Source: Entophlyctis helioformis (lineage: Eukaryota > Chytridiomycota > Chytridiomycetes > Chytridiales > Chytriomycetaceae). From it: DNA of 64,000 bases. Made by a program: the position numbers and the translations under genes. Positions 1 through 64,000 of this stretch are shown here, piece by piece. Under the pieces are notes generated by a model that was not told the DNA's origin, ran no database searches, and was given only the letters and a program-made list of their open reading frames with translations. The first letter of the stretch is position 1. Each line of letters starts with the position of its first letter. Location of the stretch: the NCBI GenBank assembly GCA_025526915.1, contig JAHLKH010000037.1:62001-126000 (forward strand). Reading direction: 5' to 3'.

Positions 1-7
1 ACTTGGC

Positions 8-1565
8 ATGCGCCGTGACGACGATCCCGACGAGCAGGCGACGTTGTTTGTGCCGCAGCCACTGCCGCCTGTGCAGCCGCCGCAGCCGTGGCAGCTCGCC
101 GTGTCGGGCAAGGCCAACAAGAAGGGCAAGGGCAAGGGCAAGGGCAAAGGACCGCGCCACGAACGCAGCATCGGCGCGCTCAGCGTCGAGGCGGGCGGCA
201 ACCGCAGCGTGTCGGTGGCCTCGGTCGCGGCAGACAGCCACGCCGACGGCTCTCGCACGCAGCCGAGCAATCGCCACGTCCAAGACCAAGGGCCGTCACA
301 GGCCGAGGACGCCGCAACAGCAGCATCATCAGCAACAGCAGCGGGCCGGGCCGAGAGCAGCAAGGGGTCGGGGTCGGGCTCGTGGATCAAGCGCGTCACC
401 AACAAGCTCAAGGTGTTGCGCAAGACCACGTCGACTCCGACGATTGCGTCTCAGCAGCAGGCGGACTTTCGGCGCTTTTACGAGCAGCAGCAGCAGCAGC
501 GCATGCAGCAACAGCAGATGCAGCAGCAGCAGACGCAGCAGCAGCAGACGCAGCAGCAGCAGACGCAGCAACAGCAGACGCAGCAGCAACAAGCAGCGGC
601 ACAGGGCGGCACGAGCACGCGCCAGACACACCGCGGCACGAGTGGCATAATCACGAGTGGCGCCACGGCTGAGTTTGCCATGAACGGCGCTCGAGCGGTG
701 CACAACGCCACGCAGCAGCAGCAGCAGAAGCTTGCCCCTGCAGCCCAACAACCAACAAAGACGCACACGCACACGCAGGACATGCGCAGCAACACGCAGG
801 AGACGCTTATTGGCGCAGACGATGCCGTGGCGGCGCACAAGCAACCGCCGCACGCGGCCAGCACAGCCGACGTTGCGCTTGTCGCGGCCAACGACGTTGC
901 CGCCAACATCGCCAACATCAACGGCAACGGCGACATCAACGACGACGACGACGACGACTCGTGCCCCGTCTGCAAAGGTGCCATGAACATTGCCGACAAC
1001 ATCCCGTGCCCGGCCTGCAACGCCACGGGCCAGTTCTCGGCCACCCGTCCCAAGCGCCGCTGGGCCGTCTTTCCGTCGGCTGCTCCTCAAGCTGCGGATT
1101 CACACGGCCACAACTACCAACAGCACCAGCACCAGCACCAGCACCAGCAGGCAGCAGTGCCCACGTTCTCGCCTGCGTCGGCTGCCTTCAGCATCGCTCG
1201 CCAGGACTCGTCTGCCACGTTCGTCACCCCTTCGCCGTCGTCGTCGCCGCTGCCTGCCGAGCACCACGTGCCTGCCCACCTTGCGTCTGCCTCGCCCGTC
1301 GCTGGCCCGTATGCCGGCCTCCCGTCCAGCGGCGACCTGCCTTCTCCTGGATCGTGGCGTTCAAGCGGCGATGCCCAGCCCAAGCCAGCCCATGTCTCTT
1401 GGCATGCGCAGCCGTCGGCGTCCTCTCCACCGTCATCGTCGCGTCGACCAGCCAGCATCGGCCAGAACAGCACCGGCCAACACAGCGCCGGCAAGAGCAG
1501 CTTTGGCGCCAAGATGGGCGGCATGGCTCAGATCGCCGGCTGGTTCGGCCATCTCAAGCGCGGCA

Positions 1566-1596
<31 letters not shown>

Positions 1597-2428
1597 ACAG
1601 CAGCAGCAACAGGTTTTCAACGACCGGCGCTCAACGTCGCCGCTCTCGTCCCCTTCGCGATCGGCGTCGCCTGCGACCAAGCCCGTGCTGCCATCGCTGG
1701 ATCCCGGACCGATCAGCGAGTGGGCACGCGAGGCCAAGGAAGCCGAGCCGCTGGCAGCCGAGCGCGCCAAGGCCGAGACGTCGTGGACGCTCAAGCGCAC
1801 GCCGTACAACCGGTACAACGGCACGCACCACATGGGCCACGAGATTATCGCTCCTATCCCTGCAATGCATGGAGGCAACGGCGGCGACGACGACGACGAC
1901 GATGAGGACGATGTGCCACTCACACGGTCTCGCCATCAGTCGTCGCAGTCGCTCCACCTCCAACAGCCGATGCTGCAAGCTGCGCGATCGGCACAGACGC
2001 TGCCTGTCGGGCCGTTTGGCATTCCGCCGCCGCCGTCCATGTCGCCGGCATCGTCGCCGTCGTTGCCCCGCGGCGCACATGCGGCGACGGCCAACTCGGC
2101 CACCGAGGGGCCGGCCGAATGGCAGTTTGTGTCGCGGCGACTCAAGGACCTGTACACGGACCTTGAGAATGACGACAACTTTTCGGCTCTGGCGGCCAAG
2201 TGGGTGCACCGGCAACGGCCGCTCGGGCCAGGCATGCACAGCCATGGCGGCGGTGGCGCGGGATCGACGGTTGGCGGCGAAAGTGTTGTCAGCTCGGTGT
2301 TGACGTCGACCGAGGTTGGTGCCGTGTATGGCCCCGTGCCGGCGCTCTCTGCCCGCGATGGCCATGCGACCCGTGGCGCGTCCGGGCTGCGCGAGCAGGC
2401 GACCTATCACCGCTCTGGGCAGCTCTGA
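8..2428 (+). CDS. PolyQ-rich low-complexity protein with CxxC/CxxC knuckle (5' end cut off)
   Basis: Not recognised. The frame is open from the window edge, so the ATG at 8 may be internal and the gene partial. It encodes at least 806 aa that are mostly low complexity: several CAG/CAA polyglutamine tracts (about 485-600, 708-728, 1566-1612), a Lys-Gly repeat near the start, and Asp runs. The one ordered-looking element is at residues ~318-345, after a poly-Asp run, with CPVCKGA followed by CPACNATG, which recalls half of a DnaJ-type zinc centre. A second conserved-looking segment is near the C-terminus (EWQFVSRRLKDLYTDLEND, nt ~2117-2175). The mix of polyQ and a small zinc motif suggests a regulatory or scaffold protein, but that is inference. 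It converges with the C2H2 gene downstream. Confidence 0.7.
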
Positions 2429-2845
2429 TTCTGCCGCCGAACCCAACCGATTGGTCTGCCTGCCACACAGCTGTTTTCTTTTATTTCCTTTCTGTTATGT
2501 TTGTGATGGTCTCCTCGTCTTGTGCATCATCATCATCATGCTACAACCTACCTACCTACCTACTACTACTTTCTTTCTCTCCCCCCATTCTTACAACTAA
2601 AGCATCTGTGCGATCATTGCTTGAACGGCTTTCGAGGGGGTGTGCCAGCCATCCCAACACCGTCCGTCGAGATGCGCCTCTTTCCGCACTTGACCTGGAC
2701 AGTCACAGTTCGTTAGCAATAGATGATATGCATGTTGATGTTCGAGACCAAGAACGTGTTTCATTGACAGACATATATACAACACAAGGAGAGGGAGAGA
2801 GAGACGAGACGAGAGAAACGATGTGTGTGGCAAAAGAGCGGCCGA
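2429..2845. other. Intergenic, convergent 3' ends
   Basis: 417 bases between the stops of two convergent genes. It is lower in GC than the flanks, with T-rich and CTA-repeat stretches (about 2540-2575) and an AG-rich block (2790-2820), consistent with two 3' UTRs. No gene seen. Confidence 0.5.
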
Positions 2846-5026
2846 TCACAGGAACGTAAAGTTGGCGAGCATGCTCGGCATGGATCCAGGCGTCAACGGT
2901 ATGCGGTGCTTCAACTCGCGGTTCAGGAGATCCGTGTCTGTGCCTGATGTCACGCCAATGCCAACGCCAACGCCCACGTCACTGGCATCCACGACCAGCT
3001 GTGCGGTGTCTGTGGCGTCGCCGTGGGCACCCGTTGCGGTCAAACCCTGCGCGAAAAACGTGTCTGTGTGGCCGGTCTTGCCGTTTGCGATGCCGACTGC
3101 CGGATCCATGCCGTGCGCGTACTGGCCATACTCGCCAAACACGTGTTGTTTTTGTTGTTGCTGTTGTTGCTGCTGCTGGGCATGTGCATGGTTGGCATGG
3201 TGCTCAAGCGACATGCGACGGAGCGACAGGTCAGAAAACGAGGGCGACGTCAGCGTGGACGGGATCGACAGCACAGACACTGACGGCGACGGGTTGGACA
3301 GGGGAGGATGGTGCTGGGCATGCTGGGCATGCTGGCCGGCGTGAGCGTGGCCGTCAAAGTAGGCCGGCAGCGGCATGAGGATGTCGGTCGACTCGGCAGC
3401 TGCGGTGCTGCCCGTCACGGTCATCTGCGGGCCTGGGAAGCTGTAGAGCTGCGGGCCAGGCATGCCCACCATGGTGGATGTGAGCGTCATGCCGCTTGGC
3501 GCGTCGCGTGGAGGATGGCCGGATGCCGCGTCGTAGGTGAGGTGCGTGGCAGCAGTGGGAGCGCCGGACGGGGACATGGAATTAAAAGGGGCAGAGGCAG
3601 ACATATTACGGAAGCTGGGCGATGCGTTGGGAGTCGGCAGCGGCACAAACTGCGATCCAAACGCGTTGTGCATGGTCGAGTGGTGGTCATGGTTGGACGT
3701 GCTTGTGCCCAGCGGCGGCGATGTGGACAGTCCCGACATGTGCTGGCCCATAAACTGATCGTGCTGGTGCTGGTGCTGGTGCTGGTGCTGGTGGTGCTGG
3801 CCGTACGGCGCTTGCTGGTGCATCGAGTCCGTCTGGTCGTGCGGCGTGTACAAGAGGTAGGATGACTGCGGCGGCTGCATGGGCGACGACGACACGGCCG
3901 TCGATCCGTCTGCGGATGGCTGGCCCATGTAGTCTGTGGCGCACGGGTTGGCGATCGAGCTGCGGCGAAGACGCTCGAGCACCTGGTTGGACGTGAGGGA
4001 CTGCACGAGCGACGGACGGCGCTGCGGGCCGAAAAAGGAGGACGACTCGAGCGACATGCGGCGGCTTTGCACAGACGGCACCTCGAGAAGGGGATTGTCG
4101 AGCGCGGTGCGGAAGATGGCCGACGTGCCTGTGGTGCCTGTGGTGCCCGTGAAGCCGCTGTGCGCGCTGGCGTCGCTGGCTTCCGAGGCAATGCTCACGA
4201 GGCTGCCGCGACGGGCGTACGGGTGGGGGTGCAGGGCAGCCTTGTTGGGGCCGCGAGCGATGCCGGAGCCGCCGGTGTGGGAGGACGACGAGAGCGAAGC
4301 CGACGACGACGCGATCGCACTGGAGCTGCCGTTGGAGGGTGTGGCCGAGCCCATGCGGCAGTGGCGGATGTGCTGGTTGAGGTTGTCCTTGCGGGTGAAG
4401 CGCGAGGAGCAGCCGGCGGCGGCGTGCGGGCACACAAACGGACGGTCTTTGGAATGCACGGTTCTGTGGCGGCGCAGGTGCGTGCCCGTCTTGAAACGCG
4501 CGCCACAGTCTGGCTCGGTGCAGACGAAGCGCTTGCCGCCGGGCGGGACCGAGTGGTCGATGGTGACGGGAGTCGGCGGCGGGTTGGAGGACGCCGAGGA
4601 CTTTGACGAGCGGCGCTGGCTGGCGGACGATTGGGGCAGTCTGGGCGGCTCGTAGTCGGTGTTGTTGTTGTTGTTGTCGGCGGCGGCCTGTTCTTGGCTG
4701 TATTGGTCTGGCGTGTGGTTGTGGTTGTGGTTGTGGTTGTGGTGGTTGTGGTTGTAGTGGCTCAGCTGCTGGTGGTGTTGCTGGGAAATGTCCGAGAGCG
4801 ACAGAGACGACGAGGTGGACGACAGGAGCATGGGGCCGGCGGGGGCCGCAGCGGGCTGATTGCCTGAATGGGCGGCGGCGGTGTGAGTGTTGGTGGTGTG
4901 AGTGTTGGTGGTGGTGGTGTTACTGGCCGAGTGCGTGAATGGGTCCAGCTGGGCGTGGCGGGCGTGGAGAGCGTGCGGGGACAGCAGCGAGTGGAACGGC
5001 ACGGGGGCGTGCGTGTGGGCGGACAT
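2846..5026 (-). CDS. C2H2 zinc-finger transcription factor
   Basis: Intronless, 726 aa from the ATG at 5026. The frame runs 65 codons further upstream, but that part is simple CT-rich sequence that looks like a 5' leader. Two adjacent zinc fingers lie at residues ~167-223: C169/C174/H187/H191, then C199/C206/H219 with H222 or C223 as last ligand. The linker between them (HSKDRPF) is the usual TGEKP-like form, so tandem DNA binding is likely. The rest is typical fungal regulator low complexity: His-Asn repeats (residues ~90-105), Asn and Gln runs, and a long His-Gln stretch. Target genes cannot be read from the sequence. Another nucleic-acid-binding role is possible, but a sequence-specific regulator is the best call. 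Confidence 0.85.
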   Translation of the reverse strand: MSAHTHAPVPFHSLLSPHALHARHAQLDPFTHSASNTTTTNTHTTNTHTAAAHSGNQPAAAPAGPMLLSSTSSSLSLSDISQQHHQQLSHYNHNHHNHNHNHNHTPDQYSQEQAAADNNNNNTDYEPPRLPQSSASQRRSSKSSASSNPPPTPVTIDHSVPPGGKRFVCTEPDCGARFKTGTHLRRHRTVHSKDRPFVCPHAAAGCSSRFTRKDNLNQHIRHCRMGSATPSNGSSSAIASSSASLSSSSHTGGSGIARGPNKAALHPHPYARRGSLVSIASEASDASAHSGFTGTTGTTGTSAIFRTALDNPLLEVPSVQSRRMSLESSSFFGPQRRPSLVQSLTSNQVLERLRRSSIANPCATDYMGQPSADGSTAVSSSPMQPPQSSYLLYTPHDQTDSMHQQAPYGQHHQHQHQHQHQHDQFMGQHMSGLSTSPPLGTSTSNHDHHSTMHNAFGSQFVPLPTPNASPSFRNMSASAPFNSMSPSGAPTAATHLTYDAASGHPPRDAPSGMTLTSTMVGMPGPQLYSFPGPQMTVTGSTAAAESTDILMPLPAYFDGHAHAGQHAQHAQHHPPLSNPSPSVSVLSIPSTLTSPSFSDLSLRRMSLEHHANHAHAQQQQQQQQQKQHVFGEYGQYAHGMDPAVGIANGKTGHTDTFFAQGLTATGAHGDATDTAQLVVDASDVGVGVGIGVTSGTDTDLLNRELKHRIPLTPGSMPSMLANFTFL

Positions 5027-5636
5027 GCGCGGGGACTGGGAGAGAGGGAGAGCGAGAGGGAGAGAGAGACTGAGTGTGCGAGTGTGACCGAGTGTGCGAG
5101 CGTCCCTCTGTCTGTCCAAGTGCGACTGAGTGTGGATGCCACGAGAGAGCAACAGCGAGCAAGAGCGAGAGTCAGAGAAGAGCAAGAGCGACCAAGAGCG
5201 AGTCGAAGCAAGAGCGAGCAAGAGTCAGAGAAGCGCCACAGCCAGAGCCCGCCGTCCCGTTGTGCCGCCGTCCCGTCGACCCGCCAGCCACAATGGCCAC
5301 AATGGCCGCTGTGGCGCGCTCGCTGCTTTGTCGCTGCTCTGCCGCTGCTTTGTCGTGCACGCGACGGGTGACGCGTCGCGACGACTCCTTCGCGCTGTGG
5401 GTGGCGTCCCTTGGATGCGTGACGTCACTCTCTGCCCGCACTCGCTCACTCGCTCGATCTCTCTCTCTCGCTGTTGCCAAGATCACACATGGACACGTCA
5501 TGGATGCCACAGCAGACGCGCACTTTATGCAAACAGGGAATCTCGTAGCCACCACCACCACTCGCAGCCACAGCCACCACCCGCAGCCACCACTCGCTGC
5601 CTCGCCGTCTTGCTGCCACGCTGCCTCGACCCTGGC
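5027..5636. other. Intergenic between C2H2 gene start and CGR1 stop
   Basis: About 610 bases. The first 200 are AG-rich on the plus strand (CT-rich in the sense of the C2H2 gene) and probably its 5' leader and promoter. The rest has no coding frame that I trust and would hold the CGR1 3' UTR. Confidence 0.4.
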
Positions 5637-6514
5637 TCACTTCTTGCGAATCTGGCGAAGCTGCTTCTTCTTCATGCGGCGCACCTTGGCCGCAGAAACC
5701 TGGCCATGCACGTGTGGCGTGTCAGCATCACAACACACACACACAGAGAGAGAGAGACCAGCCCAGCCATGCTGCAGCATCTGGCTGCCCTCATACCTGC
5801 TGGACGACTTCGGCACGACGCTCGTTCTCTTCCTTGCGCTTCTTGCGCTCCGCATTCTCCTTTTTCTTTTTCTGTTGGCGCACAGTCGCAGTGGCAGTCG
5901 CAGTCACAGTCACAGCCACAGTCACAGTGACAGTCAGCACAACAGATCCGAGTCGATGCGAGTCGAGTCAATGGTTGGACTCGCCTCGAGAGCCTCGGTG
6001 CGCTCACGCTCGATTTCGGCCTTCATGGCCTTGAGCACGCCCATTTTCTTGCGGTCCTCCTGGCGCTTCTCCCAGCCTGTGCTCCATCCACGGCAGCAGG
6101 CTCATTCGGTCAGCGACTCGCCAGCAGCAGCCACACAGGGCAGACAGGCGGGGCAGCCAGCCACACAGGGCAGACAGACAGACGGGGCAGACAGACAGAC
6201 AGACAGATGGATCAGCAGGGCAGGCACCCACCGAGCTTCTCGCCCTTGGCCTTCATGTACGAGTTGGGCTTGTGCTGAACCGTCTTCCAGACCCGTCCTG
6301 CACGCAGAGCCAGTCAGCCAGCCAGTCAGTCAGTCAGTCAGTCAGTCAGTCAGTCATGTCAGCCAACAAGCCAGGCAGGCATGCCGCTGATCGCAGCGAG
6401 GCCCTGCATGGCGCAGCCGTCGCTGTGCTCACCCGACGCAGGAGTCCGCCGAACCGACGCAGACGCAGGCGGCTCTGTAGCAACCGACGATGCCGACCTT
6501 GTAATCGCCGTCAT
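5637..6514 (-). CDS. CGR1: rRNA-processing protein CGR1 (5 exons)
   Basis: Nucleolar factor for 60S subunit biogenesis (family knowledge). Exons by eye: 6514-6433, 6297-6232, 6076-5985, 5871-5797, 5699-5637, giving 125 aa against ~120 in yeast. Phases fit throughout. The product has the family's order: a short Ser/Ala-rich start, GRVWK, then WEKRQEDRKK, a Lys/Arg/Glu coiled-coil centre (KKKKENAERKKRKEENERR) and the diagnostic C-terminus MKKKQLRQIRKK. Intron 3 (5984-5872) appears to be GC-AG: exon end GAG followed by GCGAGT. Introns 1 and 2 are filled with CAGT and CAGA tetranucleotide repeats. It is divergent from SMC1 with 328 bases between the start codons. Confidence 0.9.
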
Positions 6515-6842
6515 TTCACTGTTTGAATTTGATCAGTTCTCCAACAACATCAGGTCAGTGCATCCGATGCAACGCAGCCAGATGCACAGGCGGGCAGATA
6601 GACAGCCAGATAGGCAGATAGACACAGAGTGACACACAGGCAGACAGACACACAGGCACACAGACAGAGTGACAGACAGACAGGCGCCTGCTGCTTCCTT
6701 CTTGCCACGAGCCGCCTGTGTCTGTGCTGCCGCCGCCTGCACACGCTGCCGCCTGCCTTGCTGTCTCACACGGCCCGTCCCGCTGTCTCACACCGCCCGC
6801 CATGCACACACTCAGACAGACAAGCGGCAGACAAGCGACGCC
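6515..6842. promoter_or_regulatory. Shared divergent promoter region CGR1/SMC1
   Basis: 328 bases between two divergent ATGs. From about 6590 to 6690 it is a degenerate run of CAGA/GACA tetranucleotides, the same motif that fills CGR1 introns 1 and 2. No clear TATA element seen. Confidence 0.5.
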
Positions 6843-9800
6843 ATGGGCCATCTCGTGCTGCTCGAGGTCGAGAACTTCAAGTCCTACAAGGGCCGCCAGT
6901 CCATCGGCCCCTTCTTCAACTTTACCGCCGTCATCGGCCCCAACGGCTCGGGTGAGTGCCCCTTGTCCCTTGTCCGCCTGCCATCTTCGGACATCCCCGC
7001 ATGACCAACCAGCACACTCACCGCCACAACACAGGCAAGTCCAACCTCATGGACGCCATCAGCTTCGTGCTCGGCGTCAAGTCTGCCCAGCTGCGTTCGG
7101 TCCAGCTGCGCGATCTCGTCTACCGTCCAACCTCTGGCGACCGCAACGCTGACGCCGGCACTGGCACTGGCACTGATGCCGATGCGGATGCCGATGCCGA
7201 TGCCTTTGGCGTCGACGGCCCGATCCCAAAAACTGCCCACGTCACGGCCGTCTACGAGACCAGTGCAAAGCAGCAGATCCGCTTCACTCGCACGTATGTC
7301 TCCATCCGTCCACCACCGCCTCTGTCGCCGATCAACATGGCATGGCTGGCTGACTTTGCTGGACGCTCTGCAGGATCAATGCAAATGGCACGAGCGACTA
7401 CAGGATCGGCAACACCACCGTCACCTATTCAAAGTACCTGGCGGCTCTCAAAAAGGAAAACATTCTCGTCAAGGCCCGCAACTTTCTGGTCTTCCAGGGC
7501 GATGTCGAGGCCGTCGCTTCGCAGTCTCCCAAGGACCTCACGCGTCTCATTGAGCAGATCAGCGGGTGAGTGCCTTGCTGCATAGCCGCCTCGCCTTGAC
7601 GCTTGGCTGACCCTGCACTGGCTCGCGCAGATCTCTTGACCTCAAGGAGGACTACGAGCGGCTCAAGGCGGCCATGGAGCTGGCTACTGAAAACTCTGCG
7701 CTTACATTTAACAAGAAGCGGACGGTCAATGCCGAGATGAAGCAGTTCCGCGAGCAGCGCCAAGAGGCCGAGCGTTTCAGGGAACTGGTCGAGAAGCGAG
7801 TGCGTCCTTCTTTTGTGACCCTGAAGACCAGATGATGCCAAAATGCCAGCATCGGCTGACACCATCTTCACAGGACAAAGCGGTGCTCACGCACCATCTG
7901 TGGAAGCTGTTCCATCTCGACAAGGGCATCGAGAAGATGCAAGAGACGCTCGCCAGAGAGAAACGCTCGACAGCAGCATTCGAGACGCAACAGGCCGAGG
8001 TCCGCTCGCGCCTGCGCACAGAAACCAAAACGCTCGCCAAGACGCAGAAGAAGGTGCTGGACGTGGAGCGCTCCATCAAGCAGGCCGAGCGGGACAAGGA
8101 CGACATCAACCCCGGCATGCTGCGTGTGGACGAGCAGATCCGCCACTCGACCAAGAAGCGCACCAAGGCCGCCAAGGCAGTGTCGGCCACCACCGCCGAG
8201 CTCGACGCACAAACCCAGCTCGTGCACACGCTCGAGGCCGATCTGGCCCGCCTCAACCGCGCGCTGGAGCAGTACGAAGAGGAGGCGCGTGTGTCGGCAG
8301 ACAAGCAGGGCAGGTCGCTCGGCAGTGCCCAGGTGCGCGAGTACACGGCCAAACGGGCCGAGGCCGACACGCGCACGTTTGCCGAGCGGCAGTCGCTGTC
8401 GGTGTTGCAGGTGCAGCTGCAGACAGCGGCCGAGGCACGCAAGCGGCTGGTCGAGCGCCACGAGGAGCAGAATGTGCGCGAGACCATCCTGAGCGAGGAG
8501 CGCAAGACACTCGAGTCGAGGCGTGCCAAGCTCGTTGCTGAGATGGAGTCGACCGAGGAGGAGCTCAATGCTGCGCGGAAGCGTTTGGTGCAAATGGACA
8601 CCGATCTGCGTCGCCTCAACCAGGACAATGGCGAGCTCAATGAGAAGCTGGGCATGATCTCTAGCCGTCTGATGCAGGCACGCGCCGACCGCCACGAGTC
8701 TGACCGCTCGCAAAAGCTCACGCAGACCATCGATGCGCTCAAGCGTCTCTTTCCCGGTGTCCACGGGCGGCTCTTTGACCTGTGCAAGACCACCCAGAAC
8801 AAGTACAACCAGGCCGTTTCTGTCGTGCTTGGCAAGAACATGGACGCCATCGTCGTAGACTCGCAAAAGATTGCGATCCAGTGCATCAAGTACATGCGCG
8901 AGCAGCGGTCGGGACAGGCGACGTTCCTGCCGCTCGACACCATCCAGACCAAGCCCATCAACGAAAAGTACCGGTCGTTTGCGGCGGGTGCTCGGCTGGC
9001 CATGGACGTCATCCAGTACGACTCGATTGCCGAGCGCGCGGTTCTGTACGCGTGCGGCAACGCGCTCGTGTGCGAGAGCATGCAGGTCGCGCGGTACATC
9101 TGCTACGAGCGCAAGCAAGAGGTCAAGGCCGTCACGCTGGACGGCACGGTGATTCACAAGACGGGCATGATCACGGGCGGCCGGTCCGAGGCGTCGTCGT
9201 CGTCTGGGCGGCGCTGGGAAGAGAAGGAGCTGGCCGAGCTCAAGCGGTCGCGCGACGAGATTGTTGCGCGGCTCAACGAGATCCAAAAGGAGCGGCTCAG
9301 GGCATCGCACGACGACCATGTGCGGTCCGAAATCACGGCGTACGGCGCGCGGCTGGCGAGCATGGCCGACGACCTTGCTGCCGTCAACCTGCGGCTCAAG
9401 TCGATTGCCACTGAGCTGGGATCGGTGCAGGAGCTCGTGGTGCGGCTGGCCGCTGACCTGGACACGGCGACGGCGGCCGAGACGGCCATCCGCGAGCAGG
9501 TGGACGCCATCGACCGGTCGGTGCGCGACGTTGAGCGGCAGGTGTTTGGCGACTTTTGCGAGCGGATCGGTGTGGCGAGCATCCGCGAGTACGAGGACAG
9601 CCAGCTCAAGACGTCGCAGGAGACGGCCGAGCGGCGGCTGCAGTTCCAGACGCAGCAGGCCAAGCTCGAGAACCAGATCCTGTTTGAGCGGCAGCGGCTC
9701 GACGAGCTCTCCAAGCGTGTGGCGGCGATCCAGGACACGCTGACGGCCGACAATGCCGTACTGGCTGCGTTCAATGCGACCAAGCAGGGGCTTGCCACGC

Positions 9801-10924
9801 AGCTCGCCGAGATTGACGCCAGGCTGGCCCTGCTGCATGGCAATCTTGCCGAGACGCAGGCGGCGTTCAATGCACAGTTGGCTGTTGTTGCTGGCGTCAA
9901 GGCTGAGCTGGCCGACGTGTCCAAGGCGTTTGATTCGGTCATCAAGGCCATCGAGCTCAGGGACGCGGACATTGAAAAGAGCCACGCCGAGCGGCTGCTC
10001 TTGCTGCGCAAGTGCAAGATGGAGGAGATTGACCTGCCGCTTGTTGGCACCACGATGGAGGAAGTGTCGCTGGAGGATCTGAGCCCCACAACGACGAGCG
10101 CCGACGATATGGATGTGGACCAGCCCGCGGGATCGAGCAGTGGCGGCGGCGGCGGCCGTAAGAGGGCGAGCAGCACACACGTGCAGCTGCAAGTCAACTA
10201 CGCGACACTCAAGCGGGTGTACCGCGAGCACGGCGGCGACGACACGGACGTGGAGTTCCAGAGCGAGATCAAGGACCTGACGGCCGAGATTGACCGGCTC
10301 GGGCCGAGCCTGCGGGCAGCCGAGCGCAAAGACGACGTGGAGTCGAAGCTCCGCGACACGTCGGACGAGTTTGAGCAGGCACGGCAGGCGGCCAAGGAGG
10401 CCAAGGACGAGTTCCAGGCGATAAAGAGCAAGCGCTACGAGCTGTTCCACGCAGCGTACACGCACATTGAGAGCGTGATTGACGGCATCTACAAGGAGCT
10501 GACCATGTCGCCGTCGTTCACGGTGGGCGGCACGGCGTACCTGTCGCTGGAGGACTCGGAGGAGCCGTACCTGGACGGCGTCAAGTACCACGCGATGCCG
10601 CCGATGAAGCGGTTCCGCGAGATGGAGCAGCTGTCGGGCGGCGAAAAGACGGTCGCGGCGCTCGCGCTGCTGTTTGCAATCCACTCGTTCCGGCCGGCGC
10701 CGTTCTTTGTGCTGGACGAGGTCGACGCGGCGCTCGACAACACCAACGTGGCGCGCGTCACGCAGTACATCCGCACGCACGCGTCGGCCGACATGCAGTT
10801 TGTCGTCATTTCGCTCAAGCCGGGCTTCTATGAGCATGCCGAGAGCCTTGTGGGCGTGTACCGCGACCAGAGCGCACGCAGCAGCCGAGTGCTGACGATG
10901 GATCTGGGCATGTTTGAGGAGTAG
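6843..10924 (+). CDS. SMC1: Cohesin ATPase SMC1 (5 exons)
   Basis: Core cohesin subunit that pairs with SMC3 for sister-chromatid cohesion. Exons 6843-6951, 7035-7293, 7374-7565, 7631-7799, 7874-10924 give 1,259 aa (family ~1,220-1,240). The start [17 protein letters not shown] is the SMC1 signature. Walker A GPNGSGKSN is at residues 32-40 and is split by intron 1. Residues ~170-520 are coiled coil. The hinge starts near 535 ([12 protein letters not shown]...), followed by the second coiled coil. An acidic, Gly-rich insert lies near nt 10090-10160. The ABC signature [14 protein letters not shown] is at ~1163 and Walker [14 protein letters not shown] at ~1186. All ATPase motifs are intact. The first four introns are short and clustered in the N-terminal head. 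Confidence 0.97.
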
Positions 10925-11025
10925 GCGTGGCACAGGCGTCGCAGGGGCGTTGCAATAAACATGAACACAAAGATCGCTTATAGTGCACTTTCCCATCTGT
11001 TCCTCATCACCCAACCCACGCCCGC

Positions 11026-13158
11026 ATGTTCGCCCGCTCGCGTCCGCTGCCCCGTCTCGCTGCAGCATCGGCCCCGGGTGCACCTGCAGCCGCCCCCCGC
11101 ATCGCATGCATCCCGCTCCGCTCCAGCCTGCACTCCCGGCCCATGCTGCCTGCCGCCGCCCTGTCGGCCGCTGCCGTGCGGCACTTTGCATCGACGCCGG
11201 CTCGCCTCGCGCCTGGCCCGACCGTGCCCACGTCGGCGTCGGCGTCTGTGTCGGCGTCTGCAGCCGCCACCGGGCCGTCCACACCGGCGCCGTCTGCGCA
11301 ATCGCCTCCGCAGGCACCCCGCCCGCATGCCGCCATCGACGACACCTGGTCGCCCGCCGTCGTGCGGCCGTACAAGGCCAAGTCCACCGTGGATGTGCTC
11401 AATTCCATCGCCGTGTTCCAGATGTGCAACGTCCCGCTGCTCGTCAACTCTGCGCCCGTGCTCATCGAGACCGCCGGCAAGGTCGGCCTGGCCGCCCCGC
11501 TCAACGCCTTTATGAAGGCCACCTTCTTCAAGCACTTTTGCGGTGAGGCCTTTGCACCCTCTGCGTGCCACCTTGGCATCCCATCCCATCGCATTGTCAT
11601 GCCTCTCCGTTGACGATGCTCGACGGGCGGGACCTGTGACGATGCCCTCATGACCTGGCCGTGTCGCCTTGTGACAACATGGTCGCCACATGACCATAGC
11701 GTGACGGCGTCTGCGTTGCGAACAGCCATCGGGCCTGTCCACGGATGACTGACGCTGTTCTGATGGTGCACACGCCGCATCCTTCTAGGCGGCGAGGATC
11801 TCAACGAGGTGCTGCCGACCATGAAGGCGTTTGAGCAGGCGGGCATTGGCGCGATTCTCGATCTGGCCATGGAGGCCGACTTGGATGCTGCCTCGCTGTC
11901 AGGCCCTGCTGCCCGCGACCAGGCCGCCAAGATCGTCGCCATGTTCAAGCAGTCGATCGATATTGCTGCACACCAGCCCGACAGCTTTATTGCCGTCAAA
12001 GTCACGGCTCTCGTGCCGCCCGCCCTGCTGCAGAACTGGTCCAACACGCTCGGCCTGCTCCAGTCTTCCTTCACCGCCGCCGATGCCGACAAGGACGGAT
12101 TCCTCGATGCCGCCCAGTTTGCCTCGCTGGCATCCACATTCCCTGGCATTGCATCTGCTCCTTCGACGGCCGCCGAGCTGTTTGCTGCCGCCGACACCAA
12201 CAACGACGGCCGCATCGACTGGACAGACGTCTCGGCGCTCTTTTCGCTCAGCAACACGCAGCACGCTGCCCGTCTGGTGCGCGCACCCATTGAGCCTGTA
12301 ACCGACGTCAACCGGCTCGTGTCGGCCCAAGACATGGAGACTAGCGCCCTCGTCATGAAGGAGATGGATGATCTGTGCGCCTATACCCGCGACAAGCGTG
12401 TCAAGATCATGATTGACGCCGAGCAGACGTACTTCCAGCCTGCGATCGACGATGTGGCTCTCGGCCTCTGCCGCAAGTGGAACGCGCCGGTTGCCTCGCC
12501 GGTTGCCGACGCGGCTGCCGCCAATGCCATTCGCGGCCCGCTGCTCTTCAACACATACCAGATGTACCTGCGCGATGCCCTGTCCCGTCTCAAGGCCGAC
12601 ACGGAACGCGCCAGCCGCTTCGGGTACACGTTTGGTGTCAAGATTGTGCGCGGCGCCTACATGGTCAGCGAGCGCGAGCGTGCCACTGAGCTGGGTCTTG
12701 CCGACCCTATCCAGCCCAGCCTGTCTGCCACGCACGAGTCGTACAATGCAGCCATTGCGTTCCTCGTTGACCAAATCGCCAAGGCGCAGTCGTCTGCATC
12801 GGTGTCGGCGTCGTCATCGTCATCATCTGTCAAGCCCATTGCATTCGTTGTGGCGTCCCACAACAAAGAATCGGTTCGTGTCGCATCGTCTCTGATGCGC
12901 CAGCATGGCATTTCTCCACGCGACGGCTCGGTCGGATTCGCACAGCTCATGGGCATGCAGGACGCCACGACCCACGCGCTGGCTGCCAACGGGTACAAGG
13001 CTTACAAGTACATTCCGTACGGACCGATCGAGGTCACCGTTCCATACCTCCACCGCCGCGCGCAAGAAAACTCGGCAGTGCTTGGCGCGCTTGGCGACGA
13101 CAAGCGCAATCTCATGACAGAGCTCAAGATCCGCATGGGTCTTGTTCGCACAGCCTAG
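11026..13158 (+). CDS. PRODH: Mitochondrial proline dehydrogenase with inserted EF-hands (2 exons)
   Basis: Oxidises proline to pyrroline-5-carboxylate with FAD in mitochondria. Exons 11026-11542 and 11789-13158 (intron 246 nt) give 628 aa. The N-terminus is Arg/Ala/Ser-rich with no acidic residues for ~60 aa, a convincing mitochondrial presequence. The barrel is recognisable from FCGGEDLNEVLPTM through GAILDLAMEAD, VKIMIDAEQTYFQPAI, VKIVRGAYMVSERERA, FVVASHNKESV, and the C-terminal YIPYGPIEVTVPYLHRRAQE FAD/substrate segment. Between the first strand and the MIDAEQTY segment lie two EF-hand-like loops: ADADKDGFLDAAQF and ADTNNDGRIDWTDV. The second has D/N/D ligands and Asp at position 12, the first has Gln at 12. 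This suggests Ca2+ sensing. Confidence 0.95.
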
Positions 13159-13304
13159 AGCCTGTTCCCCACACCCTCCTATCTATGCCAGAAATGAAAT
13201 TCCCCCTGATTGTTCTGCTGTTCCCGTCAACGCCGCTTTCTTCCAAAACGTTCCCTGCCCAAACTTCCCACCAACGCTCACCATCGCAGCAGTATCACAG
13301 CAAA

Positions 13305-14206
13305 CATGGTCAGTGTGTGTGTGAAGGGCATGCGACGAAGCAGCGGCAATGGGCTGCCATGGAGCACCTGTTCCCCTCACCCTGGCGTGCGACGGCACAC
13401 GATCGGCATGGCGGCCATTTGCATGGCGCTGCAGCAACAGCCGTGCTCTGCACAGTCGCGTTGCTCTCGCTTTTGGCCATGCTGACACTTTACAACCGAA
13501 CGCCATCAAAATCACATCGCATCGCATCACATCACTCGCCTGTCGCTGCCAACGCCGTCCACGTCGCCAACGTCGCCATCGCCGACCACGCACTGTAGGC
13601 ATCATCCGAATACGAGGGCTTGACCGAAGAAGAGGTGGCCGAGTTCCGCGAAGCGTTTGCGCTCTTTGACAAGGACGGCGACGACACGATCACGACCAAA
13701 GAGCTCGGCACGGTCATGCGCTCGCTGGGCCAAAACCCAACGGAAGCCGAGCTGCAAGAGATGATCAACGAGCTCGACGCCGACGGCAACGGCACGGTCG
13801 AGTTTGACGAGCTCATGGCCATGATGACACGCAAGATGAAGGAAATCGACTTTGAGGAGGAGCGCAAGGAGGCGTTCAAAATGTTTGACAAGGACGGCAA
13901 TGGCTTCATTACGGCTGCTGAGCTCAAGATTGTCATGACGAATATCGGCGAGAAGTTGACTGACGAGGAGATTGAGGAGATGATCCGCGAGGCGGACGAG
14001 GACGGCGATAACCAAGTCAGCTATGAGGAGTTTGTCAAGATTATTGTGCGTTTTGATCCGTCCTTGTGTTTGCAGAGATGCGCTTGCTGACCCCTCCTTT
14101 CCTTTCCTGTGCTGCGGTGTACTGCGGTGTGCTGTGCTGTGCTGTGCAGACGCCGGATGGCAAGTCGCTTATGGAGACGGGCACGATCCCCATCGAAGCC
14201 AACTGA
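13305..14206 (+). CDS. CMD1: Calmodulin (or close paralogue) with C-terminal tail (3 exons)
   Basis: Ca2+ sensor with four EF-hands. The start is inferred: ATG at 13305 immediately followed by a GTCAGT donor, acceptor TAG at 13598. An intron right after the start codon is common in calmodulin genes. Exon 2 is 13599-14045 and exon 3 14150-14206, total 168 aa. The body ([20 protein letters not shown]... to EEFVKII) is close to canonical calmodulin. Loops 2-4 are normal ([36 protein letters not shown]). Loop 1 is [12 protein letters not shown], with Asp replacing the usual Gly at loop position 6. Canonical calmodulin ends 4-5 residues after this point, but exon 3 adds [18 protein letters not shown]. 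Confidence 0.85.
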
Positions 14207-14297
14207 ATGGCCCCACTCCTCAGTCGCATCCTCGTCACCAATAAACGGCCGCGTTTTTTGTTGTCGCTTTCTGTGGTAACCCGTCTTGAAGCCCCCG

Positions 14298-17200
14298 ATG
14301 CTGCACTCCAAGTCGTTTGTGCGCAAGACCAAGAAGGGCTCGGTCATCAAGATTGTCAAGGAGCACTACCTGCGTGACGACATCTACTGCGGCCTGCCCG
14401 GCTGCTCTCGGTGTCCCAGGCACGACACGGTGCTGAGCGCCAGCCCACGGTCCAGCTCCGTGTCGGCCGGCGTGCCGCACTTTATGGTGCCCGACACCAA
14501 CGTGCTCTACCACCAGGTATGCCGTCGAGGGCTGCGTGCGTGCATGGCGTGCATGGCACCTGCGTGTCCATGGCAGCCGCCCAGTTGCAGTCGTGCTCAC
14601 TCCTCCTGCTGTTCCTGCTGCTGCCAACACCGTCACCGCCACCGTCACCGTCGTCGCTGACACTCGCTCGCAAGATTGATGTCATCGAGCACTCAGCGTT
14701 CGTTGATGTGATAGTCCTGCAGACGGTGCTCGAGGAGCTGCGACACCGCAGCACGCCCGTGTACAACAGAGTGCGCGCCCTCATTGCCGAGCCCGCCAGA
14801 CGCTTCTACGTCTTCTGCAACGAACACCACCGGTGCGCACTGCTGGCGGCCTCGCATTCGGATGGCCGGCACTTGCATGGCTGACACTTGCCATGACAGC
14901 GAGGCGTTTGCCAAAAAGGAGCCGATGGAGACCCCCAACGATCGCAACGACAGAGGTGCATACGCATAGGCATACGCATGCCGTCCATCTGTCCATGCAC
15001 CCATGGCGATCGGCAGACTGACACGGATCCGTCCAATGGATGCAGCTATCCGCAGGGCAGTCGAGTGGTATGCAGCACACATGGACGCTTCTCGCCGTGT
15101 CGTGCTGGTGACCGACGATCGCGACAACCGCAACAAGGCCAAGGATCAGGGTCTGCTGGCCGTGTCGGTGCGCCAGTACGTCGAGGCGCTGCCCGACCAT
15201 CCAGAGCTCATTGACATGGTCGCTGCTGCTGGCGACGACGACGACGATGTCAACACGATGGATGTCGACAAGCGCTTCTCGTACCCAGAGGTACGTCCAT
15301 CTTGTTCGAGCTACGCGGTGGGCTGTTTGTTTACGCTGCCCTGCTCACGCCCTCGCCCTCCTTGCAGCACCTCTCGCCGATCCAGATCCTCGCCGGTCTC
15401 AAGTCGGGTGCGTTCCACCAGGGCGTGCTCAACATCAGCGGCCACAACTTCCTCGAGGTCAGCCATCTTGCACGCCCTTCCGTCGACTCTGACGCTTGCA
15501 CTGACACTCGAGCACGCGCAGGGATCCTCCATGATCCGCATCAATGGCGAAGAGGCGATTGTTCAGATCATTGGCCGTGAAAACCTCAATCGTGGTGTCC
15601 AGGGCGACGTGGTGGCTCTGCAGATCCTGCCCCGGTCCGAGTGGAAGTCTGCTGTCTCTGCTGTGCTTGAAGAGGATGTGGTTGAAAAGGACGATCTGGA
15701 GCAGCCGACGGCCAAGGCGCAGGAGGTGGACGAGACTGTTGATGCAGCGCTGGCAGCGCCAGCCGCCGACGCCGAAGACGTGAAGCCGACTGCCCGCGTT
15801 GTCGGCATCATCAAGCGCAACTGGCGTCCATTCTGCGGCACGATTGACGCCTCATCGGTGCAGGCCACCGCAACCACCACCTCTGTCCAGTCGGTCTTCT
15901 TTTGGGCACTCGACAAGCGCGTGCCAAAGATCCGCATTCGCACGCGCCAGGCACAGATGCTCGTTGGCAAGCGCATCATTGTTGCCATTGACACGTGGCT
16001 CAAGGGCTCTCGCTACCCGTCTGGACACTATGTGCGCACTCTGGGCGATGTTGGCGACCGTGCGACCGAGACAGAGGTGCTCCTGCTCGAGCACGACGTG
16101 CCGTTTGCACCCTTCTCACCCCTCGTGCTCAGCTTTCTTCCCGAAGAGGGCGAGTCGTGGATCGTTCGCGACGACATCCATCTCGACGGCCGCGAAGACT
16201 TTCGGTCGTGGGACGTGTGCAGCATTGATCCTCCAGGCTGCACGGATATTGACGATGCGCTCCATGCTCGTCTGATGCCCAACGGCAACTACTCGGTCGG
16301 CGTCCACATTGCCGATGTCAGCCATTTCGTCAAGCCTGAAAACGCCATGGACCTCGAGGCACAGCGTCGTGGCACGACCGTGTACCTGGTCGACAAGCGT
16401 ATCGACATGCTTCCCGGTCTCCTTGGCACCAACCTGTGCTCTCTGCGGTCCAACGTCGATCGTCTGTCGTTCTCGGTCATCTGGGAAATGACCCCTGCGG
16501 CCGAGATTGTCAATGTGCGGTATACCAAGAGTGTCATTCGCTCCAAGGCATCCTTTACATACGACGAGGCACAGGCCCGCCTCGATGACCCGTATGTGCA
16601 TTGCCAATACTCCGTTTACAGCCCCATTTGTTCTGCTGCATGCTGACAGCCGATGAATGCGCAGGAAAATGACGGACCCCGTGTCGCTTGGTATCAAGGC
16701 CCTCAACATGCTCGCCAAGCAGCTGCGTGCCAAGAGAATGCTTGCTGGTGCTCTCACCCTTGCTTCGCCCGAAGTCCGCTTCAACCTCGAGAACGACTCG
16801 CAGGATCCCGTCGATGTCGAGCTCAAGGAGCTCAAGGACACGAACGCGCTCGTCGAAGAGTTTATGCTTCTCGCCAACATTTACGTGGCGCGCAAGATCC
16901 ACCAGTCCTTCCCCGAGTCGTCCATGCTTCGGTAAGACTGCCTGGCCTCGATGTGTTCCCATGGATGCATGGATCAATGTCGATGGATGGATGCTGACTT
17001 GCCACACACAATCCAGTCGTCACCCCAAGCCGCCGTCCACCAACTTTGAGGATCTGTCCAAGGCCGTGCAGCCGTTAGGCATCACCATTGACTCGACCAC
17101 CTCAAAAACGCTGTCCGACTCGCTTGACAAGGCCATCCACCCTGACGACCCGTACTTTAACAAGCTCATTCGCATCATGACCACGCGCTGCATGATGCAG

Positions 17201-17974
17201 GCCGTGTACTTTTGCTCAGGCACGGTCGCCGAGCCCGACTATTGGCACTACGGTCTCGCCACAGACATTTACACGCATTTCACATCGCCCATCCGTCGGT
17301 ACGCGGATCTCATTGTGCATCGCCTCCTCGCCGCGGCCATTGGCTACGACAAGACGTACTCGTCCGAGCTCACCGACAAGGCCAAGGTCAAGGAAATCTC
17401 TGACGTGCTCAACTACCGCGGCCGCATGGCGCAGCAGGCGTCGCGCTCGTCCGTCGAGCTGTACACGAACCTCTTTTTCAAGGGCAAGACCATCGTCGAG
17501 GATGCGTACGTGGTGCGCATCATGAAGAACGGATGCTCGGTGCTCATTCCCAAGTACGGCGTCGAGAGTCTTGTGTATGCGGCTCCCGTGCCTGGCCGCC
17601 CTGCCGTCCTGGGCTTGCACCCGGACGTGAATGCTCTTGTCACGGCCGACGGCTCGGTCACGATCAAGCTGTTTGACAAGGTCAAGGTGCAGATCACTGT
17701 CGAGGAGGCTGGTGTTGCTGCAGCACAGCGCAGCAAGCTGGTCCTGCGACTCGTGGAGCCCAGCATCCCTGGCATGCGGCCCGAGGATCTTGGCAAGACT
17801 GTGGCTGCTGCTGCTCCTGTCACTGCTGGTGGTGGCAGTGGCGCTGCGAGTCAATCTGCGCGTCAGGCGGCAGGTGCCAAGAATGCCAAGCCGGCAGCCA
17901 AGGCTGGAAAAACGACCAAGACCTCTGGACCATCCGCGTCGTCAGCACCGAGCAAAAAACCAAAGCGGGGATAA
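14298..17974 (+). CDS. DIS3: Exosome 3'-5' exoribonuclease/endonuclease DIS3 (RRP44), 8 exons
   Basis: Catalytic subunit of the RNA exosome. Exons 14298-14516, 14675-14832, 14900-14955, 15046-15290, 15368-15457, 15522-16591, 16665-16931, 17017-17974 give 1,020 aa. The start MLHSKSFVRKTKKGSVIKIV and the Cys-containing CR3-like patch (DIYCGLPGCSRC) are typical. The PIN domain begins at VPDTNVLYHQ (~65) and includes NDRNDR. Two cold-shock domains precede RNB. The RNB active site is DPPGCTDIDDAL (~490) followed by GVHIADVSHFV, with its Asp residues present. The S1 domain is near the C-terminus, then an Ala/Lys-rich tail. Both PIN and RNB motifs look intact, so both activities are expected. Confidence 0.96.
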
Positions 17975-18071
17975 GGACCGTTACATTGTTCCTTTGAAAA
18001 CAATAACAGTATCCTCCGCAGTCCTCCGCCTTTTTAGTAGCTGAACATACCTTACGGACTTGTGGTCCAGC

Positions 18072-19596
18072 ATGCCACGTATATTCGAGCTGCGGGCTCC
18101 CATCGAGCTCATTGCCGTCGTTGCCACAGGTGCAGGGTTCGCCAGCTCAGCATGCCTCTTCCCGTACTATATTTGGCAGTTGTCGATAAAGCAGACGCTG
18201 TACATGCAACTGCTGCTCGGATCTCTGGTTCTCTATGTATGGAATCTGGCCGCGAACACTGCGCGGTGTCTGTCGCCCGTCGCGTTGCCTCCCAGCGCGG
18301 TTGCCAACCATCTTGCGTACGTGCCCGTCTGTATCTGTGTCGTTGGTTTGCGTTGACTGTGATGGTTGCCCCGGCGGCACTGGCGGCTATTGAGACTCGG
18401 CCTGCTGGAAATACGCCGAGCCAGGCGGGCAGGCGAGTCCACATGCCCTTGGCTTTCCAAAGAGGCGTGCGTGATTCGCTCGTCCCCACATGCAATTCCG
18501 GGGGTATCCCGCCTGGCAGTGATGCCGACGCGTCTCATCAGTCGTGTCCAGTCAGCGTGTCGCTTCCTGTGCGCTAGCACATGCATCACCAACCACATGT
18601 CAGGAATGCTAATCATCGTTTCCAATCCGCTGCACCAGATTCGCAAGCAGCACGTTGCTGTACCTTCTCGCCCAAGTCGAGCTGGCCGCAACAGCGAGCG
18701 GAGCGTATCCAAACGTTGACCGTTTGCGCAAACAAGCACACATACTCGTTCCGCTGCTCAACTTTACGTGCTGGATCGTTGAAGTCGTCAACGACTACGG
18801 GCTCGCGCCGGACGACAAACACGTCCTGGTCGATGCCATTGGTGCCTCCTTGGGCTTTATCTGGGTCATCTTTATCGTGCTCTTTGACTGCTGGCTCCAG
18901 TTCTACTTGCTGCTCACCGTGCGCCACATTATCCACAAATCCCCGGACGTCCAGGCCCGCTACACGCGGCTGGCTCTCCTCATCTTTGGCGGGCTGGTGC
19001 TTGCGGATGCGTTGATCGCGGGCACGTTCTTTGCTGCCGTTATCCTCGGCAGCCGGATGTCCATGTCCAAGCGGGACATCACGCCCACCCAGCATGCGTT
19101 GTACCTGATTGCCAATGCTGTTGCCGCGGCACACACGCTGTCGTCCGTCATGCTGATGGAGACGGCGCGACACTATCTGGCCATGCGGAGAGCGGCCGGA
19201 CAGGCACGACCCAAGACGTCGTCGCTTGGACTCGATCTTGGCCGCATGTTTGGAGCGCTGTGCGCCATTTTCCGAAGCACGAGTCCTTCTCACCAGCACC
19301 CGTCAAAACAACGGCAGCAGGCTCATGCACACAACTGCTTGCCGCACACCAGCTTGATGGGCCAAGTATCTCATCAACAGCAACCGCCACGCGAAGGTGC
19401 AGCCAATGCTCATATCGCCGATGTGGGCATCCAGTCAGCCAGTGTTCAAGCGCAGCATGTGGGATCACGGCCGTTTAGTGACACGCAGTTCGGGATGCTT
19501 GGCGCCATGCGTCTGACACCCACGATGCAGTCCATGGTGTCAGAGGTTTCATCGACTGGCCCGTCGACATCTGCTATGCCGGACGAGCACAGCTGA
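18072..19596 (+). CDS. Orphan 7TM protein, array copy 1 (2 exons)
   Basis: First and most divergent member of an eight-gene tandem array of seven-helix membrane proteins. Exons 18072-18316 and 18639-19596 (intron 322 nt, GTACGT...CAG, phase-consistent) give 400 aa, longest of the family. Alignment with neighbours: helix 1 (ELIAVVATGAGFASSACLFP), helix 3 with LLYLLAQVELAA in place of the family's xMAExEFxLLT, helix 4 CWIVEVVNDYG, helix 5 ending in QFYLLLTVRHI, helix 7 closing with VMLMETARHYL. It has a longer hydrophilic C-terminal tail. It is the only copy in which I see an intron. No match to a named receptor family is evident; receptor-like topology is inferred. Confidence 0.8.
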
Positions 19597-19794
19597 CACC
19601 AATAAACAACATTGTGGAATGGCCAGTATTGGTGCAATGGTGATTATCCTAGTCTTGTATGACGTCAACCGCTTCGCGGCTCAGAGGCTTGGCACCGCCT
19701 CTTGGGTTTGCTTTCGCGTCTTGCTCTTGCCACACTGCTCTGCGAAACCCAACAGCAATCGCCACTCGCCAGTTGCTGCCCGAGTTACTCCGTC

Positions 19795-20733
19795 ATGGCT
19801 CCGCTATTGTCCCTGCGTACAGTAATCGAAAAAGCCGCACTCATAGTTCTCATCCTCGGCATCACAGCATCCGTCGCATCGACCATGTACCTTTCTTTCC
19901 GTGTCTGGCGCAAGAGAACGCTCTACATGATCTGGCTGCTCCTGTGCTGCATTTTCCTGGCAATCGCCAATGCGTTCGCTTTGCTCGGATGCTATGCCGA
20001 TCCAGCCAGCGTGCCGCCCTTTATGACTCGGTCGTCCACCGTGTACAGCCTGGCGATCCTCACCTATATGCTCGCCGAGATCGAATTTGCGCTGTCCAGC
20101 ATCCGAACCAACAACCAGGTGCTGCTCCGACGTCGCATCTACGGTGGCGTTTTTCTCACGTACATTGTCTGCTGGTCCTTGCGTATTGCGCGCGAGCTGG
20201 GAGTCGCATCGGTGTCGCATGGGTCTTTGTATGCGATTGACGCGCTGCTAGTTCCGCTGTGGCTGCTCGGCGCGTCCATTGCTGATGGCGCGATCCAGTT
20301 CCGCATGATCCATCTTATTCGACGGCTCTTCAAGGAAGACAAGAAAGGACGTGACGAGTACACCCGCATCTCGATCGTCCTGTGCTCGTTTCTCATGCTG
20401 TGCATCGTGTTCAACTTTGGCACCTATATCATGGGACTGCTTTCAGCCGCAGCTTTTGATTACGCCAGCGCCATTGCGTGCTATGCAATGGGCACAGGCG
20501 GGTCGGTCTGGCACATTGTCCTGAGTATTGTGCTCATGGACACCGGGAGGCGGCATCTCCTTGCTGCACGCTCACGGACCTCGTCGCGCACTTCCAGGCC
20601 CGAAGCGCCTGCCAAGGTTGGGCTCAAATGGCTGGCTGCGATCAACAAGACGGCCGAGACGCCTGAAACGCAGCAATCTGTACAGACAGGGCCCATGCCG
20701 ACCATGATGCAGGCGACGCCAACACTAATATAG
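19795..20733 (+). CDS. Orphan 7TM protein, array copy 2
   Basis: 312 aa, intronless. The ATG at 19795 aligns with starts of the other copies; the frame is open further upstream without another good start. Predicted helices at about residues 14-35, 42-66, 82-103, 113-133, 146-170, 193-220 and 228-250. Family marks: LAEIEFAL in helix 3, CWSLRIA in helix 4, IQFRMIHLIRRLFKED at the end of helix 5 and the following loop, LMDTGRRHLL after helix 7, and a C-terminal GPMPTMM. The short outer loops and basic loop after helix 5 give a GPCR-like layout, but no ligand or G-protein motif can be named. Confidence 0.85.
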   Translation: MAPLLSLRTVIEKAALIVLILGITASVASTMYLSFRVWRKRTLYMIWLLLCCIFLAIANAFALLGCYADPASVPPFMTRSSTVYSLAILTYMLAEIEFALSSIRTNNQVLLRRRIYGGVFLTYIVCWSLRIARELGVASVSHGSLYAIDALLVPLWLLGASIADGAIQFRMIHLIRRLFKEDKKGRDEYTRISIVLCSFLMLCIVFNFGTYIMGLLSAAAFDYASAIACYAMGTGGSVWHIVLSIVLMDTGRRHLLAARSRTSSRTSRPEAPAKVGLKWLAAINKTAETPETQQSVQTGPMPTMMQATPTLI

Positions 20734-20889
20734 TTACGCACTCGCTTGCATTCCAGTAGCACCACGCCTGCATGGCATCATACTCAATGAATCCATTGTA
20801 GCCCTCCAGATTGATGTGCGTGACCAGTGGTGTACAACCACAACAATGCCGTCTTGCCCAAACATTCGCTGCTTTCTCCAAAACATATC

Positions 20890-21855
20890 ATGTCATTGTC
20901 TCTTCCGTTTCGGACGCCCCTTGAGAAGGCAGCCGCCATCATCTTCGTGCCATGCGCCGTCGGGTCCGCTGGCTGCGTCGCGTTCTGTATACAGCAAATG
21001 TACAAGAAGCAATCGTACTACATGGGATGGCTGCTGGCGGCAACCACGTGGCTTCTCGTCAGCATGATCATCATGGGTCTCCGGTACTTCACCATCCCCA
21101 ACACGGTCCCATTTTACGCAACGCGAGTGTCGCTCCCCATGGCGCTCTCAAAGCTGTGCTACAGCATGGGCGAGATCGAGTTTCTGCTGTTCACAAGCAC
21201 GGCAGTCGACGTGAGAGCGCTGCGTCGGCGATGCATCATTGGCGTGTTCCTCGGCGGCTCCATGTTCTGGATCATCCGGTTTCTCGCCGACTACCAGCTG
21301 TGGACGCCAACCAAGATCGAGTGGTACTATTTCGACACCTTGCTCATCGTGAGCTTCATCGCCATCATCGACATTGCAGACATTTACATCCAAACCCGGG
21401 TCGCCTTTGTCATTCAGCGGCTCTTCAAGGACAACGAGGCCGGCCGGCGACAGTACATTTCCATCATCGGCCTCTTGCTGTTGCTGCTTATCGCATACAA
21501 TATCGAATCGGTCATCTTTTACGTCTTCTTGGCAATATCATGGTACACTGCGCCAGACAAGTCCGAAGCCATGCTGCTGATCAGCGTCAGTTTAACAACG
21601 GTCCATTACTCACTGTCCATCGGGATTATGGAGACTGGTCGGCGGTGCCTTGTCCATTCCCGCAAGAGCTCGACTTTATCGCTCAACAGGAACTCAAAGT
21701 CCGACTCGAGCCACACGCCGCGTATCCGATTGTGGAGATCGAGCGGCACGAACAAGAAGAATAGCGTCGAGCCGTACAATGTCAGGGCACCGCAAGGCTC
21801 CATGGCCGGACCGCAATCCACAGCCGTCTGCCAAAGCACTGTAAGCGAGTCGTGA
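20890..21855 (+). CDS. Orphan 7TM protein, array copy 3
   Basis: 321 aa, intronless, start at 20890 (MSLSLPFRTPLEKAAAI) chosen by alignment with paralogues. Seven hydrophobic helices with the family marks MGEIEFLLFTSTAVDVR (helix 3), FWIIRFLADY (helix 4), IQTRVAFVIQRLFKDNEAGR (loop after helix 5) and IMETGRRCLV after helix 7. The tail is Ser/Lys-rich and does not clearly end in the GPxPT motif found in several siblings. 156 bases separate it from copy 2. Confidence 0.85.
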   Translation: MSLSLPFRTPLEKAAAIIFVPCAVGSAGCVAFCIQQMYKKQSYYMGWLLAATTWLLVSMIIMGLRYFTIPNTVPFYATRVSLPMALSKLCYSMGEIEFLLFTSTAVDVRALRRRCIIGVFLGGSMFWIIRFLADYQLWTPTKIEWYYFDTLLIVSFIAIIDIADIYIQTRVAFVIQRLFKDNEAGRRQYISIIGLLLLLLIAYNIESVIFYVFLAISWYTAPDKSEAMLLISVSLTTVHYSLSIGIMETGRRCLVHSRKSSTLSLNRNSKSDSSHTPRIRLWRSSGTNKKNSVEPYNVRAPQGSMAGPQSTAVCQSTVSES

Positions 21856-21954
21856 ATCGAGCGTCAATAAAACAAACACCATTGTGCAGTATTGATCCAC
21901 CTTCTTTAGCCACACCGCTAGACCTTTGTCCATAGTTTGCATTTGTCGTGGACA

Positions 21955-22881
21955 ATGGCCCCGCTTGTCAGCAGCAGCACGTCGTACGGCCTTGCCGCCA
22001 TCATTCTGTATGCGCTGTGTGCCACAGGAGCGGCGATCTGCATGTCGTACTGCATCCGGCAGCAGTACATCAAGCACACGCCATACACGTTCTGGATCTG
22101 TGGTGCATCCGGCTGGCTCCTCGTCTCTCAGATCCTGATTGGAATCCGCTGCTTCTCAGATCAGGACGCCGCACACTCGATTCCCGTCGTTTTCACAAGG
22201 GTGTCGGCACCGATTGCTTTTAGCAAGCTGGCGTATCTCATGGCCGAGTCCGAATACTTTCTTCTCACGTGCAACATGGTTGACGTCCGGTCGCTCCGCC
22301 GTCGCATCACTGTCTGCATCTTTGGCTGCACCGCTCTATGCTGGGTCTTGCGGTTTCTCATGGACTATGGTATTTGGGAGCCCAGCATCCCATCCGTCTA
22401 CTACCTCGACATGTTTCTGCTGTCGCTCTTCTTCTTTGCATTGGACGTGGTGGATGTGACGATCCAGCTGCGCATGATCCTCCTCATTCAGAGGCTGTTT
22501 CGCAGCGACGAAAGCGGTCGCAAGCGATACGTCTCCATCGCAGGCACGCTCCTGGTGGCGCTCATTGTGTACAACGTCGCCTCCATCGGGCTGTACATTG
22601 CAAACAGCGTGATATGGAATGTCATGCGCGACGCGGCTGAGTCGTTTTTGCTCATCAACACGACGGTTGCAACCATCCACTTTGGGCTGACAATCGCACT
22701 GATGGAGACTGGCCGCCAGTGCCTCCTGGAGACGCGCAGCACGACCAGACTCGCCAAGGCGATCACTGCAGACCCTCATGCAACGCTCCAACCGCGGTCG
22801 AGGGAAGCCGCGGCTGGGCATGTGGCACAGCTTGTATCTGGCGACTCGATCGCCCCGATGCCGACATTAATGAATGAATGA
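21955..22881 (+). CDS. Orphan 7TM protein, array copy 4
   Basis: 308 aa, intronless, start MAPLVSSSTS at 21955. Family marks: LMAESEYFLLTCNMVDVR (helix 3), CWVLRFLMDYGIW (helix 4), IQLRMILLIQRLFRSDESGR (loop after helix 5), LMETGRQCLLETR after helix 7, and C-terminal APMPTLMNE. The last codons and stop lie inside a (TGAA)n microsatellite, so the C-terminus may vary in length between strains. An inverted LTR fragment follows at once. Confidence 0.85.
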   Translation: MAPLVSSSTSYGLAAIILYALCATGAAICMSYCIRQQYIKHTPYTFWICGASGWLLVSQILIGIRCFSDQDAAHSIPVVFTRVSAPIAFSKLAYLMAESEYFLLTCNMVDVRSLRRRITVCIFGCTALCWVLRFLMDYGIWEPSIPSVYYLDMFLLSLFFFALDVVDVTIQLRMILLIQRLFRSDESGRKRYVSIAGTLLVALIVYNVASIGLYIANSVIWNVMRDAAESFLLINTTVATIHFGLTIALMETGRQCLLETRSTTRLAKAITADPHATLQPRSREAAAGHVAQLVSGDSIAPMPTLMNE

Positions 22882-22891
22882 ATGAATGAAG
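22866..22891. repeat. (TGAA)n microsatellite overlapping a stop codon
   Basis: Five to six tandem copies of a TGAA/ATGA tetranucleotide that contain the final codons and TGA of 7TM copy 4. A change in repeat number would shift the stop. Confidence 0.8.
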
Positions 22892-22915
22892 TATGCCCAG
22901 TAGAGTGCGGTACGG

Positions 22916-23054
22916 AACGGTGGTTGGTCTGACAGACTGTTGTGCTTCGTACGCAAGGCGATGACTGGGGCACGTCGCCTTGTGGTCTGTCCGTATTCTT
23001 ATGGCGCGCGCAACGCGGTGCAGGCGTGTGACGTGATCGTGGCAGACTGTTACA
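22916..23054 (-). mobile_element. Old solo LTR, inverted, related to the 54.8-60.6 kb gypsy LTR
   Basis: Read on the minus strand from 23054 this starts TGTAACAGTC and aligns over ~135 bases with the LTR at 60405-60566. Shared blocks include CGATCACGT, then GACAGACCACAAGGCGAC, GCCCCAGTC, CGCCTTG and GTCTGTCAGACC. By eye identity is roughly 75-80%. The last ~25 bases of the LTR are not recognisable and no internal region or partner LTR is nearby, so it is a decayed solo LTR. It sits in the gap between 7TM copies 4 and 5. Confidence 0.8.
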
Positions 23055-23124
23055 GCCAAACACAGGGCCAATGGAGCGGAAGGAAATCTACTCTTCGCCG
23101 CCGTGCTTTGCCGCACTGCTGAAA

Positions 23125-24057
23125 ATGACGCCCATGATCACCTTCCAGACGCCTATCGAGATGGCGGCCATCATCGTTTACATACCGTGCTTTGCAGGGT
23201 CGGTCGCCCTCGTTGTATACTGCCTCAACCAGCAGCACAAGAAGCATACACGTTACGGTGCATGGCTGCTGGCCGCGACCGCCTTATTGCTCATTTCCCA
23301 GATCTTCGGCGCTCTGCGCTGTTTTGCCAACAGTGGTCAGCTGCCTCGCATCATCACGAGTTATTCGGCACCTGTCGCGCTCTGCACAGCCACCTACATG
23401 CTCACGGAAATGGAGTTTTATCTTCTCACCAGCGCGGCGGTCGATGTCCAATCAAAGCGACGGCGGCTCATGCTTTGGATCATGGGCGGATCTGTGCTGT
23501 GCTGGACCATGCGCATCCTCGCCGACTATCGCATTTGGTCGCCTGGACCGCCGTTGGTGCATATTGACAGCGCGCTCGTGGCTCTCTTCTTGGTGGTCAC
23601 CAACGTTGGCGACGTTGTTGTTCAAGCACGCATGATGTTCACAATCCAGCATATGCTCAAGAACGACATTGACAGCTGCAGACGGTACAGCACCATCGCG
23701 CGCACATTCTTGGTGCTGCTTGTCCTGTACAACTTTCTGTCGGGAGGATTGTTTATCGGCAGTCTGGTCGTGTGGAGTGACTCGGTGTTGGTATCCGAGG
23801 CATTGCTGCTTCTGACAGTGTCGATCCCGACGGCCCACTTTACGCTGTCCATTGTACTCATGCAAACGGGGCGGCAGTACCTGCTGGAGGCCCGAAAGCC
23901 ACGCTCGGCACCAGCAAAACAACGCAAGTCAGCCGGATCCAAGTTGACGCTTGCACCGCCACGGGGCGTGGTAGCTTCTGCCGTGGTTGGCTATTCCCCT
24001 GGACCCACACCATCGCTGATGTCGTCACCACTCATGCCGCATCCAACACTTCAATGA
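23125..24057 (+). CDS. Orphan 7TM protein, array copy 5
   Basis: 310 aa from the ATG at 23125 (MTPMITFQTPIEMAAII), which aligns with the other copies. An in-frame ATG at 23071 would add 18 residues and lies only 17 bases from the LTR end. Family marks: LTEMEFYLLTSAAVDVQ (helix 3), CWTMRILADYRIW (helix 4), VQARMMFTIQHMLKND (loop after helix 5), LMQTGRQYLLEAR after helix 7, C-terminal GPTPSLMSS. It resembles copies 6 and 7 most closely (VVTNVGD helix 5, FSPGPTL/WSPGPPLV loop). Confidence 0.85.
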   Translation: MTPMITFQTPIEMAAIIVYIPCFAGSVALVVYCLNQQHKKHTRYGAWLLAATALLLISQIFGALRCFANSGQLPRIITSYSAPVALCTATYMLTEMEFYLLTSAAVDVQSKRRRLMLWIMGGSVLCWTMRILADYRIWSPGPPLVHIDSALVALFLVVTNVGDVVVQARMMFTIQHMLKNDIDSCRRYSTIARTFLVLLVLYNFLSGGLFIGSLVVWSDSVLVSEALLLLTVSIPTAHFTLSIVLMQTGRQYLLEARKPRSAPAKQRKSAGSKLTLAPPRGVVASAVVGYSPGPTPSLMSSPLMPHPTLQ

Positions 24058-24148
24058 ACATTTGGCATTTAAGCATACGCCGTGGTATCTTTATGCATAA
24101 TCGTTGGCCCAATCTTTCACTGAGCCTTTGCAAACACAGTCTCGAGCA

Positions 24149-25054
24149 ATGCGCGCCGTCACGTTTGACTCCAGGATCGAGCAGGCCGCCATCATCATGC
24201 TCATCATGTGCCTTATTGGCAGTGTCCTCGTGACGGCCTTCTGCTTCAGCCAGCTGCTCAGGAAACGGACGCAGTACTCTGCATGGCTGTTTGCTTCGGC
24301 CGCCTTCCTTCTCTACACGCAAACCTGCGGCGTGCTTCGATGCTTTACTGACGAAGGATCACTGCCGCTCATCGTGACAAACTTCTCGCTCCCCATGTCT
24401 CTCTGTATCGTCGCATACGTCTTTACAGAGGCCGAGTTCTACCTCATGACGGTGGCGACTGTCGATGCTGGAATCGTGCGACGGCGGATTGGTTTGGGCA
24501 TCACCATCGCGTATGCTTTGTGCTGGACGCTGAGAGTCCTTAACGACTACAAGCTGTTCAGTCCTGGACCGACACTGCTGTATGTCGATATGGCGCTCGT
24601 ATCACTGTTTCTTGTCGTGACAAATGTTGGCGACCTGCTAGTGCAGGCCAGGATGATGGGCAAGATCCAGCGTCTCTTCAAGGGTGACGACGCAGGCCGA
24701 AAGCGCTATGTGTTCAAGACAAAAGTGCTTCTATCCCTGCTCGCGGTCTACCTTTCTGGCTCGCTGATTATTTTTGGCACATCGAGCGCCATCGCCTTCT
24801 CCTCGCGGCGTACCTACATGGCATTGTATGTCATGTCTATCTCGCTGCCCACACTTCACTTGGCGCTGTGCATCGTGATCATGGAGAATGGCCGCGCGTG
24901 TCTGTCCGAAGCAAGAGAGCCACGCCAGTCTGTCACATTCCCGATCATCAAGGCCTCAAAGTCAATGTCGCTGTCGCTTGGCACAACACCCGCTGAAACG
25001 ATCATCCCTCTGATTATCGGACCCAGCGCACCGTTTCCAACCGCCGAATGGTAA
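24149..25054 (+). CDS. Orphan 7TM protein, array copy 6
   Basis: 301 aa, intronless, start MRAVTFDSRIEQAAIIML at 24149. Family marks: FTEAEFYLMTVATVDAG (helix 3), CWTLRVLNDYKLF (helix 4), VQARMMGKIQRLFKGDDAGR (loop after helix 5), IMENGRACLSEAR after helix 7, and the C-terminal GPSAPFPTAEW. Very close to copy 7 in helices 2-5 (FCFSQLLRKRTxY is shared), pointing to a recent duplication. Confidence 0.85.
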   Translation: MRAVTFDSRIEQAAIIMLIMCLIGSVLVTAFCFSQLLRKRTQYSAWLFASAAFLLYTQTCGVLRCFTDEGSLPLIVTNFSLPMSLCIVAYVFTEAEFYLMTVATVDAGIVRRRIGLGITIAYALCWTLRVLNDYKLFSPGPTLLYVDMALVSLFLVVTNVGDLLVQARMMGKIQRLFKGDDAGRKRYVFKTKVLLSLLAVYLSGSLIIFGTSSAIAFSSRRTYMALYVMSISLPTLHLALCIVIMENGRACLSEAREPRQSVTFPIIKASKSMSLSLGTTPAETIIPLIIGPSAPFPTAEW

Positions 25055-25128
25055 CTTTGTCTATCCAAATAGCATTGCTGGCATTCCAGCCACAGTAAAG
25101 CACGCCACGCAGTCCCCAATACGTGGCA

Positions 25129-26043
25129 ATGGCACCATTAGCTGCCATGCAGACGCCTCTTGAGCAGATGGCCATCATCATCTTGTTAGTTTGCTTGGTC
25201 GGATCCGTCGGCATCGTCACCTTCTGCTTCAGTCAGCTGCTCAGGAAACGGACGCCATATACGACATGGCTCTCCATTGCTGCAATGCTGCTTTTGGTCG
25301 CCCAGATCTTCGCGGTCATACGATGTTTCTGCGAGGAAGGCACACAGCCGCTCATCATCACCAACTTTTCCTTGCCCATCGGCGTCTGCAGCATCACCTA
25401 CTTCATGACCGAAGTGGAGTACTACTTGCTCACCTGCGAGGCAATGGACGTCCGCGATCTTCGGAAACGCATCATGGCTGGCCTACTGTTTGGCTTTACG
25501 GTGTGCTGGACGCTACGCGTGCTCAACGACTACCGAATTTGGACACCAGGGCCACCGTTGGTTTACGTCGATCTGGCGCTTGTGTCACTCTACCTACTGG
25601 TCATGAATTCAAGCGACGTGGTGATGCAGCTACGAATCATGTACAAGATCCAGAACATGCTCAAGGATGCAGAGAGCAAGCGGCGCTACCTGATCAAGAT
25701 CGGCTCACTTCTTTCTGTGCAAGTATTGTACATTGTCTCCGCGCTTGGATTGTATGCGGCAAGCTACATCGTCGCTAGTTCTTCGCGTCGTGCGTATCTG
25801 TCGCTTCTGGTCATGTCCATCTCGGTCCCAACTGTCCATTTTGGGCTGTGTGTCATGATAATGGAGACGGGCAGGCATTGTCTCATCGAAGCTCGCCGAT
25901 CCAGCAGCCCAGGCAGCATAAAGAAGATCAAGACTGCTGGGCAGACTAAACCACGATCCATGCCCATGACTATCATCGGGCCGACGCCAACGGCTGTGGA
26001 CGAGTCCGCTACAAACCGGCACTACCCAACAGAGGCAAACTAG
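25129..26043 (+). CDS. Orphan 7TM protein, array copy 7
   Basis: 304 aa, intronless, start MAPLAAMQTPLEQMAI at 25129. Family marks: MTEVEYYLLTCEAMDVR (helix 3), CWTLRVLNDYRIW (helix 4), MQLRIMYKIQNMLKDAESK (loop after helix 5), IMETGRHCLIEAR after helix 7, then IIGPTPTAV near the C-terminus. Only 74 bases separate it from the stop of copy 6, so little room exists for a separate promoter. Confidence 0.85.
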   Translation: MAPLAAMQTPLEQMAIIILLVCLVGSVGIVTFCFSQLLRKRTPYTTWLSIAAMLLLVAQIFAVIRCFCEEGTQPLIITNFSLPIGVCSITYFMTEVEYYLLTCEAMDVRDLRKRIMAGLLFGFTVCWTLRVLNDYRIWTPGPPLVYVDLALVSLYLLVMNSSDVVMQLRIMYKIQNMLKDAESKRRYLIKIGSLLSVQVLYIVSALGLYAASYIVASSSRRAYLSLLVMSISVPTVHFGLCVMIMETGRHCLIEARRSSSPGSIKKIKTAGQTKPRSMPMTIIGPTPTAVDESATNRHYPTEAN

Positions 26044-26235
26044 CTGGAGCCCACACTGTGTTATCATTGTAAATATATACAGCGGCCAATCTGTTGATGG
26101 CAATACGCCTCCATTGGTTCATTGACTGCACCGGCTGGATCGACCGATTGCGATCCACTTGGTCAAAGTCGCAATTGGCGGCTTTTCCGTCAAACATCAA
26201 GCCGTCGGGCCAGCCCATCGCCGCATCCCAACCTC

Positions 26236-27207
26236 ATGCTTGTACCCTTCGACACGCCCTTTGAAAGGGCGGTTATCGTATTGTATGTCCCATGCTCGGT
26301 CGGCTCGGTCCTGTGCGCCGCCTACTGCGTTCGCCAGCTGGCCAAGAAACAGACGCCGTACATGGGTTGGCTTCTCGCGGCAAACGTGTGGTTCCTGCTT
26401 TCACAGGCATTCATCGGTATACGGTGCCTTATGGAGCCAGAAACTACGCCATTTGTGTTTACTCGGGTCTCGGGGCCGGTTTCCCTATCCAAACTGTGCT
26501 ACATTATGGCAGAGATCGAGTTTCTGCTGCTCACAAGCTCTGCCGCGGACATTAGTGTTCTTCGACACCGCACGACCGCCGTCGTTTTACTGTTTACCCT
26601 CGCCTGCTGGGTCCTTCGATGGACGTCTGACTACGACATCTGGGTCACCCACAGTGTGGCGCTTGGCTATTTGGACGTTTCCCTTACCGTGCTCTTCTTC
26701 ACGACCGTTGACGTGGTCGACATTCACATTCAAGCAAGGGTCGCAAACACTATCCAGCGGCTCTTGAAAACCGATAATGATCGAAAGCACTACCTCAATC
26801 TGGCACGGCTCATGCTCGTCCTCCTGGCATCGTACAATGTCATCAGTCTCTCGATTTACATCAGCAGCATCGTCTTTCGCTTCAGGCTGCAGACACGCCT
26901 CGCAGAAACGCTCCTGTTCCTTGCCGTAACCATGGCGACTATTCACTACACCATGTCCATACTCCTGATGGAAACCGGTCGAAAATGTGTCCTTGACGCT
27001 CGCAACCCGCAACGGTCAAAGCCAAGGTCAGGCGATCGCTTCTTCCAGCTTCCACCGACACCGCTTTCACGTAGTGCCACTGTAACTGGCCTTCAGCCAA
27101 CAGCAACCAGCATTGCCTCTGGATCTCGTTACGACGGCTCGGAAGAGTCGTTTATAAGCCCAATTCCACCTCAGCAAACAATGATCTCGGTGACAGGCAG
27201 TTACTAG
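26236..27207 (+). CDS. Orphan 7TM protein, array copy 8
   Basis: 323 aa, start MLVPFDTPFERAVIVL at 26236. Family marks: MAEIEFLLLTSSAADIS (helix 3), CWVLRWTSDYDIW (helix 4), IQARVANTIQRLLKTDNDRK (loop after helix 5), LMETGRKCVLDAR after helix 7. The long polar tail lacks a clear GPxPT ending. It closes the array; the next gene is on the opposite strand. Confidence 0.85.
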   Translation: MLVPFDTPFERAVIVLYVPCSVGSVLCAAYCVRQLAKKQTPYMGWLLAANVWFLLSQAFIGIRCLMEPETTPFVFTRVSGPVSLSKLCYIMAEIEFLLLTSSAADISVLRHRTTAVVLLFTLACWVLRWTSDYDIWVTHSVALGYLDVSLTVLFFTTVDVVDIHIQARVANTIQRLLKTDNDRKHYLNLARLMLVLLASYNVISLSIYISSIVFRFRLQTRLAETLLFLAVTMATIHYTMSILLMETGRKCVLDARNPQRSKPRSGDRFFQLPPTPLSRSATVTGLQPTATSIASGSRYDGSEESFISPIPPQQTMISVTGSY

Positions 27208-27365
27208 GCCGAACCGAATTGGTCGTGGGACTATACTCATACATGCCCCTAGGTTTACAGACTTGATATGCTGGCGTTTCAAAAGAGTACAATGCAGCGT
27301 ATCCCTATGAGCCAACGTTATTCATTTCCAGCCATGTCGAGATTGATGCACAGCCTGCTCTTCAA

Positions 27366-30300
27366 TCACATGTGCGCAACAGTGCCGCTTGAAGAGGTCT
27401 TGCGGTGCAGCATGGCCGACTTTTTGAGCTCCGACTCTGAGATGCGCAGCAGATGAGTGGCATGCAGAACGGTCTTGAGACGGTCGACCAGTGCTCGATT
27501 CTCGCGATGGATCGTGCTGCGCTGTGTGCGGAGCGCGTTGAGCTGGCGACGCAGATCGCGCATCTTGCTTTCATCAAACATGGGCTGCGGCGATGCTGTT
27601 GACGCCGACTTTGTGGGTCCCGCCGATGACGCCCGTGCCTTTGCTGAAGCCATTGGCTGTTTGATTGGCTTGGCGTTCTTGGTCGTTAGCTCCATTGGCG
27701 TTTGGGCTGGTGTCGTCCAAGCTGTCTTGGAAGCCGGCTCCAGAGCCTTGCCTGCTGCTGCGAGTGCCTCCTCCTTGCCGTGATCTTCTTGAATCGATGC
27801 GCGTCGCGATTGCACGGATGGCCCAAGCCCGTCACGTGGCATGCTGATGCTGCTGCGGCTGCTTCCTGCTGCGGAACTGCCGCGCGCGCTTGAAGGGCCG
27901 TTGCTTTTGCAGCCGCTATTCTTGCGCGAGGGTACGGGCGATGATGGGAACGACGATGACAGCCCGAGCCCTTCAAACGAGTTGCGAATGCTGCTGACGC
28001 GTCCGCAAACTGGCATGGATGAGGCCGGAGACAGCGCACGCTGCTCAAAGGCAGGGATGGCGGGTGATTCATCCAGTGGCTCGTCTTGTTCATCGATCGC
28101 GGTTTCTCCGCTTGTTGATGAAAGACGGTGCTCCGCTTCCAGATCTTGGCACGACGCATCGCAGCTGTCAGCACTGGCAGGGGCGGCTACTTTCTCGATT
28201 GGCTGGTGGTCGTGCTTTTCCAACTTCTCCGTGCTAGGATCGCAATTCGCATCTGTAAACGGCATGTCAATGACGCAGCTCGCCTCTTGAAGAGCAACAC
28301 AAGTGGCTGTATCTGGCCGGCTTGGGGGCGACTTGACACTGGCGCATGTACTCTTGCTTCTTTCTTCCAAAACAGCCTGCATTCGGGCATCTTGACGAGC
28401 TCTGCAGATCCGCGACACGAGCCGGCCAATATACTCGCGGCGCGTCTTGGCCGTCACAGTTTCAATGGCAATGCTCGACCGCAAACGGCCAACGGCGTCC
28501 TTGCCAACGTCGAGCTGGTACTCGTGCATTGCCGACCCAACAAGGACCTTGATGTCCATGTGAGTGCCATCGAGTGTGTCGCGGCAGCTAATGGATTCGC
28601 CGTCCAACTCGATTTCCAGTAGGGTCATGTGCGAATTGATAGCCGAGGATATCACAAGCCTGGTTGAGTATGCCACACCGTCAACGTCATCGTTCCCGTT
28701 TCTGGTAAACAGCTCCGACAGCGTGCCAAAGTCAGACTCGATCAAAGGGCAGTCGGGCCCAAAGTCGTCGAGGCGTGGTCCGCTGACAATGATCTGCGAA
28801 TGCACAGGACCAACGGCTGTCCATCCGCGGCCGGATGCTTCTGCAGTGCTGCCATGACCGCCATTGCTGCTCAGACGCACAAGGCACTGGGATTGGTACG
28901 AGCTGTAGCGGACATCAAAGCACGGACGGGACAAGCCTGTGCGCTGATCACTGCTTTTCAAGTCTCCAGAGTCGTCGTCGTCGTCGCCGGAGAACAAGCC
29001 GGGCGGGAACGGGCAGCGTGGTTGCAGCACAAGCTTGTCGCTGATTGATGCGATAGTGGTGCTTGTCGTGCGCAGAATCTCGGCAAGGATTGCCTTGTGA
29101 GCCTGAATGGCTTCTTTGGGCGATCGCAGCTGCAGTGTGTACTGTGCGGGCTGGCCGAGGCTGTTGCATACCAGCATCTCGAGAGTCCTTCCAGTTGGCA
29201 GGATACTGCACCTTGTAAGTGGCGTCAATGGTGCTTCAAGGAGCGTCCGTTGCGTGCCTTCCATGTCCAGGCTGAGCAGGCCCTTGGACTGGGTGGAGTG
29301 AATGCGGAGGTGGCATCTCGCTAGTCGCTCCCAGACGCGCTCGTCCGGCTTGAACAGATGCGGGCGGCACATATCGTCAAACACCTTGGTCGCTTTGGGG
29401 GGCTGGGTGTTCGCAGCACAGATCGTGGCAAGATTTGAAACTGTGCTCGTAAATGGCACTTGTTTTCCAGTCTGTCAGACACAAGATGATCATGGGCATT
29501 CTTCTGTCAGCACGTATCACCTGGCACGACTAGACCCTTTCAGTAGTAATCGTGGATCTTACCGCACTCAAGCACACAAGCTGCTCTTCAGAAACATCAC
29601 GGCCAGCGATAAGATTGGCACGAGCACTGATGCGCGCAGCCGATGCTTGGGTTTGTTGGATCTCGCCATTCGCCTGTCCGTCCAGCTTTGTGGTAGGAGC
29701 AACAGCTGCTGCATCAGATAACGGGATCTGGCTCTGGTTCGACTGCAAAGGATTCGTGGACGCTGCCATTGGCCTGCGTGGCGGACGCAAAGATGAGATA
29801 CCAGCCTGGCGCGCCGAGCTGCCCTGGAGCGTGGGAGTGCGCGAAAGTGGCGGTGGAGAGTGCGGGGCATCAGCTCCAGGTGATGCAAAGGCAGGCTTTG
29901 TCTTTGGCACGGCGACATTGGCTTTGATGGTTCCGTTTCTCTTTTGGTACGACTCGATGCAGACAATCAAGCGCTTGAGTTTGTCGGCGGTGCCAATCAG
30001 GAACAGAATCACAAATGGCGAAATCTTGAGATCAACCATCTTCGTTGTACCTGCGGTGTTGCCAAAAGACGATGAGCACTGCCGCAATCCACAGATATCC
30101 GGTAATGCCAGCAACACCTGAGGGTGCAGATACCTTTGATTCCAGCGCGGTATGTGACTTCAATATGCGAGAGCAGCATTGGCGGATACAGAAGCTTGAC
30201 GTGCTCTTTGCCGCTTTGCGTGGCCACTTTCTGAGTAAGTACGATGGTGTCGGACAAAATCGTGACTGTGATGGGCAGCGTCTTGATATTGCTACTCAAG

Positions 30301-32623
30301 TAGAGATCGTTCTTGATGGCTTTGATGATCGGCGTTGGCTTGCGTCCAATCTCGACATGCTCAAGAGACTCTTCGTACACCACGGTTGGAGACACAGCGA
30401 GCTGACATCCTGTTGCGCTGACTGTTGGCATGGTCAGATGCGTGTACAATGGCTGACACGTGTATGCAAACGTGGTTAGAATGGTCCCAACGTGCACTCG
30501 GGCTGCTAGCTGTCGGATGTCCAGCCAAGACTCACATAGAGATTGGACGAGTTTGCCAGATGGATGCTGACTGTTTTGCATTCGGACAGGTCCAGCGTTG
30601 CCTCGAACGAAGCCACTTGATCAAACGTATCTTTGACGTTAAACAAGCCGTAGACATCTGCAACCACCTTGTTGACCTCTGAGTTGATGGCATCGTTGAC
30701 ACTGCCAAACCATCGGTCGTTGGAGGGCGTCATCTTGCTTCGTTTGAGACGCTGGTGTTTGAAGCGGTTAGAGCCAATCGGGTCAAGCATGGCTCCCTGA
30801 AACATCGCGGCAGTGTCACGCTCACCTGCAAGTAGAAGCGATAGTCAATGATGCGCTGAAGTGGCCGCAGGAGATCTTCTTGGATGGTCTTGTGGAGCGA
30901 TTGCAATGCCACAATGTCAACAACGTTGCATGAGCATCCATGTATCCGTGACGATGAGCACCGGCTTACATCGAGCTCAAGAGCAATATTGGGATAGCTC
31001 TCAATCAGCCGCCCAGCATCGTTTGCATAGCCGACAAAATGGTCGACGTAGTACTTGTAGGACCCGCAGATGGGCTGTGGGGCAAGCGTTTGTCAGATAT
31101 CCGGCACGCAATTATCCCAATCCACGCCGACGGATGTCTTACAATGATCCTGTGGATGATTCCAAAGTTGGTGGGTATGTTGTTGATCGACTGCAGATCA
31201 AAGCATGTTGATGCATGGTTAGGCAAAGGAAGGATATCGCTTGAATCGTCTCTAAACCAGTACCGCACAAACCTGCTCCATGTCTGCAGTTGCTGCTTTG
31301 AGGTTGATGAGGGCATCGCAAAGTGACTGCAATCCTTGGGCTTCTGGGACGCGTTCAATGGCACAGCCAATGTTCTGTATAAAACGAGCATCATTTGCTG
31401 GTGAGTCGAGACCTCGAATGCATCCATCGCAATTCACTGTCCCACCTTTACAACCCGATCAAGAGCGGCAATGTACATGCGCTCATCCTGCAGAAACTCC
31501 TTGATGATGTGTTCGCGTTCGTGCTCATCAGGGTTGTAGCCTGCAGCTGCTTCCTCGGGTGTCTTGGGCAGGACTTTTGGCGACTGGACGGTGCAGATGG
31601 AGAATGCATGCCATGGCAGATTCAGCAAATGATGCAGGCAATCGTTTGGCATAATGACATACAAATCGAAGAGGCAGCTTGCTGCGTTGGACTGGTGCGC
31701 TGGAGTATGCCGCATTCTCATCGTTGCTCGCCGACCCTTGCTGCTTCTTCTGGAAACATAAGCATTTGCTCAGGACTTTTGCAGGTTATTCTCTCTCGCA
31801 ATCACTTGCATTCGACAAACCTTTATAAACCCGAAGATGGCATCAAACCAATTGGGTTTGTTCTGCATGGCATGTGTGGGCCAGTCAGGCCCATGCTCTC
31901 GACGTCAAGACGCGAGGATTTGATCCGCCCCAAGTCTTACCATCAAGGGCGATTCAGATGGCTGCAGAATCTGTCCTTGGCAACAACGGTTGGGACAGAT
32001 GGTCAGACGCGACAACAAAACGCGGCAAACAAGCACAACGGCGGCTTTTGAGCGCGACATACGCCACTGTATGAAGACATGGTCATGTGGCCAGAGCGAG
32101 CAGGGCCAAATCCTCGTGGACGAGCAGTCAGGATAGAGCTTGCCGTTGTTGTCAGCCGCGAGCCCGTCTCGGACATGCTTGTGAAGCTTCGTGAGCTGTG
32201 CGAAATCTTGCGGTCAAGGGGCCTCGACATGTACTCGAGCGAGTCGCACATGTATGGGACAGTCTCCAGCATGGGTGCTCCGTCTACGCCAGGAGTGGCC
32301 CCAAGGACATGGTAGGCTTTGGACGAAGGCTTTGGCATGGATGCGGCTGCAGAGGGCGAGGACATGGACGGCACGCGCTCAATCTGGGCACGACGCGACT
32401 GTGTTGTTGGCAGTCGTGGTGCCGACTGCTTCTGTTGTTGCGCGATGATTGTTGTTGGACATTCGCCAGCCGAGAAGGACGATGGTGTTGCAGGTGGCGG
32501 CGACGAGAGCGCAGAGGGCGGCATTGCTGCATACGGATGGAACGACGCAGAGGGAGTGCGCTTGATTGGCGAGGTCTTGGAATGCGCCAGAGTGCCGTCG
32601 GTCGGGACTGTTCCAAACCTCAT
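27366..32623 (-). CDS. RhoGEF: DH-PH plus RanBP1/PH-like domain (13 exons)
   Basis: Guanine-nucleotide exchange factor for a Rho/Cdc42-type GTPase. Exons by eye (high to low): 32623-32063, 31961-31941, 31862-31821, 31749-31663, 31583-31446, 31374-31273, 31190-31143, 31074-30970, 30888-30826, 30796-30536, 30452-30134, 30050-29563, 29471-27366. All phases agree; 1,446 aa. The Ser/Pro-rich N-terminus has no calponin-like domain as in Cdc24. The DH domain starts at HEREHIIKEFLQDERMYIAALDRV and includes LLRPLQRIIDYRFYLQ. PH strands follow (TVTILSDTIVLTQK, FVILFLIGTADKLKRLIVCIESY). A further domain, KVFDDM...ERVWERLARCHLRI...YTLQLRS, looks like a RanBP1/PH fold. The C-terminus has a basic coiled coil (MRDLRRQLNALRTQRSTIHR). 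Likely a polarity or actin regulator. Confidence 0.8.
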
Positions 32624-32701
32624 GCTGCTTCAATCGTTCGAGCCAAGATTTCTGATACTTTGGCACGTTCATTCAAAATGCAAACTGAACGATGAATCGC
32701 A

Positions 32702-34033
32702 TCAGAAAGAGAATGCAAACGAGCCTGCGTCGCACAGCGCCGCATGAGCAGCGCGAGCAGCAACAGCATCGGCAGACTCGAGATGGACGGCAGAGTGCTG
32801 CAGCTGCGACAAGGCTGCGAGACTGTATCCCATGGTGCGGCTCAGCTTTGGCGTGCTGCCGCGGTCATGAAGCGACGGCTGCATTCGGCTCAGATCTAGA
32901 TACGGTGGCCCGAATGCATCAGCCATGCTGCCACTCATGCCAACTCCGATATAGTCCATGCCCAAGCCCAAGTTCAAGCCCAAGCACATACCCGGATCGG
33001 GATCGATGCCAGTACTGCCCACATGACCCAGATGGCCCATCATGCCCAAGCACGACGCGATGCTGGATGTGCTGCCTGTGCTGCCTGTGCTGCTGCTGTC
33101 GAGTGGCGAAGGCACCGATGATGGCGAAAGCGACGGAATGGACGCAGATGCAGAGATGGCTGGCGCCATCTTGATCGTCGACAGGTTCCAGGCAAATGGC
33201 TGCTGATGGTGCTGATGCTGGATGGCAGTCCTGGTATTGGCTCCTGGCATGACGCTGGATGAGGCAACCTCCTGCATGCGCTGCAGCCGCACACTTGCTT
33301 CGGTAACGATCGCCGTGCTGTCCTCGTCGTCGCTGGCAAAGAGCGCTTGATCGTCCGAGTCGTGGTCGGAGGATGACTGCGGCAGACCACTCGAGTCGGT
33401 GCCAAAGAGATCGTCGTGGCCGTTGTCGTTGGCGCCCATGCATGGCTGTGCGAGGTAGTTGTGGCGATAGCTCTGCGCGTTGTTGACGGTGTTGGTCGAG
33501 GTATCAGTGAACAGATGGCTTGCAAGCCGATCGGCCTGAGATTGGTCACTGGCCGAATCGCTGACTGCGGTAGCTGCGGTCGAATCCGAGCTAGCGGCGC
33601 TTGAGCTGCTCGATGTGCTAGCACGGCGACTGCAGCGACGGCTTGAACTGGCATGGCCTGCAGATGGCTTGCCGGCTGCCGTGGGATTCGCGTTGTCGCC
33701 CTTGAAATCGTGGTCATCTTGATCGCGATCGTCGTCGTCGTCGTCGTCCGACATTTCGTTGGCCGAATCAACCCGGTCCCTGACAGAGTCACGGCGGCGG
33801 CTACGTCTGGCACGGCGAGCCGAGTTCTTGTACGGACGCCGGCCCGAACCAATGCGGCGAGTGGCTGGATCGGCAGCACGAATCTTGGTCAGATTGCGCA
33901 TCCATCGCGAGATCATGGACTTGTGGACGCCGTAATGGTGGGCGGCTTTGCCCTGAGACGTCTTGAGGGCATAGTCGATAATGTCGAGCTTCTCGGCGGC
34001 TGAATAGCTGTCGCGGGTGGATGCCGATACCAT
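32702..34033 (-). CDS. Brinker/CENP-B-type HTH DNA-binding protein
   Basis: 443 aa from the ATG at 34033. The frame is open up to 34648, but that part translates to Ser/Leu/Arg-rich simple sequence and reads as a 5' leader. Right after the start is a helix-turn-helix: YSAAEKLDIIDYALKTSQGK then AAHHYGVHKSMISRWMRN, the BrkDBD/CENP-B/psq pattern found in Tigger-type transposases and their domesticated relatives. A basic stretch (RRARRSRRRDSVRDR) and an Asp run follow, then Ser/Asp-rich disorder to the end. No DDE catalytic domain is present, so a host regulator, perhaps derived from a transposase DNA-binding domain, is more likely than an active transposon. Confidence 0.75.
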   Translation of the reverse strand: MVSASTRDSYSAAEKLDIIDYALKTSQGKAAHHYGVHKSMISRWMRNLTKIRAADPATRRIGSGRRPYKNSARRARRSRRRDSVRDRVDSANEMSDDDDDDDRDQDDHDFKGDNANPTAAGKPSAGHASSSRRCSRRASTSSSSSAASSDSTAATAVSDSASDQSQADRLASHLFTDTSTNTVNNAQSYRHNYLAQPCMGANDNGHDDLFGTDSSGLPQSSSDHDSDDQALFASDDEDSTAIVTEASVRLQRMQEVASSSVMPGANTRTAIQHQHHQQPFAWNLSTIKMAPAISASASIPSLSPSSVPSPLDSSSTGSTGSTSSIASCLGMMGHLGHVGSTGIDPDPGMCLGLNLGLGMDYIGVGMSGSMADAFGPPYLDLSRMQPSLHDRGSTPKLSRTMGYSLAALSQLQHSAVHLESADAVAARAAHAALCDAGSFAFSF

Positions 34034-34887
34034 GCTGGTATCAGAGGCTGTATGGATGGATGTGCTGTGGATACGAGCTGGACTTGGACAGGCGATGGCG
34101 GGATTTGCGGCTTGAGTGGCTGTGGCTGTCGTGGAAGAGCGCGACGGACAGCCAGACGAGGGCGTACGAGACGGCAGAAGGAGCGAAAGGGATTGCTCTG
34201 GACAATGCAGCTGGGAGCGAGTGCAAGAACGGGTAGAGCGGCGGCACGACAACGAGAGCGAAGAGATGCGCGACGATCGAGAGGATGGCAAGAGCAGATT
34301 GACAGGCAGACTTCTTTTTGAAGAGGGGCTGCCAAGTGATGATGATGATGATGCGGATGCCGGCGCAGAGAGGGTCTGGCAAGACTGTGCCTGAACCAAG
34401 ATCAGACAGAGAGGAGGCCGAGATCGTGTGAAGAATGAGGCGGATGGTGCTGTCGGCGTGCACGTCAAACTATGCGATGGCGTTGGTGCGATTGCAGGCG
34501 TTGCTTGTCCTAGAAATGAGGTCGATTCGTGATGAGGTCGGCAAGCAATCAGCGTGAGGCGGCGTGGGAAAGCGGCGCTTGACAGGCGGGTTGCTTCAAG
34601 CGACGGCCTCACCATTCTTATAGGCAACCCTTGACGGCGCATTCCCACAGTCTGTCAATGGCATGACGTGCGCGTCGAGCAACGTTGACATGGCCCGTGC
34701 GGTCGTCGACGCCATGAAGATTCCTGTCAACCCCTCGTCGCAAGTATGACAAGCAGCGATCCAGCAACGAGTTGTGCGACATGATGACGGCAGGCAAAAG
34801 TGCCATGCAAGTAGGCATGAGGTGAGTGCGGCACTGTCATGGACAGCAGCAGAGGATTACACCGACCTTTGCCACGATATCCGTCAA
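34034..34887. other. Divergent intergenic region, HTH gene / CFAP221
   Basis: About 850 bases between two divergent starts. An open frame continues on the minus strand to 34648 (possible N-terminal extension of the HTH protein). A short ATG frame near 34782 ends at a GTGAGT donor and could be a 5' non-coding exon of CFAP221. Neither is firm. Confidence 0.4.
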
Positions 34888-37800
34888 ATGTCGTTGGCAA
34901 TCGAGCCGCCATACCTTCACTTTGCATTCAATTCAGTCGTGGATGTGGGCGACGATACCAAGAGCAGCTCGTCGAGTGCAGCCAACAGCAACGTCCAGAC
35001 CAGCGCTGTCAAGAGTGCTGGTCAAGTGCAGGCGCAGACACAGACGCAGACGCAAGCGAGCCCAGGCAGCAACGGCGCTCTCCGCGGCTCTTTGAGTGAA
35101 TCGAACAATCACAACCTCGGCACACGAAGCGACGCGTCAACGGCAGAGGCGGACAAGGCCAACAGCAGCTACAATGTCAAGTCCAGCCAGCGTGGCAGCG
35201 GCACAGTTACAGAAGCCGCAGCAGACGAGCTGGTTGCGGCCGATGCGGCAGCTACGGCTGCTGACCCTTCAAATGCGGCTGCAGAACCTGCTTCAGAGCC
35301 TGCTTCAGAACCTGCTCAGGAAGCATCGGCTCCAGCATCAGCTCCTATTGTGGCACCGTCGGCCATTGCCTCCTCAAGCCCAAAGACGACGCCTTCCAAT
35401 GGTGCCGCATACTTGCCTGGGTCCAGCCACGCGCACACAGCAGTAGCAAGAGCCGGCCAGACCACAGCAGCCACCGAAAAGTTTAGTCGCGGTGTGCTCC
35501 GATCGCCAGCCATGCAAAGCGGCGCTGAGGCAGGCGACATGTTTGACGACGACGAGCTGACGCCTTCTCCGCCGCGCGTCACGTTCCGCAAGACGCTCAA
35601 AGTTCGGAACACTGGAACGGAGCGCACTCGTCTTCAGTTCCGGCCACTGCCCTCTGAAAGCGGGTTTCGGCTGATCGCGCACAAGAAGGGGTACATCTAT
35701 CCCGGCGAGTACGAGACGGTTGAGATTGAGTTTACGCCGCAGAGCTGGGAGCACGTGCAGGAGACGCTCTTTGTGTCGTCGAGCATTGCACCCATGGCTC
35801 GTGTCGAGCTTCACGGTAAGCCACTCGATCGCAGTGCATACCTGCCCGGCAAACGTCCAGCGACTCTTGGCTGATCGCATGCCTGTTTGGCATGACCGGC
35901 CATTGCCATCAACGACAGGATTTCCGGCACTGCTTAACATGCGCTTACCACCGCGGCTTGTGTTTGGTGCTCAGACGCTCTTTCAAAGACGGTCCAAGAC
36001 AATCATGCTCAAAAACGACACATTTGTCGACTTTGAGTACCAGGTGACTGTCGTGGAAGAGCAGCCGCCAAACTGCTTTGGCATATGGCCATCGGACGGT
36101 AATCATGATTGCGCGTCACTCGCATCATGCCTGCCGGGCAGCACTGACGATTGCCTTTATCCTGGCGTGTTTAGGTGTGCTGAGAGCCAATGCAAACACG
36201 CCCGTGACAATCACGTTCATGCCGCTTACGCTGTGCAAAGCGTACATGGTCATGTCTGTCAAGACAAACCAGTTTGGGTTTGTGCCTCTTCAGTGCCGTG
36301 TGACAGGCACAGGCGAGCTGTTCCCGCCAAGGTTGGTTTTCCACCAGAGATGCAAATGCATGGATGTCGGCCTTGCCTGACGAGATCTGGCATGGAATAT
36401 GCACCAGAGTCGGTGGCCAGCCTGCGGATACAGTGAATCCTGGCGGACTAGATGAGAATGCGGTCGAGGGGCGGCTAGAGGCGCATGCGAGTGCTGATCA
36501 GCTCAGATCGGTGGAGTCATCACCGTCACCCTTTCGTGTTGGAGCCATAGCAGCAGGAGCAGCAGCAGCAGCAGAGCAATCTGCTGTGCAACCTGGAGGA
36601 TCGCGAGACCTGGCATCTGTGCGATCAGCCGCACAGTCGCAGCAACCGCCATCCATATCGTCATCACCCCTGCCGCTTGTACCTGTCGCAATATCCAAGC
36701 AGTCGCCTGCGGAAGAGTCGGACAAGGTGCGCGGCAAGAAAGCATCATCCACCGCAGCAGTGGCGGTGGAAGTTCTCCATGATCCGCTGCATTCGACAGA
36801 CTTTGAAGAGCAGCTCCAAGCGCGAGTTGAGTGCATATGGCTGGCTGGCATTACTGTATCCAATCTCTGGCGTAATTCTCAGTCACTCACTCGCGTTGCT
36901 CGATGCAATGATGACCGCTGCAGATGGACTTGCTGCGCCGCAAAGACCTGTGCCGCTTTGTATGCATCGGTGAAGATGCGCAGCTAGAATCGCAAAGTTC
37001 AGAGCCAGGAGCAGGATCTTTGGCTTCGGCATCAGACGCACCAGTGGCCCATCTCCAGAATGGAAAGCAGCAGTTAGACGCGTGCGTTGCATGGACACCG
37101 CCAACGGTGACGACTGCAAGCCAGGTGCGAATCAAGGTGCCCGAGCTAGAGTCCCGGCAGCCACCGATGCCAGTTCCGACGGAGCGGCCCGATCAGCGGC
37201 TAAGTCGCCTGTTTGTACGAGCCGGCTGGACAGTCATTTACCGCCTCCGTGCATCACGACGCCTTCAGCACCTTAAATCGTCGGGCGGCATGGAGCGGCC
37301 ACCAACCAAGAGCCAGTCCAAGCCGGCCGTGTCGTATCTCAACCAGCGTCTTGCGCGCGCCAAGCCAGTTAGCGGCGAGCCCCAAGACTACCGATATGCA
37401 CCCAGTAAAACGTACGAGACGCCGATGGTGGATATTCTGTCGTTTGCACGCCCAATGCCTGTCGATCTCGTAACGCCGTCATACGCCGAGCGGATGGGGT
37501 ACAAACCCATCAAGCATGTACCCGAAAGCACGACCATCAAGATCGAGCTGCCTGGCATCTCGTTTGACGAGCCCAGTGGTGAGTGGGTTTGTGTTGGGTC
37601 TACACAATGTGCGACGTGCAATTCACATGATGGGATCCAAGCTGGCAAGCAGCAGGTCAAGGAAGAACGCGCAAGCATAAAGATGATCCATGTGGCTGAT
37701 CCACCGCTTGCGTCCATTTTTGTAAGTAGGGGTCTGGTCCTTGGCAACGGCAGGCACCAAAGTGGTGCATGTGTGCTGACCGGGCAATTGGCGTGGATGA

Positions 37801-38011
37801 ACAGAACCCACTGCCAGGCGTGGAAACCATGCGGATGCCACACATGATTATCAATGACGAGACATCGCCGCACTACATCTTCCACTCCCAGCATGCGTAC
37901 AACCTCAGTCACTACGCCAAAATGGCCGCGCTGGAGACTGATCTCAAGCAAATGTGTTTTGACATGTCGGCTGCGTTGCAAGATGTAAACGCCGTTCTCC
38001 ACAGCTCGTAG
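34888..38011 (+). CDS. CFAP221: Cilia/flagella protein CFAP221 (PCDP1) (6 exons)
   Basis: Component of the C1d projection of the axonemal central pair, needed for beat control. Exons 34888-35815, 35919-36098, 36175-36331, 36408-36825, 36924-37578, 37818-38011 give 843 aa; animal CFAP221 is about the same length. A disordered Ser/Ala/Gln insert (residues ~30-210) precedes two ASH/MSP-like beta domains: VRNTGTERTRLQFRPLP ... PGEYETVEIEFTP, then FEYQVTVVEEQPP ... VTITFMPLTLCKAYMVMS ... FVPLQCRVTGTGELFPP. The C-terminal half has DFEEQLQAR, LSRLFVRAGWTVIYRLRASR and DILSFARPMPVDLVTPSYAE, corresponding to conserved segments downstream of the ASH part in animals. The start codon is the least certain point. 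Confidence 0.85.
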
Positions 38012-38169
38012 GCCGGGCTCGATTGTCTGGGAGCAGGGAAAGATGGCCAGGCTCAGCGAAGACGACACATTAAAAGACGCAGATAGCAATAGATTTGATG
38101 GCAGGGAAACGATCAGAGAATCGTGTTGAAGAGCGGGATGCATAGGCCAGAGCCGGCTCGTTGCGTGCT

Positions 38170-40327
38170 CTACATGACAATCTGAGGCTCCAGGATATCG
38201 GTTCCAACGCTCTGCATGACGGCCATGGACATTGATGTAAGCCGAGTGCTCCAGACCCAAAACGCCAAGGTGCAAACCCCTAGTCAACGTACCTTGTGAG
38301 GAAGGACGGTCGCACCGTTGGTGTAAATCTCGTCCTTGATGTGAACGTCCTCGCCAAGAACAGTAACGCCATCGAGTCGTGCCTGTATCGGAGATGACGC
38401 CAGCGACGGTCAGTGGAAATGCATCAGCGGACAGCGAAACGACAGTTCTTACCCAGCGGCCGACCGTGGAGTACCATCCAACAATCGAATTCTTGACCCA
38501 TGCATTCTGTGTGTTGCAAGCGCGAAGCATGCCAAGGCAGACGCGTCAGTGACGAGGAAGCCAAGAAATGCGTGCTAGAGTAAGCAACAAGAAACGACGC
38601 ACATCCTTGATGGTAGAACCGCGCATGATGGTGCACTTGTTCAGACGGACTCCGTCGCCAATAACGACGCCAGGGCCAATGACGACATTCGGGCCAATCT
38701 TGCAACCTTTGCCGATCTTGGCGGTCTCGTCCACGAGCACGGTGCCTTCAAACGAGTCGTCTGTCGCCAGCGTCTCGGGGGCCTTCTTGGCCACAGAGGT
38801 GAGGTACAGGCCTTGGCCAATGAGAAAGTCCTTGGGCTGGCCGACATCGGCCCAGAATCCAATGAGGGGTGTGGCGTGGAGCTCGCCCTGGAGTGCCATC
38901 TTGGGGAAGACGCCGGTTTCAATGGAAATGGGCTTGTTCTGCATGGTTGGTGGCACCATGACCGTGATGGCGAGTGTCAGCGGATGTCTGGCTGCGTGTT
39001 TGCACTTTCTGCTCTTGAACGAGCTGCGGATCGATAGCCAATGCGGGACATGATGCGAACATACCGGGATGCGTTCGAGCATCTTGGGGTTAAAGATGTA
39101 GATACCGGCATTGATTTGGTTGCCGACCCAGTCCTTGGGCTTCTCGACAAAGCGATCGATCTGTGTGGAGCCAGACTTGAGGACAATGACGCCAAACTTG
39201 GAGGGATCTTCGACGGCAGTGGTCATGAGCGTGCCTTCCTTGCCGTGCGAGAGATGGAAGTCGAGCATGCTCTGGAAGGGGAAATCGCAGATAACGTCCG
39301 AGTTGAGGACAAAGAACGGCGAGTCGTCCTTGCCAAGGATGTCGCGAGCAAGGCCGAGAGGACCGCCTGGACGCCAAGGACACAGGCAGCAGGAAAGCAA
39401 GCGGTTCCAGAGATGAGACGGTTGCTTGCCAGGCATGGCATGGCAAAGCATGACATGGCAAGGCACGCATCGAACGGCTTACCAGTTCCAAGGGGCTCCG
39501 GCTCGATGGAAAACGTGATCTTGACATTGTACTCTTCCTCGACCTTTTGCATGGCGCTTGCCATGACATCGGGCTGGTAGTTGACAGCCAGCACGATCTC
39601 CTTGACACCAACCTGCGGATCGTATGGTGTTTCGCGGCATTGGGCATCAGCAGCGGAACGCGACGAACAGCAGTCAAAAGCCACCGCACCGCAGCACAGC
39701 AAGCCATGCGAGGCATGACATGCCATGCCATGCCATGCCATGCCGTGCGGCTGACACTGCCATTGCAGTGGTGGTTTGAAAGGAGATGAAGGGGCAGGGG
39801 CCAGCGTACCTTTGCGAGGGCAGAGATTTGGTGCAGAATCATGGGCTTGTTGGCAAAGTCGACGAGCGGCTTTGGCTTGGAGAACGTGAGCGGGCGAAGA
39901 CGTGTGCCATAGCCTGTGTGCGGTTGCAGGCGGACAGTCGCAACCAAGGTCAGCCAATGTCAGCCAAGGTCAGACAATAGCGAGATACGGCGAGGGAAGG
40001 AGCTGGACGCCTATGCAGCATATCTGGCAGCCAGGAAGCGACACAGCGCAGCACAAGCCAAGCCAAGCCAAGTTGGGCATCAAGCAGGTGGCGGCGGAGA
40101 ACCCCCCAACACGACATCACCACAGGGACGCGACGGACACCAAGACGGCAGCGGCGAGGCAGCGCTGCCACAGCGCTGTGGCAGGTGCCTCGCGACGGTC
40201 TGGCGACGTTCTGGCAAGCGGCCACAAATGCCGCCGAGCATATGCGCAGAGCAGAGGGGGCATGCGGCGGAGGGAAGGCAGGTGCAGAGGAGCAGGACGG
40301 ACCTCCGACCAAAATAAGCGCCTTCAT
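38170..40327 (-). CDS. GMPPB: Mannose-1-phosphate guanylyltransferase (GDP-mannose pyrophosphorylase), 8 exons
   Basis: Makes GDP-mannose from mannose-1-phosphate and GTP for glycosylation and cell-wall mannan (Psa1/MPG1 in fungi). Exons 40327-40303, 39913-39810, 39612-39483, 39366-39065, 38938-38603, 38506-38453, 38382-38293, 38211-38170 give 360 aa, the family length. Motifs: [20 protein letters not shown] with the nucleotidyl-transfer loop split by intron 1, then [53 protein letters not shown], and a left-handed beta-helix with hexapeptides ([19 protein letters not shown]), ending LEPQIVM. Introns 2-4 contain CATGC/GGCAT repeats. The frame is open ~110 codons upstream of the chosen ATG with Ser/Ala-rich sequence; family length argues against using it. 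Confidence 0.95.
39716..39746. repeat. (CATGC)n repeat in a GMPPB intron
   Basis: Five tandem copies of a CATGC pentamer inside GMPPB intron 2. Related GGCAT runs occur in intron 3 (39433-39466) and in introns of the Fanzor gene (about 48901-48921 and 49455-49469). Confidence 0.75.
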
Positions 40328-40766
40328 CGAGCCCAAGTGAGATGAGTTGCGGTGCGGCAAACCGCCCTCAAAATCGACGCCTCCCGATGCGACCGACGCA
40401 TCGTTGATGGCTGTTGACGATGAGGATGCGGACGGCGAGCGGCTGTGCAGATTGGCGCTGCTGGACTGGACGCTGCCGGCTGTGCTGGCGCTGCTGTCAA
40501 TCGCCTTGGATGCTGTCCGTCCAATGTCGACGCCTGCACCGTTGGACGGGCCGGTGGCGCACAGCTGCAGCTCAAAGCGAACGGCAATGTGGTGCGGCAT
40601 GCTAATGCAGATTTTGTGATGTGCAGGCAAGTGCCAGGCGAAGCCCCGTTGCCAATCCGAATCCAAGCCTTGTGCAAGGACCCACCAACACAGACGAACA
40701 GACAGACAAGGGAATAGGGCGATAGATCACACTGTGGGCTTGCTGTTCATTCAGACGGCGAGTGAA
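40328..40766. other. Intergenic, GMPPB start to NAC-beta stop
   Basis: 439 bases. Part is the open but low-complexity frame upstream of GMPPB on the minus strand (possible 5' leader). No separate gene seen. Confidence 0.4.
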
Positions 40767-41403
40767 TTAATCGGTCTGGTCAAAGTTGTCAGTGTCCACG
40801 AGGTCGGGGACGTCGTCGTCGTCGGCAGGGGCAGCCGAGGCAGCGGCGCCGTGGGCGCGGATGCTGCTGACGGTGTTGGGGTCGAGCTGGCCCATGACGC
40901 TGGGGAGGAGCTCGGTGAGGTTCTTGACCTCGGCGACACCCTGGATGACAAAGGTGTTGGAGCCGACGGCAGCCTGGACTGTGGATCGTATCCCAAGCCC
41001 CACCACATCCGTCCACCACACATCACACATCCACGTTCAAGTGAATCGCGAGCGCAGACGATCCAGCAGCAGCGGCATGCGGTGCACATCAGTAGCAGTC
41101 CATGTCATATCGTGGCAGGTCCGGTCTTGCGTTAGTGGCAGATCCACATCGCACAGACAGCCGGCCAGACACGCAGCAGCTCGTACCCTTGGGGGCGGCA
41201 AAGTTGAGGATCGTGGTGTCGTTCTTGAACATGTTGACCTCCTCGATGCCGGGCACAGGCTGGCAGTTGAGCTTCTTGAGAGTGGCCTGGAGCTTCTTGT
41301 CGTCGCCAGCGGTGTGGTGGACCTTCTTGACCTTTCTTCTGGGGGTACCCTTGCCACCGATGCGGACAGAGGCCTGGAGCTTAGCGAGCTTCTCGGGGTT
41401 CAT
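40767..41403 (-). CDS. EGD1: Nascent polypeptide-associated complex subunit beta (BTF3/EGD1)
   Basis: Ribosome-associated chaperone subunit that pairs with NAC-alpha at the tunnel exit. Exons 41403-41187 and 40978-40767 give 142 aa. The start [20 protein letters not shown] carries the basic ribosome-binding motif (PRRKVKKVH). The NAC domain follows ([40 protein letters not shown]), and the tail is acidic ([17 protein letters not shown]). A probable intron in the 5' leader ends in TTACAG at about 41421, 17 bases upstream of the ATG. Confidence 0.95.
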
Positions 41404-42207
41404 GTTGGGATGTGCGGGTCCTGTAAGCCGCCAGCCAGCGCAATGGTCAGTCAGTGTCAGCAGATCGATTGGGCGGATGAAGCCGGCAGCACAGGCAGCA
41501 GCGGCAGCACAGGCAGCAGCGGCAGCAGCCATGGCGGGCGGTGGGTGTGGAGCAGCAGGCAGCAAGAGCGGCGCTGGGCGGCGGATAGAAAAGCGGGGCG
41601 AGGCAGCGCATCGGTTGGTTCGTAGACACCAGATGCCTTGCCAGCTGGCTGCCTGCCTGCCTGCTGCTGTTGTCTGCCGCCTGCTCCTGGCTTGCTGCTG
41701 CTGCGTTGTCTTGAGGATGCTGGCGGCAACTCGTCTGATCACTCGGCGCAGAGTCTGCACCTGCCCGACTGCTGCTGGTTGGCGGTTGGTCGTTGGCTGC
41801 TGCTCTTTGTCAGACGGCCGGCGTGCTCTCTATCGCGTGCGTCTGCGTGCTCTGCGCACCCGCACCGGCTGCTGCCGCACACCGCCCGCCCGCTGCTTGC
41901 CAACGAGGCTCGCCAGTTCAAGCCGTCGACACACACCTAAGCGGGTTTGTGGGCGAATCAGCGCACTCCCGCGCCGCCCGATTTGGCACCAAATGGCAAG
42001 ATTCGCAGAAGAAAAAGTCACGTGAGGCCATGTGATCGGGGATTTTCGCTCGCCAGCATTGCCGCGTCTCGGAACTTTTCATTTCTCCGCCGAAATCAAG
42101 CTCGCCCATCGAGCCTCTCCATCCAGTCCCTCGTGCCTCCAGCCTCGTGCAGCCTCTCCCTTCAGTCCCTCAAGGCTCCCCCCCCGCAAGCGGCCAGCAC
42201 AGTCGAC
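41404..42207. promoter_or_regulatory. Divergent promoter region NAC-beta / phosphoesterase
   Basis: About 800 bases between two divergent starts. It holds the probable NAC-beta 5' leader intron, a (GCAGCAGCG)-type repeat at about 41490-41530, and pyrimidine-rich sequence just before the ATG at 42208. No coding frame that I trust. Confidence 0.45.
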
Positions 42208-44722
42208 ATGACCTCACGGCAGCTGCTGCGCACGACGCTCTCGCAGGCGGCGGAAGTCGGGCAGCGCGTGGCGGGCCTGCTGCCGCCGCCCATTCGGCGC
42301 AAGGCGCTGGTCTTTGCCGCCGCTCTCTGGCTGCTGGTGCGCCGCTCGCTGCGGCTGCTGCTGCGGTCCGCCAAGGCGTCGTGGCGGGCTCATCCGTACA
42401 CCATCATATGGGCCGTCAACCTCGTCGTCTGCGAGCTGCTGGTGACGCAGGTCTATCTGCGCTCCTGCTGGTGGCCCGCCCTTGCCAAGGTGCGTCCTGT
42501 GCATGCACGCTGTCGTCGGCATTCCATCCAGCGCCGCCCGCTCCGTGTGTCCCGCAAGATGCCCTCGGCGGCTTGCATTCATTACGCCGCCACCACGCAC
42601 CCAAGCAGCCGACTTCATCCGCAACCATTGGCCGCTTGGTTGTACATCGTGCCTCTGGCTGGCTGCGCATCCTGCCTCGCTGCCCTCCTGCCTCGCTGCC
42701 CTCCTGCCTCGCTGCCCTCCTGCTGAGCTGCCGCAGGCCATTCAGCCCCACACTCACGCATCCCATCCAACATCCACGGTCGTCCATTCAACAGAACGAC
42801 TACTTGGAGACGCACATTGCCATCATCGCCGATCCGCAGCTCACCGACTCGTACTCGTACAGCCAGTCTCCGGTATGCAACCACCCACGTCGACTCCAGA
42901 CACTGGACGCTGTGCACTCGGAGCTTGGCGCTCACCATGCCCATGATCCCCATCTGCGATCCTACAGGGCGTCTTGCTCTCGCTTACAGAGTTCTACTCG
43001 GACATTTACATGCGCCGCAACTTTCGCATGATACAAGATATCATGCGGCCGTCCCATATCGTTTTTGCAGGAGACATCATGGACGGCGGCCGTGAATGGA
43101 CAGACGATCAGTGCGTTCGTGCCAGTCTCGTGCAGCGTGCGCTTCTTGATTGCTGACTCTGCTGCACCAACAGATTCGCAGACGAGCTTGAGCGTCTCCA
43201 CAACGTCTTTCAGCTGCGATGGCCAACATACATGACCTTTGGCGTGCCTGGAAACCATGACATTGGCTTTGGAGACACGGGTGAGTGGATGCCTGTTTAA
43301 CTGTCACTGGCTGCTTTGTTGGTTTCGTTTGCGATCGTGCTCGGACAGGCGGGAATGCAGGACACTGATATCGGCTTCCATACCAAACAGTCATCAACCA
43401 CGCATACTTGCGATTCCGAACAGCCTTTGGCCAGCTCAACACGGCGTATGCCATCGCTAATCACACCATTGTGACGCTGGACACTGTATCGCTGTCGGCA
43501 ACGCGCGACACACCTGCGCGGCTCGAGGCCTTGAAGTTCATGGCCGAGTTTGAGACGCCTGTTGCGCTGCGCGACAGCAAGATCATCCTCGTCTCGCATG
43601 TCCCCCTGTTCCGCCCTGAAAACTCCGACTGTGGGCCAAGGCGACGCTCGCACCCAATCACCAACCGACGTGGCTACCAATATCAGAGTATGTACGATGC
43701 TCTTGTTCAGCATGCGATCGTTAGTGTGGATTGCCTGCTTACGCTCGTCCGTTTGTTGCACAGATATGGTCCAGCCAGAGCTGACAAAGCGGATCTTGGC
43801 CAAGTTCAAGCCAGACCTGATAATCTCGGGTGACGACCATGACGATTGTAAGAATGCATTGGTCTGCAGTTGGTCTGCTCATGCCCAACTGTGATCGCTG
43901 ACGTGCGCATTTTTCTTGACAGGCGTTTATGTGCACAATCACAACGACTACCAGACTGTCGAGCACACCATCTCCACGTTCTCGTGGCTCCAGGGGAATC
44001 CATACCCAGCTTATGGCATCCTCACGTTGCGGCCTGAAAGCGCAACACCACGATCGCCTACCGCTCCCTCGTTTGAGCTGCGCATCTGCAGTCTGCCGCC
44101 TCAGCTCTATCTTTACTTTTGGTACATTGCGCTCTTGGTGGTGGCTCTCGTTTGGTCGGCCAAGAACGCCGTGTCCCAGTTGCGTCGCGGCGACAGTGGA
44201 AAGGGCTCAAGTAGGTTCGGGAGTCTGCTGCCGCGACACGGCGAGAACGGCTACTTTCAAGAAGGCAAATCGCCGCCATCTTCGCCGTCACGGATGCCGT
44301 CTGCCTTGGATCGCGCCGCTGCCGAGGAGGCGTACATGGAGGCTGCAGCGGACAGCAGATATGCAGACGCAAGCGTTGGATCGGCATACGACAGCAGCAC
44401 GCTGCGATCGGAAGCTGAAGCGCTCGTGCAGAAAATCGTCGATCGCGCTTCCAAGCACGTCGCCACTGTTGCAGCACCCCTGTCCAGGCTTGCTTCGCTT
44501 TGTTGCTGCATCCGATTCTCGCCATCGCGGTCGTCTGCTTTGGAGCAAGCATCTACAAGTACAAGGCCAAGCAGGCCGCTACCCAGAGGCATCCTCATCC
44601 TCTGTGATACCAGGTTCTATTCGCAATGGATGCGCAACATTGTCACGCTCCTCCTCCCCAACATTGTGCTCTATGTGATCCTCTTATGTATTGAGTTTAA
44701 GCCCGAATGGGAGTTTGAATGA
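42208..44722 (+). CDS. Cdc1/Ted1/PGAP5-type membrane metallophosphoesterase (7 exons)
   Basis: Membrane phosphoesterase of the family that trims the ethanolamine-phosphate of GPI anchors in ER/Golgi. Exons 42208-42489, 42795-42872, 42968-43110, 43174-43280, 43391-43687, 43764-43847, 43923-44722 give 596 aa. A hydrophobic N-terminus (IIWAVNLVVCELLVTQVYL) leads to the metal-binding set: IADPQLTD, FAGDIMDGG, VPGNHDIGFGD, LVSHVPLF, ISGDDHDDC and YVHNHND. All expected Asp/His/Asn ligands are visible. Two C-terminal membrane segments follow (LYLYFWYIALLVVALVW and IVTLLLPNIVLYVILLCI). In the last exon around 44480-44610 another frame also reads as a membrane helix, so one further intron there is possible. 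The C-terminal ~80 residues are therefore uncertain. Confidence 0.88.
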
Positions 44723-45568
44723 TAAATTGTTGGTTGCATCCGTTGCCTTGCAGCGTCCACATCTTGGCCTGTGTTGAGATCGGCAGCACTGTCCAACCCT
44801 CGCCACATCTCGCGCCCGTCCATCAAACGCTGCTGTTCATGCAATGGACAGGCATGCTTCATTCCAAGTGCTCGCATAGCTCGCCCCATACGTCGTGGCA
44901 TTGGCTCGTTGGCCACGACAGGGTCCTTGTATGAGCGTCAACGCAGACGACAACAACATCGACGGTCGTTTTGGCCGTCTCGATCTGCTCGAGCATCTCG
45001 GCAACATGAACAGCACACGGCATCACTGCATGGCAGCACACAATCCAACAACCGATTGCTGGCACAGCGCAGTTGATCAAGCAGCCCGCTGTTCTGCTCT
45101 GCTTGATGGATCGTGGACACTTGGTTGAACTCGGAGCACTCGACCACGCCACGAATGCCGTCATTGTCAATACACTCGGCCAGGCACAGGCACTGCTCGT
45201 CCAAGCGAACCATGAGAGTGGCACCAAGAACACGATCAAGCGACTTCAAGCAGCCAGCCAGAAGCTGCACTCGCGCACTGATGATGGGTGGGCTGGTCCA
45301 TGGATGGCCAAGACTCACCGTTCAAATACAGACGTGATTGCCGTACATGCGAGGGCTGATTATGGCTGCTCATGGATCCATCAGTTGTGTCGGCTCACTC
45401 CACGGCTTGGCAAGTCGTTGGAAAACAGCAGACAGCGCGGCGGGAGCGAGGAGCACGCCGAGCACGCGCAGTCGGTGCACACGGACAGGATACTGCGGCA
45501 AAAACAGCGCCGTGGCATTCAGCATGGTTGTGCAAAAGGAGAGCAATGCCAGATGGGCAAAAGAGAAA
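44723..45568. other. Intergenic; no confident gene
   Basis: About 850 bases between the phosphoesterase stop and the tRNA. On the minus strand 45318-44938 is an open frame with a mixed composition (VQLLAGCLKSLDRVLGATLM...) that could be an exon of a small gene. I could not build a convincing start, splice pattern or family match. Confidence 0.35.
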
Positions 45569-45640
45569 CTCCCCGACGGGGAATCGAACCCCGGCCGCCA
45601 CGGTGAGAGCGTGGAATCCTAACCACTGGACCATCGAGGA
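45569..45640 (-). tRNA. tRNA-Glu (CUC)
   Basis: 72 nt on the minus strand. Acceptor arms TCCTCGA and TCGGGGA pair (one G-T), followed by discriminator G. The anticodon stem CCACG/CGTGG encloses loop CTCTCAC with anticodon CTC (Glu, GAG). The T arm has GGTTCGATTCC. No intron, no encoded CCA. A TTTT run 9 bases downstream of the 3' end is a likely Pol III terminator. Confidence 0.97.
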
Positions 45641-45797
45641 TTGGCGCTTCTTGCGTTTTTCGATTGCAGATGCAACATATACTTTGTTTGCACTTCCACG
45701 CTCGCGGCTGATCGACCAGCACGATTGAACAGATTGGAGGAGACCCGCTGTTTATTGGCACACAATCTATGCTGCTTGTATCTGCCGCATCAAGCTC

Positions 45798-47932
45798 TCA
45801 TGCATCCAGACTGTCGTGTCTGGCTGGAAACAGGTGCGGATGGCGATTGGCGAATGCTGTTGCACAGCCAAGAACGCGGTCGACCAGCCTGCAGAACCAA
45901 CGGCAACATACAACTCGGTCAATGTCCATGCCATCAGCAACACAGATACCCATGCATGAGCGAAATGAGGGAGGAACGAACCCTGCATAGACAATGGCAA
46001 TCTGTCTGAGCGGCCATTGCTGGACATTGGGATGCGTCATCAGCAGGTCAAGTTGCTCTGATCCGTGGTGTCGGGCATATGCCGTCAACCCAAGTCTGCG
46101 AACAAGCTCAATCTCGTCGCTGGGCACACACCAGCGAGCCAGTCGGCCAGTCAGTCGGCCAGTCAGTTGGCCAGTCGACAACCAATCCAACCATCGCGAC
46201 AAGAACCAACCTCTGCTTCTGTGCAAGGTGGCCGCTTATTGCTTGGTCTCGTGACGCTCCCCCATGTCCAGACAAGCCAGATGGCGCCAACAGATGCTCA
46301 ATGAGCGTCATGAACACGCTTGCTGGATACGGCAGAGGTCCGCTGTGTAACTTGGCTGCCATTGCAATGCTGGCCGAGTCCATGGACCTGATCTTGGCGG
46401 CAAGCCTGTGTCGCTGGATGGCTGGCAATGTCGACAGAATGAGAGTGTCGGGTGGCAGAATCGGCTTGATGCTATCAATCGGTGTCGGCGAGGGACGATG
46501 AACTGGCTGGACGGTTGACGCATCATGGTTTGCGGAGTGATCAACACGAGTCTTCTTTGGCAAAGGGCCCGTCGCGACAGATTCTTCTGGGGCACAGGGG
46601 AGTTGGATGGTGGTCAGTCTGCAAGCAAGCATGCCTAGTGTCCATCGCGAGGATACTAACCATGCGCCGCCTCTCTTCTAGCTTTGTGGATCAGCGCAAG
46701 TTCACTTTTGAACTGATACTTGACATAGGCAGACAGCTTTGACATGGTCCTGCAGTGACGATCCAAGCAGGGTGAGTGGTTGTTGGTGTTGCAAAAGAGC
46801 ATTCTCGCACAGGAGACCCAATCCAGGCACTTGCGACTCACAGAGCGTAGATCAGTAACAGCTGTTTGCAGGTGAGTTGCAGAGTGCCTGGACGGACGAT
46901 CCATCGGTCGAGCATCTCTGCACACCGAACGGTGGAGTATGCAGTTGGGCCAAGATCAGCAAGTCGATGAATCTCTTGTCTGCCCATCGCCTCGTGTGAG
47001 TCGCGTATGCCCAGATGCGTGCATGTCTACAAAGACAAAAGCGACCCACCCTTCCTTGTCTGTGGTGTCGGCGTTTTTCGGCCATCGATGGTGCAGCAAG
47101 CTTTTGACTTCCTTGAGTGACGTGAAGCCTGGCTCAGGCACAACGGTGAACTGCTTTGGCGCGATGGTAATGACCAAAAACGTAAGGTGCAACGACTTGA
47201 TCGTGGCCACCAACTCGATCAGAGAAGCCTTGGGAAACGAGCCAATTGTGTCGTCTAGGCGGTCGTACAGTTTGAACTGAACTAGCCTCGCTACGGCTTT
47301 ATCCGTGAAACTCTCGGTATCCAGCCGCTTGAGGAGAATGGCCTGCAGATCTTCTGACAGTACTGATGGCGCAATCTCGTTGCAAGATCCGCTTGCATCC
47401 ATCGGTGATGGATGGGAATGGATGCTGCCAGATGCGTCACCAGCGGGCTCATCGTCTGGTTCGTGGGATGGGCGATGCGGTGTTTCACACACGGCTTGAG
47501 GCGTGGTTTGTCTCGGCCGCTTGTTGGCATTGATAGTTACAGACGCTGGAGCATCGCGAACATGAGAATAGAAGAGGCTACGCTGCATCTGCTGTTGTAG
47601 CCGTGCCTGCAATACACGCTGCTGGTCGTGCTGCAGTGTCTGGGATGCATGTCTTGTGGCTGCGAGTCTGTCGCAGCAGCGTGAGCAAGGGGCAGGATGT
47701 TGATGAGACAACAACGGCGGCCGGAAACAGACCCCAAAGGCACTCACGCGTCGTGAGAGATGCTGAACGAGCCGCCTGCCCCGTCGTGCGGCTCCTCGCC
47801 GGACAGCCACGAAGAAGGGGCATGCTGCTCCGGATACTGGACCGCATGTATGTGTGACAATGCATGGCTTTTGTGCTGTGCTGCTTGCTGGAGTGATGCC
47901 GAGGTTGGCCGACGCTCGTCTCCCGATATCAT
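45798..47932 (-). CDS. Unrecognised protein, 7 exons
   Basis: Not recognised. Exons by eye 47932-47748, 47667-47050, 46979-46842, 46749-46661, 46586-46211, 46119-45982, 45888-45798 join in phase into 544 aa. The N-terminal ~150 residues are Ser/His/Gln-rich, probably disordered. From ~170 (LSEDLQAILLKRLDTESFTD) the protein is helical, with Leu-rich segments such as KAVARLVQFKLYDRLDD, LQLTCKQLLLIYALTM, DEIELVRRLGLTAYARHH and LLMTHPNVQQWPLRQIAIV. No signal peptide or membrane segment. Intron 5 holds GGCCAGTC repeats. The tandem gene upstream is the Fanzor locus; no functional link is implied. Confidence 0.7.
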
Positions 47933-48059
47933 GGCCGATTTATTGGTAAAGTTTCAACCTGATATTCATACAATTACCAAGCGTTTTGGAATTAAATTCG
48001 ACCCGAGAGGCGTCGAAAAGATGCCCGTGTATCACACGATGGAAGGTTCGAGTCAGCAA

Positions 48060-48215
48060 TGAGCATGCGACGATAGGTGGGCGAGGCATACCAACGAGAT
48101 GCTCACCTTGCACCATTGTTTGAACAATGATGTGATAAGTGACCCGTTAGGTCGATCGGGAGGTGCCCCGATTCAAATAGTTGGTAGACGTAGAAGTCAG
48201 AGTGCCAAAGGCTTG
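48060..48215 (-). ncRNA. Candidate Fanzor guide RNA (omega/fRNA-like) region: three hairpins after the stop
   Basis: Directly 3' of the Fanzor stop, within 140 bases on the same strand, are three consecutive potential stem-loops: 48154-48173 (ATCGGG/CCCGAT, 6-nt loop), 48114-48129 (CATTGTT/AACAATG, a tight 7-bp stem) and 48076-48107 (GGTGGGC/GCTCACC with one G-T pair). TnpB and Fanzor guide RNAs are known to be encoded at or overlapping the 3' end of the nuclease gene and to be strongly folded. Position and structure fit, but no RNA evidence is available and the guide boundary cannot be set. The region is less GC-rich than its flanks. Confidence 0.45.
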
Positions 48216-51200
48216 TCATGCGAGACAACACATGGCTGGCAACCAGGCTTGGGCACGACTTGCACGCCGCTGGATGGCAGTATGCATTGCCTTGATGTCT
48301 GCAAGGTGCTCTGGCATGGCTGGATCGTCACTGGCTGGCGTGTGCGTCAAGTAGAGCGGACGGTGTCCAAAGAGCAGATGCCACAGTGCGACCATTCCGA
48401 TGTTGGTGGCTCCAAGCACGTCGCGGTGGTAGACGGTCGTGCATGGTATGCACTCGTAGCGTCGCAGGTTGGTGCGGTTCTCGTATGGGATGCGCTGCTT
48501 GCACTGCGGGCACATCTGGCTGGTCAGGTTCTCGTTGCAGCGGTAGATCTGTGTGTGTGTGTGTGTGTGTGCATGATCGTGTGTCAGTTGGTGCACAGAT
48601 GGATAGATGGATGGCATGGCATCAGACGCACATAGGCATATCCAGACGACCGCAGATGCCTGATGAGAAACTTCTCAAACACAGCGTGCCGACCACCTTG
48701 GCCTGTAAAGTCGATGCCAAATGCCCAGACAACGGGAATGTCCTTCTCTGTGTTGCCGACAGGGAGGCCTTGAGATGCAGCAGATGCGCGCTTGCCAGTG
48801 GTCGATCCTGCCAGCTTCATGATGCCCTCAAGAGCGTTTCCGCGAATTGACATGCTGTTGCTGTGCTTGGTGAACCGCTTGGCCTTGACCTTCTGTGGAA
48901 TGCCATGCCATGCCATGCCATCCAGTGTGATCAGCAGGCGATCAAGCAGCATGGCGGCCATGTCAATGGGCATCCAGAAGCAGAGAAAACGTACCCGTGC
49001 ATTCAGGAATGGCGTGCAGTACGCATGGCAGCGCAGATCCCAAAAGGCTCTCTCGCCTGCTGAGACGCCTGGGTCGGCATGCTTTGCTGTCTTGAATGCA
49101 ATGGCTGCCTGGACGTCAGCAGCCTTGGCAAGTCGGTCAGCAAACCTGGCACAAGAGGCAGGCACTGTGAGTTGATCTGGTCAAGAGTGCGCGTGGCAGA
49201 GTCATTGCATGCATACCAGTCCTGAAAGATGCGCTCAGCATGTGCCATGCCAGAGGAGAGCACGTAGTTGGACTCGAGCTTATACGAAAAGTCTCTGAGA
49301 TCGACCAAGATGCTGGACGCGCCATACAGGTACCGCTGGCCCCAATCAATGCCAACAATCCGCACAAACCGGTAGCCCTTGTTGGTGAACAACTTGTTGG
49401 CTTTGATGATGTCGCGCAGTCGCTGCGAGGCGTAAAAGTTGTGCTGGGCCTGTCATGCCATGGCATGAGTGAGGAATGCACAATGCATGTGCACCAATGC
49501 GCGAGTTTAGCATGCAAGTGGCTTACAGGATTGGTCGCTTTTGGCTTGGCGGCTGTGGATGGCATGTCAGTCGGTGCTGGTGCCAAGTGTGCGTCATAAT
49601 GGCACAGCAACTCACATGTGCCATCCATGTGATCATGCCCATCATGCCCATCATCATCAGAATCAGAATCATCATCATCAACAACCCACGGCTGCTGGCC
49701 TGAAGACACCAGATTGGAGCATGCAGATCAAGGCGGCAGTCAGAATCAATGTGTGCACCAAAGCATCCAAGCACGCCACATACACCAAGGTGACTCTGGA
49801 CGGTCTGTGCAGCCATCGAGAGCCAGTTGAAAGATGCTGTATCCATCCGTCCTGACGCTGCCTGTCAGGATTGCCTTGGCCCGTTTTGCTCGACGTGCCG
49901 CATCAATCGCAGCCTTGATATGCTTCTCACGCTCCTTGCCAATCAGACCCTGCTTGTCGGCCTCTTGCGTCGCCTTGGCTGTGGCCTTGGCAACCGCGTC
50001 CATCTCCACAAGAGTACCAACTCTGACCTTGATATGCTCCTCGCGCTCCTTGCCAACCAGACCCTGCTCGTCAGCCTCTTGCGTCGCCTTGGCTGTGGCC
50101 TTGGCAGCCGCGTCCATCTCATCTTTGGCTTGTGCAGGTGTCTGGAAGCAACCTTTCTTGGGGCGGAGGCCGGGAAGCAGGACGTCGAGAACACAGAGCT
50201 CTTGGCTTGCACTGAATGCGTCTTGGATCTTGCTATTGGGCGTCTTAAGCTCCAAGTCTTCATCTTTGTAGTCTTGGATAAAAGTGCAGTGTCAGCATCA
50301 TATCATACAAGCATGGCATAAACAAGTGCGACCTACTGAGTGCATCCAGAAGCTCCAGTCTCAAGTCTTTCAAAGCATCACTCTGCTTGCCATTCTTGCA
50401 CTCATCCGTGGTCCCCATTACCGCCCAAAAGAGGGTGGCCTCGGTAATGAGGATGAATGGGTCGCGGCTCGCCGCCTCAGGGCACAACTTGATTGTTGTG
50501 CCAACAGCAAGCTTGCACAGCTCGTAAAAGATCCTGATCTCTGAGAGTGACGCATTGCTCAAGATCGGCACAAGCACGTGCAATGCTTGCGGGATTGTAT
50601 CAAGACCGCCGTTGTCTGTGGCTGGCAGCATGCTGGGTGTCGCGGCCGCAGTGGTGGCCTTGTCCCTCCTGCGCCGTTGCCTCTTGGGTTTGGTGCTGTT
50701 GGTGGCTGATGAAGAGGTGGACCGGTCGTGCTTGAGACCCGAGGCAGGAGGGGCAGCGTCTTGAGCAGCGTCTAGTGAGGCGTCCTCAGTGGCCGGTGGT
50801 GTGGTTGATGCTGGCCCTTTGCGCCTTTGTTTCTTGCGCGTCGGTGGGCTTGGTGTGGCGACCTCGGCAGCAGTGCGTTTGGCATCCTCGGCGGCGGCAT
50901 GCTTGGCATCCTCGGCAGCCTTCTTAATGATCCCGATCCATCTGTCAACATCCTTGGCAGACGCACCCTGCACCAGGCTGTGAGCTGCATCAACCAACAG
51001 CTTGGACTGGTTGGTCATAAAATGGGTGGCCAGCATGCGGCCGACGTCGCGTGCAAGGTTGGTGTAGATGTTGTGCCTTGCTTTTGCACAAAGGCTGCTA
51101 TCAAGCCTGTAGGGCAGGACAGCCTCCAAAGTGTCCGTATGCACAGCGTCTGCCGTCGGTGCACTCTTCTGCATCAAGGCAGACAGCTTTGCATTCGCCT

Positions 51201-52095
51201 GCTCCACAGTTGACTTGAACTTATTGGCCTTGGTTGTCGCTGTCTGCTGCATGCGTGCTGTCCATGAGATTGACTTCCGTGTGCCTGCTTTCCACGTCGC
51301 TGCTTGCCGTGTGGTTTTCTGTGCTGTGGATGCCTGCTGTGTCGCGTCCACCTGCTCTGCCTTCCGTCTCCATGTCCGATGTATGATCAGCTGCATCACG
51401 GTGACGATCCAGCAGTGGACAGGGTACTTGATCGCATGCGGCTGGACCATCTTATCATCCGCCATGATGTATCCAATGTGATATAGCAGCATCTCCAAAG
51501 CACCCTCGCCACCAGACGTGCTGCTGGTGAGCGCCGTGAGCAGCTCATTTGCAGTTGGGACTGCTGGCGGCTGGGCGGCTGGCAATGATGCGCCGGCGCT
51601 GCTGGCTGCTGTTGCTGCTGTTGCTGCCACAGTCTGCGATGCATTTGCAAAGGTGCAGATCTCAAGCACCGTGCCATGCTCGAGAGGCACCAAACTGCCA
51701 TAGCGAGGGATCTTCATGTCGCTGCTATGTGGTCCTGTGCCATACATCAACCATGCATCGATGCGCTTTTCGAGGATGCACCTGCCCGTTGTCTGCATCG
51801 TGCCCTTGCCCTCGCCGAGGTCGTCTGGGTTGATGTAGTAGTATGTTTTCACACTGCCACTAGTGACTTGCATCATGCAGTAGTCAGGTGGCAGTGGCGC
51901 GTCTGGGCTGAGCTTGACAAGAACCTCGACTATCGCGCCGATCAACGCGAGGACAGCACACAAGAGGCCGGCTGTGTAATCGTACACCGTCAGGAGGGCG
52001 TCCTTTCTGACTGAAATGGCCGTCTGCTTGGCCAGTGGTGTCTTGGTATGGGTCCCAAAATACTTTGTATACTCTGGCTTGTTTGACAGCATCTC
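48216..52095 (-). CDS. Fanzor (eukaryotic TnpB-like RNA-guided nuclease) module, 8 exons
   Basis: Exons 52095-50337, 50272-49784, 49699-49616, 49552-49527, 49449-49217, 49145-48995, 48892-48632, 48548-48216 join in phase into ~1,110 residues. Numbering follows the full fused frame that starts at 61185. RuvC-I is VRIVGIDWGQRYLYGAS (Asp ~1637). The penultimate exon has AFGIDFTGQGGRHAVFEKFL. The last exon has NENLTSQMCPQC (Glu ~1823), a zinc ribbon (C1830, C1833, C1850, C1853) and HRDVLGATNI (Asp ~1860). Upstream is the ILTGSVRTDGYSIF segment seen in Fanzors. The large first exon is helical with two basic NLS-like clusters (RKKQRRKG, KPKRQRRRRDK). No stop or frameshift seen; nuclease residues look complete. 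It has no start codon of its own that I trust: its frame continues 5' into the XPG module. Confidence 0.85.
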
Positions 52096-54753
52096 CTGCT
52101 CATTTCACGAGTGCACCAGTCAGCCTCACAACACCAAGCATCCAGAGCAACATGGCAACCAAACCCCATACCGCCAGATCCACAATCATAACACGGCTGT
52201 TATGCTGTGCCTCATCCTCATCCTCATCCTTGCCCTTGCGCTTGCTCTTGCTCTTGCTCTTGCTCTTGCTGTTGATCTTGTCCTCATCCTTGTACTTTGG
52301 TGCTTTGCGATGATGCTGCACGTTTTTCTGACTGTCTGGTGTTTTGACTTTGAGGACCCCATTGACTGTCTGGACTGGCCCTGATGTCACGCAGCAATTG
52401 CCCGCAACATCCAGATGTGTCGCCCATCTATCATGATATTCGTGTCTACCAGCAGAATCCATGTCAGCAAGCACGATCAGGGCTCGCAGCATGCCATCTG
52501 CCACTTACGTGCTTGTCGTTGTTGGAGATGGGGCCTTCCGGTGGCGTCGCCCTGACTTCTTCTTGTTTTTCTTGATGGTATTCTTGGTCGCAGCCTTCTC
52601 AGCTCGCTCGGCATTCTCCTTTGCATGTGCAGCCTCTGTCTCCTCTGAGAATTGGAATGGCGCCTGCCGTGGTTGGATGCAGCATCAGGCATCCCTTCCT
52701 TGTGCACGCAACACAGTCACAATCACCAACAGTGCCCTGTAACCTACCGTCGTATTAGTGTCATCAAGTACACCAACGAGAAGTTTCTTACGGTTTGCTT
52801 GTTCAGGGCGATCGTTGTCAGATGACTTGGGCAGCGGTGGAGGAGGACCAGCCTGAGGAGTGGAATGATCAGCAATCGTGCCAAATCAGTACAGGCACAC
52901 ACCATCAGTGGAAGATGAGACGCACAGCGGCTTGCTCAATGACTTTCTGCAGCAGGGCAATGGCCGTTTGCCGCTGATTGACGAGTGTGATTGAATTGCC
53001 CTTGCTGATACGTCGATTCTTGAGGCCATTCAAGTCATTCAGCAGGTTTGTGGCCTCATCATGGATAACTGCAAACGTGTCTGCCGGCGCCACTCTTGTG
53101 CTGATCCGTCCGCGGTACTTGGTCTTCTTCTCGCCTGTATCTGCAATAGCACATTCAACAAAACGGCACTGTGAGTGGATTGCATCAACCATTTCAATGC
53201 AAGCAGAATATACTTGGAGTGGCTGTATGCCGGTGGGGGGCATTTTGTGGATGCACGATCTCATCCAGCTGCTTCTTCATTCTTGGAGCAACAGTCTGTC
53301 CAGGAGCAATGGATCGAGTCAGTCACATTCAAGATCAACAACCGTGTGTGATGCAAGAGCAACGGCATGCATCCAAGCCATGCAGCAACTTACAAAAGCA
53401 TGCCAAATCATCTGATCCGCCTTACTGAGCACCATGTAATCATCTGGCTCGATAGACTGCTCGCGCACAATCTGCAGCAACTGTGCACTAGCCGCCCTGC
53501 AGATGGCTGCAAGGATGTCACGGCTAGTGACTCCATCATACTTGCTTGCAAGGAGATCAACTGTTTGCTCTATGATGGCGTCCAATGCCACGTGGCAGCC
53601 ATTGACCTCCTTGAATGCCACATCCAGCCGCCTGCTGGCAACAATCCCATTGGCAAGCTGTTTGACACGATCGCTCGTCAAGTGGACAGGTGGGACGCCA
53701 GTCTTGGCTTGCTGCTGCTGCTGCTGCGCGGTATGGATCAAACAGCAACCAGGCGATGAGCATCTGCACAATAACAAGATCGCAGCATCAGAAACAGGAA
53801 AGCCATGTCAGTTTTTCCAGAAACACCACAGATGGCATGCATGCATACTTGGCTCCAGCCGAGGCTGTCACTTTGACATACATGTGGTTGGCATTGCCTT
53901 GTTGAGGCCCAGATCTGTGCAAGGCATGCAATCATGTCAATGCCAATATGTCCATAATATCCTTCAAGAATAGACTTGCCTCGCGACAATCGGGGCTGCA
54001 AACGTGCCAACTGGCGCTTTGGGCTCGATTTGGTCAACAAAGACTGAGAATGCGTTCTTGAACATTGGTATGAGGCTCTTGTCATGACTCTTGGCCAAGT
54101 CCTTGATGTACGCGTCCCTGAGGTCATACATGAACACCTTGGCCTCTTCAGGAGTCTTGAGTTTTCTATAGAGCTCGGCCTCCTTGCCATCCAACTTGGC
54201 CGCCTTGCGATCAAACCACGCATTAATGAACTTGGCAGCGGCCGTGATCCCTGAAGGCAATACAAGCAGAATCGTGCATGAAGACAACAAATGGCATGTG
54301 AGTCATGACAGACAACAAAACAGGCGCAGCAACTCACCATGGCGATTGCGGCCAAAAAAGTCTGTATGAGAAAACACTGCAACACCCTGACATGCACCGC
54401 GAAAATCCCGCACGCCCAATGCAGACGCGGTTGAGGCCATACCGCCATGGTTATATGAGCGAGGCTGGTTAAACCGCCCATGCTGCAAGTGGGTCACAAC
54501 GACACCACATTGACCAGCACAATGAGCAACCAGATCAGAGTCATTGGAGACAACAACGATTGGCTTGTCACTGTCACAAAATGGAGACTGTGAGCCATCA
54601 GTCACGGCAGAATGATCCAAGGCAATGTTACCTTGGCTCGCGAACATGGCGGGCAATGCATACATCAGCCTCATAGTCACACCAACAGACCGTGCATCCC
54701 TTATTTTCGCCAACAAGCTCGTTGAGGGCCGCAACAATGTGCTGTTTGTCGCT

Positions 54754-54758
54754 CTGCG
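54754..54758. repeat. Target-site duplication, left copy (CTGCG)
   Basis: CTGCG directly left of the 5' LTR; identical to 60567-60571 right of the 3' LTR. Keeping one copy restores the reading frame of exon 2 of the interrupted host gene. Confidence 0.95.
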
Positions 54759-55001
54759 TGTAACAGTCAGCCGCGATCACGTGACACGCGTGCAACCGGT
54801 CGCGCGTCCCACTTGAATCCTGACAGACCACAAGGCGACTTGCCCCAATCGTCGCCTTGTGTACTGAAACCCGCCGTCTGTCAGGTACTGCCCGTGCATA
54901 TGCCTTTATTACTACGAAGCTATACCAATGAATATCCTTGTGTACTGAAACCCGCCGTCTGTCAGACCGCCCATCGTCTCGTTGCACATCGTCCTGTTGC
55001 A
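54759..55001 (+). repeat. 5' LTR (243 bp, TGTAACA...TGTTGCA)
   Basis: Starts TG and ends CA. Same as the 3' LTR except one A/G difference (CCCCAATCG here) and an extra 81-bp block after GTCTGTCAG. The block ends in a second copy of a 30-bp segment (from CCTTGTGTACTGAAACCCG), so the LTR contains an internal direct repeat around AT-richer sequence. Confidence 0.95.
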
Positions 55002-55037
55002 CGACGACTCAAGACAGTCAGTGACCAGACGGAAGGA

Positions 55038-56690
55038 ATGACGACCGACAGCCTCAGTGCCGAGGGCACTGGTGCGGTCGGAGCAGGCAGCAGCATTGAA
55101 CAGCAACACCAGCAACACCAGCAAAACCAGACCGGCCTGCCAACACCCGTCACTGTCGTCCGCACTGTCACCAACTACCGCCTTGGCTCGAGCCTGGCAG
55201 AGGCGGCCATGAGGCTGCTCTTGAAGAGACCTGAGTTGATGGCCGAGATGCGAGACGCGGTGCCTGAGGGCGGCAGCCTGCTGCAGGATGGAGACATCCA
55301 ACCGGTCGCGGATTATGGGTCGCTCCTCGCCGCGCTGGGACATCGGGATTCTGCCATCCAGGATGAGGCGGCCTCGGTAGCAAGCTTGCAGTCGGTTCAC
55401 TCCTCAAGCGCCCAGTTCAACTCAGCGGTGTTTGCTGCTCACTCGTCTCTGGCTCGAGCACCCGCACCGTCGCGATCGCAATCCATCAGCATCAGTCAGC
55501 ACGGCACGATGGATCTACCGACGCCAGCGGCAGCCTCCGATGCCGCGCTGTTCCGCGCGCGGCAGACGGAGGCCGAGAATGACTTGAAGGAGCTCAGGTT
55601 CGACGGCGACCCAGCGGCCGATCCGCTGGGCAACGCCCGGGCCTGGCAAGTATTCACCCGCGCCCTGGAGAGCAGCATGGGCATTTGCCCGGCGCTCTAC
55701 AGGGAGGAACCTGTTCGCATTCGCATGTTAGAACGCTGCTTGAGGGGCTCTGCCCGAGAGTGGTTCTCCAACACTGTGATGCCGCGTGTCCAGGCGCGAG
55801 AGCTGCGTTCATTGGCCCAGGTCATTGAGGTGGGCAACCGCAGATACCGTCCGGCGCATCTCATCCAGCGTGCACAGCTCGTCATCGATCGTTTTATACC
55901 CGCACCTGGCGAGGCGTGTGCCCAGTGGGGCGATCGTCTCACGGCCCTGCAACGCGACGCCGACGCCTCGGACGCCGCGATGATCAAGAAGGCGTACTCG
56001 CTGTGCTCACAGGAGCTGAAGGCACGGATCGACATCTTGGAGGGTCCGGACGGTCTCGACGGCCCACAGACGTTTGCAGAATACCTGGAGCTGATCGAGA
56101 AGCTCGACGCCAACATGCGGTCCAAGGCCGAGTATGCCCAGGCGGCGGTTTTGACGGCCGCGGCACTCAATGGCACCCTGTCGACGCCATCTGCCAATGT
56201 GGGCTCAGGATCGGCTTCTGGAAGTGGACGCCGTCGCACGCAGACGGCTCCTGCACCGGCCAGAACGCCGCCGGCTCCAGTGACGATCCCAGCAGCGCCG
56301 AGGACGCAATCCGTGTCAGCCCCAGCAAACAGCGCCGGCCTGGCCAGCGAGTGGCAGGCGGTGATGTTGCGCGTTGGTCGACCGCTCTCAGAGGCGGACC
56401 GCGAGTTCCTGAAGGCCAACCACGGCTGCTACGCCTGCCGCCGACCCGATCACGCATCCATCAGGAACCCGGCATGCCCATTCCACCGCAGCGGCGGTGC
56501 ACCAGTCGCAGTCGCCAGTGTGGCCCCCCTAGTGATCATGGTTCGGGAACAGCTGACAATACATCTGTTACCCACTGCTCGTCTTTGCCCATGCCGCCGG
56601 TCCGCTCGCCTATCCGATCGCATGTCATGGCAACCGCCGATGGGTTCCCGTGCGTGGCCCTGCTGGACACCGGCGCATCTGGTATGGTGA
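55038..56690 (+). CDS. gag: Retrotransposon Gag
   Basis: 550 codons from the ATG at 55038. The N-terminus is Gln/Ser-rich. The capsid-like core runs from ~residue 180 ([50 protein letters not shown]), the usual gypsy retrotransposon Gag pattern. A degenerate zinc knuckle is near the end ([17 protein letters not shown]). Past a CCCCCC run at ~56525 the protease continues in the -1 frame, consistent with a programmed -1 shift or a single-base change. Confidence 0.85.
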
Positions 56691-59600
56691 TGTCGCGCAG
56701 TTTCGCGCGTCGGATTGGTGCACAGACCTGCGCCATTGAGCCGTTCACGGTCGAGTATGCCAACCAGGAGTGCCATCGCGTTGCGGAAGCGGTGACCATT
56801 ACCCTTGCGGTTGGGGACTACGCGCAGCAGCTGCAGTTCTTTGTCGCGGACATCAGCACCGATGTGATCCTGGGTACGCCGTGGTTTGCTGAGGTGGTGA
56901 TCACCAAGGGCGATATGGCCGACCGCTCGTTTGCATTCCACCACAAGGCCATGGGGCGCGATTTTGTATGGCATCTGCACCCCTCAGCGGCACCCACACT
57001 TGACCCGACACCCGAACCTGAACCGACACCCGAACCAGTACCCGAACCCGCATCCGAACCAGTACCCGAACCCGCATCCGAACCAGTACCCGAACCAGCA
57101 CCCGAACCAGTACCCGAACCAGCACCCGAACCAGCACCCGAACCACCCTGCGATCATGCTCCGATGTCCCTTGAGGCCATTGCTGCGCAGCATGGCATTG
57201 AGTTCGTCAGCTACGAGGATTTCCATGCGGACGAGTCATCATATGTCGAGATCATGGCCCTGACCAGCTGTGGGGACGCAGATACGGCAACCGACGCGGC
57301 CATTGCGGCGATTGACGAGGCGGATCCACTCGCCCATCTGAGCCTGGAGACGCAGCCGAGGTGGTCCATCCGCTGTTGATCCAGTTCCAGGACCTCTTCC
57401 AACCGGGCAACCTGCCGCCGTCGCGGCCTGAGGATCATTGCATCAAGTTGGTGCCTGGTTCCAAGCCGCCGCCACGCCGCCCTACGCGCAGCCTGCCGAC
57501 TGAGCACCAGGATGCTGTCAAGGCGTTCTTGGACGACCTTGCCGCGCGTGGCATGATCCGCGGCTCTGTGTCGCCGTTTGCTGCGGGTATCGTGATCGCC
57601 AAGAAGAAGGACGGCGGTCTGCGTCTGTGCATTGACTATCGTGGGTTGAACAACATCACGGTCAAGGATCACGCGTCGATGCCCAGTATCCAGTCGCTCA
57701 TTGACCGCGTGCGGGCAAGCCGTTCATGTCGTCGGTTGATCTGCGGGACGGCTACTACAACATCCGCATCTACGACGAAGACATCCCCAAGACGGCGTTT
57801 GTGACCCGTTACGGCCACTACGAGTTCAAGGTGATGCCTTTTGGGCTCTGCAACGCTCCGCCACCTTCAACGCCATGATGAACCGCATCTTCCACGACCT
57901 GCTGGACGTCTACGTTGTCGCCTACATGGACGACATCCTGATCTACTCGGAGACCGAGGCAGACCACCTGCTGCACCTGGAGGAAGTGTTCCGTCGTCTG
58001 CGCGCTGAATCGCTCCGCCTGAAGATGTCCAAGTGCGAGTTCTTCTCGTCGCGGCTCGAGTTCTGCGGTCATCTGTTGCTGGGTGACGGCTACTCGATCC
58101 AGGACAAGCATCGGCTGGCACTGAAGACTCGGCCGATCATTGGGTCGGTTGGCGATCTGCGACGCTTCATTGGGCAAGTCGTGTGGGTCAAGGATTTCAT
58201 CAAAGACCACGCCGACATCTGTGTGCCGCTCACAGACATGCTGCGCAAGGACGTGCCCTTTGTGATGGACGAGGCCAAGTGGGCCATTGTGGACTTTATT
58301 CTGGACGCCATCACGAACGCTCCGGTGCTCAAGTACTTTGACCCGTCGCTGGAGACGCACGTGTACACGGACGCATCCGAGTTTGCCATTGGGGCTGGGT
58401 TGGCCAGAAGCATGTCGATGCGGACGGCACGGCCAAGATCCATCCGGTCTCGTTCTACTCGCGCAAGCTCAACGATGCGGAACGCAACTACCCGACCCAC
58501 GAGCGCGAGATGCTGGCGATCGTGGACACCTGCGACAAGTACCGGCACTACCTGCTCAGCGTGCATTTCACCATCCACACCGACCATGCATCGCTGCGCT
58601 GGATCTCGACGCAGCCCAAGCTGTCGTACCGCCAGGCTCGCTGGATCATGGAGCTGCAAGAGTTTGATGCTGTGGTCCAGTACATCCAGGGGGGCGACAA
58701 CAACCTGGCTGACATGCTGTCGCGCCATGTGACTGTTGCTCCACACTGCGCTCGATGCCGTGCAAAGGTTGAAGTGGATGCCTTGACCACCGCAACACCC
58801 GACATTGCCGACCGCGTTCGCCCGCTGTTGCTGCCGACCCGTTCCTGCTCAACGTCGCTCGCTGGAAGGCCGATCCTGCTGATGCTGCTCTGCACGAGCG
58901 TCAGTTGGCCGCCAAGCTCGAGCTGGTCGACGGCCTGTGGTTCTACGAGGGTCGCATGTACATCCCGGAGGGTCAAGTGCGCACCGACCTGCTCACCTCG
59001 TACCACGAGCCGGCCCATGCGGCCACCAGGGCCGCGAACGAACACACGGCCGTCTGCGTGCGCACTACTACTGGCCGGACATGGCTGCGTCGGTCGGCCG
59101 CTTTGTGGGCTCGTGCGACGCCTGCCAGCGGTTCAACTCGTCGACGCAGGCGCCTGCCGGTCTGCTGCACCCGCTGCCCATCCCTGCCGACCGCTTCCAG
59201 TCTGTGGCGTGCGACATTGCCTTCATGCCCATGTCGGACGAGGGCAACGATGCTGTGTTTGTTGTTGTGGATCGCCTGACAAAGCTTGTCAAGTGCGTGC
59301 CGACGCGACGCGATGCGACTGCCGAGGATCTTGCCGCGCTGTTCCTCAACCGATGGGTGCTTGCTGGCCACGGCCTGCCGTCGTCTATCGTCTCGGACCG
59401 GACGCTCGCTTCCTGTCTGCCTTCTGGACGGCGCTCTGTGCGGCGCTGGACATTGAGCAAGTCATGGCAACGGCCCGCCACCAGGAGACCGACGGCCAGT
59501 CCGAACGCACCATCCGCACGCTCAAGGACCTGCTGTCCAAGTACGCCAACCACCGCGGCAGCAACTGGGAGCACATGCTCGATGCGGCTGTCCACGCCCT

Positions 59601-60462
59601 CAACTCTGCTCCAAGCGCATCGACTGGCTATGCTCCGTACTTCCTCGCCTTTGGCCTCGAGCCTCGCACGCTGCCACACGAGCCGGCAGCATCGTCACCG
59701 CCTGCTGTCCACGACCTGCTCGCTGCCATTGACAAGGCTCGCGTGGATGCCACAGCCAACCTGACCAAGGCTCAAGAACGACAGAAGTGCAACGCCGATC
59801 GCCACCGCCGTGATGCTCCTGCCTACGCTGTCGGCGACATGGTCATGCTGCAAGCCGCCGGCATTGTGTGGCCCACCGACACGCATCGCCCCAATGCGTT
59901 CCTGCCCAACTGGCTGGGTCCATTCCCGATCACAGAGGTCAATGCCGCACTGGATGGTCTCAACTGCAAGCTAGCTCTGCATCCAACCATGCATCGTCTG
60001 CATCCGTGGTTCCACGTCCGTCTGCTGAAGCCGTACCGCGATCCGGCCGCTGCTTTCCCTGGCCGGCCACTGCCTGCTCAGCCACCTGCAGTTGCCTTTG
60101 CTGATGACCCGGCAGCAGCTGAATGGGAGATTGACGCGATTGTTGGACACAAGGTCGCTCGCAACGGCCACCGCTCCTTTGTGGTCTCGTACCTCGGTTA
60201 CGGCCCGCAACACAACGAGTACCGCTCAGAGGCCGAGTTGCGCGAGACTGCACCTGATCTGCTGGACCAGTACCTCGCTGCCCTCCCAGCACAGCCGCCG
60301 GTCCATCGCAGCCGCCGCCACGCTGGGGATGCATTGGACGTGAATGTGGCTTCCTTCTTTGTCTGTGCCGATTGTTCTCCAGAGGATCCCTCGTCAAGGG
60401 GGGCTGTAACAGTCAGCCGCGATCACGTGACACGCGTGCAACCGGTCGCGCGTCCCACTTGA
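56531..60462 (+). pseudogene. pol: Retrotransposon pol (PR-RT-RH-IN-chromodomain), frameshifted
   Basis: Protease has the active site ALLDTGASG; a Pro-Glu repeat ([11 protein letters not shown]) separates it from RT. RT shows [30 protein letters not shown] and AYMDDILIYSE; RNase H shows VYTDASEFAIGAG and HTDHASLRW. Integrase has an HHCC-like start (HYYWPDMAASVG, SCDACQRFNS) and the DDE core (DRLTKLVKC, ARHQETDGQSERTIRTLK). The C-terminus has a chromodomain (EWEIDAIVGHKV, FVVSYLGYG). The frame is broken at about 57350, 57715, 57862, 58407, 58835, 59035 and 59397; most look like loss of one base in a short G or C run. The last frame runs into the 3' LTR. Confidence 0.9.
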
Positions 60463-60566
60463 ATCCTGACAGACCACAAGGCGACTTGCCCCAGTCGTCG
60501 CCTTGTGTACTGAAACCCGCCGTCTGTCAGACCGCCCATCGTCTCGTTGCACATCGTCCTGTTGCA
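60405..60566 (+). repeat. 3' LTR (162 bp)
   Basis: TGTAACA...TGTTGCA, identical to the 5' LTR apart from one substitution and absence of the 81-bp block. Preceded by the polypurine tract and followed by CTGCG. Confidence 0.95.
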
Positions 60567-60571
60567 CTGCG
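60567..60571. repeat. Target-site duplication, right copy (CTGCG)
   Basis: Matches 54754-54758. Together they define the empty site inside exon 2 of the minus-strand gene. Confidence 0.95.
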
Positions 60572-60987
60572 TCAATGTGAAAAATCGGCCGAGAGCATGG
60601 GTCTCCTTTCTGAGTGACCAACAGCAGAAGATGGTTAGTAAGGCAGCCACACAGTAGAGAGTAGCAAACCTACTTGGTCATCAACCCAATCTGCTTGTAT
60701 TCTTGACGGCGGAACGCATACCGCAGGACCTTGACCGCTGCATGCAGCATCTTGAGTGCGCGGTGTCGGTGCTCGATCTTTATACCTGCGTCTCCAAGGC
60801 AACCATCGACGTGGAATTTGATGGTGTGGCCGTCGCCGACCGACGCCATGAACAGCTCGATGGCCGGCTTGACGATGGCCTTCCAGGCATCCTTGGAGTC
60901 GGGCAAGCTGAACGATGCTGTGGCAATGAGCTGCGAGTAGAATACGCTTAGCACGTCAATGTGTAACATGCTGCTGATGAAGTCGTC

Positions 60988-60990
60988 TGT

Positions 60991-61055
<65 letters not shown>

Positions 61056-61060
61056 TTGCT
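60988..61060. repeat. (GTTGCT)n hexanucleotide microsatellite in coding sequence
   Basis: About eleven copies of a hexamer in exon 1 of the XPG module, read on the minus strand as an alternating Ala-Thr tract. Length change is in units of two codons, so the frame is kept. Confidence 0.9.
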
Positions 61061-61185
61061 GGTCGCTGTTGCTGCAGTGTGCTGTGGACCACGTGCTGCA
61101 CGACCTGGCTGAGTGCTGTGCCAGCAATGTAGAGCCAGACGGCACAGCCTAGCTTGAGCATTCTCAAGTAGCCGCGGACCGTCAT

Positions 61186-62690
61186 GTTGCGTGGTGCTGG
61201 TGCGTGGGATGGGGCGTGTGTGTGTGTGTGTGAGTGTGTGTATCTGTTTGTTTGCGGGCAAACACGGCGCGTTCCAAAGTGGCGCGCTTTGATCAGATCT
61301 GATGGGCGGAGTTGAACTTTTCATTGCATGAAAACAGAGAGCGAGCCGATAGAGAGCGAGCATCCAGGCACTCGCCGTCCACTGCCCAACAGCCATCAAG
61401 GGAGCAACGAGCACAGCCAACAGCCAGGCATTCAAGATGCGGTTCTGTGTTGCTGGCACAGTCATTGATGAGATGCCACTCAGTGCGCAGCTTGACATGC
61501 ACTGTGCAGCATCACTCTGCGTGTCATGAGCTGCATTGCAGCGAGCCTCTCTCCGAGTAGCATCTTCTCAGTCAATGTCCCATTGCATCCAACAAGCGTC
61601 CTGATATGCATCTGCATTGTGACCCAGTGCGATGCAGTTGGTGTTGCCTGACTGGCCAGCTGGTCCATGGACAGGTTGGTTGTTGACGCACTGCCTGCAT
61701 CGCCCCTCTGCTCTGGATCGTCCTTGCCAACAAACACAGTGCATGCAAGACTTGGATAGTCAGGATCGTCGCCATCATCATCGTCGTTGTGGTTGTTGAA
61801 TGGATCGAGAGTGCTTGGTCTGTCTGTCTGGCCACTCCAGTTGCTGCTCAGTGGATCGCATCCAAGATGCCATCGCACCAAGTGCAATGTGGCCAGACAC
61901 GCCTGCCAGCACTCGCGTCCTCCTCACCAGTCTCGTCTGGATCAGTGTCGCCGAGTGTGCCGCTCGTTGAGTGTGCTGCCCCTGCCGAGTTTGGCGTCCA
62001 AGTCGGCATGCCAATCCAGCTGCCCAGCAAGCAGTTCCTGCAGCCAACTCCAAGGATCGGTCCATTGAGCACGTCTCAGTGGCTGCTCATCTGCTGCTGC
62101 TGCATCCCATGTCGCAGTCGGAAAGCACCAGGCAGCTCGGTCCTGCGATGCCAGTGCTCTCGCTGTCCTCTTGAACAACAACCAGATCGCCCTGTTCACG
62201 GCCGTCTTGCCAACGTCTCTTGTTGCTGTTTGGAGCCATCAGACATGCACGCAGTCAGTGCCAAGCCCACACAGACACGGCCGTCAGACTGCTGTGCCGT
62301 CGTCATCAAGTGGCAATGGAGCATGCCTGGACAGACAGCGAGTCAACGCACCTGCTCGCCTGTCTGCAGCCTGCCTTCTGTCCGCCCGCCTTGTTGGGCA
62401 CGCCTCTCAGACGGCCACGACCACGCTGCTCTGCTGGATGGCCTGCTGGACTGCCTGCTGCATGCCACCTTGAGCAGTGAGCCTCGCTGTCTCCCCTGAA
62501 GGACTCGGCCAGCAAGCGAGTGCTATCCCATATCCGTGCTGTCGCCTGCGTCGTCGTCGCTGTCGTTGGATTCGTTGTTGCTTGTGTGCAGTTGGGCGGC
62601 AAGTGCAGCAGCGTCTGGATCTGGCATGGCGCGTTGCTGCTGTGCTCGCATCGCGCAGTGTCTGCACCACGCAAGGGCTCTCTAGATCGG
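61186..62690. other. No confident gene; possible minus-strand exons
   Basis: 1.5 kb between the XPG start and the XDH promoter. It has a (GT)n run at ~61217-61245. On the minus strand several segments look coding but I could not link them: 62625-62527 (MPDPDAAALAAQLHTSNN), around 62230-62110 (SNKRRWQDGREQGDLVVVQE), around 62000-61915 and 61800-61510 (DPDYPSLACTVFVGKDD). Together they could be a small gene divergent from XDH, rich in Asp/Ser. Confidence 0.35.
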
Positions 62691-62740
62691 CCAATCACAG
62701 CGATTCCACCAGGATTGACCAATCACAGCGATTCCACCAG
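62691..62740. promoter_or_regulatory. Two perfect 22-bp repeats with CCAAT box upstream of XDH
   Basis: Copies at 62691-62712 and 62719-62740 begin CCAATCACAGCGATTCC and are identical; starts are 28 bp apart. They end 45 bases before the XDH ATG. CCAAT at this distance fits binding by a CCAAT-binding (HAP/NF-Y) complex, which is inference. Confidence 0.6.
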
Positions 62741-62785
62741 GGGTAATGGTATGAGAACTGGGCCCAGTTTCAACCTGATCGACAA

Positions 62786-64000
62786 ATGGTTGTGGGGCTC
62801 ACACCAAAGACGGAGCTGAGCGTTCATGTCAACCAGCGCCTTATCCGCGACCCGACCCCCGACCCCCGCGAGTCACTCATTGCCTTCCTGCGCCGGCATG
62901 GCTTGACAGGCACCAAGCTTGGTTGTGCGGAGGGTTCGTCTGCTCATGCCGAGCATGCTTGTCTGTGCATCGCATGTGAAAGTCTGTCTGACAGATAAGG
63001 TTGCGTTGCCTGCTGGTGACACTGCGACACAGGCGGCTGTGGTTCATGCACCGTGGTTGTGTCGTCTTTTGACTACCAGACTCGGACCATCAGGTAGACT
63101 GCCGCATGCGTCAAGCTTGGCTGCCAGCAGCTGCATCTACTCGACGTTGCTTGGCTGGATCTGACGACAACGGCCATGACCAGACACGAGTCGCTCAACG
63201 CTTGCCTGACTCCAGCCTGTGCTGTTCACATGAAGCATGTGGTCACGATTGAGGGGATTGGCTCGGTCAAGAACCTCCACCCTGCCCAGTCTGCCATTGC
63301 CCTCAACCACGGAAGGTGAGCTGGATCTATATGCAGCGTGCATCGTCCAGATATGCAGTCTGACCACGCCTTGCACAGCCAATGTGGGTTCTGCACGCCC
63401 GGCATCGTCATGTCGCTCTATGCCGAGCTCAAGACCAATCCCGCAGCGACCGAGCACGACATCGAAGAAGCTTTTGACGGTGAGTGACGGTGAGACCATC
63501 ACCCATATGGATCGTGGCCCGCACTTGTCCGCACAAACGTGTCAACAGACGCAAGAGCATCTTCTGACCTGCGATCTGTCCGTGCTTCAGGCAATTTGTG
63601 TCGATGCACCGGGTATCGACCGATCCTGGACGGCGCCAAGACGGTGAGAGCCATCTGTGATGGCTGCTATGCGACAACCATGGGATACAGCCTTGACGCT
63701 TTGTTCATGATCAGCTTGCATCAAAGTGCGGCAAAGACTGCAGCACCTGCGATGAGCAAGACACGTGTGCCGTGAGTGGCAATGCATCGAATGGCTGGGA
63801 GATGCCCCGAGTACCCATCCGACTGACACCGCCTTGTCGTGCCGTAGGATGGCGACATGGAAGACTTTGGCAAGGTTTGTCTCATGCAATGTGCACAGTC
63901 TCTGCGTTTGCGACTGACAAGCTTCGATGGCAATGCTATGCAGAACAAGAAGCAAAAGGTCATCAAAAGCGCGACCAACTCGGACTTGTCTGCCCACGAC
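62786..64000 (+). CDS. XDH: Xanthine dehydrogenase, N-terminal iron-sulfur part (3' end outside window)
   Basis: Molybdo-flavoenzyme oxidising hypoxanthine/xanthine to urate. Exons 62786-62933, 63033-63093, 63184-63315, 63379-63479, 63591-63643, 63715-63771, 63848-63874, 63944-64000+; all in phase and open at the window end. The first [2Fe-2S] domain has [15 protein letters not shown], then [13 protein letters not shown] and VVTIEGIG. The second cluster domain has [16 protein letters not shown] and [19 protein letters not shown] Cys-rich stretch ([17 protein letters not shown]) after it precedes the linker to the FAD domain. Spacing favours xanthine dehydrogenase; aldehyde oxidase shares this part and cannot be fully excluded without the molybdenum domain. 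Confidence 0.93.

Follow-up and report, generated by a model that had tools for sequence, protein, structure and literature searches.

The window, a stretch of 64,000 nucleotides from the genome of Entophlyctis helioformis (GCA_025526915.1, JAHLKH010000037.1:62001-126000), contains a copy of a DNA transposon with terminal inverted repeats (TIRs), whose gene would encode a predicted XPG/FEN1-type nuclease followed by a Fanzor-like nuclease in one polypeptide. A nested LTR retrotransposon lies in exon 2. From the left end to the right end of the element, the features are:

62766..62773, minus strand: target site duplication TTGAAACT, left copy
47958..62765, minus strand: TIR DNA transposon, window copy, 14.8 kb including the nested 5.8 kb LTR element
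62742..62764, minus strand: left terminal inverted repeat GGCCCAGTTCTCATACCATTACC
62685..62741, minus strand: tandem units of about 27 bp (CCTGGTGGAATCGCTGTGATTGGTC..) at the left end, their number differing among copies
60674..61185, minus strand: exon 1, with the start and the XPG N-region (HID, HVDG; rebuilt gene model, acidic residues)
60567..60609, minus strand: exon 2, portion before the LTR insertion (gene model; unbroken in other copies)
54759..60566, plus strand: Ty3-type LTR retrotransposon, 5.8 kb, antisense to the gene, in exon 2
54632..54753, minus strand: exon 2, portion after the LTR insertion, YEAD motif (gene model)
54338..54570, minus strand: exon 3, NDSD motif (gene model, genome exon-3 search)
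53980..54250, minus strand: exon 4, where the XPG module ends (gene model, profile comparison)
53849..53914, minus strand: exon 5 (gene model, spliced aligner)
53394..53763, minus strand: exon 6 (gene model, spliced aligner)
53214..53295, minus strand: exon 7 (gene model, spliced aligner)
52926..53140, minus strand: exon 8 (gene model, junction alignment)
52853..52925, minus strand: intron 8 at the module junction, a phase 0 intron with donor GTGCGTCT and an in-frame TGA
52748..52852, minus strand: exon 9, linker (gene model)
52509..52663, minus strand: exon 10, linker (gene model)
52172..52445, minus strand: exon 11, linker (gene model)
50337..52095, minus strand: exon 12, where the Fanzor-like part begins; putative WED/REC, from the relative P0001
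49784..50272, minus strand: exon 13 (gene model, profile comparison)
49616..49699, minus strand: exon 14 (gene model)
49527..49552, minus strand: exon 15 (gene model)
49217..49449, minus strand: exon 16, RuvC-I GIDWG (gene model, motif alignment)
48995..49145, minus strand: exon 17 (gene model)
48632..48892, minus strand: exon 18, preceding a second GTGCGTCT donor (gene model)
48216..48548, minus strand: exon 19, with the shifted RuvC-II glutamate (ENLTSQMC), zinc ribbon, RuvC-III HRD and stop
47958..48177, minus strand: conserved non-coding 3' block reaching the right end, candidate omega-RNA scaffold (position, conservation)
47958..47978, minus strand: right terminal inverted repeat GGTAATTGTATGAATATCAGG
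47950..47957, minus strand: target site duplication TTGAAACT, right copy

Rebuilding the gene from the window exactly reproduced the model of the sequence-only reading, with 19 minus-strand exons (61185-48216) comprising 5,784 nt, or 1,928 codons including the stop, and with intron borders that are all GT-AG or GC-AG, leaving aside the interruption of exon 2. The XPG/FEN1-type module covers approximately residues 1-380 and the Fanzor/TnpB-like part runs from about residue 800 to the end, with a weakly conserved linker between them. The retrotransposon and target duplication noticed earlier inside the gene are also found, as an LTR element (60566-54759) that has direct-repeat ends, matches to aspartyl protease, reverse transcriptase, RNase H and chromodomain, and a flanking duplication of 5-6 bp (CGCAG or ACGCAG). 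Exon 2 is unbroken in seven of the eight copies queried by pattern; the eighth, L017, gave no pattern match and likewise lacks the LTR insert in a blast comparison with the window. The window copy is interrupted and is thus not readable as a working gene.

Rather than a host gene present once in the genome, the window gene is part of a transposon with many copies. Blast comparison of 20 fetched copies with the window revealed a shared right limit at window positions 47952-47961 in the 13 in which the right end is reached; in the remaining seven, the match breaks off before that, at a contig end, another insertion or the limit of the fetched sequence. The left and right ends, GGCCCGGTTCTCATACCATTACC and GGTAATTGTATGAATATCGGGCC, form an inverted repeat of about 21-23 bp. 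In the genome (29.6 Mb, 482 contigs), the 19-nt core of the left end was found at 91 places and the 21-nt consensus of the right end at 127, each with at most 2 mismatches, and the reversed controls gave 0. For at least 48 of the 91 left ends, a right end lies no more than 26 kb away on the same strand and in the expected order, and a wrong-order right end was seen for 3 of the 91, with 100 of the 127 right ends among the matches listed. The spacing is 7.2-8.0 kb in 16 of these 48 pairs and 8.8-9.1 kb in 12, again among the matches listed. Eight of the 12 copies with both ends read (window, L017, L019, L020, L021, L022, L028 and L034) share 8-11 bp, mostly 8-9, between the two flanks, where the duplications of L028 and L034 were judged by eye and the left repeat of L028 is damaged; L030, L031, L049 and L050 share none. 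The two 7.2 kb elements that were read, L049 and L050, both contain the fusion gene, which fills almost the entire element and, according to the ORF listing of L049, leaves no room for a second gene. The fusion gene proposed in the sequence-only reading is borne out, but the TIR transposon carrying it went unrecognised there.

The two modules also travel together in the genome. At least 58 of 101 exon-3-type XPG matches, chosen by hand from the genome search listing, have a same-strand PF07282 match within 14 kb downstream, a lower bound because 150 candidates of 205 and 150 of 317 were scored in the two pairing searches. Among the matches listed, 45 of the 58 pairs are spaced by 5.8-6.3 kb, and PF07282 was found upstream of the XPG match in 0 cases and on the opposite strand in 4.

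When the C-terminal part of the L019 product was used as query, one relative was found, P0001, a protein of 1,131 residues with both modules on a 4.0 kb ENA contig. From P0001 we found P0002 (1,281 residues, 4.5 kb JGI contig; XPG_I E-value 1.5e-6 and TNB 2.9e-6, both above cut-off), P0003, P0004 (Amoeboaphelidium occidentale), P0005 (Mortierella sp.) and P0006 (M. alpina), and later P0007, P0008, P0009, P0010 and P0011 of Benniella. P0007 has 13 member sequences, with both domains above cut-off. By Pfam, with the printed E-values, both modules are present in eight of the 11 returned proteins (P0001, P0002, P0004-P0007, P0010 and P0011); the XPG E-values of these eight range from 0.067 to 1.5e-6 and exceed the cut-off in two. 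P0003 is without XPG, P0009 is without TNB, and P0008 is partial and stood outside the Pfam scan. P0001 and P0002 are probably unspliced ORFs, as little contig is left outside the coding length. When a profile of five copies from the E. helioformis genome was compared with one of six relatives, both modules aligned in the same order, at 97.7 percent and an E-value of 1.8e-12 for the N-terminal part, and at 99.7 percent and 9.9e-27 for the C-terminal part. The two-domain order thus recurs in fused proteins of other early fungi and an aphelid, and these eight proteins contradict the notion, raised earlier as grounds for refuting a fusion, that the modules are always separate in homologues. Relatives were also searched for in viruses, prokaryotes and phages, and none was confirmed.

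Alignment of the N-terminal parts revealed seven conserved acidic positions, the first in 8 of 8 covering rows and the other six in 9 of 9, which we take to match positions of FEN1. The front part of the relatives' profile matches PDB profiles of Exo1 (5.5e-13), FEN1, Rad2 and XPG chains. With XPG_I, P0002 and P0007 score 28.9 and 26.6 bits (cut-off 24.9), and P0005 matches the NCBIfam models for flap endonuclease-1 and guided_TnpB, each under the curated cut-off. In the Pfam check suggested earlier, the TNB part of the window lies above its cut-off and the XPG piece of the window alone lies below. Structure comparison with the weak model of P0001, which probed the XPG part only slightly, gave no fold match for that part. 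The sequence comparisons support the prediction that the N-terminal part is a structure-specific nuclease of the XPG/FEN1 type.

The C-terminal part has the TNB zinc ribbon with the RuvC-III aspartate, a feature of the TnpB/Cas12f superfamily, and the window exons match PF07282 with an E-value of 3.4e-9 and 37.2 bits (cut-off 26.3). The RuvC D-E-D residues are conserved in the aligned rows, and most zinc cysteines are gone in P0001 and P0002. The definition of Fanzors by Yoon et al. 2023 (PMC10711439) combines a DPG motif in RuvC1 with a glutamate located six residues ahead of the zinc ribbon. The RuvC2 glutamate stands six residues ahead of the zinc ribbon in 18 of 18 proteins or spliced models and in exon 19 of the window, but DPG is found in 0 of 18, every sequence having D-W/F/L-G; therefore, we call this part Fanzor-like. 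The end part of the relatives' profile matches TnpB-like L79 (1e-5), LaTranC and G. theta Fanzor1 (0.028). In addition, the weak fold model of P0001 matches the Spizellomyces Fanzor across residues 435-1098, and the seven best Foldseek rows are all Fanzor entries (best E-value 1.7e-9), suggesting that the WED/REC plus RuvC/TNB fold of Fanzor is present in this relative. The Fanzor identity given in the sequence-only reading thus holds for the shifted glutamate and the fold of one relative, but not for the DPG motif; the part may instead descend from another TnpB lineage with a shifted glutamate.

Spliced alignment revealed a copy without insertion, L019, whose 19 exons read as an open frame of 1,877 residues; its intron phases (2,2,1,2,2,0,1,0,0,2,0,1,1,1,0,2,0,0) are those given by the exon lengths of the window. 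It is the only copy open across all 19 exons among the 20 first modelled, the remaining ones having frameshifts or stops or being incomplete; the aligner adds spurious short introns and frameshifts in low-complexity stretches, and shared borders alone were used. At the module junction, 19 of the 20 sequences aligned from subfamilies 1 and 2 have the donor GTGCGT, the exception being L019 with GTGCAT. The diverged copies L047-L050 keep GTGCGTCT in 4 of 4; for L047 and L049 the aligner itself picked this donor, with phase 0, whereas for L048 and L050 its choice fell 4 nt downstream and the phase 0 reading at GTGCGTCT was made by hand. Between subfamilies, the linker has dN/dS values of 0.46-0.62 (L028, L030, L031, L034, L047, L048) and 0.72-0.75 (L049, L050), compared with 0.35-0.44 in exons 12-13 and 0.25-0.38 in exons 1-4, for which L047 and L048 yielded no estimate. 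In comparisons with the close copies L021 and L024, few changes gave linker values of 0.33 and 0.97. All dN/dS values are below 1 wherever estimable, and the constraint on the linker is weak because its third-position excess is small. Two adjacent genes, the first coding for an XPG protein that stops at the TGA at 52907-52905 and the second, downstream, for an independent Fanzor-like protein, would fit this weak constraint, since for most pairs between subfamilies no part is less constrained than the linker; they would also fit the unusual donor GTGCGT and the TGA that directly follows exon 8 in all 20 sequences aligned from subfamilies 1 and 2. However, TGG replaces the TGA in all four of L047-L050, the identical donor sequence recurs at exon 18/19, and the junction acceptor is retained by all 20 of the sequences aligned from subfamilies 1 and 2. 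Moreover, each relative is annotated as one polypeptide, and in two cases the contig has at most 0.7 kb outside the coding length. Two genes are thus very improbable. A single polypeptide with the XPG/FEN1-type nuclease ahead of the Fanzor-like nuclease, as was proposed earlier, is supported by the conservation of intron position and phase among diverged copies and by relatives whose annotation places both modules in one protein.

Between the stop and the right end lies a block of 189-221 nt that is conserved, even where the C-terminal codons differ, in 16 aligned copies; these represent the 7.2 kb class and subfamilies 1 and 2, but not L047 or L048. In SpuFz1, the conserved stretch from stop to right repeat is described as transcribed as a guide scaffold extending 14-15 nt into the flank (PMC10432273). 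Folding of the block was no better than that of shuffled sequence in the three copies tested, 2 of 50 pairs showed two-sided change with an unfavourable covariation term, and no Rfam family was matched; a candidate guide function is therefore proposed from position. This candidate status and the lack of folding support would also suit a RuvC enzyme that is no longer RNA-guided and keeps its zinc ribbon and D-E-D for structure- or sequence-directed cutting, as would the loss of most zinc cysteines in P0001 and P0002 and a RuvC1 unlike that of Fanzors. We regard such an enzyme as unlikely, given the match to Fanzor1 from REC/WED to RuvC in a relative, albeit with a weak model, and the conserved non-coding block at the right end, the very site of the SpuFz1 guide RNA (PMC10432273).

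Searches of the E. helioformis genome for MULE (PF10551), Transposase_mut (PF00872) and IS1595 (PF12762) each gave 0 matches; the hAT search gave no match in any control genome and so carries no weight. KDZ gave 4 matches at 3 loci; as a partner it was rejected, the one stretch fetched around a KDZ gene (C334:500-9900, L051) having no matching ends. A left end sits further along contig C334, beyond the fetched 500-9900. Of the MuDR/MULE features, a transposase is found neither in L049 nor, by PF10551 and PF00872, in the genome, and TIRs with duplications are present (8-11 bp shared in 8 of 12 copies); MuDR/MULE duplications of up to 10 bp have been described (PMC10045372, PMC3627910). These results, with no other gene recognised and the fusion gene nearly filling the 7.2 kb class (ORFs of L049), could mean that the fusion protein is itself the transposase and moves the element by its own XPG and RuvC nucleases without a DDE enzyme, which we judge decidedly unlikely. 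TIRs with fixed-length duplications are typical of DDE enzymes, the families searched were MULE, Transposase_mut, IS1595, KDZ and hAT, the last without a control match, and transposase-free Fanzor elements that have MuDR-like TIRs and 9-bp duplications have been described in Rhizopus, Phycomyces and Mucor (PMC3627910). Since such transposase-less MuDR-ended Fanzor elements are known in Mucoromycota (PMC3627910), mobilisation in trans is the simplest reading. No better odds are given to an undescribed eukaryotic TIR superfamily, in which an RNA-guided XPG-plus-Fanzor-like protein would cut the target or donor, process the strands and spread without a DDE transposase.

The element ends, duplications, exon structure, catalytic residues and two-module order in other organisms can be read directly from sequence. 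On this ground, we propose with good confidence that the window holds an interrupted copy of a TIR transposon whose sole recognised gene encodes the XPG/FEN1 and Fanzor-like fusion, with guided cutting and flap trimming as presumed activities of the fusion protein and a DDE transposase presumably acting in trans. A transcript of the conserved 3' block would read through the right end into the flank and serve as the guide, and at the site matching it, empty or allelic, the RuvC module would open and cut the DNA. The linked XPG module might then trim or cut the displaced strand and the flaps at the R-loop or break; tethered to a cutter that forms R-loops, it would find its substrates in flaps and single-strand/double-strand borders. 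Such trimming may bias repair towards copying the element back or spreading it. A DDE transposase acting in trans would most likely carry out excision and insertion.

Fanzors studied so far are described as RNA-guided cutters without such a partner domain. The fusion, kept in several fungal and aphelid lineages, suggests that the steps after the cut, namely strand trimming, end processing and repair choice, are handled in the same polypeptide. It makes directly testable what Fanzor does for its transposon, and might offer a natural design for an editor coupling target opening with structure-specific strand removal. Our search of the open literature, a scope outside which most subscription papers lie, found no description of an XPG-Fanzor fusion and no paper combining Fanzor with XPG or with Mortierella.

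The Academ superfamily is an XPG-bearing transposon lineage, marked by an XPG nuclease together with an Academ transposase; the papers searched yielded nothing on it that could be used for a comparison, and it was set aside. 'Fendons', 'candidate Fanzor flap endonuclease homologs', are named in two virus contigs in a preprint (PMC11071296) whose relevant text does not state that one protein has both modules; compared by description only, they are a possible precedent of the fusion. ROr-4, PBl-3 and MCi-4 (Bao and Jurka 2013, PMC3627910), also compared by description only, are likewise TIR elements of fungi that have 9-bp duplications but lack a transposase gene, and 'XPG' is absent from the main text of that paper. 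Similar to Fanzor1 (SpuFz1, PpFz, GtFz1), the protein described here shows a fold match over about 660 residues of the relative P0001 and a glutamate six residues before the zinc ribbon, and it is carried by a TIR element in a fungus with a conserved non-coding stretch from stop to right end; Ty3 insertions are reported in SpuFz loci too (PMC10432273). Unlike Fanzor1, it has an XPG/FEN1-type nuclease and a linker in front, a gene with 19 exons in the E. helioformis genome, D-Phi-G instead of DPG in RuvC1, duplications of 8-11 bp instead of TA, and a size of 1,131-1,927 residues compared with 633 for SPu-1-1p (PMC3627910). The N-terminal module resembles the FEN1/EXO1/XPG (Rad2) family in its profile match (from 5.5e-13) and seven acidic positions, whereas here a transposon carries it, joined to a Fanzor-like nuclease.

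Comparison of the transposon copies (fetched stretches L017-L050 of the same genome) gave different levels of identity towards the two ends of the gene. Over exons 16-19, which lie within window 49449-47958, the copy that is open over all 19 exons (L019) shares 80-88 percent identity with the other subfamilies, whereas over exons 1-8 those subfamilies share only 49-73 percent identity with L019. In addition, the copies L021 and L026 differ in subfamily placement between the two trees. The identity contrast, together with the tree placement, points to an exchange of modules, or to gene conversion, affecting the right end of the transposon. At the left end, subfamilies 1 and 2 share about 93 percent identity over the 1.3 kb lying 5' of the gene (window 62567-61305), far above the value for the coding part.

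In these two subfamilies, which carry a TGA behind exon 8, retention of intron 8 (window 52925-52853) at the module junction would stop the protein at the TGA, giving an XPG-only product. Intron 8 is a possible splice switch.

Most of the zinc-ribbon cysteines are gone in two relatives of the fusion protein, P0001 (1045-1070) and P0002 (1177-1202), both of which keep the RuvC triad. The 788-residue protein P0009 of Mortierella alpina matches XPG_I above the cut-off and gives no match to the zinc-ribbon domain TNB; it is an XPG protein in its own right or else a gene model split off from the fusion.

Matches to KDZ transposase in the window's genome are few and partly broken (contigs C334:6404-7253, C271:9823-10062 and C396:222-449), and the stretch fetched around the C334 match contains none of the transposon's TIRs.

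Directly adjoining the transposon, a plus-strand ORF in the stretch from window 62779 on resembles, by eye only, the start of a xanthine dehydrogenase. Window 34750-35871 matches an Ig-like domain of the HYDIN/CFA65 type. This family is known among flagellar proteins, which fits a zoosporic fungus.

Follow-up and report, generated by a model that had tools for sequence, protein, structure and literature searches.

The window, a stretch of 64,000 nucleotides from Entophlyctis helioformis, contains a locus that, judged from its sequence, is one copy of an inverted-repeat DNA transposon family of about 9 kb, of which some 80 to 200 copies can be recognised in the genome; this recurrence went unmentioned in the earlier note. 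The sole recognisable gene of the element has about 20 exons and a predicted product of ∼1800 amino acids. According to the explanation that is favoured as reasonably probable, this gene is spliced into a single protein that joins a 5' nuclease of the EXO1/FEN1 type to a Fanzor-like nuclease and serves a homing-type retention of the transposon.

The bounds of the element were taken from sister copies that have different flanks and share the exact end. The left terminal inverted repeat, on the Fanzor side, lies at 47958–47981 on the plus strand, the window copy being without the leading GG that the sister copies have at this common end, and the right terminal inverted repeat lies at 62740–62763 on the minus strand. 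The two ends match at 18 of 22 bases when compared by hand. At three mismatches or fewer the left repeat has 190 matches in the genome and the right repeat has 84, with none for the respective controls (reversed, in the case of the left repeat). The target site duplication AGTTTCAA is found at 47950–47957 on the left, and the identical 8 bp are found at 62766–62773 past the right end. The duplications also measure 8 bp in C138, C102 and C6; other copies have 7/8 (C35), 9 bp (C5a) and 11 bp (C219). The inverted ends and target duplication by which a TIR DNA transposon is recognised are thus both present. The right-end region (61186–62739) is without coding signal on either strand, and a gene in this 1.5 kb was rejected, as the gene finder gave it scores of 43 and 48, while the remainder, read on its opposite strand, scored 39. 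From 100 of the 190 left ends, 45 end pairs were obtained, 41 of which enclose a place of the Fanzor zinc ribbon (TNB) among the matches listed; only C215 is without either module among these matches, and therefore the family is not a mixture of elements with different contents.

Spliced alignment recovered the start at 61185 and the stop at about 48216 on the minus strand, as proposed in the earlier note, whereas its count of exactly 19 exons and 1928 codons was not reproduced: with the two sides of an inserted retrotransposon kept apart, 2 + 21 pieces and one in-frame stop were obtained. The insertion lies in the second exon and was confirmed as a Ty3/gypsy-type LTR retrotransposon with a chromodomain at 54759–60567 on the plus strand (direct repeats 99% and 100% alike; Pfam matches to protease, RT, RNase H and chromo). 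It is missing at that place from nine of ten aligned sister copies, and the tenth does not reach it. On the minus strand, the first exon (60674–61185) carries the IDV and HVDG motifs, exon 2 is split by the insertion into a first part (60570–60609) and a second part with CDYEAD (54632–54711), a third exon (54338–54570) carries NDSD and the aspartate of HTDFF, and the 5'-nuclease module ends with the exon at 54012–54250. The EAD/DSD junction is spliced alike in all six deposited proteins. The in-frame stop of the window model sits in the doubtful piece 53849–53961, which we think is mis-drawn because a sister copy has a deposited gene model with different splicing there; the exon that links the nuclease to the module that follows is uncertain. 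This second conserved module (52926–53763) comprises three exons (53394–53763, 53214–53295 and 52926–53134) and is without a Pfam family, as is a conserved region ahead of the Fanzor core (50337–52077) with the long exons 50950–52077 and 50337–50862. Between them lie the joining exons 52748–52852, 52509–52663 (lysine-rich) and 52130–52445. The Fanzor part proper continues with 49786–50257 (exons 50022–50257 and 49786–49973), which has the TDG motif described for the Fanzor1 WED, a small exon at 49527–49552 with flanking introns that recur in most copies, the RuvC-I exon at 49274–49443, a RuvC piece with uncertain boundaries at 49146–49176, which is drawn differently in some copies, the RuvC exons 48995–49090 and 48632–48892, and a last exon with the TNB zinc ribbon and RuvC-III at 48219–48548.

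The proposal of one fused XPG/FEN1–Fanzor gene is supported as the best reading, with the protein remaining a predicted one, by matched joining introns and by a TNB on the same strand downstream of the nuclease. Six diverged copies have introns that match in place and in phase, for which reason the gene structure appears to be beyond chance. Furthermore, the positions and phases of the acceptor and donor of joining exon 52748–52852 agree in all six subfamily copies with the protein of either of two copies as the query, apart from C1, where one of the two query proteins places the acceptor further on. Among the matches listed, 47 of 67 nuclease loci have a same-strand TNB place 2.5–16 kb downstream, compared with one upstream and one on the opposite strand as controls, so the modules are not always separate genes, which is the case that had been named as speaking against fusion. 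The frame is open without a stop or frameshift in C6 and C138 (two of ten modelled copies); the other eight have frameshifts, two of them also a stop. Since the gene-model aligner avoids or penalises stops, the open frame of C6 alone proves little, and it is the matched introns that carry weight. The element might instead hold two genes, an upstream nuclease and a downstream Fanzor, with only occasional use of the joining exons. A retained joining intron would bring a TGA at 52905 into frame, likewise in C239, and the six deposited proteins that were found all end ahead of the Fanzor part, which counts against fusion and agrees with two genes. However, the stop is absent from C35 and C144, the joining introns are phase-matched in six of six copies, and no shared ATG ahead of the Fanzor part was seen in the sequence stretches compared. 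Given the matched introns and the unshared stop, separate genes are judged to be improbable.

In the N-terminal module, the acidic motifs IDV, HVDG, YEAD and NDSD that had been read as those of the XPG/FEN1 PIN fold were all recovered. Asp73, Asp123, Glu209, Asp211, Asp232, Asp234 and Asp292 (C6 numbering), as well as Asp128, are invariant in six of six copies, and we take the first seven to be equivalent to the active-site residues of FEN1. The XPG/FEN1 label itself holds by fold, with EXO1 as the nearest relative, whereas the Pfam matches are weak: XPG_I_2 is the top match for five of six copy modules (E of 2.7e-4 to 0.099) and for all six deposited proteins (E of 1.9e-4 to 0.014), yet the best score of 21.5 bits does not reach the curated cut-off of 24.2, and the support depends on the drawing of exon 2, being weaker with a shorter one. 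The top Foldseek matches were EXO1 (E of 5.2e-4 and 3.0e-4), and 49 of 50 VIA rows were EXO1, FEN1, XRN, GEN1 or bacterial, phage or plastid 5' nucleases, in a list that barely covers model residues beyond 251. The predicted structures are poor (mean pLDDT 46.9 and 56.3) and the TM-scores of the EXO1 matches are low (0.21–0.35); at this quality, the models support a 5'-nuclease fold. Alignment with hhalign to a protein of the same genome with XPG_I_2 gave an E of 0.0069 and a probability of 5.5% over the EAD/DSD stretch only, and alignment to the XPG of the same genome gave nothing useful. A search for PF12813 across the whole genome, exon by exon, yielded three places, all of them outside the listed elements, and therefore missed the elements. 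Searches of solved structures by sequence profile returned nothing relevant to either half, FEN1 not being found with the nuclease half and no Fanzor being found. The module thus resembles EXO1, FEN1 and XPG in its seven conserved acids, predicted fold and EAD and DSD motifs, and differs from them in a similarity that lies under the Pfam cut-off and in being part of a transposon protein fused to a Fanzor. Academ (AcademX) elements are DNA transposons with an XPG-type nuclease, 3–4 bp duplications and their own transposase, and without a known Fanzor; compared by description, the present family shares the XPG-type nuclease but has mostly 8 bp duplications.

The Fanzor zinc ribbon, also claimed previously, matches Pfam TNB (PF07282) with an E of 2.8e-9 on the window exon; scores were 37.4–41.7 bits against a cut-off of 26.3, and all 150 TNB places scored genome-wide from 205 candidates exceed it. 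The Fanzor1 motif given in PMC3627910, D-X(125,275)-[TS][TS]-XX-C4 zinc finger-X(5,50)-RD, is fitted by C6 on inspection by hand (Asp1569, TSQMC from 1734, last Cys 1761, KTVYH and RD). As in the Fanzors described in PMC10711439, where a glutamate six residues ahead of the zinc finger is a trait, the alternative-glutamate zinc motif is present in six of six copies and TDG in five of six. The same text calls DPG at RuvC-I near exclusive for Fanzor1 (PMC10711439); because RuvC-I here reads DWG in all five copies having the exon, this half would best be termed Fanzor1-like. SPu-1 of Spizellomyces punctatus, which is described as an element of ∼2.1 kb with one 633-amino-acid ORF and putative TA duplications (PMC3627910), is comparable in that SPu-1/SpuFz1 (Fanzor1) is likewise a chytrid TIR element with a Fanzor gene and a TNB zinc ribbon. 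In contrast, the present element has ∼9 kb, about 20 exons, ∼1800 amino acids, 8 bp duplications, DWG for DPG and a fused 5' nuclease. A second nuclease also travels with Fanzor1 in the PGv-1 Mariner element; however, it is a GIY-YIG nuclease, of another fold, and the proteins are separate and stand beside a Mariner transposase (PMC3627910).

The values of dN/dS, 0.22–0.35 for the nuclease and 0.20–0.58 for RuvC–TNB, indicate purifying selection on both halves in several subfamilies. Between subfamilies, dS is 0.10–0.25 for RuvC–TNB versus 0.63–2.4 for the nuclease (3.6- to 17-fold), whereas near copies show the reverse (0.10–0.16 versus 0.05–0.09). Introns take part in the low divergence, and the pattern points to exchange of the 3' end between copies; conversion is not unique to this end, since close subfamilies also resemble one another at the right end. 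The non-coding 3' end behind the Fanzor stop (47982–48215, minus strand) has long invariant runs across 12 copies and is a putative guide-RNA scaffold. A structured guide RNA gained no support, as 34 of 200 column-shuffled alignments reach its energy and neither covariation nor stability favours it; Rfam gave no match at the gathering level.

In the proposed mechanism, transcription of this 3' end would supply a guide RNA with a guide from flanking DNA, as reported for other Fanzors, and the corresponding empty site of the sister chromosome or homologue would be cleaved by the Fanzor half. Resection or trimming of the break by the attached 5' nuclease would then lead to a repair in which the element is copied back; the element would be kept in place and its guide-proximal end spread between copies. 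A stronger form of this proposal, held only tentatively, is that this one protein suffices by itself for RNA-guided homing, the empty-site cut and immediate EXO1-like resection forcing copy-in by recombination, and that the low silent divergence between subfamilies at the guide-RNA end would be its genomic trace. For excision, and for insertion with 8 bp duplications, the element would depend on a DDE transposase, which probably comes from another part of the genome.

Duplications of 8 bp fit the KDZ, hAT, IS4 and MULE-type superfamilies, and the family could consist of non-autonomous TIR transposons that an unlinked transposase of one of these types mobilises, with the fused protein useless for movement or retention. 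Consistent with this, no Pfam transposase was found in the scanned models at E up to 1, and KDZ remnants occur elsewhere in the genome on three contigs; a fragment at C396:222-449 lies ∼10 kb inside from a left-type end. Fanzor1 is also known in fungal MuDr-like elements that have no transposase and 9 bp duplications, and in an IS4 element, where the duplications measure 8 bp (PMC3627910). However, purifying selection in several subfamilies speaks against a useless protein, as does the finding of a single end pair lacking both modules among the matches listed, and this account is considered unlikely. An autonomous KDZ element is not favoured, as no KDZ domain was found in the scanned models; on C334, one of the contigs with KDZ remnants, the element at a right-type end with three mismatches faces away from the KDZ place. 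Far less probable still is transposition without a known DDE domain, in which the element would be excised by its own N-terminal module, one of only two recognised nucleases in the element, or by a site hidden within the conserved middle region. Directly ahead of RuvC, seven acids are invariant in five copies (C144 left out), as such a site would have it, but in the second module, in the join and in the first half of the middle region only a single acid is invariant in each case; moreover, 5' nucleases are not known for strand transfer, and regular 8 bp duplications are typical of DDE enzymes.

Relatives were sought in several collections. With the Fanzor part as the query, protein searches scored 7996 and 1256 candidates, none at E 0.001, and the nuclease profile found six proteins among 7997 candidates, all from E. 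helioformis. Neither profile found relatives on viral contigs, nor did the Fanzor profile in prokaryote genomes, and no Fanzor–XPG fusion was found in the titles and abstract openings of the published literature searched. Fanzors are known as lone RNA-guided nucleases on transposons. Here, a Fanzor and a nuclease that processes DNA ends are predicted to be covalently tied, in a family that has many diverged copies and is under selection, and this pairing would enable a mobile element to make a cut at a chosen site and also to process the resulting break. If it works, it would connect RNA-guided cutting with end resection in nature, would suggest a compact cutter-plus-resectase for genome engineering, and would provide a eukaryotic test case for copy-in retention that bears on why elements keep Fanzors.

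The Fanzor half of the gene contains a TNB domain (Pfam) with the alternative-glutamate zinc motif in all six copies compared, the TDG motif in five of the six (C144 is without that stretch) and DWG as RuvC-I in five of five, and NCBIfam TnpB models match at the TNB end only (E = 2.4e-7; 30.4 bits versus a cut-off of 100). Passages of PMC3627910 already report Fanzors inside TIR elements whose duplications measure 8 or 9 bp, as well as a nuclease gene next to a Fanzor; that of PGv-1 is a GIY-YIG nuclease gene beside the Fanzor, whereas the present element is predicted to have an EXO1-like nuclease fused to it. No publication joining Fanzor and XPG, and no description of such a fusion, was found in a literature search that was thin on subscription papers and bioRxiv.

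By spliced alignment, the unedited genomic sequence of the C6 copy yielded a single reading frame of 1,835 residues across 21 exons, with neither a stop nor a frameshift, and it was again open when the protein of C239 or C35 served as the guide (21 or 22 exons). Because the spliced aligner penalizes stops, this open frame is weak evidence by itself. C138 was likewise open; the other eight of ten modelled copies have frameshifts, in addition to which C26 and C1 have one stop each. Stronger evidence for one gene is provided by comparing introns from copy to copy. Those at C6 residues 166, 221, 299, 416, 540, 567, 637 and 672 were matched in place and phase in C6, C35, C239, C26, C1 and C144, except that C1 and C144 differ by at most a few residues and C26 has 409 for 416; several introns of the Fanzor half also recur across these six copies, and the same places were obtained with the C26 protein as the query. 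The introns at 637, 672 and 723 lie between the two halves, the last being found in the models of C6, its near copies, C35 and C1, shifted in C144 and absent from the C239 and C26 models. The TGA at 52905, which is inside intron 637, is present in C239 and absent in C35 and C144. In the window, exon 2 is interrupted by a recent Ty3/gypsy-type LTR retrotransposon (54759–60567, plus strand; protease, RT, RNase H and chromodomain), which includes an array of 12-bp units at 56974–57177. A search with nuclease profile A2 returned six deposited proteins, every one labelled Entophlyctis helioformis; stretches of 314 and 116 residues in one of them, P0001, are identical to the C239 model, and this chytrid is very probably the source of the genome searched.

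The earlier note had read both modules as one protein, a reading that homologues with the modules always in separate genes would contradict; instead, 47 of 67 nuclease loci, drawn from those listed of 191 matches, have a TNB place 2.5–16 kb downstream on the same strand (among the TNB places listed), compared with one upstream on the same strand and one downstream on the opposite strand. Among the places listed, the other 20 lack one; three of these are in complete end pairs (C7, C24 and C60), and that on C9 stops no more than a few kb short of the contig end.

The gene belongs to a repeated element. In the genome searched (G000; 29.6 Mb, 482 contigs, with the window at G000:C37:62001–126000), a 1.2 kb stretch from the middle of the noted region, used as a probe, matched 68 places, 14 of them copies at 94–100%, its own included. 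Alignment with sister copies set the limits at 47958–62763, outside which the flanks are unrelated from copy to copy. The terminal inverted repeat is imperfect (18 of 22 bases agree, compared by hand), and it is flanked by 8-bp repeats in the window copy, C138, C102 and C6 and by one with a single mismatch in C35; the flanking repeats of C5a and C219 measure 9 and 11 bp, respectively. Repeated units (CCAATCACAGCGATTCCACCAGGAT-like) adjoin the right inverted repeat (∼62600–62745), vary in number between copies and are absent from the Tandem Repeats Finder output for the window copy. At up to three mismatches, the right-end pattern had 84 matches genome-wide and the left-end pattern 190, the reversed controls giving 0 for both. 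Pairing 100 of the left ends with all of the right ends gave at least 45 elements (30 of 7.2–9.8 kb, three short and 12 longer); 41 of the 45 contain a TNB place among those listed in two joined searches, and three of the remaining four contain a listed nuclease place. All 150 TNB places scored, of 205 candidates, exceeded the cut-off, a large Fanzor-like expansion for a genome of 29.6 Mb. Locus L033 (G000:C24:41500–48900), which keeps the Fanzor half and is missing most of the nuclease and second module, is possibly a Fanzor-only derivative.

Nei–Gojobori estimates from 11 pairs of copies gave dN/dS of 0.22–0.35 for the nuclease, 0.25–0.47 for the second module, 0.20–0.43 for the long middle region and 0.20–0.58 for RuvC-TNB, with the region before RuvC saturated in one pair; constraint is thus weakest in the joining region, at 0.32–0.95. 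In comparisons between subfamilies, dS was 0.63–2.4 in the nuclease (several values >1 being near saturation), 3.6- to 17-fold above the 0.10–0.25 of RuvC-TNB, whereas near copies had the reverse pattern (0.05–0.09 versus 0.10–0.16). The last ∼2 kb, including introns and the element end, are 78–90% identical in nucleotide alignments, compared with mostly 64–77% in the remaining gene. This low dS and high identity, introns included, show that the Fanzor-side end has undergone exchange or conversion between subfamilies. The right end, too, is alike (80–95%) among C6, C35, C239 and C24; in the same comparison C26 has only ∼105 bp in common and C1 and C144 none. Between C6 and C35, the non-coding right end (61186–62763; loci L021/L022 and L025/L026) is 88–95% identical, and the adjoining gene is 54–83% alike in 300-bp steps up to the Fanzor end. 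The right-end identity of this pair points to conversion or to a cis function common to both copies.

No transposase was recognized in the gene models of the element. The region before RuvC has seven invariant acids in the five copies other than C144 and may therefore hold a hidden active site, compared with a single invariant acid in the second module, one in the join and one in the first half of the middle region. KDZ-type transposase remnants occur at G000:C334:6404–7253, C271:9823–10062 and C396:222–449, the last ∼10 kb away from one of the left ends of the element family, and such transposases are a possible source in trans of the 8-bp duplications. For Fanzors, which are RNA-guided nucleases, guide RNAs that extend beyond the element end and duplication have been reported in PMC10432273 and PMC10711439. 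By analogy, the conserved stretch behind the stop (47982–48215) is likely to be the guide-RNA scaffold; a structural test of this stretch did not support a structure. TnpB-like enzymes are commonly proposed to cut an empty site, into which recombination then copies the element. Here, the Fanzor half would cut the empty site and recombination would then copy the element in; such cut-and-copy-in repair, to which the fused EXO1-like nuclease would contribute resection or flap trimming, is consistent with the tract of exchange at the guide end, though not proven by it.
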